A DNA stretch of 64,000 nt from Saccharothrix carnea (lineage in GTDB: Bacteria > Actinomycetota > Actinomycetes > Mycobacteriales > Pseudonocardiaceae): NCBI RefSeq assembly GCF_003014735.1, contig NZ_PYAX01000004.1, positions 620,001 to 684,000 of the forward strand, read 5' to 3'. A model generated the notes under the pieces. It worked only from the letters and a program-made list of their open reading frames with translations. It did no database searches and had not been told where the DNA came from. Numbering within the stretch: the stretch's first letter is position 1; each line of letters begins with the position of its first letter. Shown here one piece after another: positions 1-64,000 of the stretch. A program made the position numbers and the translations under genes.

Positions 1-60
1 CTGCTTGCGCGGCTCCCCCGGTGCGGCGGTCTCGGGGTCGACGACCCTCGTCTCGGTCAC
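1..60 (-). CDS. ABC sugar transporter permease, N-terminal fragment
   Basis: Twenty codons from a GTG at 60-58 read off the window edge without a stop. The GTG overlaps the TGA of the ATPase gene (GTGA overlap), the usual translational coupling in importer operons. The visible residues are polar (MTETRVVDPETAAPGEPRKQ) and show no membrane helix yet. The permease assignment rests only on position after a ribose/xylose-type ATPase and is inference. Confidence 0.5.
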   Translation of the reverse strand, partial: MTETRVVDPETAAPGEPRKQ

Positions 61-1574
61 GACGCCTCCTCTTCGGTGACGGCGCTGCCCGCCATCACCA
101 TGTCCAACACGGCGGATTCGGTGAGCTCGTCGGCCCGCCGGTCCGCGATCACCTCGCCGTCGCGCAGCACCAGCACGCGGTCGGCGAGGCCGAGCACCTC
201 GGCGACCTCGCTGGACACCAGCACGACCGCGACGCCGGCCGCGGCCAGCTCGTGGATCACCCGGTACAGCTCGGCGCGGGCGCCGACGTCCACGCCGCGC
301 GTCGGCTCGTCCAGGAGCAGCACCTTGCAGCCCCGGACCAGCCAGCGCGCCACGACGGCCTTCTGCTGGTTGCCGCCGGAGAACTCGGCGACGAGCCGGC
401 GCGGGTCGGCGGGCCGCAGGTCGAGCCGTTCGAGGGTGGCCTTGGAGTCCTTCAGCTCGCGGGCGCGGTCCAGGAAGCCGACGCGGCTGTAGGCGGGGAG
501 GCTGGACAGCGTCACGTTGTGCGCGACCGGCAGGTCCAGCAGCAGGCCCTGTGCCTTGCGCTCCTCCGGTGCCAGCCCGATGCCCGCTTTGACGGCGGCG
601 ACGACGCTGCCCGGCCGGACGGGCTTGCCGTCCACCGCGATGTGCCCGGCGTCGGGTTTGCGGGCGCCGAACACGGTCTCCAGGATCTCGCTGCGGCCCG
701 CGCCGACCAGGCCCGCGATGCCCAGGATTTCCCCCGCGTGCACGTGGAAGCCGACGTCGTGGAACTCGCCTCTGCGGGTCAGCCCGGTGACCGTCAGGAC
801 TTCCCGCGACGTGTCCAGAGTGGACGTTTCGCGGTGTGGGAAGACCGTCTCCACCTTGCGGCCGGACATCAGGTCGACCAGGTCGGCGGTCGGGGTGTCG
901 GCCGGGAGGTTCGCGGCGACCGTGCGGCCGTCCTTGAGCACGGTGACGCGGCTGCCGATGCGGCGGATCTCTTCGAGGCGGTGGGAGATGTAGAGGACGG
1001 CGACACCGTCCCTGGTGAGCTCGCCGACGATGCGGAACAGGTTGTCGACCTCGTCGGCGGCCAGGGCGGCGGTCGGCTCGTCCATCACGATGAGCCGGGC
1101 GTCGTGCGCCAGGGCGCGGGCCATCGACACCAGCTGCTGACCGGCGGCGGACAACCGGCCCACCTCGCGGTCGGGGCTGATCTCTGGGTGGCCCAGGCGT
1201 GCCATCAACGTCCTGGTGAGGTCGCGGGCCGCGCGGCGGCGGGTGAAGCCGAACCGGGTCGGCTCGTGGCCCAGGAACACGTTCTCCGCCACCGAGACGT
1301 CCGGCACCAGGTCCAGTTCCTGGTACATGGTGGCGATGCCCAGCCGCAACGCGGCCACCGGCGACGGCAGCGCGGTCCGCTCACCACGCCACGCGATCTC
1401 GCCCTCGTCGGGCTGGTGCGCGCCGGCGAGCACCTTGATCAGGGTGGACTTGCCCGCGCCGTTCTGGCCGAGCAGGCAGTGCACCTCGCCCTCGGCGACC
1501 TCCAGGTCCACCTGGTCCAACGCGCGCACGCCCGGGAACGTCTTGCCGATGCCGGTCATCCGGAGCAGGGTCAT
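57..1574 (-). CDS. Sugar ABC transporter ATP-binding protein (RbsA/XylG type)
   Basis: A 505-residue protein with two fused ABC ATPase domains, the hallmark of CUT2 monosaccharide importers. Domain 1 has Walker A GQNGAGKS (residues 36-43), signature LSAAGQQ and Walker B LIVMDEPTA. Domain 2 has a degenerate P-loop (GLVGAGRSE), signature FSGGNQQK and LLLDEPTRGVD. The second site is normally catalytically weak in this family. It would energise uptake of a pentose, hexose or deoxysugar together with the permease that follows. Its ATG overlaps the stop of the upstream ROK gene (ATGA), so regulator and transporter are co-translated. The substrate cannot be read from the sequence; rhamnose is possible given rhaB at 51.8 kb, but they are 50 kb apart. 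Confidence 0.93.
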   Translation of the reverse strand: MTLLRMTGIGKTFPGVRALDQVDLEVAEGEVHCLLGQNGAGKSTLIKVLAGAHQPDEGEIAWRGERTALPSPVAALRLGIATMYQELDLVPDVSVAENVFLGHEPTRFGFTRRRAARDLTRTLMARLGHPEISPDREVGRLSAAGQQLVSMARALAHDARLIVMDEPTAALAADEVDNLFRIVGELTRDGVAVLYISHRLEEIRRIGSRVTVLKDGRTVAANLPADTPTADLVDLMSGRKVETVFPHRETSTLDTSREVLTVTGLTRRGEFHDVGFHVHAGEILGIAGLVGAGRSEILETVFGARKPDAGHIAVDGKPVRPGSVVAAVKAGIGLAPEERKAQGLLLDLPVAHNVTLSSLPAYSRVGFLDRARELKDSKATLERLDLRPADPRRLVAEFSGGNQQKAVVARWLVRGCKVLLLDEPTRGVDVGARAELYRVIHELAAAGVAVVLVSSEVAEVLGLADRVLVLRDGEVIADRRADELTESAVLDMVMAGSAVTEEEAS

Positions 1575-2761
1575 GCCGAGGCCCCTTCGTGTGAACCGCC
1601 CGCCTTGGGCGCTTTGACGGGCACGACGGTCGGGTCGTCGAGCACCCGGCGCAGCGCGGCCAGCGCCGCACCCCTGCCACCGGCGGCGAACCCGAGCGTG
1701 GACGCGCTGACCAGCGTCCGCCCGTGCCGTTGCGGCGCGACCAGCCAGTCCTGCAGGGCGGCGAAGTAGCCGCCGAGCACGATCTTGCGCGGGTTGAGCA
1801 GGGTCGCCAGGATGGAGAGGCCGGAGGCCAGGGCGGCGGCCGTGCGGTGCAGCGCGTCGAGGGTGCGGGCGTCACCGCGTTCGGCGCGGGTCCGCAGGAT
1901 CGTCATGCGTTCACCGGGCGCCAGTTCCGGGTTGTGCACCTGGTCGTGGCGCGGTGCGCAGGCGTGCAGGAACGCGTCCAGCCCCACCTGCGTCTCCCAG
2001 CACCCGCGCCGACCGCAGGCGCAGGACGTGCTGCCGAGCGGGTCGAGCACCATGTGGCCCACTTCGCCCGCCCGGTTGTCCGCACCGCGCACCAGCGCGC
2101 CGTTGGCGATCACGCCCGCCGCGACGCCGTGGTCGCCGGTCAGGTAGACGAGGTCGTCGACGGGGTCGCTGTCGTGCTCGGCGCGGACGGCGAGGTTGGC
2201 CTCGTTGTCGAGGTCGACTCGGCCGATGGGCAGGCCGGTCCGCGCCGCCAACCCGTCCACCACGGCCACGTCACGCCAGCGCAGCCGGTCGGCGGTGGCG
2301 GTGCCGGTCGCGCGGTCGGCCCGGCCGGGGATCGCCACCGTGACACCGGCCCAGTCGGCCTTCGGCACGTCTTCGAGGGCACGGCGGGTCAGGTCGGCGA
2401 GCCGGTCCAGGGCGTGCTCGGGCGCGCTGGTGTCGCAGCTGGTCTGGCGGCGCAGGTGCACTTCGCCGGTCAGGTCGGTGACCGTGGCGCCGAGGTGGCC
2501 GGGGTGCACGTCCAACCCGATGCCGCAGACCGCGCCGGGACGCAACTGGACCAGTTGCCCGGGCCTGCCCTGGGTCGTCGTGGTGCCCGCGCGTTCGGTC
2601 AGGCCACGTCGTTCGAGGTCTGCCAGGAGCGGGGCGACAGTGGCTTTCGACAGACCGGAGCCGGTGGCCAGTTGGGCACGCGACAACGGGCCGCGGGCGC
2701 GGAGCGTGCGCAGGAGGAGGGCGAGGTTGGCCTCGCGCCTGCCTTCGGTCTGCGCCTGCAT
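1571..2761 (-). CDS. ROK family transcriptional regulator
   Basis: A 396-residue protein with an N-terminal winged helix-turn-helix (residues about 10-65, with SRAQLATGSGLSKATV) followed by a ROK sugar-kinase-like domain. The ROK zinc cluster is visible as CACGRRGCWE. The regulator form (HTH present) indicates a sugar-responsive repressor or activator rather than a glucokinase. A GGAG site five bases before the ATG supports the start. It is the first gene of the importer operon, so it most likely controls that operon and itself. An 8+8 bp inverted repeat lies about 115 bp upstream (2877-2903). Confidence 0.9.
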   Translation of the reverse strand: MQAQTEGRREANLALLLRTLRARGPLSRAQLATGSGLSKATVAPLLADLERRGLTERAGTTTTQGRPGQLVQLRPGAVCGIGLDVHPGHLGATVTDLTGEVHLRRQTSCDTSAPEHALDRLADLTRRALEDVPKADWAGVTVAIPGRADRATGTATADRLRWRDVAVVDGLAARTGLPIGRVDLDNEANLAVRAEHDSDPVDDLVYLTGDHGVAAGVIANGALVRGADNRAGEVGHMVLDPLGSTSCACGRRGCWETQVGLDAFLHACAPRHDQVHNPELAPGERMTILRTRAERGDARTLDALHRTAAALASGLSILATLLNPRKIVLGGYFAALQDWLVAPQRHGRTLVSASTLGFAAGGRGAALAALRRVLDDPTVVPVKAPKAGGSHEGASA

Positions 2762-2876
2762 CGGTGCTCCGACTTCGTCGAGGGAGTCGATCGAACGAGG
2801 TGGTTCAGCTCACGTTCGGGGGTGAGTTGCGGCCGATCCTGACAGTCAGCCGCACGACCTGACAAGAACTTGCGCC

Positions 2877-2903
2877 GACTTTTGTCAGTTCGTTGCAAAA
2901 GTC
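2877..2903. promoter_or_regulatory. Inverted repeat, candidate ROK operator
   Basis: Perfect 8-bp arms GACTTTTG (2877-2884) and CAAAAGTC (2896-2903) separated by 11 bp, in an unusually AT-rich patch upstream of the ROK/importer operon. ROK regulators often bind long AT-rich inverted repeats near their own promoters. Binding is inferred from position only. Confidence 0.4.
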
Positions 2904-2972
2904 CGCTCCGTTTCGACGGAAGCTCGCCATTGCTTCTGCAAATCACCACCGCCACCGCACCCACGACGGGAC

Positions 2973-3082
2973 CCGAACGTAGAACTCAGGTGTGCTGAAC
3001 GTTGGACTCACGCGCCCTGAGCGTTGGACTCACGCGTTCTGAACGTAGGACACGCGGGACCTGAGGGTTCGACACGCGGAGG
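2973..3082. repeat. Five tandem 22-bp degenerate repeats
   Basis: Units start at 2973, 2995, 3017, 3039 and 3061, exactly 22 bp apart. The core resembles CTGAACGTTGGACTCACGCG. The second and third units differ by only a few bases; the outer units are more diverged. The array is in the non-coding space between the two ROK genes. No reading frame or known operator explains it. Confidence 0.8.
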
Positions 3083-3122
3083 GGCGGGAGCACGACGGGG
3101 CCGGAGGGTGACCGCGGAGGCC

Positions 3123-3188
3123 CGATTTGACATGGGTTCGGGTGCTTTGGCCTGCCTGGAGTGCCCGTAAGGGCCCCGTGTCAAATCG
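3123..3188. repeat. 66-bp element with 14-bp inverted ends
   Basis: Arms CGATTTGACATGGG (3123-3136) and CCCGTGTCAAATCG (3175-3188) are complementary except for one G-T pair, which an RNA stem would tolerate. The 38-bp interior contains smaller GC-rich complements. It lies 51 bp beyond the stop of the second ROK gene and just after the 22-bp array. It could be a terminator-like hairpin for that gene, although no T-tract follows, or a small palindromic mobile element. Confidence 0.6.
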
Positions 3189-3239
3189 AGCCGGAAGAAA
3201 CCACAGACACCCAGCCGGCCCGACAACCACCGGCCGGCG

Positions 3240-4445
3240 TCAGCCCGCCGGGGAGAACGCGCGGTCGGTCGCCGACCAGGCCGCGCCCGTCACGCCCGCC
3301 AGCTCACCCAACTCCGACAACACGATCGGCAGGTTGCCCGTCGCCAACGGCAGCGAGCGCCGGTAGACCGCACTGCGCACCTCGGCCAGCAGCGAGTGCC
3401 CCAACCGCGACACCCCACCGCCGATGACCACCATCCCCGGGTTGAGGAAGCTGACCAGCGACGCGACCACGTGCCCCAGCCGCCTGCCGCCCTCCCGCAC
3501 CAGGTTCGCCGCCGCGAAGTCGCCCGCCGCGGCGGCGGTGCCGACGTCCTCGGCGGTCAGCACACCCTTGTCGTGCAACGCGGTGGCCAGTGCGACGGAC
3601 CGGCCGCTGCGCGCCAACGTCGTGGCGTCACGGGCCAGCGCCGAACCACCGAAGTACGCCTCCAGGCAACCGACCTCGCCGCACGCGCACGCCGGGCCGA
3701 AGTCGTCCAGCCTGATGTGCCCGATGTCGCCGGCGGTGCCCGCCACACCTCGGTAGACCTTGCCACCGAGCACGATCCCGCAGCCGATGCCGGTGCCGAC
3801 CTTGACGAAGATCAGGTCCTCCAGCGACCGGGCGACCCCCGCGTGCCGCTCGCCCAACGCCATCGCGTTCACGTCGTTGTCCACCGTCACCGGGCAGCCC
3901 CACCGCCCCGCCAGCTCGTCGCGCACGGGGTAGCGGTCCCAGCCGGGCATGATCGGCGGCGCGACCGGCATTCCGTCGCGGAAGCTCACCGGACCCGGCA
4001 GGCCGATGCCCGCGCCGATCAACCGGCCCGACGCCTTGGCGTAGACGACGTCGGCCAGTTCGGCGACCCGGCTCAGCACCTGCGCCGGCCCGCTGCGGAC
4101 GTCGCAGTCCTCGCTGCGGCTCTCCAGCACCTCGCACCGGCCATCGGTGACGGCGACCGTCACCGAGGTCGCGCCCACGTCCACGCCGAGCACGCGCAGG
4201 TCGTCGGCCAGGTGGACGAGCGTCGACCGCCGGCCGCCCCGGCTGGCCGCCGGTCCACCGACCTGCACCAGACCGACGTCCACCAGCCTGGCCAGCTCGG
4301 CGGTCAGCTTGGCCCGCGGCAGCTCCAGCCGCTCCCCCAGCGCGACCCGGGACATCGCGCCCTCGTCGCGGAGCAGGCCGAGCAGCTCCGACTGCCTGCC
4401 GGAAACCACCCGCGGCTGCTGGCCGCTGCCCGTCGCACTGCTCAT
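3240..4445 (-). CDS. ROK family transcriptional regulator
   Basis: A 401-residue ROK protein with an N-terminal winged helix (residues about 15-70) and a kinase-like domain. Visible motifs are the phosphate-binding LGVDVGATSVTVAVTD, GIGLPGPV, the catalytic-loop VDNDVNAMALGE and the zinc cluster CACGEVGCLE. With the HTH it is expected to act as a sugar-responsive transcription factor. The region before the ATG has a TAAATT hexamer six bases upstream, so the transcript may be leaderless; the ribosome binding site is weak. It stands alone, with convergent or structured DNA downstream and LysE divergently upstream. Confidence 0.9.
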   Translation of the reverse strand: MSSATGSGQQPRVVSGRQSELLGLLRDEGAMSRVALGERLELPRAKLTAELARLVDVGLVQVGGPAASRGGRRSTLVHLADDLRVLGVDVGATSVTVAVTDGRCEVLESRSEDCDVRSGPAQVLSRVAELADVVYAKASGRLIGAGIGLPGPVSFRDGMPVAPPIMPGWDRYPVRDELAGRWGCPVTVDNDVNAMALGERHAGVARSLEDLIFVKVGTGIGCGIVLGGKVYRGVAGTAGDIGHIRLDDFGPACACGEVGCLEAYFGGSALARDATTLARSGRSVALATALHDKGVLTAEDVGTAAAAGDFAAANLVREGGRRLGHVVASLVSFLNPGMVVIGGGVSRLGHSLLAEVRSAVYRRSLPLATGNLPIVLSELGELAGVTGAAWSATDRAFSPAG

Positions 4446-4575
4446 GGCACCAATTTACGGCCAGCGATCCTCCGGGCGCGCAGCACAGCGCGCTCGCACC
4501 TCCGACGAACCGGCCCGGTCCCGGTCACCGGGAATTCACGAGCGCGGCCCGCGGGCCGGGTGGTTGCATCCGGGC

Positions 4576-5205
4576 ATGCCGATCGACCACCACCTGCTCG
4601 CCCTGTTCACGTTGACCACCATCATCGCGATGATCACCCCCGGACCCGACATGCTGTTCGTCCTCGGCTGCGGTATGCGCGGCGGACCGCGGGCCGGGCT
4701 GCTGGCCACCGCCGGAGTGGCGACGAGCGAGGCCGTCCACGTCATCGTCGCGGCGGCGGGCCTGGCCGCGTTGTTCGCCGCGGTGCCGGTGGCGTTCACG
4801 GTCGTCCGCACGATCGGCGCGGCCTACCTGGTCTACCTGGGCGTGCAGGCCATCCGCCACCGCGGGCGCACCGTGGTCGGCGAGGCGGTGACCGGCGGCA
4901 TGTCCGGCCGCCGCGCCTTCCTCACCGGGATGGCGACCAACCTGCTCAACCCGAAGATGGTCACCTTCACGATCGCGTTCCTGCCGCAGTTCATCAACCC
5001 GGACCTCGGCCGGGTGTGGCTCCAGTTCGTCATCCTCGGCGCGATCCTGATCGTGCTGGAGTTCGTGGTGGACGGCGCGGTCGGCGTGCTGGCCGGCCGG
5101 ATCGGCGGCTGGTTGCGCCACCGGCACGCCGCCCGCCGCCGGATCGACGTCGCCACCGGCGGCGTGTTCATCGGGCTCGGCGTCCGACTGGCCGTGGAGC
5201 GCTGA
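4576..5205 (+). CDS. LysE/RhtB family amino-acid exporter
   Basis: A 209-residue membrane protein with the family signature MITPGPDMLFVLGCG close to the N-terminus and about six hydrophobic segments. The conserved NLLNPKMVTFTIAFLPQF stretch lies mid-protein. The family exports basic amino acids, homoserine/threonine or related small molecules across the inner membrane. The ATG at 4576 starts the conserved MPIDHHLLALF sequence; longer upstream frames are antisense to the ROK gene and lack homology. It is transcribed divergently from the ROK gene, but no regulatory link is visible. Confidence 0.9.
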   Translation: MPIDHHLLALFTLTTIIAMITPGPDMLFVLGCGMRGGPRAGLLATAGVATSEAVHVIVAAAGLAALFAAVPVAFTVVRTIGAAYLVYLGVQAIRHRGRTVVGEAVTGGMSGRRAFLTGMATNLLNPKMVTFTIAFLPQFINPDLGRVWLQFVILGAILIVLEFVVDGAVGVLAGRIGGWLRHRHAARRRIDVATGGVFIGLGVRLAVER

Positions 5206-5402
5206 TCGCGGCGCCGTCGACCGGCGTACGACCGTTCGCGATCGGCTCGCGCACGGCCGCCTCGGCTCACCACCGTGGCGCAAACGGCGCACGCCCGACG
5301 ACACCGGAACGCGGTCGGTGCCGGGTGGCCCCGACCTGGCGCACGTCGCGCCCTGTCCTGCCTCGCGCCGGCCGCCGCACGATCGGCTGATCGCGGCGCG
5401 CG

Positions 5403-5435
5403 CCACCGGTCCGTCCACTGTGGACGATCCGGTGG
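5403..5435. repeat. 33-bp near-perfect palindrome in the LysE/SARP intergenic region
   Basis: CCACCGG (5403-5409) pairs with CCGGTGG (5429-5435), and inside it CGTCCAC pairs with GTGGACG, leaving a two-base mismatch and a one-base centre. It may terminate lysE transcription or act as an operator for the following regulator. The rest of the 300-bp gap 5206-5511 shows no further gene or signal that I could support. Confidence 0.5.
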
Positions 5436-5511
5436 CCCTGCCCGCGGTCGCGCCGAGAAGGTCCGCCGATCCCGGTAAACTGCGGCTCCACCGAGCCAGG
5501 GGGTAGTGCCG

Positions 5512-8502
5512 TTGCGGTTCGAGGTCCTGGGGCCGCTGCGCGTGACGCGTGACGGCGAACCGGTCGCGGTGGGCGGGCCGAAGCAGCAGCGGCTGCTGGC
5601 GGTGCTCCTGCTGCGCCACAACCAGGTCCTGACCGCTGACTGGCTGGTCGACGCCCTGTGGGACGGCCGACCGCCCGCCAGCGCCGACGTCACCCTCCGC
5701 ACGTACGTGGCCGGGCTGCGGCGCGCCCTGGAGCCGGACCGGCGGGCGCGGTCGTCCGGCGAACTGCTGCGCAACCACCCCGGCGGCTACCGGTTGCGCG
5801 TGCCGCCGGAGGCGATCGACTTCGTCCGGTTCACCGATCTCGTGCGGCGGGCCGCCGCGACCGGCGACCCGGCGACCGCCGAACGCCTCTACACCGACGC
5901 GCTGGCCCTGTGGCGCGGCGACCTGGTCGACGTGGTCGCCGTCCGGCCCGACGTGGCACGGCTGGTCGAGGCGAGGCTCGCGGCGGAGGAAGGGCGGTTC
6001 GCCGCCGCCGTCGCGACCGGCCGGGACGTGGTGCCGGAGCTGCGCCGGTTCGTGACCGCCCACCCCGGCCGCGAGCACGCCCGCGCGCAGCTCATGCTGG
6101 CCCTCTACCGGACCGGGCGGCAGGCCGACGCGCTCGCCGCCTACACCGAGGGCCGTCGCGTGCTCGCCGACGAGTACGGCGTCGAACCCGGCGCGGAGCT
6201 GCGCGACCTGCACCGCCGGATCCTCGACCACGACGTGCCGGCACCCGCGGCTCCCGGCCACGGGCTCGTCGGGCGGCCTGGTGAGCTGTCCGAACTCCAC
6301 GACCTGCTCACCACCGCTCTCCGGACCGGACGGGTGGCGGCCATCGTCGGCGAGGCGGGCATCGGCAAGACCAGCCTGGCCCGCGCCGTGGACGGCCGCG
6401 CGACGGCCGCGGGCGTCCCGGTCGTCTGGGGCCGCTGCCCCGACCTCGGTCAGGCGCCGCCGTTCTGGCTGTGGACGCAGGTGGTGCGCGCCCTGGTTGC
6501 GCTGCCGCAGGCCGGTGACGCCGCCCGCACGCCCGCGCTGGCCGGGTTCGCCGACGGGCCGCCGGCCGAGTCCGGGGTCGACCGGGCGGCCCGCTTCCGC
6601 ACCTACCAGGCCGTCGCGGACCTCGTGCGCGCCGTCGCCGCACCGGCCGGGCTGGTCGTCGTGCTGGACGACCTGCACGCCGCGGACCTGGACTCGTTGC
6701 TACTGCTGCGCTACCTCGCTTCCACCGTCCACACCGGACGGACGCTGGTCCTGCTCACGCTCCGCCCCTACGAGCACGACGCCGACCTGGTCGCCACGCT
6801 CGCCGACCTCGCCCGCGCGCCCGGGTTCCGGCAGCTGCGCCCCGCCGGTCTGGACGCGGACGCCGTCGCCGAGCTGGTGCGCGGTCGGACCGGGACCGAA
6901 CCGGCACCGCACCTGGTGACGGGGCTGGTCGAGCGCACCGGCGGCAACCCGTTCTTCATCACCGAGCTGCTCGCCTCACCCGACCCGGCCGGGGGCGAGC
7001 CGCCGCCGAGCGTGCGCGACACCGTCCGGGTGCGGCTGAACGCGCTCGACGGCACCACCCGCGACTGCCTGGACCTGCTCTGCGTCGCCGGGCGCGACCT
7101 GGACCTCCGGGTGCTCGCGCAGGCGTCCGGCGCGGCCGTCGCGGACCTGCTCGCGCACCCGCACGCCGCACACCTGGTGGTCGGCGCCGGTCCCGGCGTG
7201 GTCCGGTTCCGGCACCCGCTGCTCGCCCAGGCGGCCTACGCCGACCTGGCCCCGCCGCGACGCGCCGCGCTGCACGCCCGACTGGCCGACGCCGGCGCCG
7301 ACGTGCTCACCCCGGCGGAGCTGGCCCACCACTACGGGCAGGCGGTGGGCCTCGGCCACGGCGACGACCACCTGCGGTGGACGTTGCGCGCCGCGGAGGA
7401 CGCCACCCGCCGGCTGGCGTACGAGGACGCGTTGGCCCACCTCGACCGCGCCGCCGCGCTGTTGGCCGGGCACCCGGCACGCGAACTGGACGTGCACCTG
7501 CGCCGCACCGCGCTGCTCCAGATCACCGTGGGCATCGGCAGCGACGCCGTCGACCGGGCCGCCGCGCGGGCCAGGGCGCTGCTCCCCCACGTGGACACCG
7601 ACCCGCGGCCCGCGCTCTGGACGCTCGGCGAGCTGGCCTGCAACCGGGCGGAGTTCGCCATCGCCGCCGACCTGGCCCGGCAGCTGACGGCCGGCGAGGG
7701 CCTGATCCCCGCCGCCGGCCACTACCTGCTCGGCGTGGTCGGCTACTTCACCGGCCGCCTCGCCGCCGCCGACGCCGACCTGAGCACGGCCGTCGCCCGG
7801 TTGCGCGACGTCGACCCGCGGCAGCTCGTCGGCCAGGCGGGCCGCACGCCCACCCTCTCCCCGTACGACTTCCGCGCGCTGGTGCGGTCCCTGCGCGGTG
7901 ACGGCGCGGCGGCCCGCGCGGACCTCGCCGCCGCCCTCGACCTCGCCGAACGGGCCGACGACCCGTACGGCCGGGCCAACGCCGCGCTGTTCACCGCGTG
8001 GCTGGCGCTGCAGGAGCACGACGTCGAGCTGGGGCGTGCCGCGGCCCGGCGCTGCCGGGAGACCGGCGAGCGGCAGGGCATGCGGCACTTCGTGACGACC
8101 GGTGACTTCGTGGCCGAGTGGGCGGCCGTGCGCGGTGGCGACGCGGGGAGGCTGGCGGCGATGCGCGCCGCGGGTGACGCGATCTACCGGCTCGGGCTGC
8201 GGTCGACCCGCACGATCACCACCGCCGCGATGGCCGACGCCTACCTGGTCGCCGGACGGCACGCCGAGGCGGAACGGCTGGCCGACGAGGGCTTGGCGCT
8301 GGCCGAGGCCGGCGGTGAACGGGTGCTCGCGGCCGAGCTGCACCGGGTCCGCGGCACGGCCCGGGGTGACGCGGCCGAACTCGCCGCAGCCGCCGAACTG
8401 GCCACCGCACAGGGCGCCCACCTGCTGTCGGCCCGCGCGGCAGCCGGTGCGGGAGCCGGTGTGGAGATGGACCTCCACACGGATTCCACAGCCGACCGCT
8501 GA
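5512..8502 (+). CDS. BTAD/SARP-type transcriptional regulator with AAA ATPase and TPR region
   Basis: About 996 residues. An OmpR-type winged helix (residues about 5-95), a bacterial transcriptional activator domain (about 95-240), then an AAA/STAND ATPase with Walker A GEAGIGKTS and Walker B LVVVLDDLHA. The C-terminal half is an Ala/Arg-rich helical TPR-like region. This is the large SARP form that activates secondary-metabolism or stress genes. The TTG at 5512 gives the family-typical start MRFEVLGPL and sits eight bases after AGGGGG; a GTG at 5506 is too close to that site. The FAD hydroxylase gene follows ten bases after the stop and is probably co-transcribed. Confidence 0.9.
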   Translation: MRFEVLGPLRVTRDGEPVAVGGPKQQRLLAVLLLRHNQVLTADWLVDALWDGRPPASADVTLRTYVAGLRRALEPDRRARSSGELLRNHPGGYRLRVPPEAIDFVRFTDLVRRAAATGDPATAERLYTDALALWRGDLVDVVAVRPDVARLVEARLAAEEGRFAAAVATGRDVVPELRRFVTAHPGREHARAQLMLALYRTGRQADALAAYTEGRRVLADEYGVEPGAELRDLHRRILDHDVPAPAAPGHGLVGRPGELSELHDLLTTALRTGRVAAIVGEAGIGKTSLARAVDGRATAAGVPVVWGRCPDLGQAPPFWLWTQVVRALVALPQAGDAARTPALAGFADGPPAESGVDRAARFRTYQAVADLVRAVAAPAGLVVVLDDLHAADLDSLLLLRYLASTVHTGRTLVLLTLRPYEHDADLVATLADLARAPGFRQLRPAGLDADAVAELVRGRTGTEPAPHLVTGLVERTGGNPFFITELLASPDPAGGEPPPSVRDTVRVRLNALDGTTRDCLDLLCVAGRDLDLRVLAQASGAAVADLLAHPHAAHLVVGAGPGVVRFRHPLLAQAAYADLAPPRRAALHARLADAGADVLTPAELAHHYGQAVGLGHGDDHLRWTLRAAEDATRRLAYEDALAHLDRAAALLAGHPARELDVHLRRTALLQITVGIGSDAVDRAAARARALLPHVDTDPRPALWTLGELACNRAEFAIAADLARQLTAGEGLIPAAGHYLLGVVGYFTGRLAAADADLSTAVARLRDVDPRQLVGQAGRTPTLSPYDFRALVRSLRGDGAAARADLAAALDLAERADDPYGRANAALFTAWLALQEHDVELGRAAARRCRETGERQGMRHFVTTGDFVAEWAAVRGGDAGRLAAMRAAGDAIYRLGLRSTRTITTAAMADAYLVAGRHAEAERLADEGLALAEAGGERVLAAELHRVRGTARGDAAELAAAAELATAQGAHLLSARAAAGAGAGVEMDLHTDSTADR

Positions 8503-8511
8503 CATGGGCGC

Positions 8512-10065
8512 ATGGAGTTCGACGTCGTAGTTGTCGGTTGCGGCCCGGTCGGCGCGGTGACCGCGAACCTGCTCGGCCTGCACGGTGTCCGCACGCTGGT
8601 CGTGGAACGGTCCACCGGTCCGCACGGGCAGCCGCGGGCGTTCTCGTGCGACGACGAGGCGCTGCGGATCTACCAGCAGGCCGGTCTCGCGGTGGCCCGT
8701 GACCTGCACCGGCCCTCGACCGCCGAGTACGTGGACGCGAAAGGCAAGCCGTTCGCCACGATCGCGCTGGACGAAGTCGACTTCGGGCTCGGCGCGGGCC
8801 CGCTGCACTTCTTCGACCAGCCGCGGTTGGAGGCGGTGCTGCGGGCGGGCCTGGACCGGTTCCCGCACGTGGTGCTGCGGACCGGCGTCGAACTGGTCGA
8901 ACTGGGTGACGACGTGGTGGTGCGCGACCTCAGGACAGGTGCGACGGAGGCTGTGCGCGCCCGTTACGTGCTGGGGTGCGACGGCGCGCGCAGCACGACG
9001 CGGGCGGCGGCCGGGATCGGGCTGTCCGGATCGTCCTACGCCGAGCCGTGGCTGGCCGTGTCCGGCACGCTGGAGCCCGCGGCGGTCCGGGTGCCGACCA
9101 CGCGGTTCGTGTGCGACTGGCGTCGTCCGGCGTTCGTGTCACCCGGTGCGTTCGACGGCTACCGGCTGGAGTTCATGCTCCGGCCGGGCGAGACGGCCGA
9201 GGAGATGACCAGGCCGGACACCATCGCGCGGCTCGTCTCGCCGTACGTCGACCCGGCGCGGTTCACCGTGACGCGGGCGACCGTCTACACCTTCCACCAC
9301 CTGGTCGCGTCGCGGTGGCGGTCCGGGCGGGTGTTCCTGCTCGGTGACGCGGCGCACCAGATGCCGCCGTTCCTGGGCCAGGGACTGTGCAGCGGGTTGC
9401 GTGACGCGGCGAACCTGACTTGGAAGCTGGGTCTCGTGCTGGGCGGCCGGGCCGACGAGGCGCTGCTGGACAGCTACGAGACCGAACGCCGCCCGCACGT
9501 CGAGGAGATGGCGCGGACCAGCGTGCGGCTCGGCCGGGTGTTCCTGGTGCGCGACCGGTTCGCCGCGGCCGTGCGGGACGCCGTGCTGCGCGCCGCGCAG
9601 ACCGTCCCGCGGGTGCGGCGCTTCGTGCGGCACTTCGAGTTCAAGCCGCTGCCCGCCCTGCGCCGGGGCGTGCTGGCGGGCGGGAGGCGGCGCGGCGCGG
9701 TCGGCACGATGTTCCCGCAGCCCAGGGTGGGCGTGCCGGGTTCGGCGACGCCCCGGCCGCTGGACTCGGTGCTGGGCGTGGAGTTCACCGTGATCGGGCC
9801 GGGGGTGGACCGGGCGACCGCGACGGCCTGGCAGGGACCGCCCGCCCGGTTCGTGCGGGTGCTGCGGACCGCGGACGACGACAACACCGAGGTGACGTCC
9901 GTGGTCGACGTGGACGGCACGTTGACGGCCTGGTTCGCCCGGCACGGCACGGACGTGGCGGTGCTGCGGCCGGACCGGTTCGTCTACTCGCTGCGGCCGG
10001 TGGTCGAGCCGGGTGACGGGCTGCGCGCACCGGTCGGTCACGATCCCGGCGTGCCCGGTCAGTAG
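8512..10065 (+). CDS. FAD-dependent aromatic hydroxylase (MhpA/PheA class A monooxygenase)
   Basis: A 517-residue flavoprotein. The N-terminal Rossmann motif is VVVGCGPVGAVTANLL, followed later by the second FAD motif GRVFLLGDAAHQMPPFLGQG. These are the features of NAD(P)H-dependent class A hydroxylases such as 3-(3-hydroxyphenyl)propionate hydroxylase and tailoring enzymes of polyketide pathways. The substrate cannot be assigned. It follows the SARP regulator by ten bases. Its 3' end overlaps the convergent NTPase gene by seven bases. Confidence 0.9.
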   Translation: MEFDVVVVGCGPVGAVTANLLGLHGVRTLVVERSTGPHGQPRAFSCDDEALRIYQQAGLAVARDLHRPSTAEYVDAKGKPFATIALDEVDFGLGAGPLHFFDQPRLEAVLRAGLDRFPHVVLRTGVELVELGDDVVVRDLRTGATEAVRARYVLGCDGARSTTRAAAGIGLSGSSYAEPWLAVSGTLEPAAVRVPTTRFVCDWRRPAFVSPGAFDGYRLEFMLRPGETAEEMTRPDTIARLVSPYVDPARFTVTRATVYTFHHLVASRWRSGRVFLLGDAAHQMPPFLGQGLCSGLRDAANLTWKLGLVLGGRADEALLDSYETERRPHVEEMARTSVRLGRVFLVRDRFAAAVRDAVLRAAQTVPRVRRFVRHFEFKPLPALRRGVLAGGRRRGAVGTMFPQPRVGVPGSATPRPLDSVLGVEFTVIGPGVDRATATAWQGPPARFVRVLRTADDDNTEVTSVVDVDGTLTAWFARHGTDVAVLRPDRFVYSLRPVVEPGDGLRAPVGHDPGVPGQ

Positions 10066-13049
10066 ATCCGCGTCGACGTGTAGATCAAGGTGAAGCCGGT
10101 GTCGACCAGGGCGCCGGCCGGGTCGAAGCAGGCGATCCACACCGAGGCGTCGTTCGCGCGGCTGTAGTCGTTGAGCAGCATCACGCTGCAGTGGTTGCCG
10201 TGACCGGCGGCGGTGACGTGCGCGGTGCTGCGGATGTAGCCGTTGGTGAGGTGGACCCGGTACTTGCCGGTGGACAGCTGCTCCAGCGTCATCGGGGCGT
10301 TGCCCGACGCCCACCGCGTGGTGGTCACCGGGGCGCCCGTCGTCGGCGAGTCCTCCGCCACGAGGTAGGCGCCGACCGGTTTGCGCGGGTCGTCCAGCAG
10401 GTTGTGGCGCACCGTGAACGCGGCGGTGAACGCGGTGTCCGCCGGCGAGCCGCCCGGTGCCGTGCACGCGAAGTCGGCGAGCTGCCCGCGCCTGCCGACG
10501 ACGGCGCAGTGGCGCGGCACCGGCCCGACCGCCGTCACCTCGACCACGCCGCCGGCCGACCCCGGGAAGTCCGCGGTGTAGCGGCCGACGCCTGTCCTGG
10601 TGACCACGCCCGCGTTCGCGCCGTGCCGCCAGTCGGGGGTGAAGGTGGCCGCGGTGGGCTGGTCGTCGTGCACGAAACCACGCGCACCGGAGGCGGACCC
10701 GGCCACGTACCGCAGGAAGAACGGCACGTCGTCCGGGTTGCCCGCCCGGTCGAAGCACAGCACGTCGACCACCTCGTCGGCACCGTCCTGGAACCAGGTC
10801 GACGGCTGGCAGGACACGCCGGGCCGGTAGCCGACGCCGTCGTACCAGGCGGCGTAGTCGAAGGTGGTCACCTTCACGCTGCCGCCTGGTGCGCCGACGC
10901 CCGGCAGCCGGACGCGCTGCCTGCCGACGCCGATGTGCGTGGCGGTCGGGTAGCCGATGGCCGGGTTGGTCATCTCCCACGGGCCGTAGGTCCAGTTCGC
11001 CTCGTCGTTGTTCGGCACGGTCGGCCCGGACAGCGCGCGGGTCGTGCCGATCGGGGTCTCCACGTACTGGACGCGAACGTGGCCCCACGTGGCGGCGGGC
11101 ACCGGGGGGTCGGGCGAAATCGTGGTGGTCGGTGGTGTGCCCGTGCGGTCGGTGTCCGTCGTGCCCGGTTGCCGCCTCTCCCCCGGCACGTCACGCGGCG
11201 TGGTGCCGTTGGTCGGGGCGGGCGGGCCGGTGAGCGCCGGCCCGTCCGGCGCGGTGGTGGTCGTCGGGTCCGGCACGGTGCCGGCCGCACCCGGCGGCTG
11301 TCCCGTCACGGAGGTGGTCGGCGGCACGGCGGTGGCCTCCTCGCGGCTGCCGGACGCCGACATGGTGGTCAGCACGAGCCCCGCCACCGCCGCCAGTGAC
11401 ACGACCCCGCGCACGACGCCCGGGTTCTCCTGCACCAACCGTCCCACCGGCGTGCTCGTCAGCGCGGTGGCGCACGCGTCGCGCACGGCCTTCGCCGAGG
11501 CCGCCGCGGTGCCACCCAGTTCGGCGACCCGCGCCAAGATAGCGTCCACAGTGGACAGTGGCTGCCGCGCGGACAGGTGCCGGACCTCGGCGTCCAGCTC
11601 GCGCAGCCGGACCGCGAGCCGCTCGTCCCCGTCGTCACCGGCCAGCCCGACCGCGCCCGCCAGCACCTCGGCGGCCTGCCGGGTGTTGCCGTCGTTGAGC
11701 CGGCACACGGCCAGCGCGTAGCGGAAGGACAGCTCGTCGCGCACGGACCCGGCGCCGATCGCGGCGCGCAGCCCGAGCCCCAGCACGATCGCCAACGCGC
11801 CCCAGTGCCGTGACCACACCAGCCCCGCGGACGCCGCACGGGCCAGCGCCAACGCGGTCTCGGGCAGCTCCGCGGCCAACGTCCGCTTCAGCGCCCGCTC
11901 CACGACGTCGAGCTCGTCGGCGATGGCGTCGGGTTCCGCCACCGACACCCACTCCGTGACGCGGTCCACCAGCGACGGCAGGTCGTCGTCCGCGAACGGC
12001 GGCGCGAACCCGGCGACCACGTCACCGACGCGGAAGCGGTCGCCTTCCCGGTGCGCCAAGCGCTTGCGGGCCAGCTTGTCCGCGCCGTGCTCCTCGGGCA
12101 CGCCGCAGACGGCGGACAGCAGCTCCGCTCCCCACCACACGTCGCCCAACGCGACCAGCGGGCGCAACGCCTCGCGGGCCCGTCCGGTGAGCGAGTCGAG
12201 CACGATCGGGACGACCTGCGCGAGCGCCTCGGCACCGGGCAGCCCCTCGGGGACGACACCCAGGCCACGGGCCGAGTCACGCAGCACCGCGCGTTCCAGG
12301 ACGTCCAAGGGGTTGCCGTCGCACGCGTCCCAGTCGCTCTCGACCGCCGCGACGTCCGGCTCACCGACCTCGTCGCGCACCATGGCGAGCGTGTCGGCCA
12401 ACGGCAACCCGCCCAACACCCGCTGCCTGCCCACCACCCACAGGTCGTCGCGCCGCGACGTCAGCACGAACACGCTGCGGGGCAGGGCCGACACGACCAG
12501 CCGGGCGTCGTCGGGCGGCAGGTCCACGCCGTCCAGCACGACGACCGCGCGGACGTCGGCGAGCAGCCTCCGGGCCAGGCCCTCGGGCACCACCGTGCCC
12601 GCGTCCAGCTCGTAGCACTCGTGCACGAGGTCCCCAAGGACGTCCGCGACCGACCGCGCCACCCGGGCCGGCCACAGCAGGCCGACGTCGTCGCCCACCG
12701 AGAGCGCACCGGTGTTCGCCGCGTGCTGGAGCAGCAACGTCTTGCCGGCGCCCTTCGGCCCGGTCACCACGACGTGCCTGCCCGCGGCCACGCTGTCGCG
12801 CACGAACGCCAGGTCGTCCGCGCGGCCCCGCACCGGCGAGCGGAGGGTGCGCGCGAGGGTCGCGGGCAACGGCCGCCGCACCAGGTCGTCCGGCCGCAGC
12901 ACCGGCCGGGGCGCGTCCAGCCGCCGATCGATCGACTGGTGGACGTGCAGGTCCCGCCCGACCTGGATGACCTGGGCAGCTCCGGCTGCCACCGCCACCT
13001 GGCCGAGCGCCTCCCGCCCGCCACCGGGCCGTCGCCGAGTGCCCATCAC
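10059..13049 (-). CDS. Membrane-anchored STAND-like NTPase with extracellular beta repeats
   Basis: 996 residues in a distinctive order. Residues about 20-40 form a beta motif (AAQVIQVGRDLHVHQS). Residues 90-350 hold a P-loop NTPase with Walker A GPKGAGKT (97-104), Walker B AVVVLDGVD (168-176) and a CYE triplet at 145-147. A helical region (350-540) follows, then one membrane helix (about 545-564) and a Pro/Thr-rich linker (570-655). The last 340 residues form an extracellular region with repeated modules containing G-x-G-R-Y/Q and V-x-C-F-D-x-A-G motifs. The NTPase core aligns by eye with the protein at 53670-55487. The gene lies 63 bp downstream of the sensor gene on the same strand, so they probably form an operon. 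Function is unknown; a surface-sensing or conflict role is inference. Confidence 0.85.
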   Translation of the reverse strand: MMGTRRRPGGGREALGQVAVAAGAAQVIQVGRDLHVHQSIDRRLDAPRPVLRPDDLVRRPLPATLARTLRSPVRGRADDLAFVRDSVAAGRHVVVTGPKGAGKTLLLQHAANTGALSVGDDVGLLWPARVARSVADVLGDLVHECYELDAGTVVPEGLARRLLADVRAVVVLDGVDLPPDDARLVVSALPRSVFVLTSRRDDLWVVGRQRVLGGLPLADTLAMVRDEVGEPDVAAVESDWDACDGNPLDVLERAVLRDSARGLGVVPEGLPGAEALAQVVPIVLDSLTGRAREALRPLVALGDVWWGAELLSAVCGVPEEHGADKLARKRLAHREGDRFRVGDVVAGFAPPFADDDLPSLVDRVTEWVSVAEPDAIADELDVVERALKRTLAAELPETALALARAASAGLVWSRHWGALAIVLGLGLRAAIGAGSVRDELSFRYALAVCRLNDGNTRQAAEVLAGAVGLAGDDGDERLAVRLRELDAEVRHLSARQPLSTVDAILARVAELGGTAAASAKAVRDACATALTSTPVGRLVQENPGVVRGVVSLAAVAGLVLTTMSASGSREEATAVPPTTSVTGQPPGAAGTVPDPTTTTAPDGPALTGPPAPTNGTTPRDVPGERRQPGTTDTDRTGTPPTTTISPDPPVPAATWGHVRVQYVETPIGTTRALSGPTVPNNDEANWTYGPWEMTNPAIGYPTATHIGVGRQRVRLPGVGAPGGSVKVTTFDYAAWYDGVGYRPGVSCQPSTWFQDGADEVVDVLCFDRAGNPDDVPFFLRYVAGSASGARGFVHDDQPTAATFTPDWRHGANAGVVTRTGVGRYTADFPGSAGGVVEVTAVGPVPRHCAVVGRRGQLADFACTAPGGSPADTAFTAAFTVRHNLLDDPRKPVGAYLVAEDSPTTGAPVTTTRWASGNAPMTLEQLSTGKYRVHLTNGYIRSTAHVTAAGHGNHCSVMLLNDYSRANDASVWIACFDPAGALVDTGFTLIYTSTRIY

Positions 13050-13112
13050 CGGTCATCGTCCTACGGTCCACCGGACCGCGAGCCGCAAGGATGCGGTCCG
13101 CCGCGCATTCGC

Positions 13113-15833
13113 TCAGCGGGGCGTGGTGGGGCACCACGGTGCGCGGCGGAGGTCGACGTCGTCGCGGTTCGGGTAGTCGCCGCAGGAGGCCAGCACGGTG
13201 GGCGGCTCGCCGTCGGTCACCCCGAGCACCGCCAGGAACTTGTCGATCGGGACCTGCCCGTCCCCGAAGTCGATCACGCCGCTCTCGCCGGACAGCGCCC
13301 GCTCCCCGCCGATGTCGCTCATCTCCTTCCAGACGTGACCGGGCGACACCGGGATGTCACCGAGCTGGATCATGGCGTGCACGAACAGGTACAGCGCGTC
13401 GTAGGTGAGCGCCGCGTGGCCGTCCAGCGACGGGTTCGCGCCACCCTCGCACTCCTCCGGCACGAGGTGGCGCAGCGTCTGGTGCATCTCCGTCGCCGCC
13501 GCGCAGCCCTGGGCGCCGATCGCGAACGACAGGTACTCGAACGGGATCTCCGGGTGCTGACCGCGCAACGTGTCGTCGGCGGCGTAGCGGGCGATGTCGT
13601 CCCCGGCCAGCAGCACGGGCGGGTCGCTCTTGCACCCGGCGCTCAGACCGTCCATGAGCTTGCCGAAGTCCGCGGGCCGTCCCGCGAAGAACACCACCTC
13701 GTCGTCACCGACGTCGCACAGCGACTGGCCGAGCCGCCTGGCGTCGGAGCCCTGCCCCGCCGACACCGGCTGGTACGGCTGCTCGCGCACCCGCAACCCC
13801 AGTTCGGCGAACCGCTCCGCCACGTCGAGCCGCAGGTTGGCCGCGTAGGAGTCCTGCTCGTCGCTGGAGTGCACGATCACCACGCCGCTCTTGCCCGGGT
13901 GGTTCGCGCGCACGTGCCGGGCCGCGACCTCCGCCTGCCGGTCGTTGGTCGGCGAGACCTGGAAGTACATCCGGGACGCCGTGGGCATCTCGTCGTCCGA
14001 CAGCGTCGCGGCGACCACCGGCAGGCCCACCTTCCCCAGCGCGGTGATCGTGTCCCTGGTCGGCGTGCTGCTCAACGCCATGCCGAGCACGCCGACGATG
14101 CTCTTGTCCCGCTCCGGCATCGACCCGAGGACCTCGGCGACCACGCCTCCGTGCTGCATCGCCGAGCCCGCGTTGCTCAGCAGGACCCGGATCAGGGGGT
14201 CGTCGGAGTCGGTGCGGTCGAGCAGCCGCGCCTGCCGGGCCGCGACGCCGACCAGCCTCGCGGTGTTGCTGGCCAGCGCGTCCCGGGCCGTGCCCATCGC
14301 CGACACGTACACGACGGTCGCGTAGGGGCGGCCGGGGTCGCGCGCGTGCGCCTCCAGCACCTTCCGGTTCTGGTCCACGATCAACTGCTGGACCCGGTTG
14401 AAGCGCTGGAGGTCCTCGCCGTCCGCCTCGCCGAACAGCGGTACCGGGCCCGTCGTCACGCCGACGCAGTCGTCGCCGATCCGGCGCAGCGTGTGCGCGT
14501 CGGGGTTGTCCCGGTCCAGGCCGCAGTGGTCGAACCGCCACCGGTCGCTCGCGGCGACCACCTGCGTCACGTGCCGGTAGCCGACCGTGGCCACCGACCC
14601 GAGCAGGAGCAGCACCACGACCGCGAGCACCGACGTGCGCGACCAGATCGGGGCCTGCCGCACCGACAGCGTGGCCGTGGGCGGCACCTCACCGCGCACC
14701 ACGGTCACGTCCGGCACCCGCAGCGGCAGGAACCACGCGGTGGGACGGCGGGCCCGGCTGTCCGTGGCCAGCTTGCGCGCCCACGTCTCGTAGGCGTGGC
14801 TCGCCTGGCCCACCGGCGCCGGTTCGCGCTCGGCGGCGGTCTCCGCGTCCGGTGGCACCTTGGCGCTGCCGGAGATGATCACCAGCGGGTCGAACGCGCC
14901 GGTGTCGTTGCGGACGTCGTTGATGATCTTCAGCAGGGCGTAGCCGCCGTTGTCGCGGCGGATGCCGTCCAGCAGCACGACCGGGTACACCGTGCGGCGG
15001 GCCGACCTGATCCGCCACCACGACCGCCGGTACGCGCGGCGCACGTCCTCCAGGAATGCGTTGACCAGCAGCTTCGCCAGCTGGCCGGTGTCCTCGCGCG
15101 GCTCGGCGCTCTGACCGGGCACCAGTGCGGAGGTCAACCGCTCGGCGAAGCCGATGAACGTGCCCGGGTCGTGCGGCGCGAGGTAGGGCTGGCGGAGCAG
15201 CCACCGGTACTCGCTGCCCGGCACGACCCCGCGCAGCTTCGCCCGGAACAGGAAGGACGGCGCGAGCCGCACCACCAGCCGCACCCACCACGGCGCGGTC
15301 CCGGCGGCGTCGTCCAGCACGTCCTTCAGGTCGTCACCGCTGCGCCGGCCCAGGTCCCGCTCCCGCAATCGCGTCAGCAGGGTCGCGGCCGACTCCGGGT
15401 CGGTGCCGTCCAACCGCTGGTTCATCAGCCAGTAGACCAGCTCGAAGCGCCGGAACTCGTGCCGCCCGTAGCGGTCGTTCGCGCCGTGGGCCAGTTCGCG
15501 GGCGACGCGCACCAGCACCGACCCGACTGCTTCCACCGTGCCGGGCTCGGGCAGGGCCGCGTCCGGTTCCGGGAACCGGTGGTAGGCGTGCGGCACGCGG
15601 CCGGGGTGCGCGCCGCGCAGGTGCGCCTGCAGGGCTTGCAGCAGACCGGCCGCCTGCGTGCCGCGGACCAGGCAGACCAGCGGGATGCCCCGGTCGCCAC
15701 CGGCCCGCGGGCCCGACCGGCGGCCCGGCAGTTCGCCGAACCGCGGCCGTTCGGTCAGCTCCTGCAGGAGCTTCACCAGCTCGTCCACGACCTCGGCCGA
15801 CGAAAAGCGTTCCCCTGCACCGTGTTCGGCCAC
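13113..15833 (-). CDS. Membrane sensor: P-loop-like cytoplasmic domain, TM helix, periplasmic-binding-protein domain
   Basis: 906 residues. Residues 1-390 are cytoplasmic. They resemble a P-loop ATPase without a P-loop: the strand IPLVCLVRGTQ at 50-60 lacks GxxGxGK, while a Walker-B-like TVYPVVLLDG lies at 281-290. One hydrophobic helix spans about 400-417. Residues 450-900 match the type I substrate-binding fold of branched-chain amino acid receptors (Peripla_BP_6), with paired strands such as VVIVHSSDEQDSYAANLRL and PVLLAGDDIARYAADD. No transporter genes are nearby, so the binding domain probably acts as a receptor. GAGGAG five bases before the GTG supports the start. A truncated paralogue begins at 63251. 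Confidence 0.85.
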   Translation of the reverse strand: MAEHGAGERFSSAEVVDELVKLLQELTERPRFGELPGRRSGPRAGGDRGIPLVCLVRGTQAAGLLQALQAHLRGAHPGRVPHAYHRFPEPDAALPEPGTVEAVGSVLVRVARELAHGANDRYGRHEFRRFELVYWLMNQRLDGTDPESAATLLTRLRERDLGRRSGDDLKDVLDDAAGTAPWWVRLVVRLAPSFLFRAKLRGVVPGSEYRWLLRQPYLAPHDPGTFIGFAERLTSALVPGQSAEPREDTGQLAKLLVNAFLEDVRRAYRRSWWRIRSARRTVYPVVLLDGIRRDNGGYALLKIINDVRNDTGAFDPLVIISGSAKVPPDAETAAEREPAPVGQASHAYETWARKLATDSRARRPTAWFLPLRVPDVTVVRGEVPPTATLSVRQAPIWSRTSVLAVVVLLLLGSVATVGYRHVTQVVAASDRWRFDHCGLDRDNPDAHTLRRIGDDCVGVTTGPVPLFGEADGEDLQRFNRVQQLIVDQNRKVLEAHARDPGRPYATVVYVSAMGTARDALASNTARLVGVAARQARLLDRTDSDDPLIRVLLSNAGSAMQHGGVVAEVLGSMPERDKSIVGVLGMALSSTPTRDTITALGKVGLPVVAATLSDDEMPTASRMYFQVSPTNDRQAEVAARHVRANHPGKSGVVIVHSSDEQDSYAANLRLDVAERFAELGLRVREQPYQPVSAGQGSDARRLGQSLCDVGDDEVVFFAGRPADFGKLMDGLSAGCKSDPPVLLAGDDIARYAADDTLRGQHPEIPFEYLSFAIGAQGCAAATEMHQTLRHLVPEECEGGANPSLDGHAALTYDALYLFVHAMIQLGDIPVSPGHVWKEMSDIGGERALSGESGVIDFGDGQVPIDKFLAVLGVTDGEPPTVLASCGDYPNRDDVDLRRAPWCPTTPR

Positions 15834-16058
15834 CGGACTCCTCGCGGACCTGCTCGTCGCACCCGCTCCGGCGGACGCGGGACGTTCGACTGTAGCTGTC
15901 CGGACGGTCCGCTTCGGGCGCTTTCGCCGCTATTTCCCCACGTCACCGCACTCTTGCGGGTTCACGTCCGGCCGTTCGGCCGTTCGGCGATGCGCGGAAC
16001 AGTGCGGATCTGCGCGAAACCGGACCACCGCGCCCGCCGCACCGCTAAGAAGGTCGCC

Positions 16059-17402
16059 ATGCGCAGGTTCGGGGTTCTGCTCGTGGTGGTGCTGATGGGG
16101 TTGGTCGCCGCGCCCGCGGCGGCGAGCGGTGTCCGGCGGTACGAGGGCGAGATCGACGGCGCGCGGTACCGGGTGATGGTGCCGGACCGGTGGAACGGGA
16201 CGCTCGTGCTGTGGAGCCACGGCGCGTACGGCTCGCCGCCCGACCGGATCGCGTTGACCGACCGGCCGGAGACCGAGGCCTACCTGTTGTCGCACGGGTA
16301 CGCGTTGGGCGCGTCCCTGTTCCGCACGCCGGTCGGCTGGTCGGCCGAGGACGGGCTGCGCGACCAGATCAGGTTGCTCGACTGGTTCCGGCGCGAGGTC
16401 GGCACGCCCCGGCGGACGATCTCGGCCGGTGAGTCGATCGGCGGCGCCACCTCGCTGGTGCTGGCCGAGCGCAACCCCGGGCGGTTCGACGGCGCGTTGT
16501 CGCTGTGCGGCGCGACGGCGGGCGGCGCGGCGTACTGGAACTCCGGTCTCGACGTGGTGTTCGCCCTGTCGGTGCTGCTGGACGTGGACGTCGACCTGGT
16601 GCGGGCGGCGGACCCGGCGGCCAACCAGGCGCGGCTGGTCGAGGCGATCACGAAAGCCGCGGGCGACCCGGCGGCCCGGCCCCGGCTCGCGCTGGCGGCG
16701 GCGCTGGCGGACGTCCCCGGCTGGTTCGACCCGACCGCGCCGCGCCCGGCGTCGGTGGACGAGCAGGTCGACTGGGCCGTGGTCTGGCTGCGGCACTTCC
16801 GCGCCTGGGCGGCCGGACCCGCGCGGGCGGACCTGGAGCGGTGGGCGGGCGGCAATCCGAGCGGGAACGTCGGCGTCGACTACCGGCGGGTGCTGGGCCG
16901 GTCCGACGAACGCGCGCTGGTGACGCGGGCGTACGCGGCGGCCGGACTCGACCTGGAGGCGGACCTGGACCGGCTGGCCGCCGCACCGAGGGTCGCGCCC
17001 GAGCCGCGCGCGGTGGCGTACCTGGCGCGGACCAGCTTGCCGGTGGGGCGCACGCCGTGGCCGGTGCTGACCGTGCACAACGCCGGTGACGGCCTGCTGC
17101 CCGCGTCGAACGGGACGGCGTACGCGGACCGGGTGCGGCAGCCGGAGCGGCTGCGCCAGTACACCGTCGACCGGGCCGGGCACTGCCGGTTCAGCGCGGC
17201 CGAGGAGATCGTCGCGTTCCGGACGTTGTTCGAGAGGATCGGGACGGGCCGGTGGCCGACCGCCGACGTGACCGTGATGAACGCCGCGGCGGCCGGGCTG
17301 GGGCCCGCGCTTCAGCTGACGTCGAACCCGCTGACCGGCTCGGACGTGGCGGTGCGGCCCGCGTTCGCGCCGTTCCAGGCCGGTCTGTACCCCCGCCCGT
17401 AA
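16059..17402 (+). CDS. Secreted alpha/beta hydrolase
   Basis: 447 residues with a Sec signal peptide (MRRFGVLLVVVLMG to an AAPAAAS cleavage region). The nucleophile elbow is GESIGG within an alpha/beta hydrolase fold. An acid in NAGDGLLP and a histidine in RAGHCRF complete a plausible Ser-Asp-His triad. The ATG at 16059 has AAGAAGG six bases upstream; the much longer open frame before it runs antisense to the sensor and NTPase genes and is not coding. It is divergent from the sensor gene. The likely activity is esterase or peptidase on an extracellular substrate, but the substrate is unknown. Confidence 0.85.
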   Translation: MRRFGVLLVVVLMGLVAAPAAASGVRRYEGEIDGARYRVMVPDRWNGTLVLWSHGAYGSPPDRIALTDRPETEAYLLSHGYALGASLFRTPVGWSAEDGLRDQIRLLDWFRREVGTPRRTISAGESIGGATSLVLAERNPGRFDGALSLCGATAGGAAYWNSGLDVVFALSVLLDVDVDLVRAADPAANQARLVEAITKAAGDPAARPRLALAAALADVPGWFDPTAPRPASVDEQVDWAVVWLRHFRAWAAGPARADLERWAGGNPSGNVGVDYRRVLGRSDERALVTRAYAAAGLDLEADLDRLAAAPRVAPEPRAVAYLARTSLPVGRTPWPVLTVHNAGDGLLPASNGTAYADRVRQPERLRQYTVDRAGHCRFSAAEEIVAFRTLFERIGTGRWPTADVTVMNAAAAGLGPALQLTSNPLTGSDVAVRPAFAPFQAGLYPRP

Positions 17403-17462
17403 CCATTTCGTACCCGATCGTGTGGTTGCGTCGACGCACAGTAGTCGTTAACCGGGACAAAC

Positions 17463-17476
17463 GTGACGAGCATCAC
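17463..17476. promoter_or_regulatory. CRP-like site GTGA-N6-TCAC
   Basis: GTGACGAGCATCAC matches the symmetric core of CRP/GlxR/Cmr sites of actinobacteria. It lies 175 bp before the transglycosylase start. Crp/GlxR control of resuscitation and cell-wall hydrolase genes is known in mycobacteria and corynebacteria. Binding here is inferred. Confidence 0.45.
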
Positions 17477-17543
17477 CCATTAACGTCGATACCTTGCCTC
17501 CGCAAAACACGAACGGTTACGTTCTCGGCCGCAGATCACGGTT

Positions 17544-17622
17544 CCATCACCGAAGGGACACGGGCCCGACATCCCCGATAGGGCCCACGTCCACCTGGAT
17601 CCCCCGCCAGGTCCGGTGACGG
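17544..17622 (+). ncRNA. Predicted three-way-junction RNA leader of the transglycosylase gene
   Basis: CCATCACCG (17544-17552) pairs with CGGTGACGG (17614-17622), eight of nine positions. This stem encloses two hairpins: GGGCCC (17562-17567) with GGGCCC (17581-17586), and ACCTGG (17593-17598) with CCAGGT (17607-17612). The element ends 28 bases before the TTG start. Actinobacterial cell-wall hydrolase genes often carry the c-di-AMP (ydaO) riboswitch here, but I do not see its conserved GGGGUGAA or CAGCUAACC blocks. This is therefore a structural prediction without a family name. Confidence 0.45.
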
Positions 17623-17650
17623 AGTTCCCCGACCGCAGGAGGCTGCACCC

Positions 17651-18460
17651 TTGGCTCGGCACGTCCGTCACAAGAACAAACGTGGGCAGACCACGTTCCA
17701 GGTACCCCCGCCGCCCCCCGGCTACAAGGGCGCTCACCGCGCCGAGTCGGAGCGGGTCCTCCCGAGACGCATCGCCGGTGTGGCGGTGGCCGTGGGCATC
17801 GTCTCCGGCGCCGGCGCCGCGGCCCACGCGATGACCGGGACGTTCAGCCCCGTCGCCGGTGGCGCGGACCTCGGCGGCGTGCCGGACGAGGCGGCCCAGT
17901 CCGGCCAGGTCCAGACCGTGCACGCGGTCGACCTCGGCTCGGAGACCGCCCGGATCATCCGCCAGGAGCAACTGGCCGCGCTGCACACGTTCAACCAGGC
18001 CAGCGGCATCACGCAGGACGGCTACGCGGCGCGCAAGGCGGCCGAGGAGCAGGCGGCGCGGGAAGCGCACGAGGCCGCGGAGGCGCGCAAGCCGCCGAAG
18101 CAGCGCCAGATCGAGGGCTGGATCCGCGAGGCGATCGGCGTCCTGGCGGCCAACGGCACGGCGATCGACGAGAGCAGCGTCGACGAGATCTACACGATCA
18201 TCATCAAGGAATCCAACGGCAACCCCAACGCCGTGAACACCTGGGACTCCAACGCCGCCCGCGGCACACCGTCCAAGGGCCTGATGCAGTGCATCGACCC
18301 GACGTTCCAGAGCTACAAGATCCCCGGCTACGACGACATCTACGCGCCGGTCGACAACATCATCGCGGGCGTCCGCTACACCTACGCGCGCTACGGCGGC
18401 TTCGCCAGGCACCCCGGCCTGGTCGGCATCAACAACGGCACCGGCTACGTCGGCTACTGA
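17651..18460 (+). CDS. Lytic transglycosylase-like protein with membrane anchor
   Basis: 269 residues. A basic cytoplasmic start (MARHVRHKNKRG) and one hydrophobic segment (residues about 43-62) are followed by a charged helical region rich in Ala/Glu. A C-terminal SLT-type domain contains the catalytic glutamate in IIIKESNGNPNAVN and the structural motif SKGLMQCIDPTF, and ends NNGTGYVGY. The protein would cleave peptidoglycan glycan strands outside the membrane. The start is a TTG preceded by AGGAGG. The 5' leader contains a CRP-like site and a predicted RNA fold, so expression may be regulated both transcriptionally and by RNA structure. Confidence 0.88.
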   Translation: MARHVRHKNKRGQTTFQVPPPPPGYKGAHRAESERVLPRRIAGVAVAVGIVSGAGAAAHAMTGTFSPVAGGADLGGVPDEAAQSGQVQTVHAVDLGSETARIIRQEQLAALHTFNQASGITQDGYAARKAAEEQAAREAHEAAEARKPPKQRQIEGWIREAIGVLAANGTAIDESSVDEIYTIIIKESNGNPNAVNTWDSNAARGTPSKGLMQCIDPTFQSYKIPGYDDIYAPVDNIIAGVRYTYARYGGFARHPGLVGINNGTGYVGY

Positions 18461-18512
18461 GCCCGGCTCGCGGCCGCGGGGGTCCTCCGGGCGGACGACC
18501 CCCGTGGCTCAG
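18457..18512. terminator. Bidirectional terminator hairpin
   Basis: CGGGGGTC (18477-18484) pairs with GACCCCCG (18497-18504), and the flanks CTGAGCC (18457-18463) and GGCTCAG (18506-18512) are also complementary. The outer arms contain the stop codons of both convergent genes. Confidence 0.7.
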
Positions 18513-19903
18513 CCCAGGCGGAAGTCCGCAACGCGGATCGGCGACGGTGTCGTGCCGCTGGAGCGCTGCTGGTACTGCAACGACAGGACGCCGTCCACCG
18601 CCAGCCGGGAAGTGTCGACGTTGACCTCGCCGAACGCGTTCATCGCCGGGCGGTCGAACACCAGGGTCCAGTCGGTCCACCCACTGGCCTTGCTCGCCGA
18701 CACGATCCTGCCGCGCGGCATCACCAGGTAGGCGTTGTCCGCCCGGTCGAAGACGAGCTTCGTCCGCTGGGTGCTGCCCGGCGCCACCGGCACCTCCCGC
18801 TTGGTCCACGTGCCGTTCGGGTTGCGCACGACGTGGAACGTCCGGCCGTACTGGGTGCGCTGCTGCGCGTAGTTCGAGACGCATTGCGTGAACCGACCCG
18901 GCACGTAGCTGATCACCACGTGCGGCGTGCCCGCCGAGTCCGCGCCCTGCCCCTCCTGGTTCATCAGCCCGTGGTTGGGGTCCAGCGGATCGGCGACCAG
19001 GCCGGGCGAACCCACCGACACCCGAGTGCCGCCGGTGGTGCCGACGACCGCGCCCGCCGCGTTGCGCCACGTCCGGCCGCGGTCGTCGCTGTAGACGTAA
19101 CCGGTGTCGTGGTTGGTCAGGCCGCCGGGGCTGCACAGCACACCCGCGTTGCCCTCGCGCCAGGTGAACGCCGCGTGCAGCCGGCCACGCCGGTCGTAGG
19201 TGAGGCCGTGCAGGTACATGTTGCGGGTCGTGGACACCGCGCCGTTGGGCCCGCGGTAGTCGCCCGTGGCGGACGACCAGGCGCCCAACCGCCGCCACGC
19301 GCCGCCGGTGTACTCGGCCAGCTCGTTCACGCCGTTGCCCGACCCGCCGGTGCGGTAGCTGAACTGCAGCGCGCCCTCCGGCGTGACGACGAACTGCGGG
19401 TAGGTCATGGCGCCCAGCTCGACGCCGCCCAGGGTCCGCTGCACGGCACCGAACACCGACGGCGACCAGCGGTGCGAACCGGGCTGCGACGCCAGCCCCG
19501 CCACCGACTTCGAGTAATGCAGCCGCGTGTTGTGCGTGTCCATCGCGACGTGCAGCGTGCCGTCCTGCGGTGAGATGCCCAGCGAGATCACGTTGTGCGA
19601 GTCGTCGGCACTGAGCTGGTGCGGCAGCACGGCCTTCTCCCAGCCGCCGCCCAACGCCCGCCGCGCGACCACGGCGTGGCGGGTGGACGTGTACCAGGCC
19701 GCGTACTGGTGGCCGTTGTAGGTGATCAACGCGTCCTGGAACGCGTTGTTGTTGACCAGGCCGTCGTAGGACACGAAGTACAGCGCCGACTGGTCGAGCA
19801 ACGTGTCGGACAACAGCGTGACGCCCGGCGCGGCGTGCGCGACACCGGGTTGGGCGAGGGACGCGGCCAGCACGACGGCCGCCGCGAGCGGTGCCTTGTT
19901 CAT
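18509..19903 (-). CDS. Secreted BNR-repeat protein (BNR_4-like propeller)
   Basis: 464 residues with a Sec signal peptide ending in VAHAAPG. The mature protein has repeated sialidase/Asp-box-like blades, for example YVYSDDRGRTWRNAAG and GQGADSAGTPHVVISYVPG, typical of BNR_4 proteins that include polysaccharide lyases. It probably binds or degrades an extracellular glycan. GAGGT six bases before the ATG at 19903 supports this start; the longer frame would add a non-secretory N-terminus. A perfect GTGAAACGTTTCAC operator lies 58 bp upstream, so a LacI-type sugar repressor probably controls it. Confidence 0.85.
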   Translation of the reverse strand: MNKAPLAAAVVLAASLAQPGVAHAAPGVTLLSDTLLDQSALYFVSYDGLVNNNAFQDALITYNGHQYAAWYTSTRHAVVARRALGGGWEKAVLPHQLSADDSHNVISLGISPQDGTLHVAMDTHNTRLHYSKSVAGLASQPGSHRWSPSVFGAVQRTLGGVELGAMTYPQFVVTPEGALQFSYRTGGSGNGVNELAEYTGGAWRRLGAWSSATGDYRGPNGAVSTTRNMYLHGLTYDRRGRLHAAFTWREGNAGVLCSPGGLTNHDTGYVYSDDRGRTWRNAAGAVVGTTGGTRVSVGSPGLVADPLDPNHGLMNQEGQGADSAGTPHVVISYVPGRFTQCVSNYAQQRTQYGRTFHVVRNPNGTWTKREVPVAPGSTQRTKLVFDRADNAYLVMPRGRIVSASKASGWTDWTLVFDRPAMNAFGEVNVDTSRLAVDGVLSLQYQQRSSGTTPSPIRVADFRLG

Positions 19904-19960
19904 CGGAGACCTCGGGGTTCGTAGTCGGTGACGGCGGCGGACCACGACTCTGGCACAGTG

Positions 19961-19974
19961 GTGAAACGTTTCAC
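19961..19974. promoter_or_regulatory. LacI-family operator GTGAAACGTTTCAC
   Basis: A perfect 14-bp palindrome with the central ACGT typical of LacI/GalR-family operators. It lies 58 bp upstream of the BNR-repeat gene and overlaps the stop codon of the WYL gene. No LacI regulator is encoded in the window. Confidence 0.6.
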
Positions 19975-20942
19975 AACGGTCGGTAGAGCGTGGCGATGGC
20001 CTGGGCACGGTCGTGCAGCGAGGTGCGCAACCACTGCGGTTGCAGGGCTTCGGCGTTCGTGGCGAGCTGCCACAGCGCCCATTCGGCGTGGCGCGGGTCC
20101 TGGAACGTGACTTCCAGCCGCAGCCAGCCGTCCGCGTCGGTCTCCTCGGCGAGGACGGCGAGCGCGGTGCCCACCAGGTCCTCCCGCCGCGCCGGGTTCA
20201 CCCGCACCAGCACGGCGACCTGGTCGCCGCCCGCCCGGAACCGCGTGCCGCGTTCCTGCCAGGCCAGGTCCAGGTCGACCCGGTCCGGGCGCTGCGCGGG
20301 CTCATCGAGTTCCTCGGCGGCCAGCACCCGGGACAGCCGGTAGGTGCGGTCCGCGCCGGACCTGGTGGCCAGCAGGTAACCCTGGTCGCGCACGGTGACC
20401 AGGCCGATCGGGTCGACCGTGCGCCACTGCGGGGCCTGGCCCGCCGCCGCGTAGTGCAGGCGCAGCCTGTGCCCGGCCAGCACCGCGCGCCGGATCTCGG
20501 CCACCACCGCGTCGGGCACCTCGTCGGCGACCACGCGGCGCGAGAGCAGGTCGGTCTCCGGGTCGATGAGCAACCGCTGCGCCGCGCCCGCCGCGGTGTC
20601 CCGGTAGCTCTCGGGCAGCGCGTCGACCACCTTGAGCATGGCCGAGGCGAGCGCCGAGCCGAGGCCGAAGGCCTGCGCGCCACGTCGTGAGCCGGCGATC
20701 AGCAGGGCGAGCGCCTCGTCGTGGTTCAGCCCGGTCAGCTCGGTCTGGAAACCGGGCAGCAACGCGAAACCGCCGTGCCGGCCGCGTTCGGCGTAGACCG
20801 GGACGCCCGCCGCGGACAGCGCCTCGATGTCACGGAGCACGGTGCGCGTGGACACCTCCAGCTCGCGGGCGAGCGTGGCCGCCGACAGCTGCCCTCGCCG
20901 GCGCAGCAGCAGCACGAGCGAGACCAACCGGTCGGCGCGCAT
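19971..20942 (-). CDS. YafY-type WYL-domain transcriptional regulator
   Basis: 323 residues. An N-terminal HTH_11 (residues about 5-60, LSAATLARELEVSTRTVLRDI) is followed by a WYL region (about 140-230) and a WCX C-terminus. This family senses small ligands or nucleic acids and often represses a divergent gene. Here the divergent neighbour is a RidA protein 88 bp away. The gap holds a perfect inverted repeat (20963-20981) that is the natural candidate operator. Confidence 0.9.
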   Translation of the reverse strand: MRADRLVSLVLLLRRRGQLSAATLARELEVSTRTVLRDIEALSAAGVPVYAERGRHGGFALLPGFQTELTGLNHDEALALLIAGSRRGAQAFGLGSALASAMLKVVDALPESYRDTAAGAAQRLLIDPETDLLSRRVVADEVPDAVVAEIRRAVLAGHRLRLHYAAAGQAPQWRTVDPIGLVTVRDQGYLLATRSGADRTYRLSRVLAAEELDEPAQRPDRVDLDLAWQERGTRFRAGGDQVAVLVRVNPARREDLVGTALAVLAEETDADGWLRLEVTFQDPRHAEWALWQLATNAEALQPQWLRTSLHDRAQAIATLYRPL

Positions 20943-20962
20943 GCGCAGAAGCTACCGGAATA

Positions 20963-20981
20963 CACGACAGAGGATGTCGTG
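20963..20981. promoter_or_regulatory. Inverted repeat CACGACA-N5-TGTCGTG, candidate WYL operator
   Basis: Perfect 7-bp arms with a 5-bp spacer in the 88-bp gap between the divergent WYL and RidA genes. YafY-like regulators commonly bind TGACA/TGTCA-type dyads in such gaps. Assignment is by position and symmetry. Confidence 0.55.
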
Positions 20982-21030
20982 ATTCGTTGCGAGGCTGTCC
21001 GCACTGTCGAAGAACCCGAGTGGAGCTGAT

Positions 21031-21432
21031 GTGGCTGTGGAACGAACGGCGGTCAACCCGTGGACGTGGTCGGTGGCGCTGGGGTACAACCAGGGTGAGA
21101 TCGTCTCCGGGCACAGCCGGACCCTGTACTGCGCCGGGCAGACCGCGATGAGCGGCGACGGCGAGCCCCGGCACGACGGTGACCTGGGGGCGCAGTTGGC
21201 GCTGAGCCTGGACAACCTCGAGGCGGTGCTCGGCGGGGCGGGCATGTCGCTGGCGAACCTCGTCCGGCTCACCGTCTACACCACCGACGTCGACGTGCTG
21301 TTCCGGCACTACGGCGTGCTCGCGGGGCGGTTGGCCGCCGTCGGGGTGGCACCGGCCACCACGATGCTCGGGGTGACGCGGCTGGCGATCCCGAGCCTGA
21401 TGGTCGAACTGGAGGGCACCGCCGTCGCCTGA
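21031..21432 (+). CDS. RidA/YjgF/Rid family protein
   Basis: 133 residues with the Rid fold sequence: VSGHSRTLYCAGQTAM, then LGAQLALSLDNLEAVLGGAG and the terminal PSLMVELEGTAV. RidA proteins deaminate reactive enamine/imine intermediates, although the canonical arginine (normally in an I.R motif near residue 105) is not evident here, so activity is uncertain. GGAG five bases upstream supports the GTG start. It is divergent from a WYL regulator that probably controls it. Confidence 0.88.
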   Translation: MAVERTAVNPWTWSVALGYNQGEIVSGHSRTLYCAGQTAMSGDGEPRHDGDLGAQLALSLDNLEAVLGGAGMSLANLVRLTVYTTDVDVLFRHYGVLAGRLAAVGVAPATTMLGVTRLAIPSLMVELEGTAVA

Positions 21433-21440
21433 TCCGGCCT

Positions 21441-21478
21441 CCGCCACCCGTGCCGGGTCGAACCGGCACGGGCGGCGG
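21441..21478. terminator. Strong bidirectional terminator hairpin
   Basis: Sixteen-base arms 21441-21456 and 21463-21478 pair with one mismatch around the loop GTCGAA, between the convergent ridA-like and GNAT genes. Confidence 0.85.
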
Positions 21479-21479
21479 G

Positions 21480-22454
21480 TCAGACCTCCAGCGCCCAGCG
21501 CACGTACCGCATCGTCGGCGTGAACCCGGCCCGCGCGAAGATCCCGGACGCGCCGGACGGGCTCGCCGAGTCGACGCTCACGCTCGCGCGGTCGTAGCCC
21601 TGCTCAGCGGCGGCCCGCAGCGCGTGCCCGACCAGCGCACCGGCGACACCCCGCTTCCGGTAGGCCCGGACCGTTCCGACGAGCATGAAGTGCGCGTCGC
21701 GGACGCCGGTGGCCGCGGAGTCGGCGTCCCAGCACAGGGTCACCAGCACGCCCACCGGAGCGCCGTCCGCCGCGTCGCGGAGCAGGAAGCTCACCTCGGG
21801 CCGGAACGTCTGATTGGTGATCTTGTTCTGCCAGGAGTCCACCGGCATCGGCACCGCGCCCCAGTAGTCCTGGTAGGACTCGTTGCGCACCGACCGGAAG
21901 TCCTCGTCGTTGCGCGCCGACCACGGCTCGACTCGCAGCCCCTCGGGGATCGCCGCGTCACCGAGCGCGTCGCCGAGCGGGTGTTCCAGGCGCTGGAAGT
22001 AGCGGACCGGCGCGAAACCCCGGGAGCGGACGAGGTCGGCCAGGCCCGCGATGTGCTCGGCCTTGTGCACGTCGACCACCAGCTTCAGGGCCGGGTGGTG
22101 CAGCGCGTGCACCACCTTCGCCGCCGCCACCCCGGCGTCCACGAGCGCGGCGCCGACACCGCGGCGGCGGTGGTCGGGGTGGACGCCGCCGTCCAGGAAC
22201 ACGCGGTGGACGTCCTGAGCGACCGGCTTGTGGCGGACCTTCATGAAGCCGACCATCACATCGCCGTCGAAGGCGGCGAGGCTGGCCCGTGCCAGGTCCG
22301 CGTACGGGTCGACCAGCTCCTGGAGCGTGTCCTCCGCGGTGTAGTTCTCGCCGATCCGGTCCACGGTCTCGATGGCGTTGAGGAGGTCGGCCGACGCCTC
22401 GGCGTCCTCGCGGGTGAGCGGCCGCCACGTGAGGGAGTCGGAGTGGTCGGGCAT
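21480..22454 (-). CDS. Tandem GNAT-domain acetyltransferase
   Basis: 324 residues containing two GNAT folds. The first carries the acetyl-CoA loop VHPDHRRRGVGAALV (about residues 93-107); the second carries YRKRGVAGALVGHALR (about 253-268). Double GNAT proteins in actinomycetes include mycothiol synthase and antibiotic acetyltransferases. The length fits, but no MshD-specific feature could be confirmed. It is monocistronic, ending at a shared terminator. Confidence 0.85.
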   Translation of the reverse strand: MPDHSDSLTWRPLTREDAEASADLLNAIETVDRIGENYTAEDTLQELVDPYADLARASLAAFDGDVMVGFMKVRHKPVAQDVHRVFLDGGVHPDHRRRGVGAALVDAGVAAAKVVHALHHPALKLVVDVHKAEHIAGLADLVRSRGFAPVRYFQRLEHPLGDALGDAAIPEGLRVEPWSARNDEDFRSVRNESYQDYWGAVPMPVDSWQNKITNQTFRPEVSFLLRDAADGAPVGVLVTLCWDADSAATGVRDAHFMLVGTVRAYRKRGVAGALVGHALRAAAEQGYDRASVSVDSASPSGASGIFARAGFTPTMRYVRWALEV

Positions 22455-22506
22455 GCGGGCGACGGTAATCCCGAGCCCGCGCGCTGTCGCCCGGTTTTCG
22501 CCCGCG

Positions 22507-23514
22507 TCAGTCGACGGACCGCTCCTCGATCATGCGCACGAAAGCCGACGCGACGAGCGCGACAGCCCGATCGTCGTCGTGCGCCAGCTGCCGCAGCACG
22601 TCCAGCGCGAGGGTCCCCGGCAGCTCGGCGAGCGCCTGGATCAGGCGGATCCGCACGGCGGAGTCCGGCGAGGCCAGCTCGTCCACCAGTGCGCCCAGCA
22701 CCCGGTCCGCGCACCCGGGCTCCCGTGCCGACGTGCCCAGCACCTCGGCCGCTTCCACGTCGTTCGTGCCGTCGACCACCATGCCGACGAGGGTCGGCAC
22801 GGCCGCCGTGACGCCACGCGCGCCCAAGGCGAGGGCGGCGTGCCGGCGCACCGCCGGGTCCGAGTCCTCCAGCGCGTCCGCGAGCACGGCGGTCGCCTCG
22901 TCGCCGGGCATCCCGGCGATGGCCAGGACCGCGCGCCGCCGGACGTCGACGTCGTCGGAGTAAGCGCCGGCCGCCACGCTCGCCACGCCGTCACCGCCCG
23001 CCCGCGCCAGCGCCCACCGCAGGGCACCGGCGACGTTCGGGTCGGCTTCGGCGAGGACCGCCTCGGCCAGCAGCTCGGTGGGCACGGGCACGTCGTCGGT
23101 CGGGGCGAGGACGGTCTGCTGGCGGCGCGCGGCACTGGGCGAGTTCAGCCCGTGCAGCAGTTCGACGATGCGCAGGACGCCCGGCCAGCCGGAGGGCGCC
23201 GAGGCGTCGACCGCGCGGAGCCGTTCGAGCAGCTCCCGCTCCCGCTCAAGCCGGTCTTCGGTCTGCCGGATCAGGTCACTGACCAGCGCGGACGGCGTGA
23301 ACGCCGGGTCTTGCAGGGCACGTCCGATCTGGCGAAGCGACAGCCCCAGGGACCGCAGGCTCTCCACGTGGAAGATCCGGCGGATGTCCTCGGCGGAGTA
23401 CTCGCGGTAACCGCCCACGGTGCGGCCGGTCGGCCGCACCAGCCCCAGTGAGTCGTAGTGCCGGAGCATCCGGGTGCTCACCCCGGAGCGGCGGGCCACC
23501 TCGCCGATCAGCAC
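22507..23514 (-). CDS. MerR regulator fused to HEAT repeats
   Basis: 335 residues. A MerR winged helix occupies residues 1-70 (IGEVARRSGVSTRMLRHYDS) with a dimerisation helix to about 110. From about 150 to the end, HEAT-type helical repeats appear, such as DDVDVRRRAVLAIAGM and DSDPAVRRHAALALGARG. In a normal MerR protein this part binds the ligand, so the HEAT solenoid probably senses a protein or large ligand. It overlaps the preceding HEAT-repeat gene by seven bases, indicating coupled translation. Confidence 0.9.
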   Translation of the reverse strand: MLIGEVARRSGVSTRMLRHYDSLGLVRPTGRTVGGYREYSAEDIRRIFHVESLRSLGLSLRQIGRALQDPAFTPSALVSDLIRQTEDRLERERELLERLRAVDASAPSGWPGVLRIVELLHGLNSPSAARRQQTVLAPTDDVPVPTELLAEAVLAEADPNVAGALRWALARAGGDGVASVAAGAYSDDVDVRRRAVLAIAGMPGDEATAVLADALEDSDPAVRRHAALALGARGVTAAVPTLVGMVVDGTNDVEAAEVLGTSAREPGCADRVLGALVDELASPDSAVRIRLIQALAELPGTLALDVLRQLAHDDDRAVALVASAFVRMIEERSVD

Positions 23515-24185
23515 GCCGCTCCCCCCGGGCCGAGCGCGACGATCCGCTTCGCCTCGTCCACGTCCGGGTCGAAACCGGCGTCCGGGTCGTGCAGGAGCCG
23601 TTCCGTGGCACGGGCGTGCGCGCGCACCACCGGGTCGTCATCGGTCAGTGCCACCCGCAGGGCGGGCTCGACCACGTCACCAAGGGCGACGAGCGCCCGG
23701 CTGAGGCTCAACCGCACCGTCCGGTCACCACGACCGAGCTGTCCGGCCAGGTCCGCCGCCAGCCCTTCCCTCCCCTCGTCGGGCACGAGGACCACGGCGG
23801 CACGCCACGCGCTGCGCCTGACCTCGTCGTCGGCGTCGTGCAGCAACGACCGCGTGATCGCGGGCCACGCCCGCGCGTCCCCGATCTTGGACAGCGTGTG
23901 CAACGCCTGGCTGCGGGCCTGGGCGCGCTCGGACCGCAGTTCCGCGAGGAGCCGGGGCACCGTGACGTCCGCCGGGAGCCGGGTCAACGCCCAGGTGAGC
24001 ATGTCGCGCACGAAGAAGTCCGACTCGACCGCGCACCGGGCGACGAGCGCCTCGACCAGCCCGGGGTCGGCCCGCGTGCCGCCCGCCTGCGCCGCCCGCA
24101 GGCGGGTGGACGCGCTCTCCGCGCTCAACGCGTCGAACAGGCGGGTGTCCGGTGGACCACTGGGTGTCGGGTTGATGGGAACCAC
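23508..24185 (-). CDS. HEAT-repeat protein
   Basis: 225 residues composed of HEAT-like helical pairs (for example RSQALHTLSKIGDARAWPAI and TRSLLHDADDEVRRSAWRA) with no catalytic motif. It is the first gene of a pair with the MerR-HEAT regulator. The start is uncertain: GTG at 24185 directly abuts GAGGAG, too close for efficient initiation, and no other standard start lies nearby. An imperfect dyad upstream (24208-24222) may be the MerR operator. A role as partner or antagonist of the regulator is inference. Confidence 0.8.
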   Translation of the reverse strand: MVPINPTPSGPPDTRLFDALSAESASTRLRAAQAGGTRADPGLVEALVARCAVESDFFVRDMLTWALTRLPADVTVPRLLAELRSERAQARSQALHTLSKIGDARAWPAITRSLLHDADDEVRRSAWRAAVVLVPDEGREGLAADLAGQLGRGDRTVRLSLSRALVALGDVVEPALRVALTDDDPVVRAHARATERLLHDPDAGFDPDVDEAKRIVALGPGGAAC

Positions 24186-24207
24186 CTCCTCGGACCCAGT
24201 GAAGACC

Positions 24208-24222
24208 TTGTCACAGTGTCAA
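24208..24222. promoter_or_regulatory. Imperfect dyad TTGTCAC-A-GTGTCAA, candidate MerR operator
   Basis: Arms TTG-CAC and GTG-CAA are symmetric about an A, just upstream of the HEAT/MerR operon, and the next bases contain ACCTCAAG, a half-site familiar from MerR-family promoters. On the coding strand the same bases read TTGACA, a possible -35 element. Confidence 0.4.
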
Positions 24223-24376
24223 CCTCAAGTCCGCGCTCCGCCGCGCGGCCCGGGTGGAGCAGGGGCGCAACCGCCTGTCGGCCATACCGGTGCCATCGTT
24301 CAGCGACTGAACGAATGATTGCCGGCTGGTCCGCGCGCCACCACGATGAGGTCGGGCCGAACGTAAGGAGGCCGTG

Positions 24377-24847
24377 GTGGGGCGGTATCGGTTGCACGTC
24401 AACGGCGAGCGGCGGGACGTGGACGTTCCCGGGGAGACGCCGCTGCTGTGGGCGTTGCGGGAACAGCTGGGCCTGCTCGGCCCCAAGTACGGCTGCGGAG
24501 TGGGTGCGTGCGGTGCTTGCACGTCCCTTGTGGACGGTAAGGCGGCACGGCCGTGCGTCACGGCCGTGGGCGAGGCCGAGGGCAAGCGCATCACGACCAT
24601 CGAGGGCCTGTCCGAGGACGGCGACCACCCCGTGCAGCGGGCGTGGCTGGAGCTGGACGTCGCCCAGTGCGGCTACTGCCAGCCCGGCCAGATCATGTCG
24701 ACGGTCGCGCTGCTGGCCGCCAATCCCGACCCGGACGACGCCGAGATCGACGCCGCCTTGCGCGACAACGTGTGCCGTTGCGGCACGTACACGCGGGTGC
24801 GGGCGGCCGTGCGGCTGGCCGCCCGGATGAAGCGGGGCGAGCGATGA
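24377..24847 (+). CDS. [2Fe-2S] subunit of an isoquinoline 1-oxidoreductase-type molybdenum hydroxylase
   Basis: 156 residues with both iron-sulfur clusters of the xanthine oxidase family. The plant-type ferredoxin cluster is [17 protein letters not shown]; the helical cluster is CGYCQPGQ plus VCRCGTYTR. It transfers electrons from the molybdenum subunit encoded next. GTG at 24377 lies five bases after AAGGAGG and is preferred over GTG at 24374. The stop overlaps the next start (ATGA). Confidence 0.93.
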
Positions 24848-26859
24848 AGATCAGTCGGCGCACGTTCCTGGGTGGCGTGCTGGTGGTCGGCGTGCCCGTG
24901 GCGCTGCCCGGTTCGGCGCAGGCCGCCGACGAGTTCGCCCCCAACGTCTTCGTCCGGTTGGACGATCGGGGCCGGATCACGGTGACCGCGCCCAAGCCCG
25001 AGTCCGGGCAGGGCGTGCGCACGATGGTCGCCCTGCTCGTCGCCGAGGAGCTGATGGTCGGCCTGGACGACGTCCGGCTGGAGCAGGCGCACGGCGACAC
25101 GGCCCGGTTCGGCTCGCAGGCCGTGGGTGGCTCGTTCTCCGCGCGCCAGCTCCACGAGCCGCTGCGCCGGGCCGCCGCGACCGCCCGCTGCCTGCTCGTC
25201 ACCGCCGCCGCGCGGCGGTGGGGCGTGCCGGTCGAGGAGTGCGCGGCGCGGGACGGTGCGGTCCGCCACGGCCGGCGCGTGCTGCGGTACGGGAGCCTGG
25301 TGCGGGACGCGGCGGCGCTCGACCCGGCGACCGTGCCGGTGACGTTGACCCCACCGGAGCGGTGGCGCCTGCTGGGCCGCACCCGGGCCGGTCGCGTGGA
25401 CGCGAAGGCGATCATGACCGGCAAGGCCCGCTACGGCATCGACACCCGTCCGCCGGGCACGCTGGTCGCCGTCGTGCTCCGTCCACAGTGGATCGGCGCG
25501 GTGGTCGACGCGGTCGACGACCGCGCGGCGAAGGCGGTACCCGGCGTGGTCGCGGTGACGACCCTGGACCCGGCGACGTCCGGCCAGGGCGGGGTGGCGG
25601 TGATCGCCCGGTCGGTGCCGGAGGCCTTGCGCGGGCGCGAGGCGCTGCGGGTGACGTGGCGCGGCGGCACGCCGACCGCGGACAGCAGGCAGTGGCTCGC
25701 GGACCTGGAGACGGCGTTGCCCGCCGTGCCGACCGCGCCCGGACCGGTGGCGTTCGAGGCCACCTACAAGCTGCCGCTGCTGGCGCACGCCCCGATGGAA
25801 CCGATGAACGCCACCGCGCACGTCACCGCGGCCGGTCTCACCGTGTGGACGCCCACCCAGGACCCCGGCACGTTGCGGCTGATCCTGGCCCGGCAGTTCG
25901 GGCTGGACCAGGCCGCCGTGCGGGTCGAGACGGCGCTGACCGGCGGCTCGTTCGGCCGGCGCATCGAGTTCGACCCGGTGCTGGAGGCCGTCGCCTGCTC
26001 ACGGGTGGCGGGCGCGCCGGTGAGCGTGCTGTGGACCCGTGACGACGACATGCGGCACGACTCGTACCGGCCGATGTCGGTGCACCGGCTGGCCGCCGTG
26101 GTGGACGCGGAGGGGGTGCCGACGTGGCGGGCGCACGGTGTGGCCACCTGGCCGTTGAACATCCTGCCGTTCTTCGACAACCCCGACATCGTCAAGGCCA
26201 ACGGTGACCACTTCCCGTACACCGTGCCGGGCCAGGTCGACGTGACCCTGCGGGACGCGCCGCTGCGCACCGGTTTCTGGCGCTCCGTCTACGCCGGGCA
26301 CTTCCAGTACGCCGAGGAGAGCTTCCTCGCCGAACTGGGTCACCGCGCCGGGCTGGACCAGGTCGAGCTGCGCCGGCGGCTGCTGCCCGCCGACTCCCGG
26401 CTGCGGCGGGTGCTCGACGTGGCGGCGTCACGGGCGGGGCACGTCCGGCCGGGCGTCACCCGCGGCGTGGCGTGCCACGAGGAGTACGGCTCGGTGGTCG
26501 CGGTGGTCGCCGACGCGTCCGAGGGCCGGGTCCGGCGGGTCACCGCAGCGGTGGACGTGGGTCCGGTGCTGCACCTGTCCGGGGTGCGCGCGCAGGTCGA
26601 GGGTGGGGTGATGGACGCGTTGTCGACGGTGTCGGGCGCGCAGATCACCGTGCGGGACGGCCGGGTCGTGCAGTCCTCGTTCCGCGACTACGCGTGGGCG
26701 CGCATCGACCAGGCGCCGGACGTCGACGTGGTGCTGGTGCCGTCCGACGCCCCGGTGGGCGGGGTGGGCGAGCTGTCCTACCCGCCCGCGGCGGCGGCCA
26801 TCGCGTTCGCCACCGGACGGCCCGTCACCGGCATGCCGGTGGGTGTCGGGGTGGGCTGA
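24844..26859 (+). CDS. Molybdopterin-binding subunit, IorB-like aldehyde/N-heterocycle oxidase
   Basis: 671 residues beginning with a Tat signal (SRRTFLGG), so the enzyme works outside the membrane. The molybdenum domain contains [14 protein letters not shown] and ends with [17 protein letters not shown], which holds the catalytic glutamate. The two-subunit layout without a FAD protein matches isoquinoline 1-oxidoreductase and membrane-linked aldehyde dehydrogenases. At 671 residues it is slightly short for IorB. Co-translation with the iron-sulfur subunit is indicated by the ATGA overlap. No cofactor-insertion (XdhC) or cytochrome gene is adjacent. Confidence 0.92.
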
Positions 26860-26908
26860 CGCCGGAAATCCGGTGGTGCCGCGCGGGCCACGACCTACGC
26901 TCTGCGCC

Positions 26909-27571
26909 ATGGACCTGGTGGACCTGTGGCGACCGACCGGACGCGCCGAGCTGGACCTGGTGGCGGCGGCGCGGTGGCGCGCGTGGCCGCCGCGGCTGCC
27001 CGACCAGCCGATCTTCTACCCGGTGGCGAACCGCTGGTACGCCACGAAGATCGCGCGCGAGTGGAACGTGCCCGCCGGCGGCGTCGGTTTCGTCACGCGG
27101 TTCCGCGTGCGGCGGGACTTCCTGGCCCGCTACCCCGTGCAGCAGGCCGGTGGGCGTGAGGTCCTGGAGCACTGGGTGCCCGCCGAGGACCTGGACGAGT
27201 TCAACGCCAACATCGTCGGCGCGATCGTGTGCGAAGCCGAGTACCGGGGTCCGGTCGCGGACGCCGAGTTCGACCTGGCCGAGGCGCGGCTGGGACGTCC
27301 GCTGCCGGCGGCGTGGCGGCGTTACCTCCAGGGCGGGTCGTGGTGGCGCAGCGGGGTGCTGGGCGACACGTCCCTCACCCTCCACACGCCGAGCGAGACG
27401 CTGGAAGCCCACGACCACAACGCGGTCATCGGCGAGGACGGCTCACGCGGACGGCTCGCGTTCGACCTGGGCCGGGACCCGGCTCCCGTGGTGGACGTCG
27501 ACGGTGTGCCGGTGGCGTCGGACGCCGAGCAGTTCGTCGCGCGGGTGGAGGCCGGCGACCTCTCCCGGTGA
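26909..27571 (+). CDS. Protein with N-terminal ADP-ribosylation/crystallin-annotated domain and SMI1/KNR4-like C-terminus
   Basis: 220 residues. The first 125 resemble a widespread domain often labelled ADP-ribosylation/crystallin J1, with IFYPVANRWYATKIAREWNV, FVTRFRVRRDFL and WVPAEDLDEFNANIVG. The remainder has a SUKH-like motif (EARLGRPLPAAWRRYLQGG) that in other bacteria marks toxin-immunity proteins. No toxin gene is next to it. Start chosen at ATG 26909. Family labels are from memory; the function is unknown. Confidence 0.7.
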   Translation: MDLVDLWRPTGRAELDLVAAARWRAWPPRLPDQPIFYPVANRWYATKIAREWNVPAGGVGFVTRFRVRRDFLARYPVQQAGGREVLEHWVPAEDLDEFNANIVGAIVCEAEYRGPVADAEFDLAEARLGRPLPAAWRRYLQGGSWWRSGVLGDTSLTLHTPSETLEAHDHNAVIGEDGSRGRLAFDLGRDPAPVVDVDGVPVASDAEQFVARVEAGDLSR

Positions 27572-27759
27572 CGGCGCACGAGCCTCCGATGGTGCATTCG
27601 GGTGGCGCAACAGGCCGCCAAAAGACGCTGACCGCACCGGGACGGGGTGGCTAGCGTCGAGGCCGTTGGGGGCTTCGTCACTTCCCGGTCCACCGCCACC
27701 GCGGGTCTGCGACGCCCCCGGAGTGCGCGATCCGCGCGCACCGGACACGGGAGGTACGT

Positions 27760-30700
27760 GTGTTCAGACCACGGAAGCGCGGTAAAGCCCTCGGGGCCGC
27801 CGTCCTGGCGTTAGGGCTGCTGTCCACGCCGGTCGCCGGCGCCGAACCCGCGGGAACGGCCGGTGCCGGGACCGCGAGGGCAGCCGGTGCCGAGGACACG
27901 GGAGCGGCCGGAGCCGCGAGGCTCACCGGTGCCGAAAACGCGACCGCGACCGACACGGAGCCGACCGACACCGGGCCGACCGGGAGTGACACGCAGCCGC
28001 GCACCGTCACCCTGATCACCGGTGACCGGGTCGTGGTGACCGGTGCGGCGGTCGGGTCGTTCCAGCCCGGACCCGGCCGCGACCGGGTCACCTTCCACTC
28101 CACCCACCGGGACGGGCGGCTGAGCGTCGTCCCCGAGGACGCGGCCAAGGCCGTCGCCGAGGGCAGGCTCGACCCGCGGCTGTTCGACGTCACGGGCCTG
28201 GTCGAAGCGGGTTACGACGACGCCCGCACCGACCACCTGCCGCTGATCGTCACCGGCACGCCCACCGGCCTGCGCTCCGCCCGCGCGCTCCCCGGCGCCA
28301 TGGCCACCGCGGCACCCAAGGCCGAGGTGGGCGCGACGTTCCGCGCGCTGCTCACCGATCCCGGCGTGACCAAGGTGTGGCTCGACGGCGTGCTCCGCCC
28401 GACCCTGGACCGCTCCACCGCCCAGATCGGCGCACCCACCGCGTGGCGGGCCGGCTACACCGGCAAGGGCGTGAAGGTCGCCGTGCTGGACGGCGGCGTG
28501 GACGGTGCGCACCCCGACCTGAAGGGCAAGGAGGTCGCCGAGCGCAACTTCACCGACGACCCCGACGCCACCGACCTCACCGGCCACGGCACGCACGTCG
28601 CCGCCACGATCGCCAGCGGTGACCGGGCCTACCGCGGCGTCGCGCCCGACGCCCGCATCCTCGACGGCAAGGTGTGCGGCGGCAACGGCTGCCCCGAGTC
28701 GTGGATCCTGGCCGGCGTGCAGTGGGCCGTGGACGAGGGCGCGGACATCGTCAACCTCAGCCTCGGCGGCTACGACTCCCCCGGTGTCGACCCGCTGGAG
28801 GACGCGATCAACCAGCTGACCGCGAAGACCGGCACCCTGTTCGTCGTCGCCGCGGGCAACGGCGGCCGGTCGAGGTCGATCGACTCGCCGGGCAGCGCCG
28901 ACGCCGCGCTCACCGTGGGCGCGGTCCGGCACGACGACGACCTGGCCCACTTCTCCAGCCGCGGCCCGCGCAACGGCGACGACGCGGTGAAGCCCGACAT
29001 CACCGCGCCCGGCCTGAACATCGTCGCCGCCAAGGCCGCCAAGGGCGTGCTCGGCACCCCGGTCGGCAGGCGGCACGCGTCGCTGTCCGGCACCTCGATG
29101 GCCACCCCGCACGTCGCGGGCGCGGCGGCCCTGCTCGCCCAGCAGCACCCGGACTGGACCGGCGCCCAGCTCAAGGCCGCCCTCATGGCCTCCGCCAAGC
29201 CGAACCCCGCCCTGGGCGTGTTCGACCAGGGCGCGGGCCGGGTCGACGTGACCCGCGCGCTCACCGCGACGACCGGCGCGGAACCCGTGAGCCTGACGTT
29301 CGAAGAGCAGCTGTGGCCGCACCACGACGACACCCCGGTCACCAAGACCGTCACCTACCGCAACAGCGGCCCGGAGCCGATCGCCTTCGACCTCGCCGTC
29401 GAACTGCGCGGCGGCGCACCCGCCGGTCTGGTCACGGTGGACCCGGCGCGCGTCACGGTGCCCGCCGGCGGGACGGCCACCGTGGCGGTCACCGCGGACA
29501 CCAGGGTCGGCGCCGTGGACGGCGTCTTCTCCGGTGTGCTGGTCGGCGGGCCCACGCGCGTCCCGATCAGCCTGGCCCGCGAGGTCGAGAGCTACGACGT
29601 CGCGATCGAGCACGTCGACGTCGACGGCAACCCGGCCCTGGACAACTCGGTCGCGCTCGTCGGCATGGACAACAACGTCTACGAGAACCTGTACGGCCCG
29701 GACGGCACCGCCACCGCACGCGTGCCCAAGGGCGAGTACATGGCGCGGGCCGTCATCCGCAGCTGGCCCAGGACCTGGGTGCTGGGCCGACCGGCGCTGA
29801 CCGTCGACGCCGACCACACCCGGTACACGTTCGACGCCCGCGTGGCCAAGCCGTTGCAGGTCACCGCGCCCGACCCGACCGCGACGCCGATGATCGGCGA
29901 CATCAACGTCTCCCGCCTGCTCAACGGCAGGCGCGTCGTGCTCAACACGGCGTTCATCGGCGGTTTCGGCGACATGGCGATCGGCCACGTCGGCCCGACC
30001 CTGACCGCCGAGGAGCTGACCGTCTCGGTCGGCGCCCAGTTCCAGAGCCCGCCGGTCGACGGCACGCCGACGCACTACCGGTTCCGCTGGATGGAGCCGG
30101 GCGCGGTCCCGACCGGGTACACCCGCGCACCCACGAAGGACGAGCTGACCGAGGTGCGGACCGCGTTCGCGCCCGGCCCCGCCGACCGCCAGTACCTGCA
30201 CAGCGGCAACGCCAGCCCGCCGGACGGCTCGGGCGGCTGGTCGGTCGGCTTGCCCGTGCCGGCGGGCGGTGAGGTGATCGACCTGCTCACGCCCGACCAG
30301 CTCACCTGGAGCTGGGGCTACCAGCGGCTGTCGCCCCAGTACCGCACCGAGGCCGACTACTCGTCGTTCCACCGCCGGTACCGGCTGGGCGAGCGGTACG
30401 CGGAGCGGTTCGCCCACCCGGTGCTCGGGCCGGGCCTGGCCGGCTACTCGGCCACCTACCTCGGCGTGCACGAGGACCGGGTGACGGCGCAGATCCCGTT
30501 GATCAACGACCGGGACGGCAACCTCGGCCGGGGCAGCCACGAGTCGGCGCGCACGTCGGTGTACCGGGACGGGCGGCTGGTCGGGCAGGTCCGCGACCAG
30601 TGGGGCGAGTTCACCGTGCCCGAGGGCGCGGGCCACTACCGGGTGGAGCACGACATCGTCCGCGATCCGGCCGCGCACGAGCTGACCACGCGGGTCAGCG

Positions 30701-31062
30701 GGGCGTGGACGTTCCGGATGGAGACCCTGCCCGATGGCCACGGCCGCCGGCTGCCGATGTCGGTGGTGCGGTTCGAGCCGGAGCTCGACGCCGCCGGCAG
30801 TGCGCCCGCCGGACGCCTGCTGCGCGTGCCGCTGGCCGTCGAGCAGCAGGACGGCGCGGACAACGGCGAGGTGGGCCAGGTCCGGGTGGACGTGTCGTTC
30901 GACGACGGCAGGACGTGGCGGCGGGTGCCCGTCACGGGTGGTGCCGCGCTGGTGCCGCACCCCGACGCGGCGGGATACGCGTCACTGCGGGCGTCCGGCT
31001 CGGACAGTGACGGCAACACGTTCGAGCACACCGTGATCCGCGCCTACCGGATCACCCGCTAG
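27760..31062 (+). CDS. Secreted subtilisin-like serine protease (S8)
   Basis: 1,100 residues. A signal peptide (to about residue 28) and a low-complexity Ala/Thr/Gly stretch precede a propeptide (about 80-215). The catalytic domain carries Asp244 (VAVLDGGVDGAHPDL), His276 (TGHGTHVAATIAS), oxyanion Asn (VAAGNGG) and Ser446 (SGTSMATPHVAGAAALL). About 600 further residues form beta-rich C-terminal domains. The GTG start follows GGGAGG by six bases. An SSI-type inhibitor gene lies 0.4 kb downstream on the opposite strand, a natural partner. Confidence 0.93.
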   Translation: MFRPRKRGKALGAAVLALGLLSTPVAGAEPAGTAGAGTARAAGAEDTGAAGAARLTGAENATATDTEPTDTGPTGSDTQPRTVTLITGDRVVVTGAAVGSFQPGPGRDRVTFHSTHRDGRLSVVPEDAAKAVAEGRLDPRLFDVTGLVEAGYDDARTDHLPLIVTGTPTGLRSARALPGAMATAAPKAEVGATFRALLTDPGVTKVWLDGVLRPTLDRSTAQIGAPTAWRAGYTGKGVKVAVLDGGVDGAHPDLKGKEVAERNFTDDPDATDLTGHGTHVAATIASGDRAYRGVAPDARILDGKVCGGNGCPESWILAGVQWAVDEGADIVNLSLGGYDSPGVDPLEDAINQLTAKTGTLFVVAAGNGGRSRSIDSPGSADAALTVGAVRHDDDLAHFSSRGPRNGDDAVKPDITAPGLNIVAAKAAKGVLGTPVGRRHASLSGTSMATPHVAGAAALLAQQHPDWTGAQLKAALMASAKPNPALGVFDQGAGRVDVTRALTATTGAEPVSLTFEEQLWPHHDDTPVTKTVTYRNSGPEPIAFDLAVELRGGAPAGLVTVDPARVTVPAGGTATVAVTADTRVGAVDGVFSGVLVGGPTRVPISLAREVESYDVAIEHVDVDGNPALDNSVALVGMDNNVYENLYGPDGTATARVPKGEYMARAVIRSWPRTWVLGRPALTVDADHTRYTFDARVAKPLQVTAPDPTATPMIGDINVSRLLNGRRVVLNTAFIGGFGDMAIGHVGPTLTAEELTVSVGAQFQSPPVDGTPTHYRFRWMEPGAVPTGYTRAPTKDELTEVRTAFAPGPADRQYLHSGNASPPDGSGGWSVGLPVPAGGEVIDLLTPDQLTWSWGYQRLSPQYRTEADYSSFHRRYRLGERYAERFAHPVLGPGLAGYSATYLGVHEDRVTAQIPLINDRDGNLGRGSHESARTSVYRDGRLVGQVRDQWGEFTVPEGAGHYRVEHDIVRDPAAHELTTRVSGAWTFRMETLPDGHGRRLPMSVVRFEPELDAAGSAPAGRLLRVPLAVEQQDGADNGEVGQVRVDVSFDDGRTWRRVPVTGGAALVPHPDAAGYASLRASGSDSDGNTFEHTVIRAYRITR

Positions 31063-31063
31063 G

Positions 31064-31081
31064 CCGGGGCCGGTGCCCCGG
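31064..31081. terminator. Terminator hairpin after the S8 protease
   Basis: CCGGGGC (31064-31070), loop CGGT, GCCCCGG (31075-31081), directly after the protease stop and before the convergent small gene. Confidence 0.65.
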
Positions 31082-31099
31082 GCCGGCGGGTCCGGGGCA

Positions 31100-31348
31100 T
31101 CAGCCGCGCCGCCTGCGGGCGACCGGGGTCGGCGCCACCAGGAAGTCGCCGCCGACGAAGATGTTCACCGCCTCGTCCCGCCCGGCGAACGTGCCGTTGT
31201 GCACGGGCGGGAACACGGCGGGGCACCGCGGCCCGACGCACGGCCCCAGCCCGCCCGGCAGCGGGTCGGCGACACCGACCCCGGGCAGCGCGACGGCCGT
31301 GACCAGCGCCGCCGCGCCGACGACTCCGAGCAGGGTGGTGCGGATCAT
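31100..31348 (-). CDS. Small secreted protein of unknown function
   Basis: 82 residues: a signal peptide ([20 protein letters not shown], cleavage near VADPLP), then a short Pro/Gly-rich mature part with two cysteines ([11 protein letters not shown]) that could form a disulfide, ending in an arginine cluster. No homologue is recognised. The ribosome binding site is weak, so coding status rests on the clear signal peptide and its place in a secretome cluster. Confidence 0.6.
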
Positions 31349-31438
31349 GCGGTCAATGCTCGGCGAAGTGCCGGTTCCCGCACGGCGAAACCACGCGGGC
31401 TACCGCACGGGGTGACCCCGAACCCCCGGCCGGGTGAC

Positions 31439-31852
31439 TCAGCCCCAGACCGGGAGCCAAGCCTGCCAGCGGTCTTCCTCGCACGAGTTGCGGCGGTTGA
31501 ACCCGGCCGCGACCTCGACGCCGAACAGCACGCCGGACACCTTGGCGTACTCCGGGCCGTAGACCCGGTCCAGGCAGTTCGCGGTGGGCGGCGGCGGCTT
31601 GATGGTGCCCGGCGACTTGCGGATCGCCTCGCACGCCTCCTTGGGCCGCGGGTGCGTGCCGCCGTCCGGGTCGCAGGTGAGGCGGTACTCCCGGACGACC
31701 GGGGTGAGCGTGCCGTAGACGGAGATGGTGAGGTCGGTGGTCGCGGCGGCGGTGGTCGGTGCCGCGGCGGCGGCGGGTGTGAGCGCGGCGCCGAGGGCGG
31801 TCGCGATGGCCAGCGCGGGGAGCAAGCCGCGGGTCAGCCTGGTGACGGGCAC
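31439..31852 (-). CDS. SSI-type subtilisin inhibitor
   Basis: 137 residues. A signal peptide (RLTRGLLPALAIATALGAAL) is followed by the SSI domain with its conserved disulfide region LTCDPDGGTHPRPKEACEAI and a second cysteine pair (ANCLDRVYGP, RNSCEED). SSI proteins are secreted dimers that inhibit subtilisin-family proteases. The C-terminus is short and diverged compared with classical SSI, so strength and specificity are uncertain. GGAGGA seven bases before GTG 31852 fixes the start. It sits beside the S8 protease and divergently from a cell-wall hydrolase. Confidence 0.85.
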   Translation of the reverse strand: MPVTRLTRGLLPALAIATALGAALTPAAAAAPTTAAATTDLTISVYGTLTPVVREYRLTCDPDGGTHPRPKEACEAIRKSPGTIKPPPPTANCLDRVYGPEYAKVSGVLFGVEVAAGFNRRNSCEEDRWQAWLPVWG

Positions 31853-32055
31853 GTTGGTCTCCTCCAACTGATCGGCGTTGATCGAGCTGAGAACCGTGGC
31901 GGCGGCGGTGCTGCCGGACCAGTAAACCACCTGTCCACAAAGGACGGCCTCGACGGCGCCGGCACAGCGCCGGGGTGGCATCCAGATTCCGTCCAACGCA
32001 CGTCCAGACGGCCTCTCCACGATTCCCCCCGACAACCTGGAGGGAGCTGGTGGAG

Positions 32056-33447
32056 ATGCTCAAAGCGCACCGGATGATCAGCTGGCTGGGCGCCGCGGTG
32101 ATGGCGCTCGCCCTGGTCGTGCTGACGCCGACGGGGCCCGCGTCGGCCGCACCGGTCACGCCCGATTTCGGGCCGTCGATCGACGCCTACGCGGCGTACG
32201 ACGGTCAGGACACGTGCGAGGCGACCGCGAGACCCGGCGTGATCGACGTGCGGGACCTGCTCAACGCCACCTACGGCACGCACACCTCGGGCATCAGCAG
32301 GTCGTGCAACGGCACGGTCAGCGAGCACCACGAGGGCCGCGCGCTGGACTACCACTTCAACTACTACGACGCGGCCGACCGCGCCAAGGCCGAGGACTTC
32401 CTCACCTGGGTCCTCGCCACCGACCAGTACGGCAACGGGCACGCGATGGCCCGGCGCCTCGGCGTCATGTACATCATCTGGAACAACCGGATCTGGGAGT
32501 CCTACCGGGCGGGCGCGGGCTGGCAGCCGTACCACGGCGACAGCCCGCACACCGACCACATCCACCTCAGCTTCAGCTGGGACGGCGCGCTCAAGCGGAC
32601 GTCGTGGTGGACCGGCAGCCGTGCCGCGGAGGGTTCACCCGCCGTCGTCTCGATGCGGGACGGTCACCAGGAGGTGTTCACCCGCGGCGCGGACGGCCAG
32701 GTGTGGCACAAGTGGTGGTACGGCACCACCTGGAGCGGCTGGGAGTCCCTGGGCGGCGGTGCGGTCACGTCGGCGCCGGCCGCGGTGTCCATGCAGGACG
32801 GCCACATCGAGCTGTTCGCCCGCGGCACGGGCGGTGACGTGGTGCACCGCTTCTGGTGGGGCAACGGCTGGTCGGGCTGGCACAGCCTGGGCGGCCAGAT
32901 CGTCGGCGCGCCGGCGGTCGTGTCGATGCGGCCCGGCCACCTGGAGGTGTTCGCGCGCTTCACCGACAACCAGATCTGGCACAAGTGGTGGTACGGCACG
33001 TCGTGGAGCGAGTGGGCCCCGATGGGTGGCGGCACCGTGTCGTCCAGCCCGTCCGTGGTCTCGATGCGCGACGGCCACCAGGAGCTGTTCGTCCGCGGCA
33101 CGGGCGGCGACGTGCTGCACCGGTTCTACTACGGCAACGGCTGGTCGGCCTACCACAGCCTGGGCGGCGCCATCCAGGGCAACCCGGCGGCGGTGTCGAT
33201 GTACGACGGGCACCTCGAGGTGTTCGTGCGCGGCACGGACAACGCGGTCTACCACAACCACTGGTACGGCACCGCGTGGAGCGGCTGGGGTTCGCTCGGC
33301 GGCCAGTTCAAGGACAGCCCGTCCGTGCTGACGATGCGGCCGAACCACCTGGAGCTGTTCGGTCGGGGCACGGACAACGCGATCCACCACAAGTTTTACT
33401 ACGACGGGGGTCAGTGGAGCGCCTGGCACAGCCTGGGCGCGGTCTGA
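32056..33447 (+). CDS. Secreted M15-like peptidase domain with six-bladed lectin-like propeller
   Basis: 463 residues. Signal peptide, then a LAS-type peptidoglycan peptidase domain (about 30-180) with zinc-site motifs SEHHEGRALDY and HTDHIHLSFSW. Six repeats of about 46 residues follow, each of the form PAVVSMRDGHQEVFTRG...WHKWWYG..WSGWESLGG, as in PLL/tachylectin-like propellers that bind sugars. The protein probably docks on a glycan and cuts cell-wall peptide. ATG 32056 is nine bases after GGAGGGAG; GTG 32050 is an alternative. The propeller is nearly identical to that of the inverted gene 34558-35796. Confidence 0.88.
   Translation: MLKAHRMISWLGAAVMALALVVLTPTGPASAAPVTPDFGPSIDAYAAYDGQDTCEATARPGVIDVRDLLNATYGTHTSGISRSCNGTVSEHHEGRALDYHFNYYDAADRAKAEDFLTWVLATDQYGNGHAMARRLGVMYIIWNNRIWESYRAGAGWQPYHGDSPHTDHIHLSFSWDGALKRTSWWTGSRAAEGSPAVVSMRDGHQEVFTRGADGQVWHKWWYGTTWSGWESLGGGAVTSAPAAVSMQDGHIELFARGTGGDVVHRFWWGNGWSGWHSLGGQIVGAPAVVSMRPGHLEVFARFTDNQIWHKWWYGTSWSEWAPMGGGTVSSSPSVVSMRDGHQELFVRGTGGDVLHRFYYGNGWSAYHSLGGAIQGNPAAVSMYDGHLEVFVRGTDNAVYHNHWYGTAWSGWGSLGGQFKDSPSVLTMRPNHLELFGRGTDNAIHHKFYYDGGQWSAWHSLGAV
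32640..33300 (+). repeat. Propeller-coding segment, copy 1 of an inverted pair
   Basis: Encodes blades 1-5 of the lectin-like propeller. Long stretches match the reverse complement of 34690-35350 almost base for base; for example the blade-3 segment is the same for dozens of bases in both copies. Confidence 0.8.
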
Positions 33448-33508
33448 TCGAGGAGTCCGCGGTCGCCCGGTCGCGAGGCCGGGCGGCCCACCCCGAGGGG
33501 AGGAAACG

Positions 33509-34555
33509 ATGCGCAGCACAGTCCTGGTGGTGACGCTCGCCGCGCTGGTGGCGGGCGCTCCGGCGGCCGCGTCGGTGACGCGGGGATCGGTCCAGCCGGC
33601 GGCCGCGACGTGGGGCCCGGTGCAGCCGGTGTACGCGCCGAGTTCCGGTCAGATGTACGCCTACGCGCCGTCCGCGGTCACCGAAGGCGGGCAGAACTAC
33701 GTGTACACGTGCCACAACGACACACCGGGCGTGATCACCGACCACGTGTACTTCACCCGCCTCGGCGTGCCGCGCGAGGACCGCTCGGTGCTGCGGCCGA
33801 GCACGTCGGGCTGGGACTCGACGCACACGTGCGACCCGACCGTGATCGCCGCGACCGTGCGCCACGGGCAGAAGACGTACCGGTACGTGATGTTCTACCT
33901 CGGCACGGACCACGCGAACACGAACAACCAGATCGGGGTGGCGTTCGCGGAGAGCCTCGGCGGGCCGTGGGTGAAGCACCCGACGCCGATCGTGACCACG
34001 CCGTTCGGGCCCGACATGTGGGGCGTGGGCCAGCCGAGCGCGACGACGATCGACCCCGCGACCGGCGAGCTGATGCTGTTCTACAGCCAGGGCGGCCCGA
34101 CCACCGAGTCCTACTTCCGCTACCTGAACCTCGGCGACCTGGGCAGGCCGGTGGTCGGGGCACCCGTGCGGATCACGAACGAAGGGCTGGGCGGCGACGT
34201 CCTGCACAACTTCGACATCGCCTACGAGCCGGGTCGTGACCGGTTCTACGCCATCCGGGAGGCCGCGCCGTACCCCTCGGACGAGCCGTCGTACATCTCG
34301 GCGCGGGTGGAGGTCGTGAGCATCCCCGGCGGCGACGTCTGGGGCGGCACCGGCCGGTGGACCTCCGAGGGGTTCATCACCCCGGCCGAGTCGGGGTTCC
34401 CGCGCAACCACAACCCCGGGCTCCTGCGCACCGTCTACGGCACGCTGCCCTCGGCGAACGAGGTGACCGCGGTCTTCACCGTCGGCCGCACCGGCTCGTT
34501 CCCCGGGTCGTTGTGGAGCTACCGGCTGTTCCGGAGCACGGGAACCCTGCGATGA
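33509..34555 (+). CDS. Secreted GH43-like five-bladed propeller protein
   Basis: 348 residues with a signal peptide (STVLVVTLAALVAGAPAAAS). The mature sequence reads as a glycosidase-type propeller: NYVYTCHNDTPG, YRYVMFYLGTDHANTNN, VAFAESLGGPWVKHPTP and TGELMLFYSQGG. The phrase order (recurrent FAESLGGPW and MLFYS) is typical of GH43/GH117-type folds. Catalytic acids could not be assigned. It lies between the two inverted lectin-hydrolase genes and probably works on the same extracellular glycan. Confidence 0.7.
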   Translation: MRSTVLVVTLAALVAGAPAAASVTRGSVQPAAATWGPVQPVYAPSSGQMYAYAPSAVTEGGQNYVYTCHNDTPGVITDHVYFTRLGVPREDRSVLRPSTSGWDSTHTCDPTVIAATVRHGQKTYRYVMFYLGTDHANTNNQIGVAFAESLGGPWVKHPTPIVTTPFGPDMWGVGQPSATTIDPATGELMLFYSQGGPTTESYFRYLNLGDLGRPVVGAPVRITNEGLGGDVLHNFDIAYEPGRDRFYAIREAAPYPSDEPSYISARVEVVSIPGGDVWGGTGRWTSEGFITPAESGFPRNHNPGLLRTVYGTLPSANEVTAVFTVGRTGSFPGSLWSYRLFRSTGTLR

Positions 34556-34557
34556 CC

Positions 34558-35796
34558 TCAGCCCAGAGAGTGCCGGACGCTCCACCCCGCGCCGTAGTAG
34601 AAGCGGTGCCACACGGCGTTGTCCTGGCCCCGGAAGAAGAGCTCCTGGTGGTTCGGCGCCATCGACAGGACGGTCGGGCTGCTCGTCACGACACCGTCGT
34701 TCAAGCCGCCCCACTCGCTCCACGTGCTGCCGTACCACCACTTGTGGTACAGCGTGTCGTCGATGCCCCGGGCGTACACCTCGAGGTGGCCGTCGTACAT
34801 GGACACCGCGGCGGGCGCGCCGGTGACCCGACCACCCAGGCTGTGGTACGCCGACCAGCCGTTGCCGTAGTAGAACCGGTGCAGCACGTCGCCCCCCGTG
34901 CCACGAACGAACAGCTCCAGGTGGCCGTCACGCATCGACGCCACGGACGGGCTGGACGACACGGTGCCGCCACCCATCGGCGTCCACTCGCTCCACGACG
35001 TGCCGTACCACCACCGGTGCCAGATCTGGTTGTCGGTGAAGCGCGCGAACACCTCCAGGTGGCCGGGCCGCATCGACACGACCGCCGGCGCGCCGACGAT
35101 CCGGCCGCCCAGGCTGTGCCAGCCCGACCAGCCGTTGCCCCACCAGAACCGGTGCACGACGTCGCCGTTCACACCGCGGGCGAACAGCTCGATGTGGCCG
35201 TCCTGCATCGAGACCGCGACCGGCGGCGAAGCGATCCGGCCGCCGCCCAGCGACTCCCAGCCGCTCCAGGTGGTGCCGTACCACCACTTGTGCCACGCCT
35301 GCCCGTCCGCGCCGAGCCGGAACACCTCCTGGTGCCCGTCACGCATCGAGACCGCGCTCTGCGCGATGTCGTCGAGGTACCGCTGGGCCGCCTGCTCCGC
35401 GCCCGGCAGCCAGTGCGCGTAGCACTGCGGGTTCCCGCGGTCCTCGCAGTCCGACGCGGCCCAGTGGACCTGCCAGTTCGCGCCCTGGGCGGACAGGTCG
35501 TACGCGGCGCGGGCGTTGTTCGCGCCGACGAGCAGGTCGCCGTACGCCGCGACCCGTTCCGGGTAGGCCCTGATCTGCCACAAGCCCTGGTCGGCCGGGT
35601 TCGGCCCCTTCTCCCACGTGCGGCAGCCCGACTCGGCCATGCCGATCGCGATGGCCTTGACCAGCGCGTCCTCGCGGAAACCGGCGCCGTAGCCGTACTC
35701 GGCGCAGATCGCGGGCCCGTAGTCCTGCGCCTGCGCGGTCGCCGGCCACGTGGTCAACCCGACGAGCAGCACGAGCGCCGTCAGCAGCGATCTCAT
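34558..35796 (-). CDS. Secreted lysozyme-like transglycosylase domain with six-bladed lectin-like propeller
   Basis: 412 residues. Signal peptide to AQAQ, then a lysozyme-like domain (about 25-145) with catalytic glutamate in AIAIGMAESGCRTW and the motif DQGLWQIRAYP. Six propeller repeats follow that are close copies of those in the gene at 32056. The two genes share a sugar-binding module but carry different cell-wall-cutting heads. The ATG at 35796 follows GGGGGAATCAAGG. The stop lies two bases from the GH43-like stop, with no terminator between. Confidence 0.88.
   Translation of the reverse strand: MRSLLTALVLLVGLTTWPATAQAQDYGPAICAEYGYGAGFREDALVKAIAIGMAESGCRTWEKGPNPADQGLWQIRAYPERVAAYGDLLVGANNARAAYDLSAQGANWQVHWAASDCEDRGNPQCYAHWLPGAEQAAQRYLDDIAQSAVSMRDGHQEVFRLGADGQAWHKWWYGTTWSGWESLGGGRIASPPVAVSMQDGHIELFARGVNGDVVHRFWWGNGWSGWHSLGGRIVGAPAVVSMRPGHLEVFARFTDNQIWHRWWYGTSWSEWTPMGGGTVSSSPSVASMRDGHLELFVRGTGGDVLHRFYYGNGWSAYHSLGGRVTGAPAAVSMYDGHLEVYARGIDDTLYHKWWYGSTWSEWGGLNDGVVTSSPTVLSMAPNHQELFFRGQDNAVWHRFYYGAGWSVRHSLG
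34690..35350 (-). repeat. Propeller-coding segment, copy 2 of an inverted pair
   Basis: Reverse-complement counterpart of 32640-33300. The two copies flank the GH43-like gene, so recombination between them could invert that gene. Confidence 0.8.
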
Positions 35797-35894
35797 CCTT
35801 GATTCCCCCTCGTCACTCGGAAGCGCACGGATTGTGACCGGCGGCGGGCGCCCGGTTCTGGACGAAATCTGGATGGGCCGCTCGCCGCCGCTGT

Positions 35895-35900
35895 CTATGC
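35895..35900 (+). promoter_or_regulatory. Candidate -10 box of a leaderless SARP transcript
   Basis: TATGCT lies seven bases before the GTG at 35908, the usual spacing for leaderless actinobacterial mRNAs. No ribosome binding site is seen. Confidence 0.35.
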
Positions 35901-35907
35901 TGCGGAC

Positions 35908-38628
35908 GTGCGAGTCGGGGTTCTGGGGTCCGTCGAAGCGTGGGGCGAGGACGGGGCGCGGCTGCCCATCGGACCTCCGCAGCAGCGGTGCGTCCTCGGT
36001 GTCCTGGCGTTGGAGGCGGGTGAGGCCGTCCCGCTGGACCGGCTGATCGACTGCCTCTGGGACGACGACGCCCGGCGTGACGCGCGCGGGCTCGTGCACG
36101 GCTACGTCTACCGGCTGCGCAAGGCCGGGCTCACGATCACCAGGTCAGGCGCCGGGTACACCCTCGAAGCCGACGTCGACCTGCACCGCTTCCGCGGGCT
36201 GGCACGCGAGGGGGCGCACGCCGAGGCGCTCGGCCTGTGGCGCGGCGAGCCGCTGGCCGGGGTCACCGGGACGGACCTGCTGGCCCGGTTCCGCACGGCG
36301 CTGGTCGAGGAGATGCTCGCGGTCGTCGAGGCGTGGGCCGAGCACGAGCTGGAACGGGGACGGCACCGCGAGGTCGTGGGCGAGCTGGCCGCGCGGGCGG
36401 CCGAGCACCCGCTGCGGGAGAAGCTCGTCGCGCTCGCGGTGCGGGCGCTGCACCTGTGCGGGCAGCAGGCGGAGGCGCTGCGGCGCTTCGACCGCACCCG
36501 CGGGCTGCTCGCCGACGAGCTCGGCCTGGACCCGGGTGAGGAGCTGAGGACCGCGCACGAGCAGGTCCTGCGGGGTGTGCCGGTGTCCGAGGCGCGCGCC
36601 AGCACGTTGCCGTTCGACGTGCCCGACTTCACCGGTCGCGCGGCGGACCTGGAGGCGCTGACCCGGCCGTCGACCGGCACCAGGGTGTGGGCGATCGACG
36701 GCATGGGAGGTGTCGGCAAGAGCACGCTCGCCGTGCACGCGGCGCACCGGCTCGCCGAGCGCTACCCGGACGCGCAGCTCTACGTCGACCTGCACGGCTT
36801 CACCCCCGGCCGCGCGCCGCTCGACCCCGCCGCCGCGCTGGCCACGTTGCTGTCGTCGCTGGGCGTGCCCGCCGACCGGGTGCCCGTGGACGTCGACCAG
36901 CGGACGTCGTTGTGGCGCACGACCCTGGCCGACCGCAAGGCCGTCGTGGTGCTGGACAACGCCGCCGACGCCGAGCAGGTGGCACCGCTGATCCCCGGCG
37001 CGCCGGACTGCCTGGTGCTGGTGACGAGCAGGCGGCGGCTGGTCGACCTGGACGGCGCGACGCCGCTGTCGTTGGACGTCCTGCCGGTGCCGGAAGCGGT
37101 CGAGCTGTTCACCGCCGTCGCCGGGGAACGCCCGGCCGGCGACCGGGCCGCCGTCCTGGAGGTCGTCGAGCTGTGCGGGCGGCTGCCGCTGGCGATCCGG
37201 ATGGCGGCGGCCAGGTTGCGGCACCGACCGCAGTGGCTCGCCGCCGACCTGCTCGACGTGCTGCGGACCAAGCAGTCCCGATTATCCGGCCTGACCGCGG
37301 TTTTCACCGTGTCCTACGAGCACCTCGAACCGCTGCGCCGGCGCGTGTTCCGCACGCTGGCCGTGCACCCGGGCGAGCACTTCGACGCCTTCGCCGCCGC
37401 CGCGGTGACCGACGTGCCGTTGCCGCGGGCGCGGGACCTGGTCGAGGACCTGCTCGACGACCACCTGCTCGAGCAGAAGTCCCGCGGGCGGTACGAGTTC
37501 CACGACCTCGTCCGCCAGTACGCGCTGACGTTGCCCGAGGACGACGAGGTGCCGCGTCGGCGGATGCTGGACTACTACCTGGTCGTCGCCGACCGCGCGG
37601 CCGACCTGCTGCAACCGGGTCGGCGCAAGGCCGAGCCGCCGGTGGCGCACGTGCCCGCGGCACTCCCGCCGTTGGCCGACAACGACTCGGCGATGGCCTG
37701 GTACACCGCCGAGCACCGCAACCTCGTGGTGCTGGTGGAGCACGCGGCGGCGCACGGCCTGCCGTCCCACGCGTGCGCCCTGTCCCGCGACGTGGGGCAC
37801 TACCTGGTGATCACCCACCACGTGGACGACCTGTTGCGCACACAGGAGGTCGCGGCCGGGTGCGCGCGCGAGCTGGGCGACCCGCGCCTGGAGTCGCTCA
37901 GCCTGCACCAGCTCGCGCTGACCAACTACATGGCGTGCCGCTACCGGGTCGGCCTGGAGTACGCGACCCGCAACGTCGAGCTGGCCCGCGGCCTGCCGAA
38001 CGAGGCGCACACGGTCGCGGTCGCCGGGCTGCTGCACCACCGCCTCGGCGCGTACTCGGCGGCGCTGGACTGCCACCGGGCCGCGTTGGAGATCGCGCAA
38101 CGCGACCAGGACTACCGCGTGTCGGCCATCTGCACCGCCAACATCGGCCGCACGCGGCTCGCGCTCGGCGACGCCGACGAGGCCCGTGAGCTGCTGGAGA
38201 AGGCGCTGGTCCGGAGCCGGGAGATCGGGGAGCGCAACGAGGAGGCGTCGAACCTGACCACCCTCGGCACCGCGTTGAGCCGGCTGGGCAGGCACGACGA
38301 GGCGCTGGCGGCGTTGCGCGCGGGGCTGGCGCTCGCCGAGGAACTCGGCAACGTGCACTACGCGGTGCGGGGCGGGATCGAGCTGGCGGACGGGCTGCTC
38401 GCCGCGGGCCTGCCCGCCGAGGCCGAGCCGCACGCGCGGCGGGCGATCGACGCGCTCAGCGGCGGGCGCGTGCTTGACCACCTCGCCGAGGCGCACAACG
38501 TGCTCGGCGCCGTGCTGGCGGCTTCGGGTGACGCGGAAGGCGCGCGGCGGCACCACGGGACGGCGTTGCGGCTCGCGTCGCAGATCGAGTACCGGCGGGA
38601 GGTCGAACGGGCCGTCGCGGCGTCCTGA
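35908..38628 (+). CDS. AfsR-like SARP regulator with NB-ARC and TPR domains
   Basis: 906 residues. A winged-helix DNA-binding domain (1-85, MRVGVLGSVEAW), BTAD (about 90-220), then NB-ARC with Walker A GMGGVGKST, Walker B VVVLDNA and LPLAIRMAAARL. The last 350 residues are TPR-like (EEASNLTTLGTALSRLGRH). AfsR-type proteins integrate nutrient or kinase signals and activate secondary metabolism or development. It is divergent from the lysozyme-lectin gene, separated by 111 bp, and may control the secreted island. No biosynthetic cluster is adjacent. Confidence 0.92.
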   Translation: MRVGVLGSVEAWGEDGARLPIGPPQQRCVLGVLALEAGEAVPLDRLIDCLWDDDARRDARGLVHGYVYRLRKAGLTITRSGAGYTLEADVDLHRFRGLAREGAHAEALGLWRGEPLAGVTGTDLLARFRTALVEEMLAVVEAWAEHELERGRHREVVGELAARAAEHPLREKLVALAVRALHLCGQQAEALRRFDRTRGLLADELGLDPGEELRTAHEQVLRGVPVSEARASTLPFDVPDFTGRAADLEALTRPSTGTRVWAIDGMGGVGKSTLAVHAAHRLAERYPDAQLYVDLHGFTPGRAPLDPAAALATLLSSLGVPADRVPVDVDQRTSLWRTTLADRKAVVVLDNAADAEQVAPLIPGAPDCLVLVTSRRRLVDLDGATPLSLDVLPVPEAVELFTAVAGERPAGDRAAVLEVVELCGRLPLAIRMAAARLRHRPQWLAADLLDVLRTKQSRLSGLTAVFTVSYEHLEPLRRRVFRTLAVHPGEHFDAFAAAAVTDVPLPRARDLVEDLLDDHLLEQKSRGRYEFHDLVRQYALTLPEDDEVPRRRMLDYYLVVADRAADLLQPGRRKAEPPVAHVPAALPPLADNDSAMAWYTAEHRNLVVLVEHAAAHGLPSHACALSRDVGHYLVITHHVDDLLRTQEVAAGCARELGDPRLESLSLHQLALTNYMACRYRVGLEYATRNVELARGLPNEAHTVAVAGLLHHRLGAYSAALDCHRAALEIAQRDQDYRVSAICTANIGRTRLALGDADEARELLEKALVRSREIGERNEEASNLTTLGTALSRLGRHDEALAALRAGLALAEELGNVHYAVRGGIELADGLLAAGLPAEAEPHARRAIDALSGGRVLDHLAEAHNVLGAVLAASGDAEGARRHHGTALRLASQIEYRREVERAVAAS

Positions 38629-38663
38629 ACGGGGTGTCGCGAACGCCGGGCCGGACGGCTCGG

Positions 38664-40277
38664 TCAGCCCTCCGGGTGGCGGCCGAGCGCGTCGGCCGCG
38701 TGCACCGCCTCCAGCGACAGCGTCTTGTACCCGACCTCCTCGAACAGCACGGTGAGCCGGTCGGCTTCGCTCTGCACCACCGTGCCGGAGCCGAACTCGC
38801 GGTGGTGGACGCGGGACTGCGCCGGGTACTCGGGGTTGGCCGACACACCGGTGCCGGCCTCGCCGCTCTCGCACGTGTCGCAGTTGCCGCACGCCCGCTC
38901 CAGCACCTCGCCGAAGTACCCCAGCAGGTGCCGGCGCCGGCACGCCCTGGTCTCCGCGTACGCCCGCAGCACCTCGATCCGCGACCGGTCCAGCCGGTGC
39001 AGCCGCTGTGCTTCCTCCACCGCCAGGTCGGCCGCCTCCCCGGGCTCGACCACCAGCCGGAACCGCGCCTTGGCCGCCTGCACCGCGCCGACCCGTTCCA
39101 GCAGGTTCACCCCGGAGGTGACCTTGCGGCGCGACTCCCCCACCTCCCGGGCCAGCTCGGTGACCCGCAGCCCGGGGTGGTCGCGCACTGCCTCCGCCAG
39201 CCCCGCCAACGCGTCCCGGTCGACGTGGCGCGAGTGCAGGAACCGCTGGAGCCCGAGGTCCTGCGGCCGGTAGAACAGCACCGCCCGGGCGGGCTCGCCG
39301 TCCCGTCCGGCCCGGCCGATCTCCTGGTAGTAGGCGTCCAGCGAACCCGGCGCGGACGCGTGCGCGACGAACCGCACGTCCGGCTTGTCGATGCCCATGC
39401 CGAACGCCGAGGTCGCCACCACCACGTCCACCCGGCCGCGCATGAACGCGTCCTGCACGCGTTCCCGTTCGGCGGCCTTCATCCCGGCGTGGAACGGCTC
39501 GGCGTTCACCCCTCGGGCGGCCAGTTCCTCCGCGTAACGGCGGGCGTCCTTGCGCGTCGCCACGTAGACCAACCCGGGCTTGCCCGCGTCACGCACCCAG
39601 TCGAGCACCGCGCGCCGCTTGTCGTCGTCCTCGACGAACCCGCGCACCGCCAGCGACAGGTTGGGCCGGTCGAACCCGACGGCCACCACGACCGGGTCAC
39701 GCATCCCCAGGTGGCTGATCACGTCCTCGCGCACGGTCGCGCCCGCCGTGGCGGTGAGCGCGAGCACGGGCGGACGGCCGACCCGGGCCACCGCCGCCTC
39801 CAGCCGCAGGTAGTCGGGCCGGAAGTCGTGGCCCCACGCCGACACGCAGTGCGCCTCGTCCACCACGAACAACGCGGGTTCGCCCAACCGGTCCGACACC
39901 TCGGGCTTGGCCAGTTGCTCGGGTGAGACGAACAGGTACCGCACCTCGCCGCGCGCCACGGCCTCCCACGTCGCGTCGTTGTCCACTTCGGACTGCGCCG
40001 AGTTGACCAGCGCGGCCGTGGGCGCGCCGTTCTCGCGCAACGCCGCCACCTGGTCGCGCTGCAACGCGATCAACGGCGACACCACGACGACCAGCCCGTC
40101 CAGCAGCACGCCGGGCACCTGGTAGACCGCCGACTTGCCCGCGCCGGTCGGCAGCACGACGAACACGTCCCGCCCCGCCAGGACCTGCTCCATGGCGGCG
40201 ACCTGCTCGTCGCGCAGCTCCGCCCACCCGAACACGTCCCCGGCTGCCCGGCGCAACCGCTCCCGCACCGCGGTCAC
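38664..40277 (-). CDS. recQ: RecQ family ATP-dependent DNA helicase
   Basis: 537 residues. Helicase motif I is LPTGAGKSAVYQ, motif II is VDEAHCVSAWGHDFR and motif VI is YYQEIGRAGRDGEPA. A zinc-binding RQC segment contains CRRRHLLGYFGE and CGNCDTC. Unwinds DNA 3' to 5' in recombination and repair. The GTG at 40277 overlaps the TGA of the DUF2243 gene (GTGA), so the two are co-translated; the longer open frame upstream is not homologous. No HRDC domain is seen; the C-terminus instead ends in a short domain (SRVHHREFGSGTVVQSE) found in many actinobacterial RecQ proteins. Confidence 0.93.
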   Translation of the reverse strand: MTAVRERLRRAAGDVFGWAELRDEQVAAMEQVLAGRDVFVVLPTGAGKSAVYQVPGVLLDGLVVVVSPLIALQRDQVAALRENGAPTAALVNSAQSEVDNDATWEAVARGEVRYLFVSPEQLAKPEVSDRLGEPALFVVDEAHCVSAWGHDFRPDYLRLEAAVARVGRPPVLALTATAGATVREDVISHLGMRDPVVVAVGFDRPNLSLAVRGFVEDDDKRRAVLDWVRDAGKPGLVYVATRKDARRYAEELAARGVNAEPFHAGMKAAERERVQDAFMRGRVDVVVATSAFGMGIDKPDVRFVAHASAPGSLDAYYQEIGRAGRDGEPARAVLFYRPQDLGLQRFLHSRHVDRDALAGLAEAVRDHPGLRVTELAREVGESRRKVTSGVNLLERVGAVQAAKARFRLVVEPGEAADLAVEEAQRLHRLDRSRIEVLRAYAETRACRRRHLLGYFGEVLERACGNCDTCESGEAGTGVSANPEYPAQSRVHHREFGSGTVVQSEADRLTVLFEEVGYKTLSLEAVHAADALGRHPEG

Positions 40278-40696
40278 CGGACCACCCGCTCCCGCGCCAC
40301 GAGCCGGCCGGCCACCACCAACACCGCGCCGAACACCAGGAAACCCAGGTCGTAGGCCAGTTCGTGCGGCCCGGAGCGGACGTGGTGCACGCCGAGCACC
40401 AGGTGGTCCACCACCCCTTCGACCAGGTTGAACACGCCCCAGCCGGCCAGCACCCCGCCCCACAGCGTCCGCCCGGCCACCTCACCCGCGCGGTTGAGCA
40501 GCGCCACGCCGGTGAGCACGAGCACCAGGCACAGCAGGTGGAACAGCCCGTCCCCGACCATGTTCCGGTGCGGGTCGTCCGGGTACCAGCCGGACAGCAT
40601 GTGGTGCCAGCCCAGGAGCTGGTGGATGACGATGCCGTCCACGAACCCACCGATCCCCGAGCCGAGCACCAGCGCCGCTCGCGCGCCTCTCGTCAT
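40274..40696 (-). CDS. DUF2243 membrane protein
   Basis: 140 residues with four hydrophobic segments. The signature of the family is clear: GGFVDGIVIHQLLGWHHMLS, then DGLFHLL and GVVDHLVLGVHHVR. The conserved histidines in or near the membrane suggest metal binding. Function is unknown. It precedes recQ with a four-base overlap, which looks like simple packing rather than shared function. Confidence 0.92.
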   Translation of the reverse strand: MTRGARAALVLGSGIGGFVDGIVIHQLLGWHHMLSGWYPDDPHRNMVGDGLFHLLCLVLVLTGVALLNRAGEVAGRTLWGGVLAGWGVFNLVEGVVDHLVLGVHHVRSGPHELAYDLGFLVFGAVLVVAGRLVARERVVR

Positions 40697-40844
40697 GGCC
40701 CGGGAGTTGCCCGCGCGGCCCGGCTCAAACTCGGCCCGTCGTCACACCCCGCCGCACCGAGGTGGTCAACGCGGTGGTCGGCGGCGCGGTCGTGATCGGA
40801 GGTGTGCTGCCGGCCCGGTCGGGGCCGAATGTGAGGATCTCTCC

Positions 40845-41681
40845 ATGAACGCGATCTTCGTCTGCCTGCCCGGCTCCAACAGCAACTCGTTCCACTGGTC
40901 ACCGCTGCTGCGCGAACTGACCCTGCTCGGCCACCGCGCACTCGCCGTGGACCTGCCCGGACACGGCTTCGACGCCACGTTCTCCGCGTCCTACCAGGCA
41001 CCGCAGGACCCGGCCGCGCTCGCCGCCGCGCCGTCCGGCCTCAAGGGCGCGAGCCACGCCGACAACGTCGCGCACGTGATCGACGTGGTGCGCCGCGCGG
41101 GCGAGCACGGCCGGGTGGTCCTGGTCGGGCACAGCCGGGGCGGGATGACGCTGACCGGGGTGGCGAACGCCGTGCCCGAGCTGCTGCACCGGGTCGTCTA
41201 CGTGTCGGCGTGGTGCTGCGTCGACCTGACCGCCGACGGGTACATGGCGGGGCCGGAGTGGGCGTCGAGCGTGCTCAACGACCTGCCGGGCCTGCTCGCG
41301 GGCAGCCCGGTCGACCTGGGCGTGCTGCGGATGAACTGGCGCACCGCCGACCCGGACCTGCTGGCCAAGCTCAAGAACGCGCTCCTGGCGGACGGCACGG
41401 ACGCGGAGTTCCTGGCCGCGCTGAACACCCTCGAACCGGACGAGAGCCTGGACGGCGGCAGCGACCGCGTCGACCCGGCCGCCTGGGCACGCCTGCCGCA
41501 CACCTACCTCCGCCTGGCCGGCGACCGCTCGGTGCCGGTCGAGCTGCAGGACCGGTTCATCCGCGAGGCCGACGCGCTGCTCCCGGACAACCCGTTCGAC
41601 GTGCGCACGCTCGACACCAGCCACATGGGCTTCCTGGTCCGCGCGAAGCAGGCCGCCGCGGTGCTGGCCGAGCTGGCGTAG
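40845..41681 (+). CDS. Alpha/beta hydrolase
   Basis: 278 residues. Starts with the oxyanion strand IFVCLPGSNSNSFHW; the nucleophile elbow is VGHSRGGM; the acid is probably in RLAGDRSVP and the histidine in DTSHMGFLV. This resembles the salicylate esterase/hydroxynitrile lyase type of small-molecule hydrolase. Cytoplasmic (no signal peptide). GAGG eight bases before ATG 40845 supports the start. Confidence 0.88.
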   Translation: MNAIFVCLPGSNSNSFHWSPLLRELTLLGHRALAVDLPGHGFDATFSASYQAPQDPAALAAAPSGLKGASHADNVAHVIDVVRRAGEHGRVVLVGHSRGGMTLTGVANAVPELLHRVVYVSAWCCVDLTADGYMAGPEWASSVLNDLPGLLAGSPVDLGVLRMNWRTADPDLLAKLKNALLADGTDAEFLAALNTLEPDESLDGGSDRVDPAAWARLPHTYLRLAGDRSVPVELQDRFIREADALLPDNPFDVRTLDTSHMGFLVRAKQAAAVLAELA

Positions 41682-41722
41682 TCCCGGTCCGGGAGCCGAA
41701 TCCCGGTTTGTCGAGTTATTGC

Positions 41723-41736
41723 GTGACGCTGCTCAC
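41723..41736. promoter_or_regulatory. CRP-like site GTGA-N6-TCAC
   Basis: GTGACGCTGCTCAC lies 43 bp before the GH99-like gene. It has the same symmetric core as the site at 17463-17476. Carbon-catabolite-type control of a secreted glycosidase would be sensible but is inferred. Confidence 0.45.
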
Positions 41737-41778
41737 TTCTTGCATGCTGGTGTCGTCCCTCCAACGAAGGAGCGTGCG

Positions 41779-43428
41779 GTGCCCCTGTCACGCAGGACAT
41801 TCCTCGGATCGGCCCTGGCCGCCTCCGCCCTGACCACCACGTCGTCCCCGGCGGGCGCGGCGAGCCCGCCGGGCGACGTGGTCGGCAAGATCACCGTCGG
41901 CTACCAGGGCTGGTTCGCCGCCCGGGGCGACCGCTCGCCCCTCGACGGCTGGTGGCACTGGAGCCACGACTGGGGGCAGCCGCCCTCGCCGACCAACCAC
42001 GCGCTGATGTCCTGGCCGGACATGACGGACTACGCGAACAAGTACACGACGGCGTTCGGCACGCTGGGCAACGGCCAACCGGCGACCGTGTTCTCCAACC
42101 ACGACTACCAGACCGTGGACGTGCACTTCCGCTGGATGCGCGAGTACGGCTGCGACACCGCCGCCCTGCAGCGGTTCAACCCGACCGGCGGCGAGGGCCC
42201 GATCCGCGACGCCGTCACCGCCCACGTCCGGCGGGCCGCCGAGGCGCACGGCGTGAAGTTCTACCTCATGTACGACGTCACGAACTGGACGAACATGCAG
42301 TCGGAGATCAAGGCCGACTGGACGGACAAGATGCGCGCGTACACCTCCTCCCCCATGTACGCCCGCCAGAACGGCAAGCCGGTGGTCTGCATCTGGGGCT
42401 TCGGCTTCAACGACCCCGGCCGGCCGTTCACCCCGCAGCAGTGCCAGGACGTGGTCGACTGGTTCAAGGGCCAGGGCGTCTACCTGATCGGCGGGGTGCC
42501 CACGCACTGGCGGCGCGAGGTCGAGGACTCGCGGCCCGGGTTCGCTCAGGTCTACCGCAGCTTCCACATGATCTCGCCGTGGATGGTCGGCCGGATCGGC
42601 ACCGTCGCCGACGCCGACCACTTCTTCACCCACGTGAACTCGCCGGACCAGGCCGAGTGCGACCGGCTCGGCATCGACTACCAGCCGTGCGTGCTGCCGG
42701 GCGACCTGTCGCGGCGGCACCGGGCGCACGGCGACTTCATGTGGCGGCAGTTCTACAACATGGTCCGGCTGGGCGTGCAGGGCATCTACATCTCGATGTT
42801 CGACGAGTACAACGAGGCCAACCAGATCGCCAAGACACCGGAGACGCAGGCGGGCATCCCGGTCGGCTCCGGTTTCCTGGCGCTGGACGAGGACGGCACG
42901 CGCTGCTCGTCGGACTACTACCTGCGGCTCACCGGCGACGGCGGCCGGATGCTCAAGGGGCAGCTCGCGTTGACGGCGGTCCGGCCGACCAAGCCGATGC
43001 CCGACGCGGTCGAGCGTGATCTCGCCGCCGGCCGGCCGACGACGCAGAGCAGCCAGACCCAGCACTACGGCAGCCACTTCGCCGTCGACGCCGACCCGCA
43101 CACCTACTGGGAGAGCGCGAACAGCGCGTTCCCGCAGTGGATCGGGGTCGACCTGGGCACGGTGGCCGCGCCGCGCCGGATGGTGCTGAGCCTGCCGCCG
43201 AACCCCGCGTGGGGCCGCCGCACGCAGACCATCGCGGTGGAGGTCGGCACCGGCACATCGTTCACCACCGTGCTCGGCCCGACCGGCTACGTGTTCGACC
43301 CGGCCACCGGCAACGCGGTCACCGTCGCCCTGCCCGCCGGGGTGACCGCCCGGCACGTGCGGCTGCGGTTCAGCGGCAACACGGGGTGGCCGGCCGGGCA
43401 GCTGGCCCGGTGGCAGGTCTTCGGCTGA
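41779..43428 (+). CDS. Secreted GH71/GH99-like glycosidase with F5/8-type (CBM32-like) C-terminus
   Basis: 549 residues with a Tat signal (SRRTFLGS). The catalytic region (about 35-390) has KITVGYQGWFAARGDRS, KFYLMYDVTNW and GIYISMFDEYNEANQ; the last matches the acidic motif of GH99-like endo-alpha-mannosidases and GH71 relatives. The final 130 residues are a discoidin-type carbohydrate-binding module (TYWESANSAFPQWIGVDLG ... HVRLRFSGN). GTG 41779 follows AAGGAG by six bases. A CRP-like site sits upstream. Confidence 0.87.
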   Translation: MPLSRRTFLGSALAASALTTTSSPAGAASPPGDVVGKITVGYQGWFAARGDRSPLDGWWHWSHDWGQPPSPTNHALMSWPDMTDYANKYTTAFGTLGNGQPATVFSNHDYQTVDVHFRWMREYGCDTAALQRFNPTGGEGPIRDAVTAHVRRAAEAHGVKFYLMYDVTNWTNMQSEIKADWTDKMRAYTSSPMYARQNGKPVVCIWGFGFNDPGRPFTPQQCQDVVDWFKGQGVYLIGGVPTHWRREVEDSRPGFAQVYRSFHMISPWMVGRIGTVADADHFFTHVNSPDQAECDRLGIDYQPCVLPGDLSRRHRAHGDFMWRQFYNMVRLGVQGIYISMFDEYNEANQIAKTPETQAGIPVGSGFLALDEDGTRCSSDYYLRLTGDGGRMLKGQLALTAVRPTKPMPDAVERDLAAGRPTTQSSQTQHYGSHFAVDADPHTYWESANSAFPQWIGVDLGTVAAPRRMVLSLPPNPAWGRRTQTIAVEVGTGTSFTTVLGPTGYVFDPATGNAVTVALPAGVTARHVRLRFSGNTGWPAGQLARWQVFG

Positions 43429-43445
43429 CGGGTCTTCGGCCCGGC

Positions 43446-43459
43446 TGGGAGCGCTCCCA
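43446..43459. promoter_or_regulatory. CebR/CelR-type operator TGGGAGCGCTCCCA
   Basis: A perfect 14-bp match to the LacI-family CebR/CelR box that controls cellulose/cello-oligosaccharide genes in Streptomyces and Thermobifida. It is 16 bp before the SDR start and 17 bp after the GH99-like stop. No CebR, cellulase or cellobiose transporter is in the window. Confidence 0.7.
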
Positions 43460-43475
43460 CGGTAGGCTTCCCCGC

Positions 43476-44237
43476 ATGGTGAGCGTTCTGGTCACGGGGT
43501 CGGCGGACGGTATCGGTCGGGAGACGGCGGCGACGCTGGTGGCGCGAGGGCACCGGGTGGTGCTGCACGCGCGCGACTCGGCCCGCGGTGACGAGGCGCT
43601 GGCCGCCGTGCCCGGCGCGGCCGGTGTGGTGGTCGGCGACCTCGCGTCGCTGGCGCAGACCCGGGAGCTGGCGTCCGCCGCCGGCGCCTTCGACGTGGTG
43701 ATCCACAACGCGGGCCTCGGCGGCGGCCTGCCCGAGCGGCGGGTCACCGAGGACGGCCTGGAGCTGTTGTTCCAGGTCAACGTGCTGGCGCCGTACCTGC
43801 TGACGGCGTTGATGCCCCGGCCCCGGCGGCTGGTCTACCTGACCTCCGGGCTGGAGTCGCAGGGTGTGGCGGACCTCGACGACCTCCAGCACGAGCGCGG
43901 TCCGTGGGACGGCATGCAGGCGTACTCGGACTCCAAGCTGCTGGACGTGGTGCTGGCGTTCGCGGTGGCCCGCCGGTGGCCGGACGTGGTCAGCAACGCG
44001 GTCGACCCGGGCTGGATCAAGACCAAGCTGGGCGGCCCGAACGCCACCGACGAGCTGCCGAAGGGCGCGGACACCCAGGTGTGGCTCGCCACCGGCGACG
44101 AGCCCGCCGCCACGGTGACCGGCCGTTACTTCAAGTGGCGCGAGGAGCTGCGCGCCAACCCCGCCGCGTACGACGTGGACGTGCAGGAACGCCTGCTCGA
44201 CGCGTGCGCGGAGATCACCGGCGTCAAGCTGCCGTGA
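43476..44237 (+). CDS. Short-chain dehydrogenase/reductase
   Basis: 253 residues with the SDR cofactor motif LVTGSADGIGRE, the NAG-type motif VVIHNAGLGGG and the active-site pair in YSDSKLLD, with a serine in LTSGLE. NADP(H)-linked oxidoreductase of unknown substrate. The CebR-type box immediately upstream suggests cello-oligosaccharide-responsive repression. A hairpin terminator follows (44259-44286). Confidence 0.88.
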   Translation: MVSVLVTGSADGIGRETAATLVARGHRVVLHARDSARGDEALAAVPGAAGVVVGDLASLAQTRELASAAGAFDVVIHNAGLGGGLPERRVTEDGLELLFQVNVLAPYLLTALMPRPRRLVYLTSGLESQGVADLDDLQHERGPWDGMQAYSDSKLLDVVLAFAVARRWPDVVSNAVDPGWIKTKLGGPNATDELPKGADTQVWLATGDEPAATVTGRYFKWREELRANPAAYDVDVQERLLDACAEITGVKLP

Positions 44238-44258
44238 CCACTCTCCACGCGAGCAGGG

Positions 44259-44286
44259 CGGCGGCTACCCGGTAGGGCAGCCGCCG
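44259..44286 (+). terminator. Hairpin terminator after the SDR
   Basis: CGGCGGCT (44259-44266) pairs perfectly with AGCCGCCG (44279-44286) around a 12-base loop. No T-tract is present, as is usual in actinomycetes. Confidence 0.6.
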
Positions 44287-44309
44287 CACCGTTGCCTACG
44301 ATCGCGACC

Positions 44310-45119
44310 GTGCCCAGACCTCGCCGGACCGTGCTCGCCGCGTTCGGCGCCACGGCCGAGCCGGTCGTGCTGCCCGGTGGCCGGGGCGGGACGTGGCGCG
44401 CGGGTGACCTGGTGCTCAAGCCGGTGGACTTCGAGCCCGAAACGCGCTGGCGGTCCGACGTGCTCGCCGCCCTGCCGGAGTCGACCGGGTTCCAGGTCGC
44501 CCCTCCGGTTCGGTCCGCGTCCGGCGACTGGGTGGTCGACGGGTGGGAGGCGTGCCGGTTCGTGGCCGGCGAGCCGGACGTCGGCCGGCCGGACGACGTG
44601 CTGCGGGCCGGTATCGCGTTCCACGCCGCCGTGCGCGACGTGCCCCGACCGTCCTACTTGGACCTCCGCGATGACCCGTGGTCGTTCGGCGACCGGGTCG
44701 CCTGGGAGGAACTGCCCCTCGACGGCAGCCCCGCGGACCTGCTGGCACCGCTCGTCGCGGCCCGTCGCCCGGTGGACCTGCCGGCCCAGGTCGTGCACGG
44801 CGACCTGCCGGGCAACGTGCTGTTCGCCGCCGGCCTGCCGCCCGCGGTGATCGACTGGCCGCCCTACTGGCGGCCGGCGTCGTGGGCCGCGGCGGTCGCG
44901 GTGGCGGACTGCCTGTGCTGGTACGGCGCGCCGCCGGAGTTGGTCGACCGGTGGTCGCACCTGCCGGGGTGGGACCAGGTGCTGCTGCGGGCGTTGATCT
45001 ACCGGATCGTCACCCACGACCGGGCTTCCGGTGACTGGTCACCGGACCAGGTCCGCGCCTACCGGCCCGTGGTCGACCTGGTGACGGCCCGGCTCAGCGC
45101 GCCAGGGTCTGCTCGGTGA
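44310..45119 (+). CDS. Aminoglycoside-phosphotransferase-like protein (TIGR02569 type)
   Basis: 269 residues. The kinase-like Brenner motif is VVHGDLPGNVLF, followed by VIDWPPYWRPAS as the DFG-equivalent. The N-terminal half has GGRGGTWRAGDLVLKPVDF, matching an actinobacterial family of unknown role (TIGR02569). TACGAT at 44296-44301 lies eight bases before GTG 44310, so translation may be leaderless. A TTG at 44292 is an alternative start. Its end overlaps the convergent SDR gene by 26 bases. Confidence 0.8.
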   Translation: MPRPRRTVLAAFGATAEPVVLPGGRGGTWRAGDLVLKPVDFEPETRWRSDVLAALPESTGFQVAPPVRSASGDWVVDGWEACRFVAGEPDVGRPDDVLRAGIAFHAAVRDVPRPSYLDLRDDPWSFGDRVAWEELPLDGSPADLLAPLVAARRPVDLPAQVVHGDLPGNVLFAAGLPPAVIDWPPYWRPASWAAAVAVADCLCWYGAPPELVDRWSHLPGWDQVLLRALIYRIVTHDRASGDWSPDQVRAYRPVVDLVTARLSAPGSAR

Positions 45120-46014
45120 CCTCCCACAACCGGGTGGCCGTCTCCGGGTCGAGCGCGTAGGCCGCGACACCGCTGACCATGTTGCCGTCGTTCGGCAGGG
45201 CCTCGCGGCAGTCCTCGAAGTACCGCCCGCCGACGCCGTCCAGCAGCGGTGACGTCGCCAGCAGCACCGACGTGGCCGCGCCCTGCTCCGGCGTTTTGAG
45301 CCGGAACCCCTCGGCACCCGCATCCTCGATCATCGACCGCATGGCGTCCGGGTCGACGTGGCGCTGGAGGTTGGTCATGATCCCGCCGGGCATCAGGGCG
45401 TTCACCGTGATGCCGTCCGCCGCCCAGCGCTTGGTCCCGGCCACGGCGAACAGCACGTTCGCGGTCTTCGACTGCCCGTACGCCGCCCACGGGTCGTAGG
45501 GCCGCTCGGTGAAGTGGATGTCGTCGAACACGACCGGCGACATGAGGTGCGCGGCGGAGCTCACCGACACCACCCGGGCGCCCTCGACGGCCAGGAACCG
45601 GTGCAGGCCGTTCGTCAGCGCGAAGTGGCCGAGGTGGTTGGTGGCGAACTGGAGTTCCCAGCCCTCCGGCGTGCGGGTCTCCGGTGTCGCCATGACGCCC
45701 GCGTTGTTGACCAGGATGTGCAGCGGGCCGTCCCAGCCGGCCACGAACGCCGCCACGGACGCCTGGTCGGCCAGGTCGAGCCGGGCGACCCGGGCCGTGC
45801 CGCCGATCTCGTCGGCCACCCGCTGACCGGCCGCCGTGTCGCGGACCGCCAGGGTGACCTCGGCGCCCGCCGACGCCAGTGCCCGCGCCGTCTCGACGCC
45901 GATGCCCGACGCGGCACCCGTGACGACCGCGCGCCGTCCGGTCAGGTCGATGCCCGCGACGACGTCGGCCGCGGTGGACTCCGCGTCGAAGGGCGTGGTG
46001 ATGTGCTCGGTCAT
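45094..46014 (-). CDS. Short-chain dehydrogenase/reductase (retinol-dehydrogenase-like)
   Basis: 306 residues with VVTGAASGIGVETARALA (cofactor), LVNNAGVMATPE and active-site YGQSKTANVLFA. The long form with the FDDIHFTERPYDP segment resembles retinol dehydrogenase-like/WW-domain oxidoreductase SDRs. It is divergent from a TetR repressor and the shared 117-bp gap carries duplicated palindromes, so TetR-controlled expression is likely. Confidence 0.9.
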   Translation of the reverse strand: MTEHITTPFDAESTAADVVAGIDLTGRRAVVTGAASGIGVETARALASAGAEVTLAVRDTAAGQRVADEIGGTARVARLDLADQASVAAFVAGWDGPLHILVNNAGVMATPETRTPEGWELQFATNHLGHFALTNGLHRFLAVEGARVVSVSSAAHLMSPVVFDDIHFTERPYDPWAAYGQSKTANVLFAVAGTKRWAADGITVNALMPGGIMTNLQRHVDPDAMRSMIEDAGAEGFRLKTPEQGAATSVLLATSPLLDGVGGRYFEDCREALPNDGNMVSGVAAYALDPETATRLWEVTEQTLAR

Positions 46015-46045
46015 GTCTGCTCGTCTCCCCTGTCGTACACTGAAG

Positions 46046-46090
46046 CGGAGGTTCCTCCGTTACGTTCCACCGTAACCGGAGGTTCCTCCG
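46046..46090. promoter_or_regulatory. Duplicated TetR operator
   Basis: Two identical palindromes CGGAGGTTCCTCCG at 46046-46059 and 46077-46090, 31 bp apart, flank a third dyad TTACG-N6-CGTAA (46060-46075). They lie between the divergent SDR and TetR genes. Confidence 0.7.
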
Positions 46091-46131
46091 TTTAGCTCGG
46101 AGAGCTGCGTCACACCCGTCTGGAGGCACCC

Positions 46132-46668
46132 TTGTCCCGCCCACTGCGCGCGGACGCCCAGCGCAACCGCGACCGGCTGATCGAGACGGCGCTGGACGCG
46201 TTCACCACCGAGGGCGCGGAGGCCACGCTGGAGTCCATCGCCAAGCGCGCGGGCGTCGGCATCGGCACGCTCTACCGCCACTTCCCCACCCGGGAGGCGC
46301 TGGTGGAGGCGGTCTACCGCAACGAGTTGGCGAAGATCTGCGACGCCGCACCCGAGCTGCTGGGCTCGTTGCCGCCGTTCGAGGCGATCAGGGCGTGGAT
46401 GGACCGGTTCGTCGAGTACCTGGCCACCAAGCAGGGCATGGGTGACGCGTTGCGCGCGGTGATCGCCTCCGGCGGCGACCCGTACGCGGAGAGCAAGGAC
46501 CGGCTGGTCGAGGCGATGGCCACGCTGCTCGCGGCGGTCGACCGGCCGGACGTGGACCCGTTGCACGTGATCGCCACGGTCGGCGGCATCGCGCTCACGG
46601 TGCCCGACGTCGGCCCGGCGGACGGCATGCTCGACCTCGTCGTGGACGGCCTGCGCTACCGCGCCTGA
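46132..46668 (+). CDS. TetR family transcriptional regulator
   Basis: 178 residues. The helix-turn-helix is residues 10-55 (TLESIAKRAGVGIGTLYRHF), with a helical ligand-binding C-terminus of the SBP-type that senses small hydrophobic ligands. TTG start with GGAGG five bases upstream. It very probably represses the divergent SDR and itself through the duplicated palindromes in the gap. Confidence 0.92.
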   Translation: MSRPLRADAQRNRDRLIETALDAFTTEGAEATLESIAKRAGVGIGTLYRHFPTREALVEAVYRNELAKICDAAPELLGSLPPFEAIRAWMDRFVEYLATKQGMGDALRAVIASGGDPYAESKDRLVEAMATLLAAVDRPDVDPLHVIATVGGIALTVPDVGPADGMLDLVVDGLRYRA

Positions 46669-46671
46669 CGT

Positions 46672-48171
<1,500 letters not shown>

Positions 48172-49244
48172 ACCCCCAGTCTCCCGGACCTGCCAACACC
48201 CCTCCCACCTGGGCCAACACCAACCCCAACCGCCGACCCGCGAACACGATGGAGTGAACCTGCCTTCCCCCACTCCCCAAAACGCCGTTATCATTGCCCT
48301 CAAACGTCGGTTGAAGAAATGAGGAGCCCCGAGCAACCACCGCCGTGCCACCCCCACCACCCACCCCCACCGCCAACGCCCCGCCACCACCCGACCGCAA
48401 GCAACGGCAGCCACCCCACCACCCACCGCCAACACGTCGAGCCACCCGAACCCGGCCCAGGCGCTCCAGCCCACCACCGCCCCAGCCCACCGAGCCCCCA
48501 GCCCACCGAGCCCTCGGCCCACCGAGCCCTCGGCCCGCCGGGACCTCGGCCAGCCCAGCCCGCTGTCCGCCGCCGGGATCGAGGCCGCACCCTCGCGCCA
48601 GCCGGGTCCCGCCGCACGCAGCCGCGCCCCGCGGATACCACCTCGCCGCGCCGCGCCCTGCCGCCGCCCAGCCCACCAGCCGCCCAGCCCAGCCCGGTCC
48701 GCCCGCCCGCCCAGCCCACCAGCCGCCCAGCCCGGTCCGCCAGCGTCCTGCCGCCGCCCGGCACGTCCCGCCGGCGCCTGCCGCGCTCCGCCGCGCCTGT
48801 TGTGCCGTCGCGCCGTCGAGTCCCGTCCGCGCCCGGCCGGATCCTGCCGCCGCCGAGCCGCCCAGCCGAGTCCCGGCCCGTCGCCGCCCGGCCCCGTCTT
48901 GCCGCCGCCGAGCAATCCCGCCGCGCCAGCCAGCCGTCAACCGCGTCCCGCCGCGCCAGCCAGCCGTCAACCGCGTCCCGCCGCGCCAGCCAGCCGTCAA
49001 CCGCGTCCCGCCGCGCCAGCCGCGCCCCGTCCTGCTGCCGCCCCGGCCCGTCTCGTCGCCGCCCAACCGAGTCCCGCCGCACCCAACAGCGCCCAGCCGG
49101 ATCCCGCCGCGCCTAGCCGAGTCCAGCCGCGCCCAGCCGGGTCCCGGCGCGTGAAGTTGAATCTCGGTCGTCCCGAGCCGAGCCGTGGTGGGCTGGGGCG
49201 GGCCAGACTGGTGAGGTCTACGGCACGTCGTTGGAGGAGGCCGC
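48172..49244. repeat. 1.07-kb low-complexity, repeat-rich intergenic region
   Basis: The interval between the divergent monooxygenase and SDR genes is dominated by C-rich GCC/CCCAG/CGCC-type short repeats in which several frames are open over hundreds of bases yet encode only Pro/Arg/Ser runs. Only the first 150 bases (48172-48330) have a more normal composition, including an AT-richer patch near 48285-48325. I see no credible gene. Confidence 0.75.
48931..49020. repeat. Three identical 30-bp tandem repeats
   Basis: Three consecutive copies of a 30-bp unit starting CAGCCGTCAACCGCGTCCCG and ending CCGCGCCAGC, preceded by a partial unit at 48913-48930. Identity between units suggests recent expansion. 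Confidence 0.9.
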
Positions 49245-50111
49245 ATGTCCCAGCTTTCGCGCTACCGGTTCGCGGGCGGTACGGCGGTGGTGACCGGGGC
49301 GGCCAGTGGGATCGGTGAGCAGTTGGCGTACGGGTTGGCGCGGCGCGGCAGTGGTCTGGTGTTGATCGATCGGGATGGTGACCGGCTCGCGGCGGTGGCC
49401 GGGAAGATCCGTGGGGTGCGGGTCGAGACGTTCGTGGCCGATCTGGGTGACATCGGGGCGTTGGGCGGGCTGGCGGCGCGGGTGCTGGCGGGCGATCCGC
49501 GGATCAGCCTGCTGGTGAACAACGCGGGTGTGGCGCTCGGGGGGACGTTCGACCAAGTCGGCGCCGACGAGTTCGACTGGGTCATGGACGTCAACTTCCG
49601 CGCGCCGGTGGCGTTGACCCGGCTGTTCCTGCCGACGTTGCTCCAGTCGCCGGGCAGTCACGTGGTCAACGTGTCGAGCCTGTTCGGGCTCATCGGCCCA
49701 CCCGGCCAGACCGCCTACTCGGCCAGCAAGTTCGCCCTGCGCGGGTTCACCGAGTCGTTGCGCCACGAGTTGGCCGACCGCGGCGTCGGCGTGACCTGCG
49801 TCCACCCCGGCGGTATCCGGACCAGGATCGCGGAGACCGCTCGGGTGGCGTCGGGGGTCAGCGAAACCGAAGCGGCACAAGGCAAGGAGAGCTTCGCCAA
49901 GCTGCTGACCTACCCCGCGGACAAGGCGGCCGAGCGGATCCTGGCGGGCGTGGCCAAGCGCAAGGGCCGGGTGCTGATCGCGTGGACCGCCATCGCACCC
50001 GACCTCGTCGCCCGCCTCTTCCCCACCTCCTACCTGACCGTCCTCAACCGCCTCAGCCCCGCCGCGGCCCGCAACGCCGCTCAGCGCAACACGACCTCCA
50101 CCGGCAACTGA
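49245..50111 (+). CDS. Short-chain dehydrogenase/reductase
   Basis: 288 residues: cofactor motif VVTGAASGIGEQLA, LLVNNAGVALGG, active site SSLFG plus YSASKFALRGFTES. The C-terminal segment (RVLIAWTAIAPDLVARLFP) is typical of SDRs associated with EthA/MymA-type monooxygenases. GGAGGAGG lies four bases before the ATG. It overlaps the convergent transglutaminase-like gene by 31 bases. Confidence 0.9.
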   Translation: MSQLSRYRFAGGTAVVTGAASGIGEQLAYGLARRGSGLVLIDRDGDRLAAVAGKIRGVRVETFVADLGDIGALGGLAARVLAGDPRISLLVNNAGVALGGTFDQVGADEFDWVMDVNFRAPVALTRLFLPTLLQSPGSHVVNVSSLFGLIGPPGQTAYSASKFALRGFTESLRHELADRGVGVTCVHPGGIRTRIAETARVASGVSETEAAQGKESFAKLLTYPADKAAERILAGVAKRKGRVLIAWTAIAPDLVARLFPTSYLTVLNRLSPAAARNAAQRNTTSTGN

Positions 50112-50935
50112 GTCACCTGATCCAGTGACGTGATCACCGGCGACACACGGTAAGCGTCGGTGTCGAAGGCCGCTCGCACATCGGCCTCCGGGTCCTGCAG
50201 CAACGCCGCCAGCTCGTCGGCCGCCGCGACGTCCTCTTCGGACAGTTCCGGCTCGTCGCTCAGCGAGCCCCACAGGTCCCACAGGATCATCTCGTGCTTG
50301 TTCAACGACGCCAGGTCCTGCACGAGGTCGTGCCGCACCTGGGTGAGGCCGCGCGTGCCGGGGACGGTCATCTCGGGCGAGACCACGAACCGGTCGGCCT
50401 CGATCGCACCCGACCGGGCGGCACGCCACGCGTCCGCGCCCACCAGGAACCGGTCCCGCGGCACGTCCATCAGGTCGACCTCGCCGTCCAGGAACTGCGG
50501 GTCGACCAACCGCCACCGCCGCCCGTCCCACACCTCGGCCACCACGTGGTCCAGGTACCAGCCGGGCGCGAGGTACCCGGCGAACCCGACCCGCGACCGG
50601 GCCGGGATGCCGTGGTGCCGTGCCATCGCCACGAACAGCAGCGTGAAGTCCCGGCAGCAGCCCACGACCCGCTCGGTCGGTGCGCGCTGCTCGCCCAGCG
50701 GCGCGGGGTTCAGCTCGTGCAGGCGGGCGAGGATGTCCGCCGCGTACCGCAGGTCGACCTCCGCCAGCCGTTCGGCGGGGAACCCGTGGTCGGTGATGTT
50801 CCCGTTGCCCCAGTAGTGGAACACCAGCCCGGCCGCGACCCGCCGCAGCTGCGCCAGGTCCGGTCCGACGCCGTCCAGCCACCCGGCGAGCGGGCCGGGG
50901 TCGGTGAACCGGCTGTGCGTGGTGTAGTCGATCAT
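50081..50935 (-). CDS. Transglutaminase-like domain protein
   Basis: 284 residues. The cysteine-protease-like triad of the family is visible: Cys in VVGCCRDFTLLFVAMAR, His in YLDHVVAEVW and Asp in WRLVDPQF. Such proteins act as peptidases or cross-linking enzymes, and many actinobacterial members have unknown substrates. GGGGAG six bases before ATG 50935 fixes the start. No signal peptide is present, so it acts in the cytoplasm. Confidence 0.85.
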   Translation of the reverse strand: MIDYTTHSRFTDPGPLAGWLDGVGPDLAQLRRVAAGLVFHYWGNGNITDHGFPAERLAEVDLRYAADILARLHELNPAPLGEQRAPTERVVGCCRDFTLLFVAMARHHGIPARSRVGFAGYLAPGWYLDHVVAEVWDGRRWRLVDPQFLDGEVDLMDVPRDRFLVGADAWRAARSGAIEADRFVVSPEMTVPGTRGLTQVRHDLVQDLASLNKHEMILWDLWGSLSDEPELSEEDVAAADELAALLQDPEADVRAAFDTDAYRVSPVITSLDQVTQLPVEVVLR

Positions 50936-50993
50936 GTGGGCTCCCCTCGGCCTGTGTGCCGCGCATTGTCTACGCCCTGCCCCAAGGGCACGG

Positions 50994-51680
50994 TCAAGCG
51001 GTGACGGTGAACAGGACGTAGCCGTAGCCCAGCTCCCGCCGACCCGGGTTGGCGCGGACCCACCCGTCCACGACGTCGCCCGGGAACTCGATGCGCAGCA
51101 CGGCTTCCAGCTCCGCCGCGTCACGGCACCGCCACGACGACATCACCTCGGTGCGCTCCGCGCCCTGGTCGCGCCACCACGCGTCGGTGGTGTCGGCGGC
51201 ACCCTGCGCGGACGCCCACGGCGAGGCGGCGAGCAGGCCGGCGAACTCGCCGTGCCGCCAGTCGTTGTCGATCACGACCAGCGTGCCGCCGGGCCGCAGC
51301 ACGCGCCGCACCTCGGCGAGCCCAGGCCCGCAGTCCGGTGGGAAGAAGTACGCGAACCGGGCGTGCACCACGTCCACGCTCGCGTCGGGCAGCGGGACGT
51401 GCTCCGCCGACCCGTGCCGCACGGTCCCCCGCTGCGCCGCCCTGGCCAGCAGGTCGGGATCCGGCTCGACACCGATCACCTCGCCCGCGTCGGCCGCGTA
51501 GCGGGGCAGCCAGAAGCCCGTGCCGCAGCCCAGGTCGAGCAGCGTGCGACCGGCCCAGTCGGCCCGCTCGCGCAGGGCGCGCCACAACCGCCCGTCCGGG
51601 TCGATCGCCTCGTTCTCCCGCTCGTAGACGTCGGGGTGGTCGGCGATGTTGGGCGCGCGGTGGAAGTCCGGGAACGTCAC
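50994..51680 (-). CDS. Class I SAM-dependent methyltransferase
   Basis: About 228 residues. SAM motif I is LLDLGCGTGFWLPRYA, the acidic loop is VIGVEPDPDLL, and HVPLPDASVDVVHARFAYFF with LRPGGTLVVIDND complete a Methyltransf_11-type fold. GTG 51680 is chosen because TACGGT lies seven bases upstream, compatible with a leaderless transcript; GTG 51689 is an alternative. Substrate unknown. It is divergent from rhamnulokinase. Confidence 0.85.
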   Translation of the reverse strand: MTFPDFHRAPNIADHPDVYERENEAIDPDGRLWRALRERADWAGRTLLDLGCGTGFWLPRYAADAGEVIGVEPDPDLLARAAQRGTVRHGSAEHVPLPDASVDVVHARFAYFFPPDCGPGLAEVRRVLRPGGTLVVIDNDWRHGEFAGLLAASPWASAQGAADTTDAWWRDQGAERTEVMSSWRCRDAAELEAVLRIEFPGDVVDGWVRANPGRRELGYGYVLFTVTA

Positions 51681-51757
51681 GGAGGACACCGTACGGGCGC
51701 ACCACCGCGACGCCGCGTCCTTGACAGCCCGGGGCCCGAGGCGCTTGACTGCCGTGA

Positions 51758-51773
51758 CTTGAAACGATTCAAG
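51758..51773. promoter_or_regulatory. LacI-type operator CTTGAA-ACGA-TTCAAG upstream of rhamnulokinase
   Basis: Perfect 6-bp arms around ACGA, 25 bp before the kinase start. This matches the LacI/DeoR class of sugar-catabolic operators. The cognate repressor is not in the window. Confidence 0.65.
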
Positions 51774-51798
51774 CACCCGTGGAGTAGTGGAGCCGCCC

Positions 51799-53208
51799 AT
51801 GCCGCCCATGTCGTCCGTCGCCGAGGTGTCCGCCGAGGTTTTCGGGGCCGTCGACATCGGCGCCTCGGGTGGTCGGGTCGTGGCCGGGGTGGTGGCCGGT
51901 GGTCGCACCACGCTGCACGTGGTGCACCGGTTCCCCAACGGCGTGGTCACCAGGGACGGGCACCTGCGCTGGGACTTCACCGGCCTGTACCGGGAGGTGC
52001 TGACGGGGCTGCGGGCGCTGGCCGCCGCGTTCCCGGAGGTGGTGTCGATCGGCATCGACACGTGGGCCGTGGACTACGGGCTGCTGGACGAGGACGGCAC
52101 GCTGCTCGCCGAGCCCGTGTCGTACCGGGACGGGCGGACCGCCCAGGCGGTGGAGCGGGTGCACGCACGGACCTCCCCCGAGGCCCTGTACGCGATCAAC
52201 GGCCTGCAGTTCCTGCCGTTCACCACGCTCTACCAGCTGGAGGCCGAGCGGTCGTCGCCGTGGTGGGACGAGGCGGCGCACGTCGTGCTGCTGCCGGACC
52301 TGCTCGCCTACTGGCTGACCGGCGAGCTGCGGACGGAGATCACCAACGCGTCGACCACGGGGCTGCTGGACGTGCGGACGCGGACGTGGGCGCCGGAACT
52401 GGCCGCCGACGTGCCGTTCCCGCCGTTGCAGGAGCCGGGTGAGGTGCGCGGCCTGCTGCGCCCGGAGGTCGTCGCCGCGACGGGCCTGCCGGCGACGACA
52501 CCGGTCACGTCGGTCGGCTCGCACGACACCGCGTCGGCCGTCGTGGCGCTGCCCGCGGACGGGTCGCGCTTCGCCTACGTGTCCAGCGGGACGTGGTCGT
52601 TGGCGGGCGTCGAGCTGCCCGGACCGGTGTTGAGCGCGCGGGCGCGCGAGCTGAACTTCACCAACGAGGGCGGCGTGGACGGGCGGACCAGGTTCCTGCG
52701 CAATGTGGGCGGTCTGTGGCTGTTGCAGGAGTCGCTGCGCGAGTGGCCCGACCGCGACCTGCCCACTCTGCTCGCCGAGGCGGAGACCCTCCCCCCGGGC
52801 GGACCGACCGTCGACGTCGACGACCCGGCGTTCATCGCACCGGGCGACATGCCGAACCGGATCGCCGCCGCGGCCACCGGCCCGCTGCGCACCCCGGCCG
52901 AGACCGTGCGCTGCGTCCTGGACTCCCTGGCCACCGCCTACGCCCGCACCATCGACCAGGCGGCGACCCTGACCGGCCACGACGTCGACGTGATCCACAT
53001 CGTGGGCGGCGGCTCGCGCAACGACCTGCTGTGCCGCCTGACCGCGTCCCTCTCGGGCCGCCGCGTCACCGCGGGCCCCGTCGAGGCCACCGCCCTGGGC
53101 AACGTCCTGGTCCAGGCCAGGGCCCACGGCGCCGCCCCGGCCACCCTGGAGGCGATCCGGGCGACCCTGGCCACCACCGAGGACATCCGCCACTACGACC
53201 CGGCCTGA
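51799..53208 (+). CDS. rhaB: Rhamnulokinase (FGGY kinase)
   Basis: 469 residues. FGGY fold with AVDIGASGGRVVAG at the start, GIDTWAVDYGLLDEDG, SHDTASAVVALP, YVSSGTWSLAGVE, ELNFTNEGGVDGRTRFLRN and IHIVGGGSRNDLLC. The SSGTWSL-to-NFTNEGG block is characteristic of L-rhamnulose kinases. It phosphorylates L-rhamnulose, leading to L-lactaldehyde and dihydroxyacetone phosphate. ATG 51799 is six bases after GGAG. A LacI-type operator lies just upstream. Isomerase and aldolase genes are not adjacent, so the rest of the pathway must be elsewhere. Confidence 0.88.
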   Translation: MPPMSSVAEVSAEVFGAVDIGASGGRVVAGVVAGGRTTLHVVHRFPNGVVTRDGHLRWDFTGLYREVLTGLRALAAAFPEVVSIGIDTWAVDYGLLDEDGTLLAEPVSYRDGRTAQAVERVHARTSPEALYAINGLQFLPFTTLYQLEAERSSPWWDEAAHVVLLPDLLAYWLTGELRTEITNASTTGLLDVRTRTWAPELAADVPFPPLQEPGEVRGLLRPEVVAATGLPATTPVTSVGSHDTASAVVALPADGSRFAYVSSGTWSLAGVELPGPVLSARARELNFTNEGGVDGRTRFLRNVGGLWLLQESLREWPDRDLPTLLAEAETLPPGGPTVDVDDPAFIAPGDMPNRIAAAATGPLRTPAETVRCVLDSLATAYARTIDQAATLTGHDVDVIHIVGGGSRNDLLCRLTASLSGRRVTAGPVEATALGNVLVQARAHGAAPATLEAIRATLATTEDIRHYDPA

Positions 53209-53271
53209 ACCGGCAACCGACAACCGACATCCGGCAACCGGCTTCCGACCGGGCACGCGGGTGCCGGGTGC

Positions 53272-53658
53272 TCAGCCGCCGAACCGCCGCGTGAACTCGG
53301 CCGCCAGCCCGGCACCGGCCGCGCCGACGAGCTTGGCGACGATCGGGTTGAGGATCAGCTCCGACACCGAGGCCGCGAGGCGGGGCATCTTCCGGCCGAA
53401 CCAGTTGCGGATGCTCTCCATCGTGGCGAGGTCGGGCTCGTCGTCGGTGATCGCCTCTTCCAGCTCGTCGACCTTCGCGCGGGCCGCGTCGTCGTCCTCG
53501 CCGAGTTGCGCGCGGAGCCGGGCGAACAGCGCGGCCAGGTCCTCCGCCTCGCGGGCGTCGAGCCGCACGGGTGCGTTGGTGACCGCGTTGTTGTCACCGA
53601 CGACGACGTTGCCGCTGATGTCGCCCCCGACGCGGAGGCGGAACCGGTTGTCGGACAT
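53272..53658 (-). CDS. Small protein sharing the N-terminal beta motif of the adjacent NTPase
   Basis: 128 residues. Residues 7-26 read RLRVGGDISGNVVVGDNNAV, aligning without gaps to SVGGSLSGVVVIGDHNVV at the start of the upstream NTPase. A helical region follows with acidic coiled-coil character (REAEDLAALFARLRAQLG) and an amphipathic or weakly hydrophobic C-terminus (NPIVAKLVGAAGAGLAAEF). GGGAG lies five bases before ATG 53658. The gene starts 11 bp after the NTPase stop. It may be an adaptor or effector that pairs with the NTPase through the shared motif; this is inference. Confidence 0.85.
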   Translation of the reverse strand: MSDNRFRLRVGGDISGNVVVGDNNAVTNAPVRLDAREAEDLAALFARLRAQLGEDDDAARAKVDELEEAITDDEPDLATMESIRNWFGRKMPRLAASVSELILNPIVAKLVGAAGAGLAAEFTRRFGG

Positions 53659-53669
53659 GGGTTCTCCCG

Positions 53670-55487
53670 TCACCCCGGAGTGGGGATGGTGGTGGTGGTG
53701 GTGGTGGTCGTGGTCGGCTTGACAACCGTGGTCGTCGGCGGCACGGGTGACGTCGCTGCTTCGACCACCCCGCTCAGCACCATGGGACGTTCGGCGGGGA
53801 GGGTGACCTGTGCCGTGTAGTCGCCGGGTTCGGTGGCGTCGAAGTAGATCGTCACCGTGCAGCTCTCGCCCGGTGACAGCACGTCGGGGCAGTCGGGCTT
53901 GAGGGCGAACACCGGCGCGTCGGGACCGCCGAGCGCCAACCGGCCGGTCGGGACGCCGTCGCCGTGGCAGGGCTGCGCGACGATCGGGATCGAGCGGGTG
54001 TTCCGCACGAGGTCGAGCCCCAGCGACGCGGGCAGGACGGGGTCGCACGGCGGATCGGTCGTCGGGTCGGTGATCGGGTCCTCCGGGTCGGCCGGTCCCG
54101 AGGTGGGGGTTCCGGCCGGGATGGTGGTGACGGTGTCCGGTGCGCTCGCCGTGGTCGACGCCGTCGGCTGCCCGGCGGTGTCACCCGGCTCGCTCAGGGC
54201 CAACCAGCCGAAGCCGACCAGCGGTGCGAGGACCAGCAGCGGGAGGAGGACCTTCCACCACAGACCCGAAGCCGACCGTTCCGCGAGCAGCCGGTCCCGC
54301 ACCTGGAGTTCCCGTTCGAAGTAGGCCAGTTCGCGGGACTCGCCCAGCACACGCGCGGCCTCCGCGCCGAGCACCAGCACCTCGCCCCAGGCACCGAGTC
54401 GCAGTGACCGCAGCAGCGCCGGGGCGGCGACCCGGGCCAGCTCCAGCGCTTCCGCGGTAGGCCCGGCGGCGGTGAGCACGGCGACGATGACCGGTGCGGC
54501 CTCGACCACCTCGGATCGTGCCGGGCCGCTCCAGAGCCAGTCCGCCAGCGTGGTCGCCGCCGAGGACGCCGAAGCGACCTCCGCGGCCGGGGTGGCGAGG
54601 TGGACCCCACCGCCGTCCACCGTGACGAGCCCGACCCGCTCCAGGTCGGCCAGCACCGGTGCGGCCTCCGCCGAGGCGATCCCGGCCAGCAGCGCGAGGA
54701 GCGCGACCGAGCACCCGACGCCGCCGAGCAGCGCGAGCACCCTGATGACCCGGCGGTGCCGCTCGTCGGTCGTGGTGGCGGCGAGCCGGAGCAGCGCGGG
54801 CGGGCTGCCGCGGGCGGCCCGGACCTGCCGCAGCTCGGCCGCGGTCGGTGGACGGCCGAGGACGCGGTGCACGAGGGCGAGGCTCGCTTCAGGGGACAGG
54901 TCGCCGAGCGCCACGGCCCGCCCCGCGGACCACAGCGTGCGCTCCCGCACCGCGGACAGCACGGTGCAGCCGGACGCCGCGTCGAGCACCCGTTCGATGT
55001 CCTCCGGCCGGTCGGACAGGTGGTCCAGCACCAGCACCGCGCGGATCGGTTCCAGGAACCGGCGCAGGCGCGCGGGAGTCGGCCGGTAGTCCTCGGCTGC
55101 CTCGTAGCAGGCCTCGAACAGGTCCTGGAGGAGGTCGTCGACGTGCTTGCCGCTCTCCGACAGGCAGATCACGTGATCACGTGCCGCCCGCTGCCGGCTG
55201 ATGTGCCGCAGCAGCAACGACTTGCCGTAGCCGGCGGGCCCGTGCAGCTGGACGTGCCGGCGGGCGTCGAGCTCGGCGTGCACGGCACGCAGTTCCGCGT
55301 CCCGGCCGACCGGCGCCTCCCGTTGTCCCCACAGCAGGGAACGCGGCGGTGTCGTGCGGCGCGGCGCGGGTGGTGTCGTCGGGCTGACCGTGGTGCCGGC
55401 GTGGTCGCACACCACGTTGTGATCGCCGATGACGACGACTCCGCTGAGACTCCCCCCGACGCTGACCGTGGTCGATCTGTCGTCCAC
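53670..55487 (-). CDS. Membrane-anchored STAND-like NTPase with extracellular Ig-like domain
   Basis: About 605 residues. The N-terminal beta motif (residues 8-26) precedes a P-loop NTPase with Walker A GPAGYGKS (83-90), CYE at 127-129 and Walker B AVLVLDHL (150-157). A helical region (240-400) leads to one membrane helix (about 410-431). Outside the membrane are a Pro/Thr linker, a beta-sandwich-like segment (LSPGESCTVTIYFDATEPGDY) and a threonine-run tail encoded by a GGT-type microsatellite. The NTPase core and topology match the protein at 10059-13049. The GTG start is chosen because MDDRSTTVSVGG aligns with the small partner; GTG 55559 is an alternative. Confidence 0.82.
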   Translation of the reverse strand: MDDRSTTVSVGGSLSGVVVIGDHNVVCDHAGTTVSPTTPPAPRRTTPPRSLLWGQREAPVGRDAELRAVHAELDARRHVQLHGPAGYGKSLLLRHISRQRAARDHVICLSESGKHVDDLLQDLFEACYEAAEDYRPTPARLRRFLEPIRAVLVLDHLSDRPEDIERVLDAASGCTVLSAVRERTLWSAGRAVALGDLSPEASLALVHRVLGRPPTAAELRQVRAARGSPPALLRLAATTTDERHRRVIRVLALLGGVGCSVALLALLAGIASAEAAPVLADLERVGLVTVDGGGVHLATPAAEVASASSAATTLADWLWSGPARSEVVEAAPVIVAVLTAAGPTAEALELARVAAPALLRSLRLGAWGEVLVLGAEAARVLGESRELAYFERELQVRDRLLAERSASGLWWKVLLPLLVLAPLVGFGWLALSEPGDTAGQPTASTTASAPDTVTTIPAGTPTSGPADPEDPITDPTTDPPCDPVLPASLGLDLVRNTRSIPIVAQPCHGDGVPTGRLALGGPDAPVFALKPDCPDVLSPGESCTVTIYFDATEPGDYTAQVTLPAERPMVLSGVVEAATSPVPPTTTVVKPTTTTTTTTTIPTPG

Positions 55488-55641
55488 GACACGATGGAAG
55501 CACGGTGCCCTCGTCCCGAAACCCGGATCGCCGCAACGTCCCACCTTCGGGCGCAGCACACATCACCCCATCGAGTGGGCCTTGACGTTCAGTAACCCCA
55601 CCCCGCGAGAGTCGTACGTCCAGGACCCCTGAATTCAACGC

Positions 55642-56334
55642 TCACGCGTGCCGGACCCACTCCCGGTGGAAGCCCTCGACGTGACGGGTGACCCTGGTAG
55701 CGGCCAGGTCGCCGTCACCCGCCTGGACGGCGCGCAGGATCGAGCGGTGCTCGCGGCGCAGCCGGACGGCGGTGCGCGACCAGTCGGGCAGCGCCTGCAC
55801 GGCGTCCAGCACGGTGCGGTGGATCGCGTCACGCAGCGCCGCCATGATCGCGGTGTTCACCGCGTTGCCCGCGGCGGCGGTGAGGGCGACGTGGAAGTCG
55901 GCGTCGAGCTGGTGGAACGTGTCCGCGTCCAGGTCCGGGGCGTCCATCCGGGTCAGCAGCTCGGCGGCGCGGGCCAGGTCGGGGTGGTCGGGACGGGCCG
56001 CGGCGGCGCGCACGGAGTGGCTCTCGATCATCACCCGGGTGCCGACGAGGTCGGACATCGGCAGCCTGCGCGTGGCCAGGTGCAGGCGCAACGCCGCGCC
56101 GAGCCCACCGGCCGGGTCCGCGATCACGGTGGTCCCCGCGTCCGGCCCCGAGCCGACGCCGCTGCGCACCACGCCCATCGCCTGCAGCACCCGGATCGCC
56201 TCGCGCACGGTCGCCCGGCTGACGCCCAGGTCCTCGGCCAGCTTGCGCTCGGCGGGCAACTGCCGGCCCACGCGGAGCCGTCCCGCGCTCAGCTCAGCCT
56301 CGACGTGCCGCAGCACCGCGCCGTACCCGGACAA
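55642..56334 (-). CDS. GntR/FadR-family regulator (LldR/LutR-like)
   Basis: 230 residues. A winged helix (1-70, with LPAERKLAEDLGVSRATVREAI) and an all-helical FCD domain with metal-ligand-type residues (DADFHVALTAAAGN, EHRSILRAVQAGD). FCD regulators such as LldR/LutR respond to L-lactate. TTG start with GGAGG seven bases before. It is divergent from lutABC with two perfect palindromic operators in the 68-bp gap, so it almost certainly controls that operon and itself. Confidence 0.92.
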   Translation of the reverse strand: MSGYGAVLRHVEAELSAGRLRVGRQLPAERKLAEDLGVSRATVREAIRVLQAMGVVRSGVGSGPDAGTTVIADPAGGLGAALRLHLATRRLPMSDLVGTRVMIESHSVRAAAARPDHPDLARAAELLTRMDAPDLDADTFHQLDADFHVALTAAAGNAVNTAIMAALRDAIHRTVLDAVQALPDWSRTAVRLRREHRSILRAVQAGDGDLAATRVTRHVEGFHREWVRHA

Positions 56335-56347
56335 GGACGCACCTCCA

Positions 56348-56384
56348 CTGTGGTCTGACCACAGCCTGGTGTGGTCAGACCACA
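56348..56384. promoter_or_regulatory. Two FCD-GntR operators
   Basis: CTGTGGTCTGACCACAG (56348-56364) and TGTGGTCAGACCACA (56370-56384) are perfect palindromes with the TGGTC-N-GACCA core of FadR/LldR-type sites. Their centres are 21 bp apart, two helical turns, so two dimers could bind on one face. Confidence 0.85.
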
Positions 56385-56389
56385 GAGTC

Positions 56390-56395
56390 TAGACT
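56390..56395 (+). promoter_or_regulatory. -10 element of leaderless lutA
   Basis: TAGACT lies seven bases before the lutA GTG at 56403. No ribosome binding site exists in the gap. The second operator would cover the -35 region. Confidence 0.5.
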
Positions 56396-56402
56396 CACCG
56401 CG

Positions 56403-57131
56403 GTGAGAGTCGCGCTGTTCGTCACGTGCCTGGTCGACGGCCTGTTCCCGGACGTCGGCAAGGCCACCGTCCGGCTGCTGGAACGGCTCGGCCACGAGGT
56501 CGTCGTCCCGCCCGCCCAGACCTGCTGCGGCCAGATGCACATCAACACCGGCTACCCCGGCCAGGCGCTGCCGGTGATCCGCAACCACGTCGAGGCGTTC
56601 GAGCACGCGGACGTGATCGTCGCGCCGTCCGGGTCGTGCGCCGGATCGGTGCGCCACCAGCACGCCGACGTCGCCCGGAAGCACGGTGACGCGAAGCTGG
56701 CCGAGGCCGCCGCGGACACCGCCAAGCGCACGTACGAGCTGTCGGAGTTCCTGGTGGACGTCCTGGGCGTCACCGACGTGGGCGCGTACTTCCCGCACCG
56801 CGTCACCTACCACCCCACGTGCCACTCGCTGCGCGTGCTGAAGGTGGGCGACCGGCCGTTGCGGCTGCTGCGGGCCGTGGAGGGCATCGACCTGGTCGAA
56901 CTGCCTGCCGCGGACACGTGCTGCGGGTTCGGCGGCACGTTCGCGCTGAAGAACTCCGATACCTCCACGGCCATGCTCGGCGACAAGATGAGCGCGGTGC
57001 TGAGCACGAAGGCGGGCGTGCTCACGGCGGGCGACTCGTCGTGCCTGATGCACATCGGCGGCGGCCTGAGCAGGCTGCGCAGCGGCGTCCGACCGCTGCA
57101 CCTGGCGCAGATCCTGGAGCACACGCGATGA
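56403..57131 (+). CDS. lutA: L-lactate utilisation protein LutA, CCG-domain Fe-S protein
   Basis: 242 residues with two CCG cysteine-rich domains: QTCCGQMHINTGY in the first half and TCCGFGGTFALKN with HPTCHSLR in the second. LutA is one subunit of the LutABC complex that oxidises L-lactate to pyruvate. GTG start seven bases after a -10-like TAGACT suggests a leaderless message. The stop overlaps lutB (ATGA). Confidence 0.92.
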   Translation: MRVALFVTCLVDGLFPDVGKATVRLLERLGHEVVVPPAQTCCGQMHINTGYPGQALPVIRNHVEAFEHADVIVAPSGSCAGSVRHQHADVARKHGDAKLAEAAADTAKRTYELSEFLVDVLGVTDVGAYFPHRVTYHPTCHSLRVLKVGDRPLRLLRAVEGIDLVELPAADTCCGFGGTFALKNSDTSTAMLGDKMSAVLSTKAGVLTAGDSSCLMHIGGGLSRLRSGVRPLHLAQILEHTR

Positions 57132-58528
57132 CGACGTTCCTGGGCATGCCCGCCGGCGGCGGGAACCTGACCGGCGAGCCGTTCCCCCAGGCCGCGCGCG
57201 AGGCGTTGGGCAACGCCCAGTTGCGCCGCAACCTCGCCAAGGCCACCGGCACGATCCGGGCCAAGCGCGCGAACGTCGTGGGCGAGCTGCCCGACTGGGC
57301 TCAGCTGCGGGCGGCGGGCGCGGCGATCAAGGACGACGTGCTGGCGAACCTGGACGAGTACCTGTTGCGGTTCGAGGAGGCGTTGACCAGCCGCGGCACG
57401 CACGTGCACTGGGCCCGTGACGCGGAGGAGGCCAACCGGATCGTCACCGACCTGGTGCGGGCGACCGGCACTCGTGAGGTGATCAAGGTCAAGTCGATGG
57501 CCACGGTCGAGATCGGGCTGAACGAGGCCTTGGCCGACATCGGCGTGCACGCGGTGGAGACCGACCTGGCCGAGCTGATCGTGCAGCTGGGCAAGGACAA
57601 GTCGAGCCACATCCTGGTGCCCGCGATCCACCGCAACCGGTCGGAGATCCGGGACATCTTCCGGCGCGAGATGCCGGGCGTCGACCCGGGGCTGACCGAC
57701 GACCCGCGCGCGTTGGCCGAGGCGGCGCGCAGGCACCTGCGGCACAAGTTCATGACGGTGGACGTGGCGATCTCGGGCGCGAACTTCGGCGTGGCCGAGA
57801 CGGGGTCGCTGGTCGTGGTCGAGTCCGAGGGCAACGGGCGGATGTGCCTGACGCTGCCGCGCACGCTGATCAGCGTGGTGGGCATCGAGAAGCTGGTGCC
57901 GCGTTGGCAGGACCTGGAGGTGTTCCTGCAGCTGCTGCCGCGGTCGTCGACGGGTGAGCGGATGAACCCTTACACGTCGGTGTGGACGGGGCCGACCGAG
58001 GGGCAGACCAGCCACGTGGTGCTGGTGGACAACGGGCGAACGGCCACGCTCGCCGATCCGGACGGGCGGGCGGCGTTGCGCTGCATCCGCTGCTCGGCGT
58101 GCTTGAACTCGTGCCCGGTGTACGAGCGGACCGGCGGGCACGCGTACGGCTCCACGTACCCGGGCCCGATCGGCGCGGTGCTGTCGCCGCAGTTGACGGG
58201 GGTGGACCGCAACCCGACGCTGCCGTTCGCGTCGTCGTTGTGCGGTGTCTGCTACGACGTGTGCCCGGTGGCGATCGACATCCCGTCGATGCTGGTGCAC
58301 CTGCGGGAGCGGGTCGTGTCGGCGAAGCGGGCGACGCCGGAGTCGACGGCGATGCGGGCGTTGGCTTGGGCGATGTCGGACGCGCGGCGGTGGCGTCGAC
58401 TGGTGCGCTTGGGCAAGTTCGGGCGGTTGGCGAGCCGGCACGTGCCGCTGCCGGGCTGGTCGACTGCCCGTGACCTGCCACAACCGCCGAAGGAAACGTT
58501 CCGCGACTGGTGGGAGTCCTCTCGATGA
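57128..58528 (+). CDS. lutB: L-lactate utilisation protein LutB, Fe-S electron carrier
   Basis: 466 residues. An N-terminal LUD domain (VIKVKSMATVEIGLNEAL, ANFGVAETGSLVVVESEGNG) is followed by two [4Fe-4S] cysteine sets, CIRCSACLNSCPVY and CGVCYDVCPVAIDIP. It passes electrons from lactate oxidation to the respiratory chain. Start ATG overlaps the lutA stop. A long upstream frame is antisense to nothing coding and was trimmed to this ATG. Confidence 0.93.
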   Translation: MTTFLGMPAGGGNLTGEPFPQAAREALGNAQLRRNLAKATGTIRAKRANVVGELPDWAQLRAAGAAIKDDVLANLDEYLLRFEEALTSRGTHVHWARDAEEANRIVTDLVRATGTREVIKVKSMATVEIGLNEALADIGVHAVETDLAELIVQLGKDKSSHILVPAIHRNRSEIRDIFRREMPGVDPGLTDDPRALAEAARRHLRHKFMTVDVAISGANFGVAETGSLVVVESEGNGRMCLTLPRTLISVVGIEKLVPRWQDLEVFLQLLPRSSTGERMNPYTSVWTGPTEGQTSHVVLVDNGRTATLADPDGRAALRCIRCSACLNSCPVYERTGGHAYGSTYPGPIGAVLSPQLTGVDRNPTLPFASSLCGVCYDVCPVAIDIPSMLVHLRERVVSAKRATPESTAMRALAWAMSDARRWRRLVRLGKFGRLASRHVPLPGWSTARDLPQPPKETFRDWWESSR

Positions 58529-59367
58529 GCGCGCGTGACGAGGTCCTGGCCAGGGTGCGGCGGGCGAAGGTGTCGGGATCGGGCTCGGGCGCTGCCGCTC
58601 CGGTGCCGCGCGAGTACCGGGCGGCGGGCACGCGGGGGCCGGGTGACCTGGAACTGTTCGCCGAACGGCTCCGCGACTACCGCGCCGAGGTCCGGGTCGT
58701 GGACGCCGACGAGGTGCCCACCGCGGTCGCTGCGGCCCTGCGTGAACGTGGCGCGCGCCACATCGTGACCGCACCCGGCATCCCACCCGAGTGGACCGCG
58801 GGGTGGGCGGCCGAGCAGGCACGGGCAGCATCGGCAGCCGAGCGGGCCGCGGCTGAGCAGGTCGCAGCGGCAGCGGCCGAGCAGGCCGCGCCGCAGGTGG
58901 GCGAGCAAGTTGCGGCGGCAGCGCACGAGCAGGCGGCGCGGGGGGCCGAACGGGCGGCGGCGCGGAGCGGAACGGCCGAATTGTCGGACCCCATCGGTAG
59001 AATTGAATCAAGGGTTCCCCTTGGCGGGGACGCTCGCGAAGCGCTTCGCGAAATGCTCGAAGCGGCCGATGCGGTGGTCACCGGCTGTCACGTCGCGGTT
59101 GCGGAGACCGGGACCATCGTGCTCGACCACGACGCCGCCGACCAAGGTCCCCGGGCCCTCACCCTCGTGCCGGACTACCACCTGGTGGTCGTGCGGGCCG
59201 GCCAGGTGGTCGCGGGAGTGCCCGACGCGGTGGCGGCGCTGGCCGGGGTCCGCACCCAGACGTGGATCAGCGGACCGTCCGCGACCAGCGACATCGAGCT
59301 GGAACGCGTCGAAGGCGTGCACGGTCCCCGTACCCTGGAGGTCGTGATCGTCCGCGACACCCAGTGA
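58525..59367 (+). CDS. lutC: L-lactate utilisation protein LutC with alanine-rich insert
   Basis: 280 residues with a LUD domain: [12 protein letters not shown] before, and [15 protein letters not shown] plus [18 protein letters not shown] after, an insert. Between residues about 95 and 178 is an Ala/Glu/Gln-rich helix-like stretch of repeated AEQ/AAE units absent from typical LutC, which is about 230-240 residues. The start overlaps lutB (ATGA). The insert-coding DNA includes an AT-richer patch and an 18-bp palindrome. The catalytic fold seems intact, so the enzyme may still work. Confidence 0.9.
59034..59051. repeat. 18-bp perfect palindrome in lutC
   Basis: TCGCGAAGCGCTTCGCGA, within the coding sequence just after the alanine-rich insert. 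Nearby TCCCC...GGGGA arms (59015-59030) form a second small hairpin. Confidence 0.7.
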
Positions 59368-59430
59368 TCAGGTTCTCACCCTTTGGGCGGATCCGCCCAC
59401 GATCGCCGTGTTCGCTACGATTGGGCATCC

Positions 59431-59516
59431 GACCGAGAGGCGCTGCAACGGGCGTAGAGCCCGCCACGCTCGGTCGGGCTCGAAGATCCGCAAGGGCGCC
59501 TCCCACCAAGGGAGGC
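59431..59516 (+). ncRNA. S-adenosylhomocysteine (SAH) riboswitch with overlapping anti-Shine-Dalgarno hairpin
   Basis: P1 pairs GACCGAG (59431-59437) with CTCGGTC (59469-59475); P2 pairs CGGGC with GCCCG (59449-59463). The conserved GAGGCGCTGCAACGG segment is present. The pseudoknot pairs GAGGCGC (59437-59443) with GCGCCTC (59496-59502). This matches the SAH riboswitch class upstream of SAH-recycling genes. The 3' side GCCTCCC (59498-59504) can instead pair with GGGAGGC (59510-59516), hiding the metH ribosome binding site. SAH would favour the pseudoknot and release it, an ON switch. Confidence 0.85.
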
Positions 59517-59519
59517 CGC

Positions 59520-63107
<3,588 letters not shown>

Positions 63108-63129
63108 CCAGCGGGTCGACGCGAGAGGT

Positions 63130-63157
63130 CCCACCGGTCGAGCGGGTGATCGGTGGG
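63130..63157 (+). terminator. Terminator hairpin after metH
   Basis: CCCACCG (63130-63136) pairs with CGGTGGG (63151-63157), followed by a pyrimidine-rich stretch CGTCCCCTTCCTT. Confidence 0.6.
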
Positions 63158-63173
63158 CGTCCCCTTCCTTACT

Positions 63174-63241
63174 TCTGCGGTGCGTAACACCACGCGGTGT
63201 GTGCGTGATGTGAGTTACACGCGTCGCCGGCGCACCGCAGA
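63174..63241 (+). promoter_or_regulatory. Structured leader next to the sensor paralogue
   Basis: TCTGCGGTGCG (63174-63184) pairs perfectly with CGCACCGCAGA (63231-63241). The 46-base interior has a further hairpin ACACC/GGTGT (63187-63200). The outer arm ends at the AGGGGG ribosome binding site of the next gene, so it may affect translation. Confidence 0.45.
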
Positions 63242-63250
63242 GGGGGAAAT

Positions 63251-64000
63251 GTGTCCGATCCCGTGTTCCCGGGCGTCGACGCCTTGTTGACGTTGGTGCG
63301 GGTGCTCGTCCGGAGACCGCGATTATGGGAACGCGACGAGGATCTCGAGAAGCGCGGCGACCTGCCGCTGCCCCTGGTGTGCCTGATCCGCGAGCCGGGC
63401 GCGGACGGGTTCCTGCCCCGGCTCGACCGGGCGTTCGCGGCCAAGGTGCCGAAGGTGCCTCACGTCCTGGTCACCCCGGAGGACGCGGCGAAGCACCCCG
63501 ATGCCGTGCTGCCGCTGCTGCACGCGCTGCAGGTGAAGCTGCGCGGTGGGCAGTTCGGCCGCAACTCGGTCAAGAGGTTCGACCACTACGAACTGGCCCA
63601 CCACCTCACCCGCGTGGAACTCGCGCCGAAGCAGGTGAAGTTCGAGCGCCCGGTCGAGGCCGCCCTGCGCGCCTGGGGCAGGCACCGCATGTCCGGGGAA
63701 GTGGGCGAACTCGCCGACAAGGCCGGGGAGCGCGCGCAGTTCCTCATGGCGCTGACGAAGTTCGCCGGTCGGTTCATCGGCCTGTACTGGGGGCGTGACC
63801 GCGTTCCGGGGCTCGGTCGGGAGCGGCGGTGGTTCATGCGCCAGCCGTACATGGTCCCGCGGCACTCCCAGGACTTCTTCGACTTCGCCGAGCGGCTGAC
63901 CAAGGACCGCCGGGACTCCGAGAACCCGGACCAGTTCCGCAAGCTGCTGGTGCACGCGTTCCTGGAGGACCTGCGCGTGGCCTACCGGCGCACCAGGGCC
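63251..64000 (+). CDS. Membrane sensor paralogue, N-terminal part (truncated by window edge)
   Basis: 250 codons open to the edge from GTG 63251, with AGGGGG just upstream. Blocks align in order with residues 45-270 of the sensor at 13113-15833: PLVCLIREPGADGFL against PLVCLVRGTQAAGLL, FGRNSVKRFDHYELAHHL against YGRHEFRRFELVYWLMNQ, RRWFMRQPYMVP against YRWLLRQPYLAP, and KLLVHAFLEDLRVAYRR against KLLVNAFLEDVRRAYRR. As in the paralogue, no GxxGxGK P-loop is present. The membrane helix and binding domain are expected beyond the edge. Confidence 0.85.
   Translation, partial: MSDPVFPGVDALLTLVRVLVRRPRLWERDEDLEKRGDLPLPLVCLIREPGADGFLPRLDRAFAAKVPKVPHVLVTPEDAAKHPDAVLPLLHALQVKLRGGQFGRNSVKRFDHYELAHHLTRVELAPKQVKFERPVEAALRAWGRHRMSGEVGELADKAGERAQFLMALTKFAGRFIGLYWGRDRVPGLGRERRWFMRQPYMVPRHSQDFFDFAERLTKDRRDSENPDQFRKLLVHAFLEDLRVAYRRTRA

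Follow-up and report, generated by a model that had tools for sequence, protein, structure and literature searches.

Taken together, the observations described here are best read as evidence for a single-pass, ligand-sensing receptor whose cytoplasmic part is a pseudo-STAND core working as a nucleotide-independent scaffold, a reading to which we assign a probability of roughly 0.6. The gene lies on the minus strand at 13113-15833 of the window (the whole 64,000-nucleotide stretch of Saccharothrix carnea DNA that was analyzed), starts with GTG, and encodes 906 amino acids, with a pseudo-STAND core, a transmembrane (TM) helix, and a periplasmic-binding ectodomain following one another. Nine further genomes of the genus carry orthologues at 79-90% identity, aligned over nearly the full length, and because of this conservation we take the open reading frame to be a real gene. 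PADLOC gave no match for the receptor as a known defense family, and NCBIfam gave none either. In the literature text, we found no description of an inactive STAND joined through a TM helix to a periplasmic-binding ectodomain; a figure in PMC7159879 could show one.

The sequence-only reading had placed an eroded P-loop domain on the inner side of the membrane, and profile comparison bears this out for residues 12-398 (14640-15800, minus strand). We aligned 26 dead-form cores, the window protein included (alignment A1), and 13 chosen STANDs (alignment A3, which omits other STANDs of the same loci, from L061-L064, L066-L068, L073, and L074). With hhalign, the two alignments match at a probability of 99.2 and an E value of 9e-20, over a span that runs from upstream of Walker A to past Walker B and ends at column 313 of A1 and column 303 of 663 of A3. 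Matches by hmmsearch run both ways, with E values down to 4e-19 for the A3 profile on dead cores and down to 1e-11 for the A1 profile on intact STANDs. The matching STAND NTPases either carry the dead form's ectodomain or are encoded beside it; against Pfam, the A3 proteins match AAA_16, AAA_22, and related models only, from clearly (L070 and L042) to not at all (L055). The C-terminal half of these intact relatives is missing from the dead form, in which strand 5 is joined to the TM helix by a linker of just 25 or so residues; the missing half is presumably the lid and winged helix. By these comparisons, the inner domain appears to be a degenerate STAND/AAA+ core homologous to intact STANDs. 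Structure prediction contributes less: the AF2 model of the inner domain predicts a five-strand core with moderate confidence (pLDDT, 73.7; pTM, 0.79), and its best Foldseek match is not significant (E value, 0.026; probability, 0.20), although P-loop NTPases make up most of the 50 matches listed, none of them significant. The relationship to P-loop proteins is supported by the profile comparison with intact NTPases. A search for sequence relatives of the inner domain in the PDB returned none at E values up to 10, and Pfam left the domain unnamed in the 26 dead-form members, with single stray matches only (best E value, 0.012).

Residues 48-70 (RGIPLVCLVRGTQAAGLLQALQA; 15624-15692) lie where Walker A is expected but contain no GxxxxGK[ST], and the motif is missing in all 26 aligned members, the window protein counted, while 12 of the 13 STAND homologues of the A3 set have it. 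The strand TVYPVVLLDG (residues 281-290; 14964-14993) is Walker B-like, as had been noted from the sequence, and its Asp is retained in 21/26 dead-form members. We infer that ATP binding and hydrolysis at the old P-loop have been lost; given the retained Asp, binding of a nucleotide or another molecule in a changed mode is possible.

Is the inner domain then a functionless remnant in decay? Walker A is lost, and broken copies do occur (a remnant at L036/L079 and a copy with a stop at L120), but we consider this barely credible in view of how the domain evolves. In all 11 comparisons that involve the window gene, dN/dS is lower for the inner domain than for the ectodomain (0.17-0.47 versus 0.30-1.0), which points to purifying selection on the inner domain in this clade, stronger than that on the ectodomain. 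The same order holds for four of six other pairs; in L040-L046 and L040-L056, from another subfamily, the inner domain is the faster of the two. Invariant inner-domain residues run through the 26 dead-form members, and the form is conserved across six actinobacterial families (f1, f5, f15, f31, f32, and f33). In phylogenetic trees, the dead form falls on one side of a branch, with support of 100/99 for the inner domain and 90/92 for the ectodomain; both trees are read without a root, and P-loop columns are among those that built the inner-domain tree. That tree comprises 22 of the 26 A1 rows (without L012, L014, L016, and L018) and 12 further dead cores, set beside the 13 A3 rows and eight further STANDs with GK[ST]; it excludes two-gene STANDs in which the Lys is replaced (L063, L101, L176, and L181) and counts L077 (GRT) among the intact STANDs. 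The ectodomain tree was built without duplicate, partial, and stop- or N-bearing entries (L001-L006, L080, L081, L084, L085, L088, L089, and L098), omissions that also removed five close orthologues. Judged from these sequences, the ATP-binding loop was lost long ago, while the inner domain remains preserved; a core preserved without its ATP-binding loop is probably a scaffold and not an enzyme. Another old activity could have been kept instead, for example nucleic-acid binding, such that a ligand outside would be coupled to nucleic-acid sensing inside. PMC8195603 proposes nucleic-acid binding for inactive STANDs generally, but the sequences examined here offer no specific pointer to it, and we think it unlikely for this protein.

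Between the inner and outer domains there is, as first supposed, one TM helix, placed by hydropathy at about residues 399-423 (14565-14639) within the sole strongly hydrophobic stretch of the protein (about residues 393-422). One Cys precedes this stretch and eight follow it, a skew that is expected if the outer domain is oxidized; together, hydropathy and Cys distribution are what suggest a topology with the ectodomain outside. The ectodomain itself (residues 426-906; 13116-14558) is predicted to be a Venus flytrap of the type I periplasmic-binding kind. Its AF2 model is confident (pLDDT, 91; pTM, 0.91) and matches LivK (3td9) in Foldseek with an E value of 2e-15 and a TM-score of 0.80 on the target, at sequence identities of 10-16% throughout the 50 structural matches listed. 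Peripla_BP_6 is detected at an E value of 2.6e-6 and 27.8 bits; this score and a further one of 30.3 bits both fall under the 31.7-bit gathering cutoff; a relative, L165, passes the cutoff at 44.4 bits. The periplasmic-binding domain proposed from the sequence is thus supported by structure, with a Pfam score below the cutoff. In the pocket loops (residues 588-612; 13998-14072), Ser/Thr is invariant (26/26) at the polar positions 588, 610, and 612, which we take to match the carboxylate-binding positions of LivJ. The ligand of this branched-chain-amino-acid-binding type of fold is possibly an amino acid or another carboxylate.

Could the protein be the anchored substrate-binding protein of an ABC importer? 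The LivK-type fold would fit, and the statement in the sequence-only reading that no transporter genes lie near needs qualification: by Pfam, neither direct neighbor in the window is a transporter gene, but an ABC ATPase (57-1574), two ROK regulators (1571-2761 and 3240-4445), and a LysE-type translocator (4576-5205) lie about 8-13 kb from the receptor (9-13 kb for the ABC and ROK genes). Elsewhere, ROK and ABC homologues directly follow the receptor on the same strand (L003 and L059), and ABC-like P-loop genes, recognized by motif, are near it at L047, L051, and L053. Against this, the ectodomain is fused to a cytoplasmic core of 390 amino acids, and no transporter gene recurs at a set position across the loci compared, whose neighbors were surveyed unsystematically outside the window. 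Furthermore, the ectodomain family is also found on proteins with EAD1 (L187), DUF4062 (L163), a kinase (L188), TIR plus a kinase (L160 and L162), and TIR together with a module that matches NB-ARC weakly (L191). An importer role therefore seems very improbable, and a sensory role, as originally favored, is the likeliest reading. The ectodomain is shared among STAND, EAD1, kinase, and TIR-containing proteins, probably as a common sensor.

In the scaffold model that we prefer, ligand binding would alter the closure or the dimer state of the Venus-flytrap ectodomain, and this change would be passed via the TM helix to the pseudo-STAND core. Without ATP binding or hydrolysis at its old P-loop, the core would be a scaffold that works independently of nucleotide, its conserved surface (YRW..RQPY, FAERL, AFLEDLR.AY, and INDVRN..DPL) recruiting or releasing a partner in the cytoplasm.

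Which partner might that be? The sequence-only reading had pointed to the adjacent gene (10059-13049, minus strand), which encodes 996 amino acids with an intact P-loop (GPKGAGKT), weak NACHT and AAA_16 matches, and, by eye, a TM segment and an extracellular part; in that proposal, the receptor would nucleate or inhibit this membrane NTPase. The two genes do share a strand, with the 63-bp gap that was claimed (13050-13112), and an NTPase homologue of 70% identity adjoins or lies near the receptor at L005 and L102. However, with genes counted within three places of the receptor at other loci, the NTPase accompanies only 3 of the 10 close orthologues (the window, L005, and L102), none of three loci of the 60%-identity clade, and, as a distant (30%) relative, 1 of 27 other dead-receptor loci (L106); at L003 and L059, a different gene directly follows the receptor. 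At these loci the NTPase is thus not a conserved partner; pairing as a general rule is rejected on these counts, and pairing even here is quite unlikely. No conserved operon partner was recognized at the dead-receptor loci compared.

A partner in trans is also conceivable: the receptor could enter mixed rings with ectodomain-linked STAND NTPases and set their threshold. The cores are homologous, the ectodomain is shared, and the window's own genome holds three dead receptors and two ectodomain-linked STANDs with an intact P-loop. One of the paralogous dead-STAND receptors is cut by the window end (63263-64000, plus strand; full gene, L041 6264-8978). For another system, PMC8195603 proposes rings in which active and inactive STANDs are mixed. 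However, among 24 genomes of the genus (G000-G023), a full-length dead receptor and an A3-type STAND occur together in 8, the dead receptor alone in 9, and the A3-type alone in 7, and none lacks both, absences being provisional since at most 31, 15, 6, or 5 candidates per genome were scored, depending on the search. The pattern tends toward complementarity (one-sided Fisher test P, 0.019, uncorrected for kinship); the A3-type matches count as candidates for an intact, ectodomain-linked STAND, and that of G004 (L063) reads GPTGSGRS. That 9 of the 17 genomes with the dead form gave no A3-type STAND contradicts an obligatory partnership, unless partners come from other STAND families, and we regard mixed rings as improbable. 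Separately, a cyclase domain before the two-gene STANDs L062, L068, L073, and L074 was read by eye and underlies the "cyc" label in the ectodomain tree; it was set aside, Pfam having reported none in L062 and L068.

More broadly, and tentatively, the Venus-flytrap family may be a general plug-in outside sensor of actinobacterial immune-like signaling, fused to or encoded alongside STAND, EAD1, DUF4062, Ser/Thr kinase, TIR plus kinase, and TIR plus NB-ARC-like modules, with the window protein an ancient branch in which a STAND turned into a nucleotide-free adaptor. If so, these proteins would parallel, in bacteria, the surface pattern-recognition receptors that feed NLR-type switches, and their signals would be amino-acid-like molecules given off by damaged cells or by rivals. 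The receptor couples an inactive STAND to a domain whose ligand-binding fold is well understood; relatives with the same ectodomain and an intact P-loop provide a basis for comparison, and its conservation extends across several families of actinobacteria. What activates STAND-type systems from outside, and what does a STAND do without ATP? The receptor offers a testable handle on both questions.

Several known systems resemble the receptor in part. LivK/LivJ and the Venus-flytrap domains of class C GPCRs have the ectodomain fold in common with it; the receptor's ectodomain is linked neither to an importer, as in the former, nor to a 7-TM domain, as in the latter. The EACC1 two-gene system is likewise prevalent in actinobacteria and in reported instances has TM helices followed by an extracellular periplasmic-binding domain, but what stays constant in it is EACC1 with a caspase or cyclase protein; Pfam found no EACC1 with a caspase or cyclase gene among the window genes scanned, which cover part of the window. 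In PMC8195603, an inactive STAND is fused to GT4/HEPN and lies next to a second STAND, one with eroded motifs and one proposed to be active; the effectors are different, the passage on this pair includes no TM helix or ectodomain, and the receptor has no conserved active partner gene. PMC7159879 and PMC8195603 place inactive STANDs in gene clusters, with a role that is so far a proposal. Among them, iSTAND and iSTAND2 of the vWA-MoxR ternary systems are proposed sensors in bacteria of multicellular habit and, like the receptor, keep a STAND core without nucleotide-binding motifs; unlike it, they sit in MoxR-vWA gene triads (same sources). No iSTAND profile surfaced in the Pfam scans of the 26 dead-form members, and no MoxR or vWA match was found among the window genes scanned, again part of the window. 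At one other locus, L116, a gene that looks MoxR-like by eye lies a few kilobases from the receptor.

The open reading frame at 13113-15833 (-) codes for 906 aa, and its hydropathy shows a single strongly hydrophobic stretch, at about residues 393-422, preceded by a domain of ~390 aa with one cysteine and followed by a portion with eight. The outer portion (the ectodomain) matches Peripla_BP_6 below threshold, its AF2 model is confident (pLDDT 91, pTM 0.91), and its Foldseek matches include class C GPCR Venus flytraps and binding proteins of the LivK type (3td9, E 2e-15). The layout described in the sequence-only reading, an inner domain joined by one helix to a periplasmic-binding domain outside, is confirmed. 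Nearly full-length relatives with 79-90% identity occur in nine other genus genomes, and the five of these loci that carry a name are all from Saccharothrix. At 63263-64000 (+) lies part of a second receptor of this family, with 31% identity across the inner domains, which is cut by the end of the window (full gene, L041 6264-8978); a third from this genome, L040, lies elsewhere.

What is the inner domain? The window member has no Pfam match at E up to 5, and across 26 such domains the Pfam hits are strays, a single member for each of five families (the best at E 0.012). In our collection of whole-protein relatives, the same ectodomain is also fused to, or coded immediately behind, proteins with an intact P-loop. 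The window's own genome holds a 1140-aa protein that carries GPKGCGKT and unites NTPase, transmembrane (TM) helix and ectodomain (L043), as well as an NTPase gene followed by a TM-ectodomain gene (L042); STAND and ectodomain are fused in L065 and L069 and are two genes in L055, L057, L060, L070-L072 and L075-L077. These 13 STANDs, a selection from those seen, make up profile A3. GK[ST] is kept in 12 of the 13 (L077 has GRT), and the members scanned against AAA_16/AAA_22 and related models range from a clear match (L070) to none (L055). A profile of the 26 inner domains (A1) aligns with A3 from before Walker A to past Walker B (probability 99.2, E 9e-20), and hmmsearch connects the two in both directions, with A3 reaching the dead domains at E down to 4e-19 and A1 the intact ones at 1e-11. 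GK[ST] is missing from the P-loop slot in 26/26 dead domains, that of the window included, and in a further relative, L087, the string occurs only outside the slot; the Walker B Asp is retained in 21 of the 26. The AF2 model (pLDDT 73.7, pTM 0.79) has five strands spaced as in a STAND/AAA+ core, with a linker of ~25 residues from the strands to the TM helix, while intact proteins run on for ~300 residues. Most of the 50 Foldseek matches listed are P-loop NTPases. The best of them is not significant (E 0.026), and our claim of homology is therefore built on the sequence profiles, which identify the inner domain as a dead STAND core. The profile alignment, the reciprocal searches and the uniform absence of GK[ST] support the suspected erosion of the P-loop.

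The dead form occupies one side of a branch both in an inner-domain tree (support 100/99; 55 chosen rows, 34 dead and 21 called intact) and in an ectodomain tree (90/92; 56 rows, 33 dead), each unrooted, and its rows come from six actinobacterial families (f1, f5, f15, f31, f32, f33). In a class-wide sample, the ectodomain was found in 56/296 genomes and A1 matches in 18/296; the latter count takes in the window's own genome, and two or more of the sites matched are STANDs with a P-loop. By the Nei-Gojobori method, dN/dS is lower in the inner domain than in the ectodomain in 11/11 comparisons with the window gene. Of six pairs without the window gene, four show the same order and two (L040-L046, L040-L056) the reverse. 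Judged from the trees and these comparisons, the dead inner domain is ancient and maintained. The Walker A Lys is also replaced in two-gene STANDs, namely, L063 (GPTGSGRS), L077 (GYGGSGRT), L101 (GPRGSGGS), L176 (GPAGSGAS) and L181 (GHHGMGRS), which are probably further P-loop losses. With both trees unrooted and L063, L101, L176 and L181 outside the inner-domain tree, the picture is of one old loss for the dead clade plus probable others elsewhere. Broken copies were seen as well, a receptor remnant (L036/L079) and a receptor with an in-frame stop (L120). A relative on S. fungicidicus plasmid p1 (951 aa), with no P-loop seen, is annotated solely as "ABC transporter substrate-binding protein."

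The ectodomain appears to be a modular sensor. Among 40 loci fetched following the class-wide search, 11 are two-gene STAND-ectodomain pairs, with GK[ST] present in eight (L152, L177-L180, L182-L184) and lacking in three (L159, with GMGKG; L176; L181). Pfam was run on nine fused proteins (L160, L162, L163, L185-L189, L191), and their inner parts comprise TIR_2 plus Pkinase (L160, L162), DUF4062 (L163), EAD1 (L187, 35.6 bits; L189, 24.1 bits; cut-off 24.2), Pkinase (L188) and TIR_2 plus DUF7779 with a sub-threshold NB-ARC (L191); L185 and L186 have no inner family over the Pfam cut-off. The seven with such inner parts match the ectodomain profile at E 3e-26 to 2e-88. In the remaining 22 loci, L185 and L186 among them, the inner domain is A1-like (E up to 1e-4) in 12 and was assigned to no family in 10. 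Two papers (PMC7159879, PMC8195603) describe TIR, EAD1 and STAND as signaling modules of conflict systems and also mention a TM plus PBP domain in the EACC1 system. The window receptor is a variation on the inactive-STAND theme and belongs to a wider set of flytrap-sensing signaling proteins, of which we found no description in the open-access papers searched. In L183 (4582-10009), a single STAND gene has two TM-ectodomain genes in tandem behind it. In L062, L068, L073 and L074, the STAND gene preceding a TM-ectodomain gene has an N-terminal stretch (VDIAGS..) that by eye resembles a nucleotide cyclase, which Pfam does not report in L062 or L068.

Does the receptor work with the membrane NTPase coded beside it, as the sequence-only reading proposed? 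That gene, 10059-13049 (-), codes for 996 aa, has an unbroken P-loop (GPKGAGKT) and matches NACHT and AAA_16 weakly. In 3/10 close orthologues with flanks (the window, L005 and L102, where the homologue at 1020-3964 is in two frames, 1.4 kb off), this gene or a homologue with 70% identity lies near the receptor. It was not found in the flanks of the other seven (L001-L004, L059, L103, L104) or at any of the three loci (L048-L050) that make up the 60% clade. Of 27 further loci with a dead receptor (L040, L041, L044-L047, L051-L053, L056, L105-L121; in L116 and L117 the gene caller missed the receptor itself), 26 likewise showed no such gene, and the exception, L106, carries a relative with 30% identity on the opposite strand. 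This distribution does not support the pairing. Directly behind the receptor in L003 and L059 is a ROK gene homologous to 3240-4445 of the window, and P-loop genes of differing kinds lie near several other receptors (e.g., L002, L049, L050, L053). As for a partner in trans, 17/24 genus genomes have a full-length dead receptor and 15/24 an A3-type STAND, counted as an A3 profile match (that of G004, L063, has the Walker A Lys replaced). Both occur in 8 genomes, the dead receptor only in 9, the A3-type only in 7 and neither in 0 (one-sided Fisher test for avoidance, p 0.019 without correction); with nine dead-only genomes, an A3-type STAND is therefore not an obligatory partner.

Profile alignment of the ectodomain to S. 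pneumoniae LivJ (4gnr) matches residues 588 and 606-615 with two loops that we take to be the holders of the ligand's carboxylate. Positions 588, 610 and 612 are Ser/Thr in 26/26, and D745 and R749 are invariant among the aligned ectodomains; these residues offer a lead toward an amino-acid-like ligand. We posit that a ligand outside would close the flytrap and that closure would send a signal through the TM helix, as flytrap receptors generally do. Given that the inner domain is conserved without its catalytic motif, we infer that the pseudo-STAND would then serve as a scaffold that recruits a cytoplasmic partner. Could the inner domain be a nucleic-acid sensor? PMC8195603 proposes this role for inactive STANDs, and it may hold here as well. 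The neighboring genes examined include no conserved partner for such a scaffold.

An SLT-domain transglycosylase gene (17651-18460, +) is a close neighbor in the flanks of 10/10 close orthologues, which may be plain synteny. In L040, L046, L056 and L107-L110, an M20 peptidase-like gene (by eye) directly precedes the dead receptor and shares its strand; in five of those seven loci the M20-like gene is itself preceded by a universal stress protein-like gene (in L108 one gene lies in between, and in L110 none was seen). An HD-domain protein gene (L100 6957-7562, S. fungicidicus) starts 27 bp behind the receptor and reads in the same direction, and a MoxR-like gene (by eye; L116 1478-2470) lies a few kb off a dead receptor in one genome. 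Within the window, 53272-55283 (-) codes for a small protein bearing the motif GNVVVGDNN and then a STAND-like P-loop protein with weak AAA_22, AAA_16 and nSTAND_NTPase5 matches.
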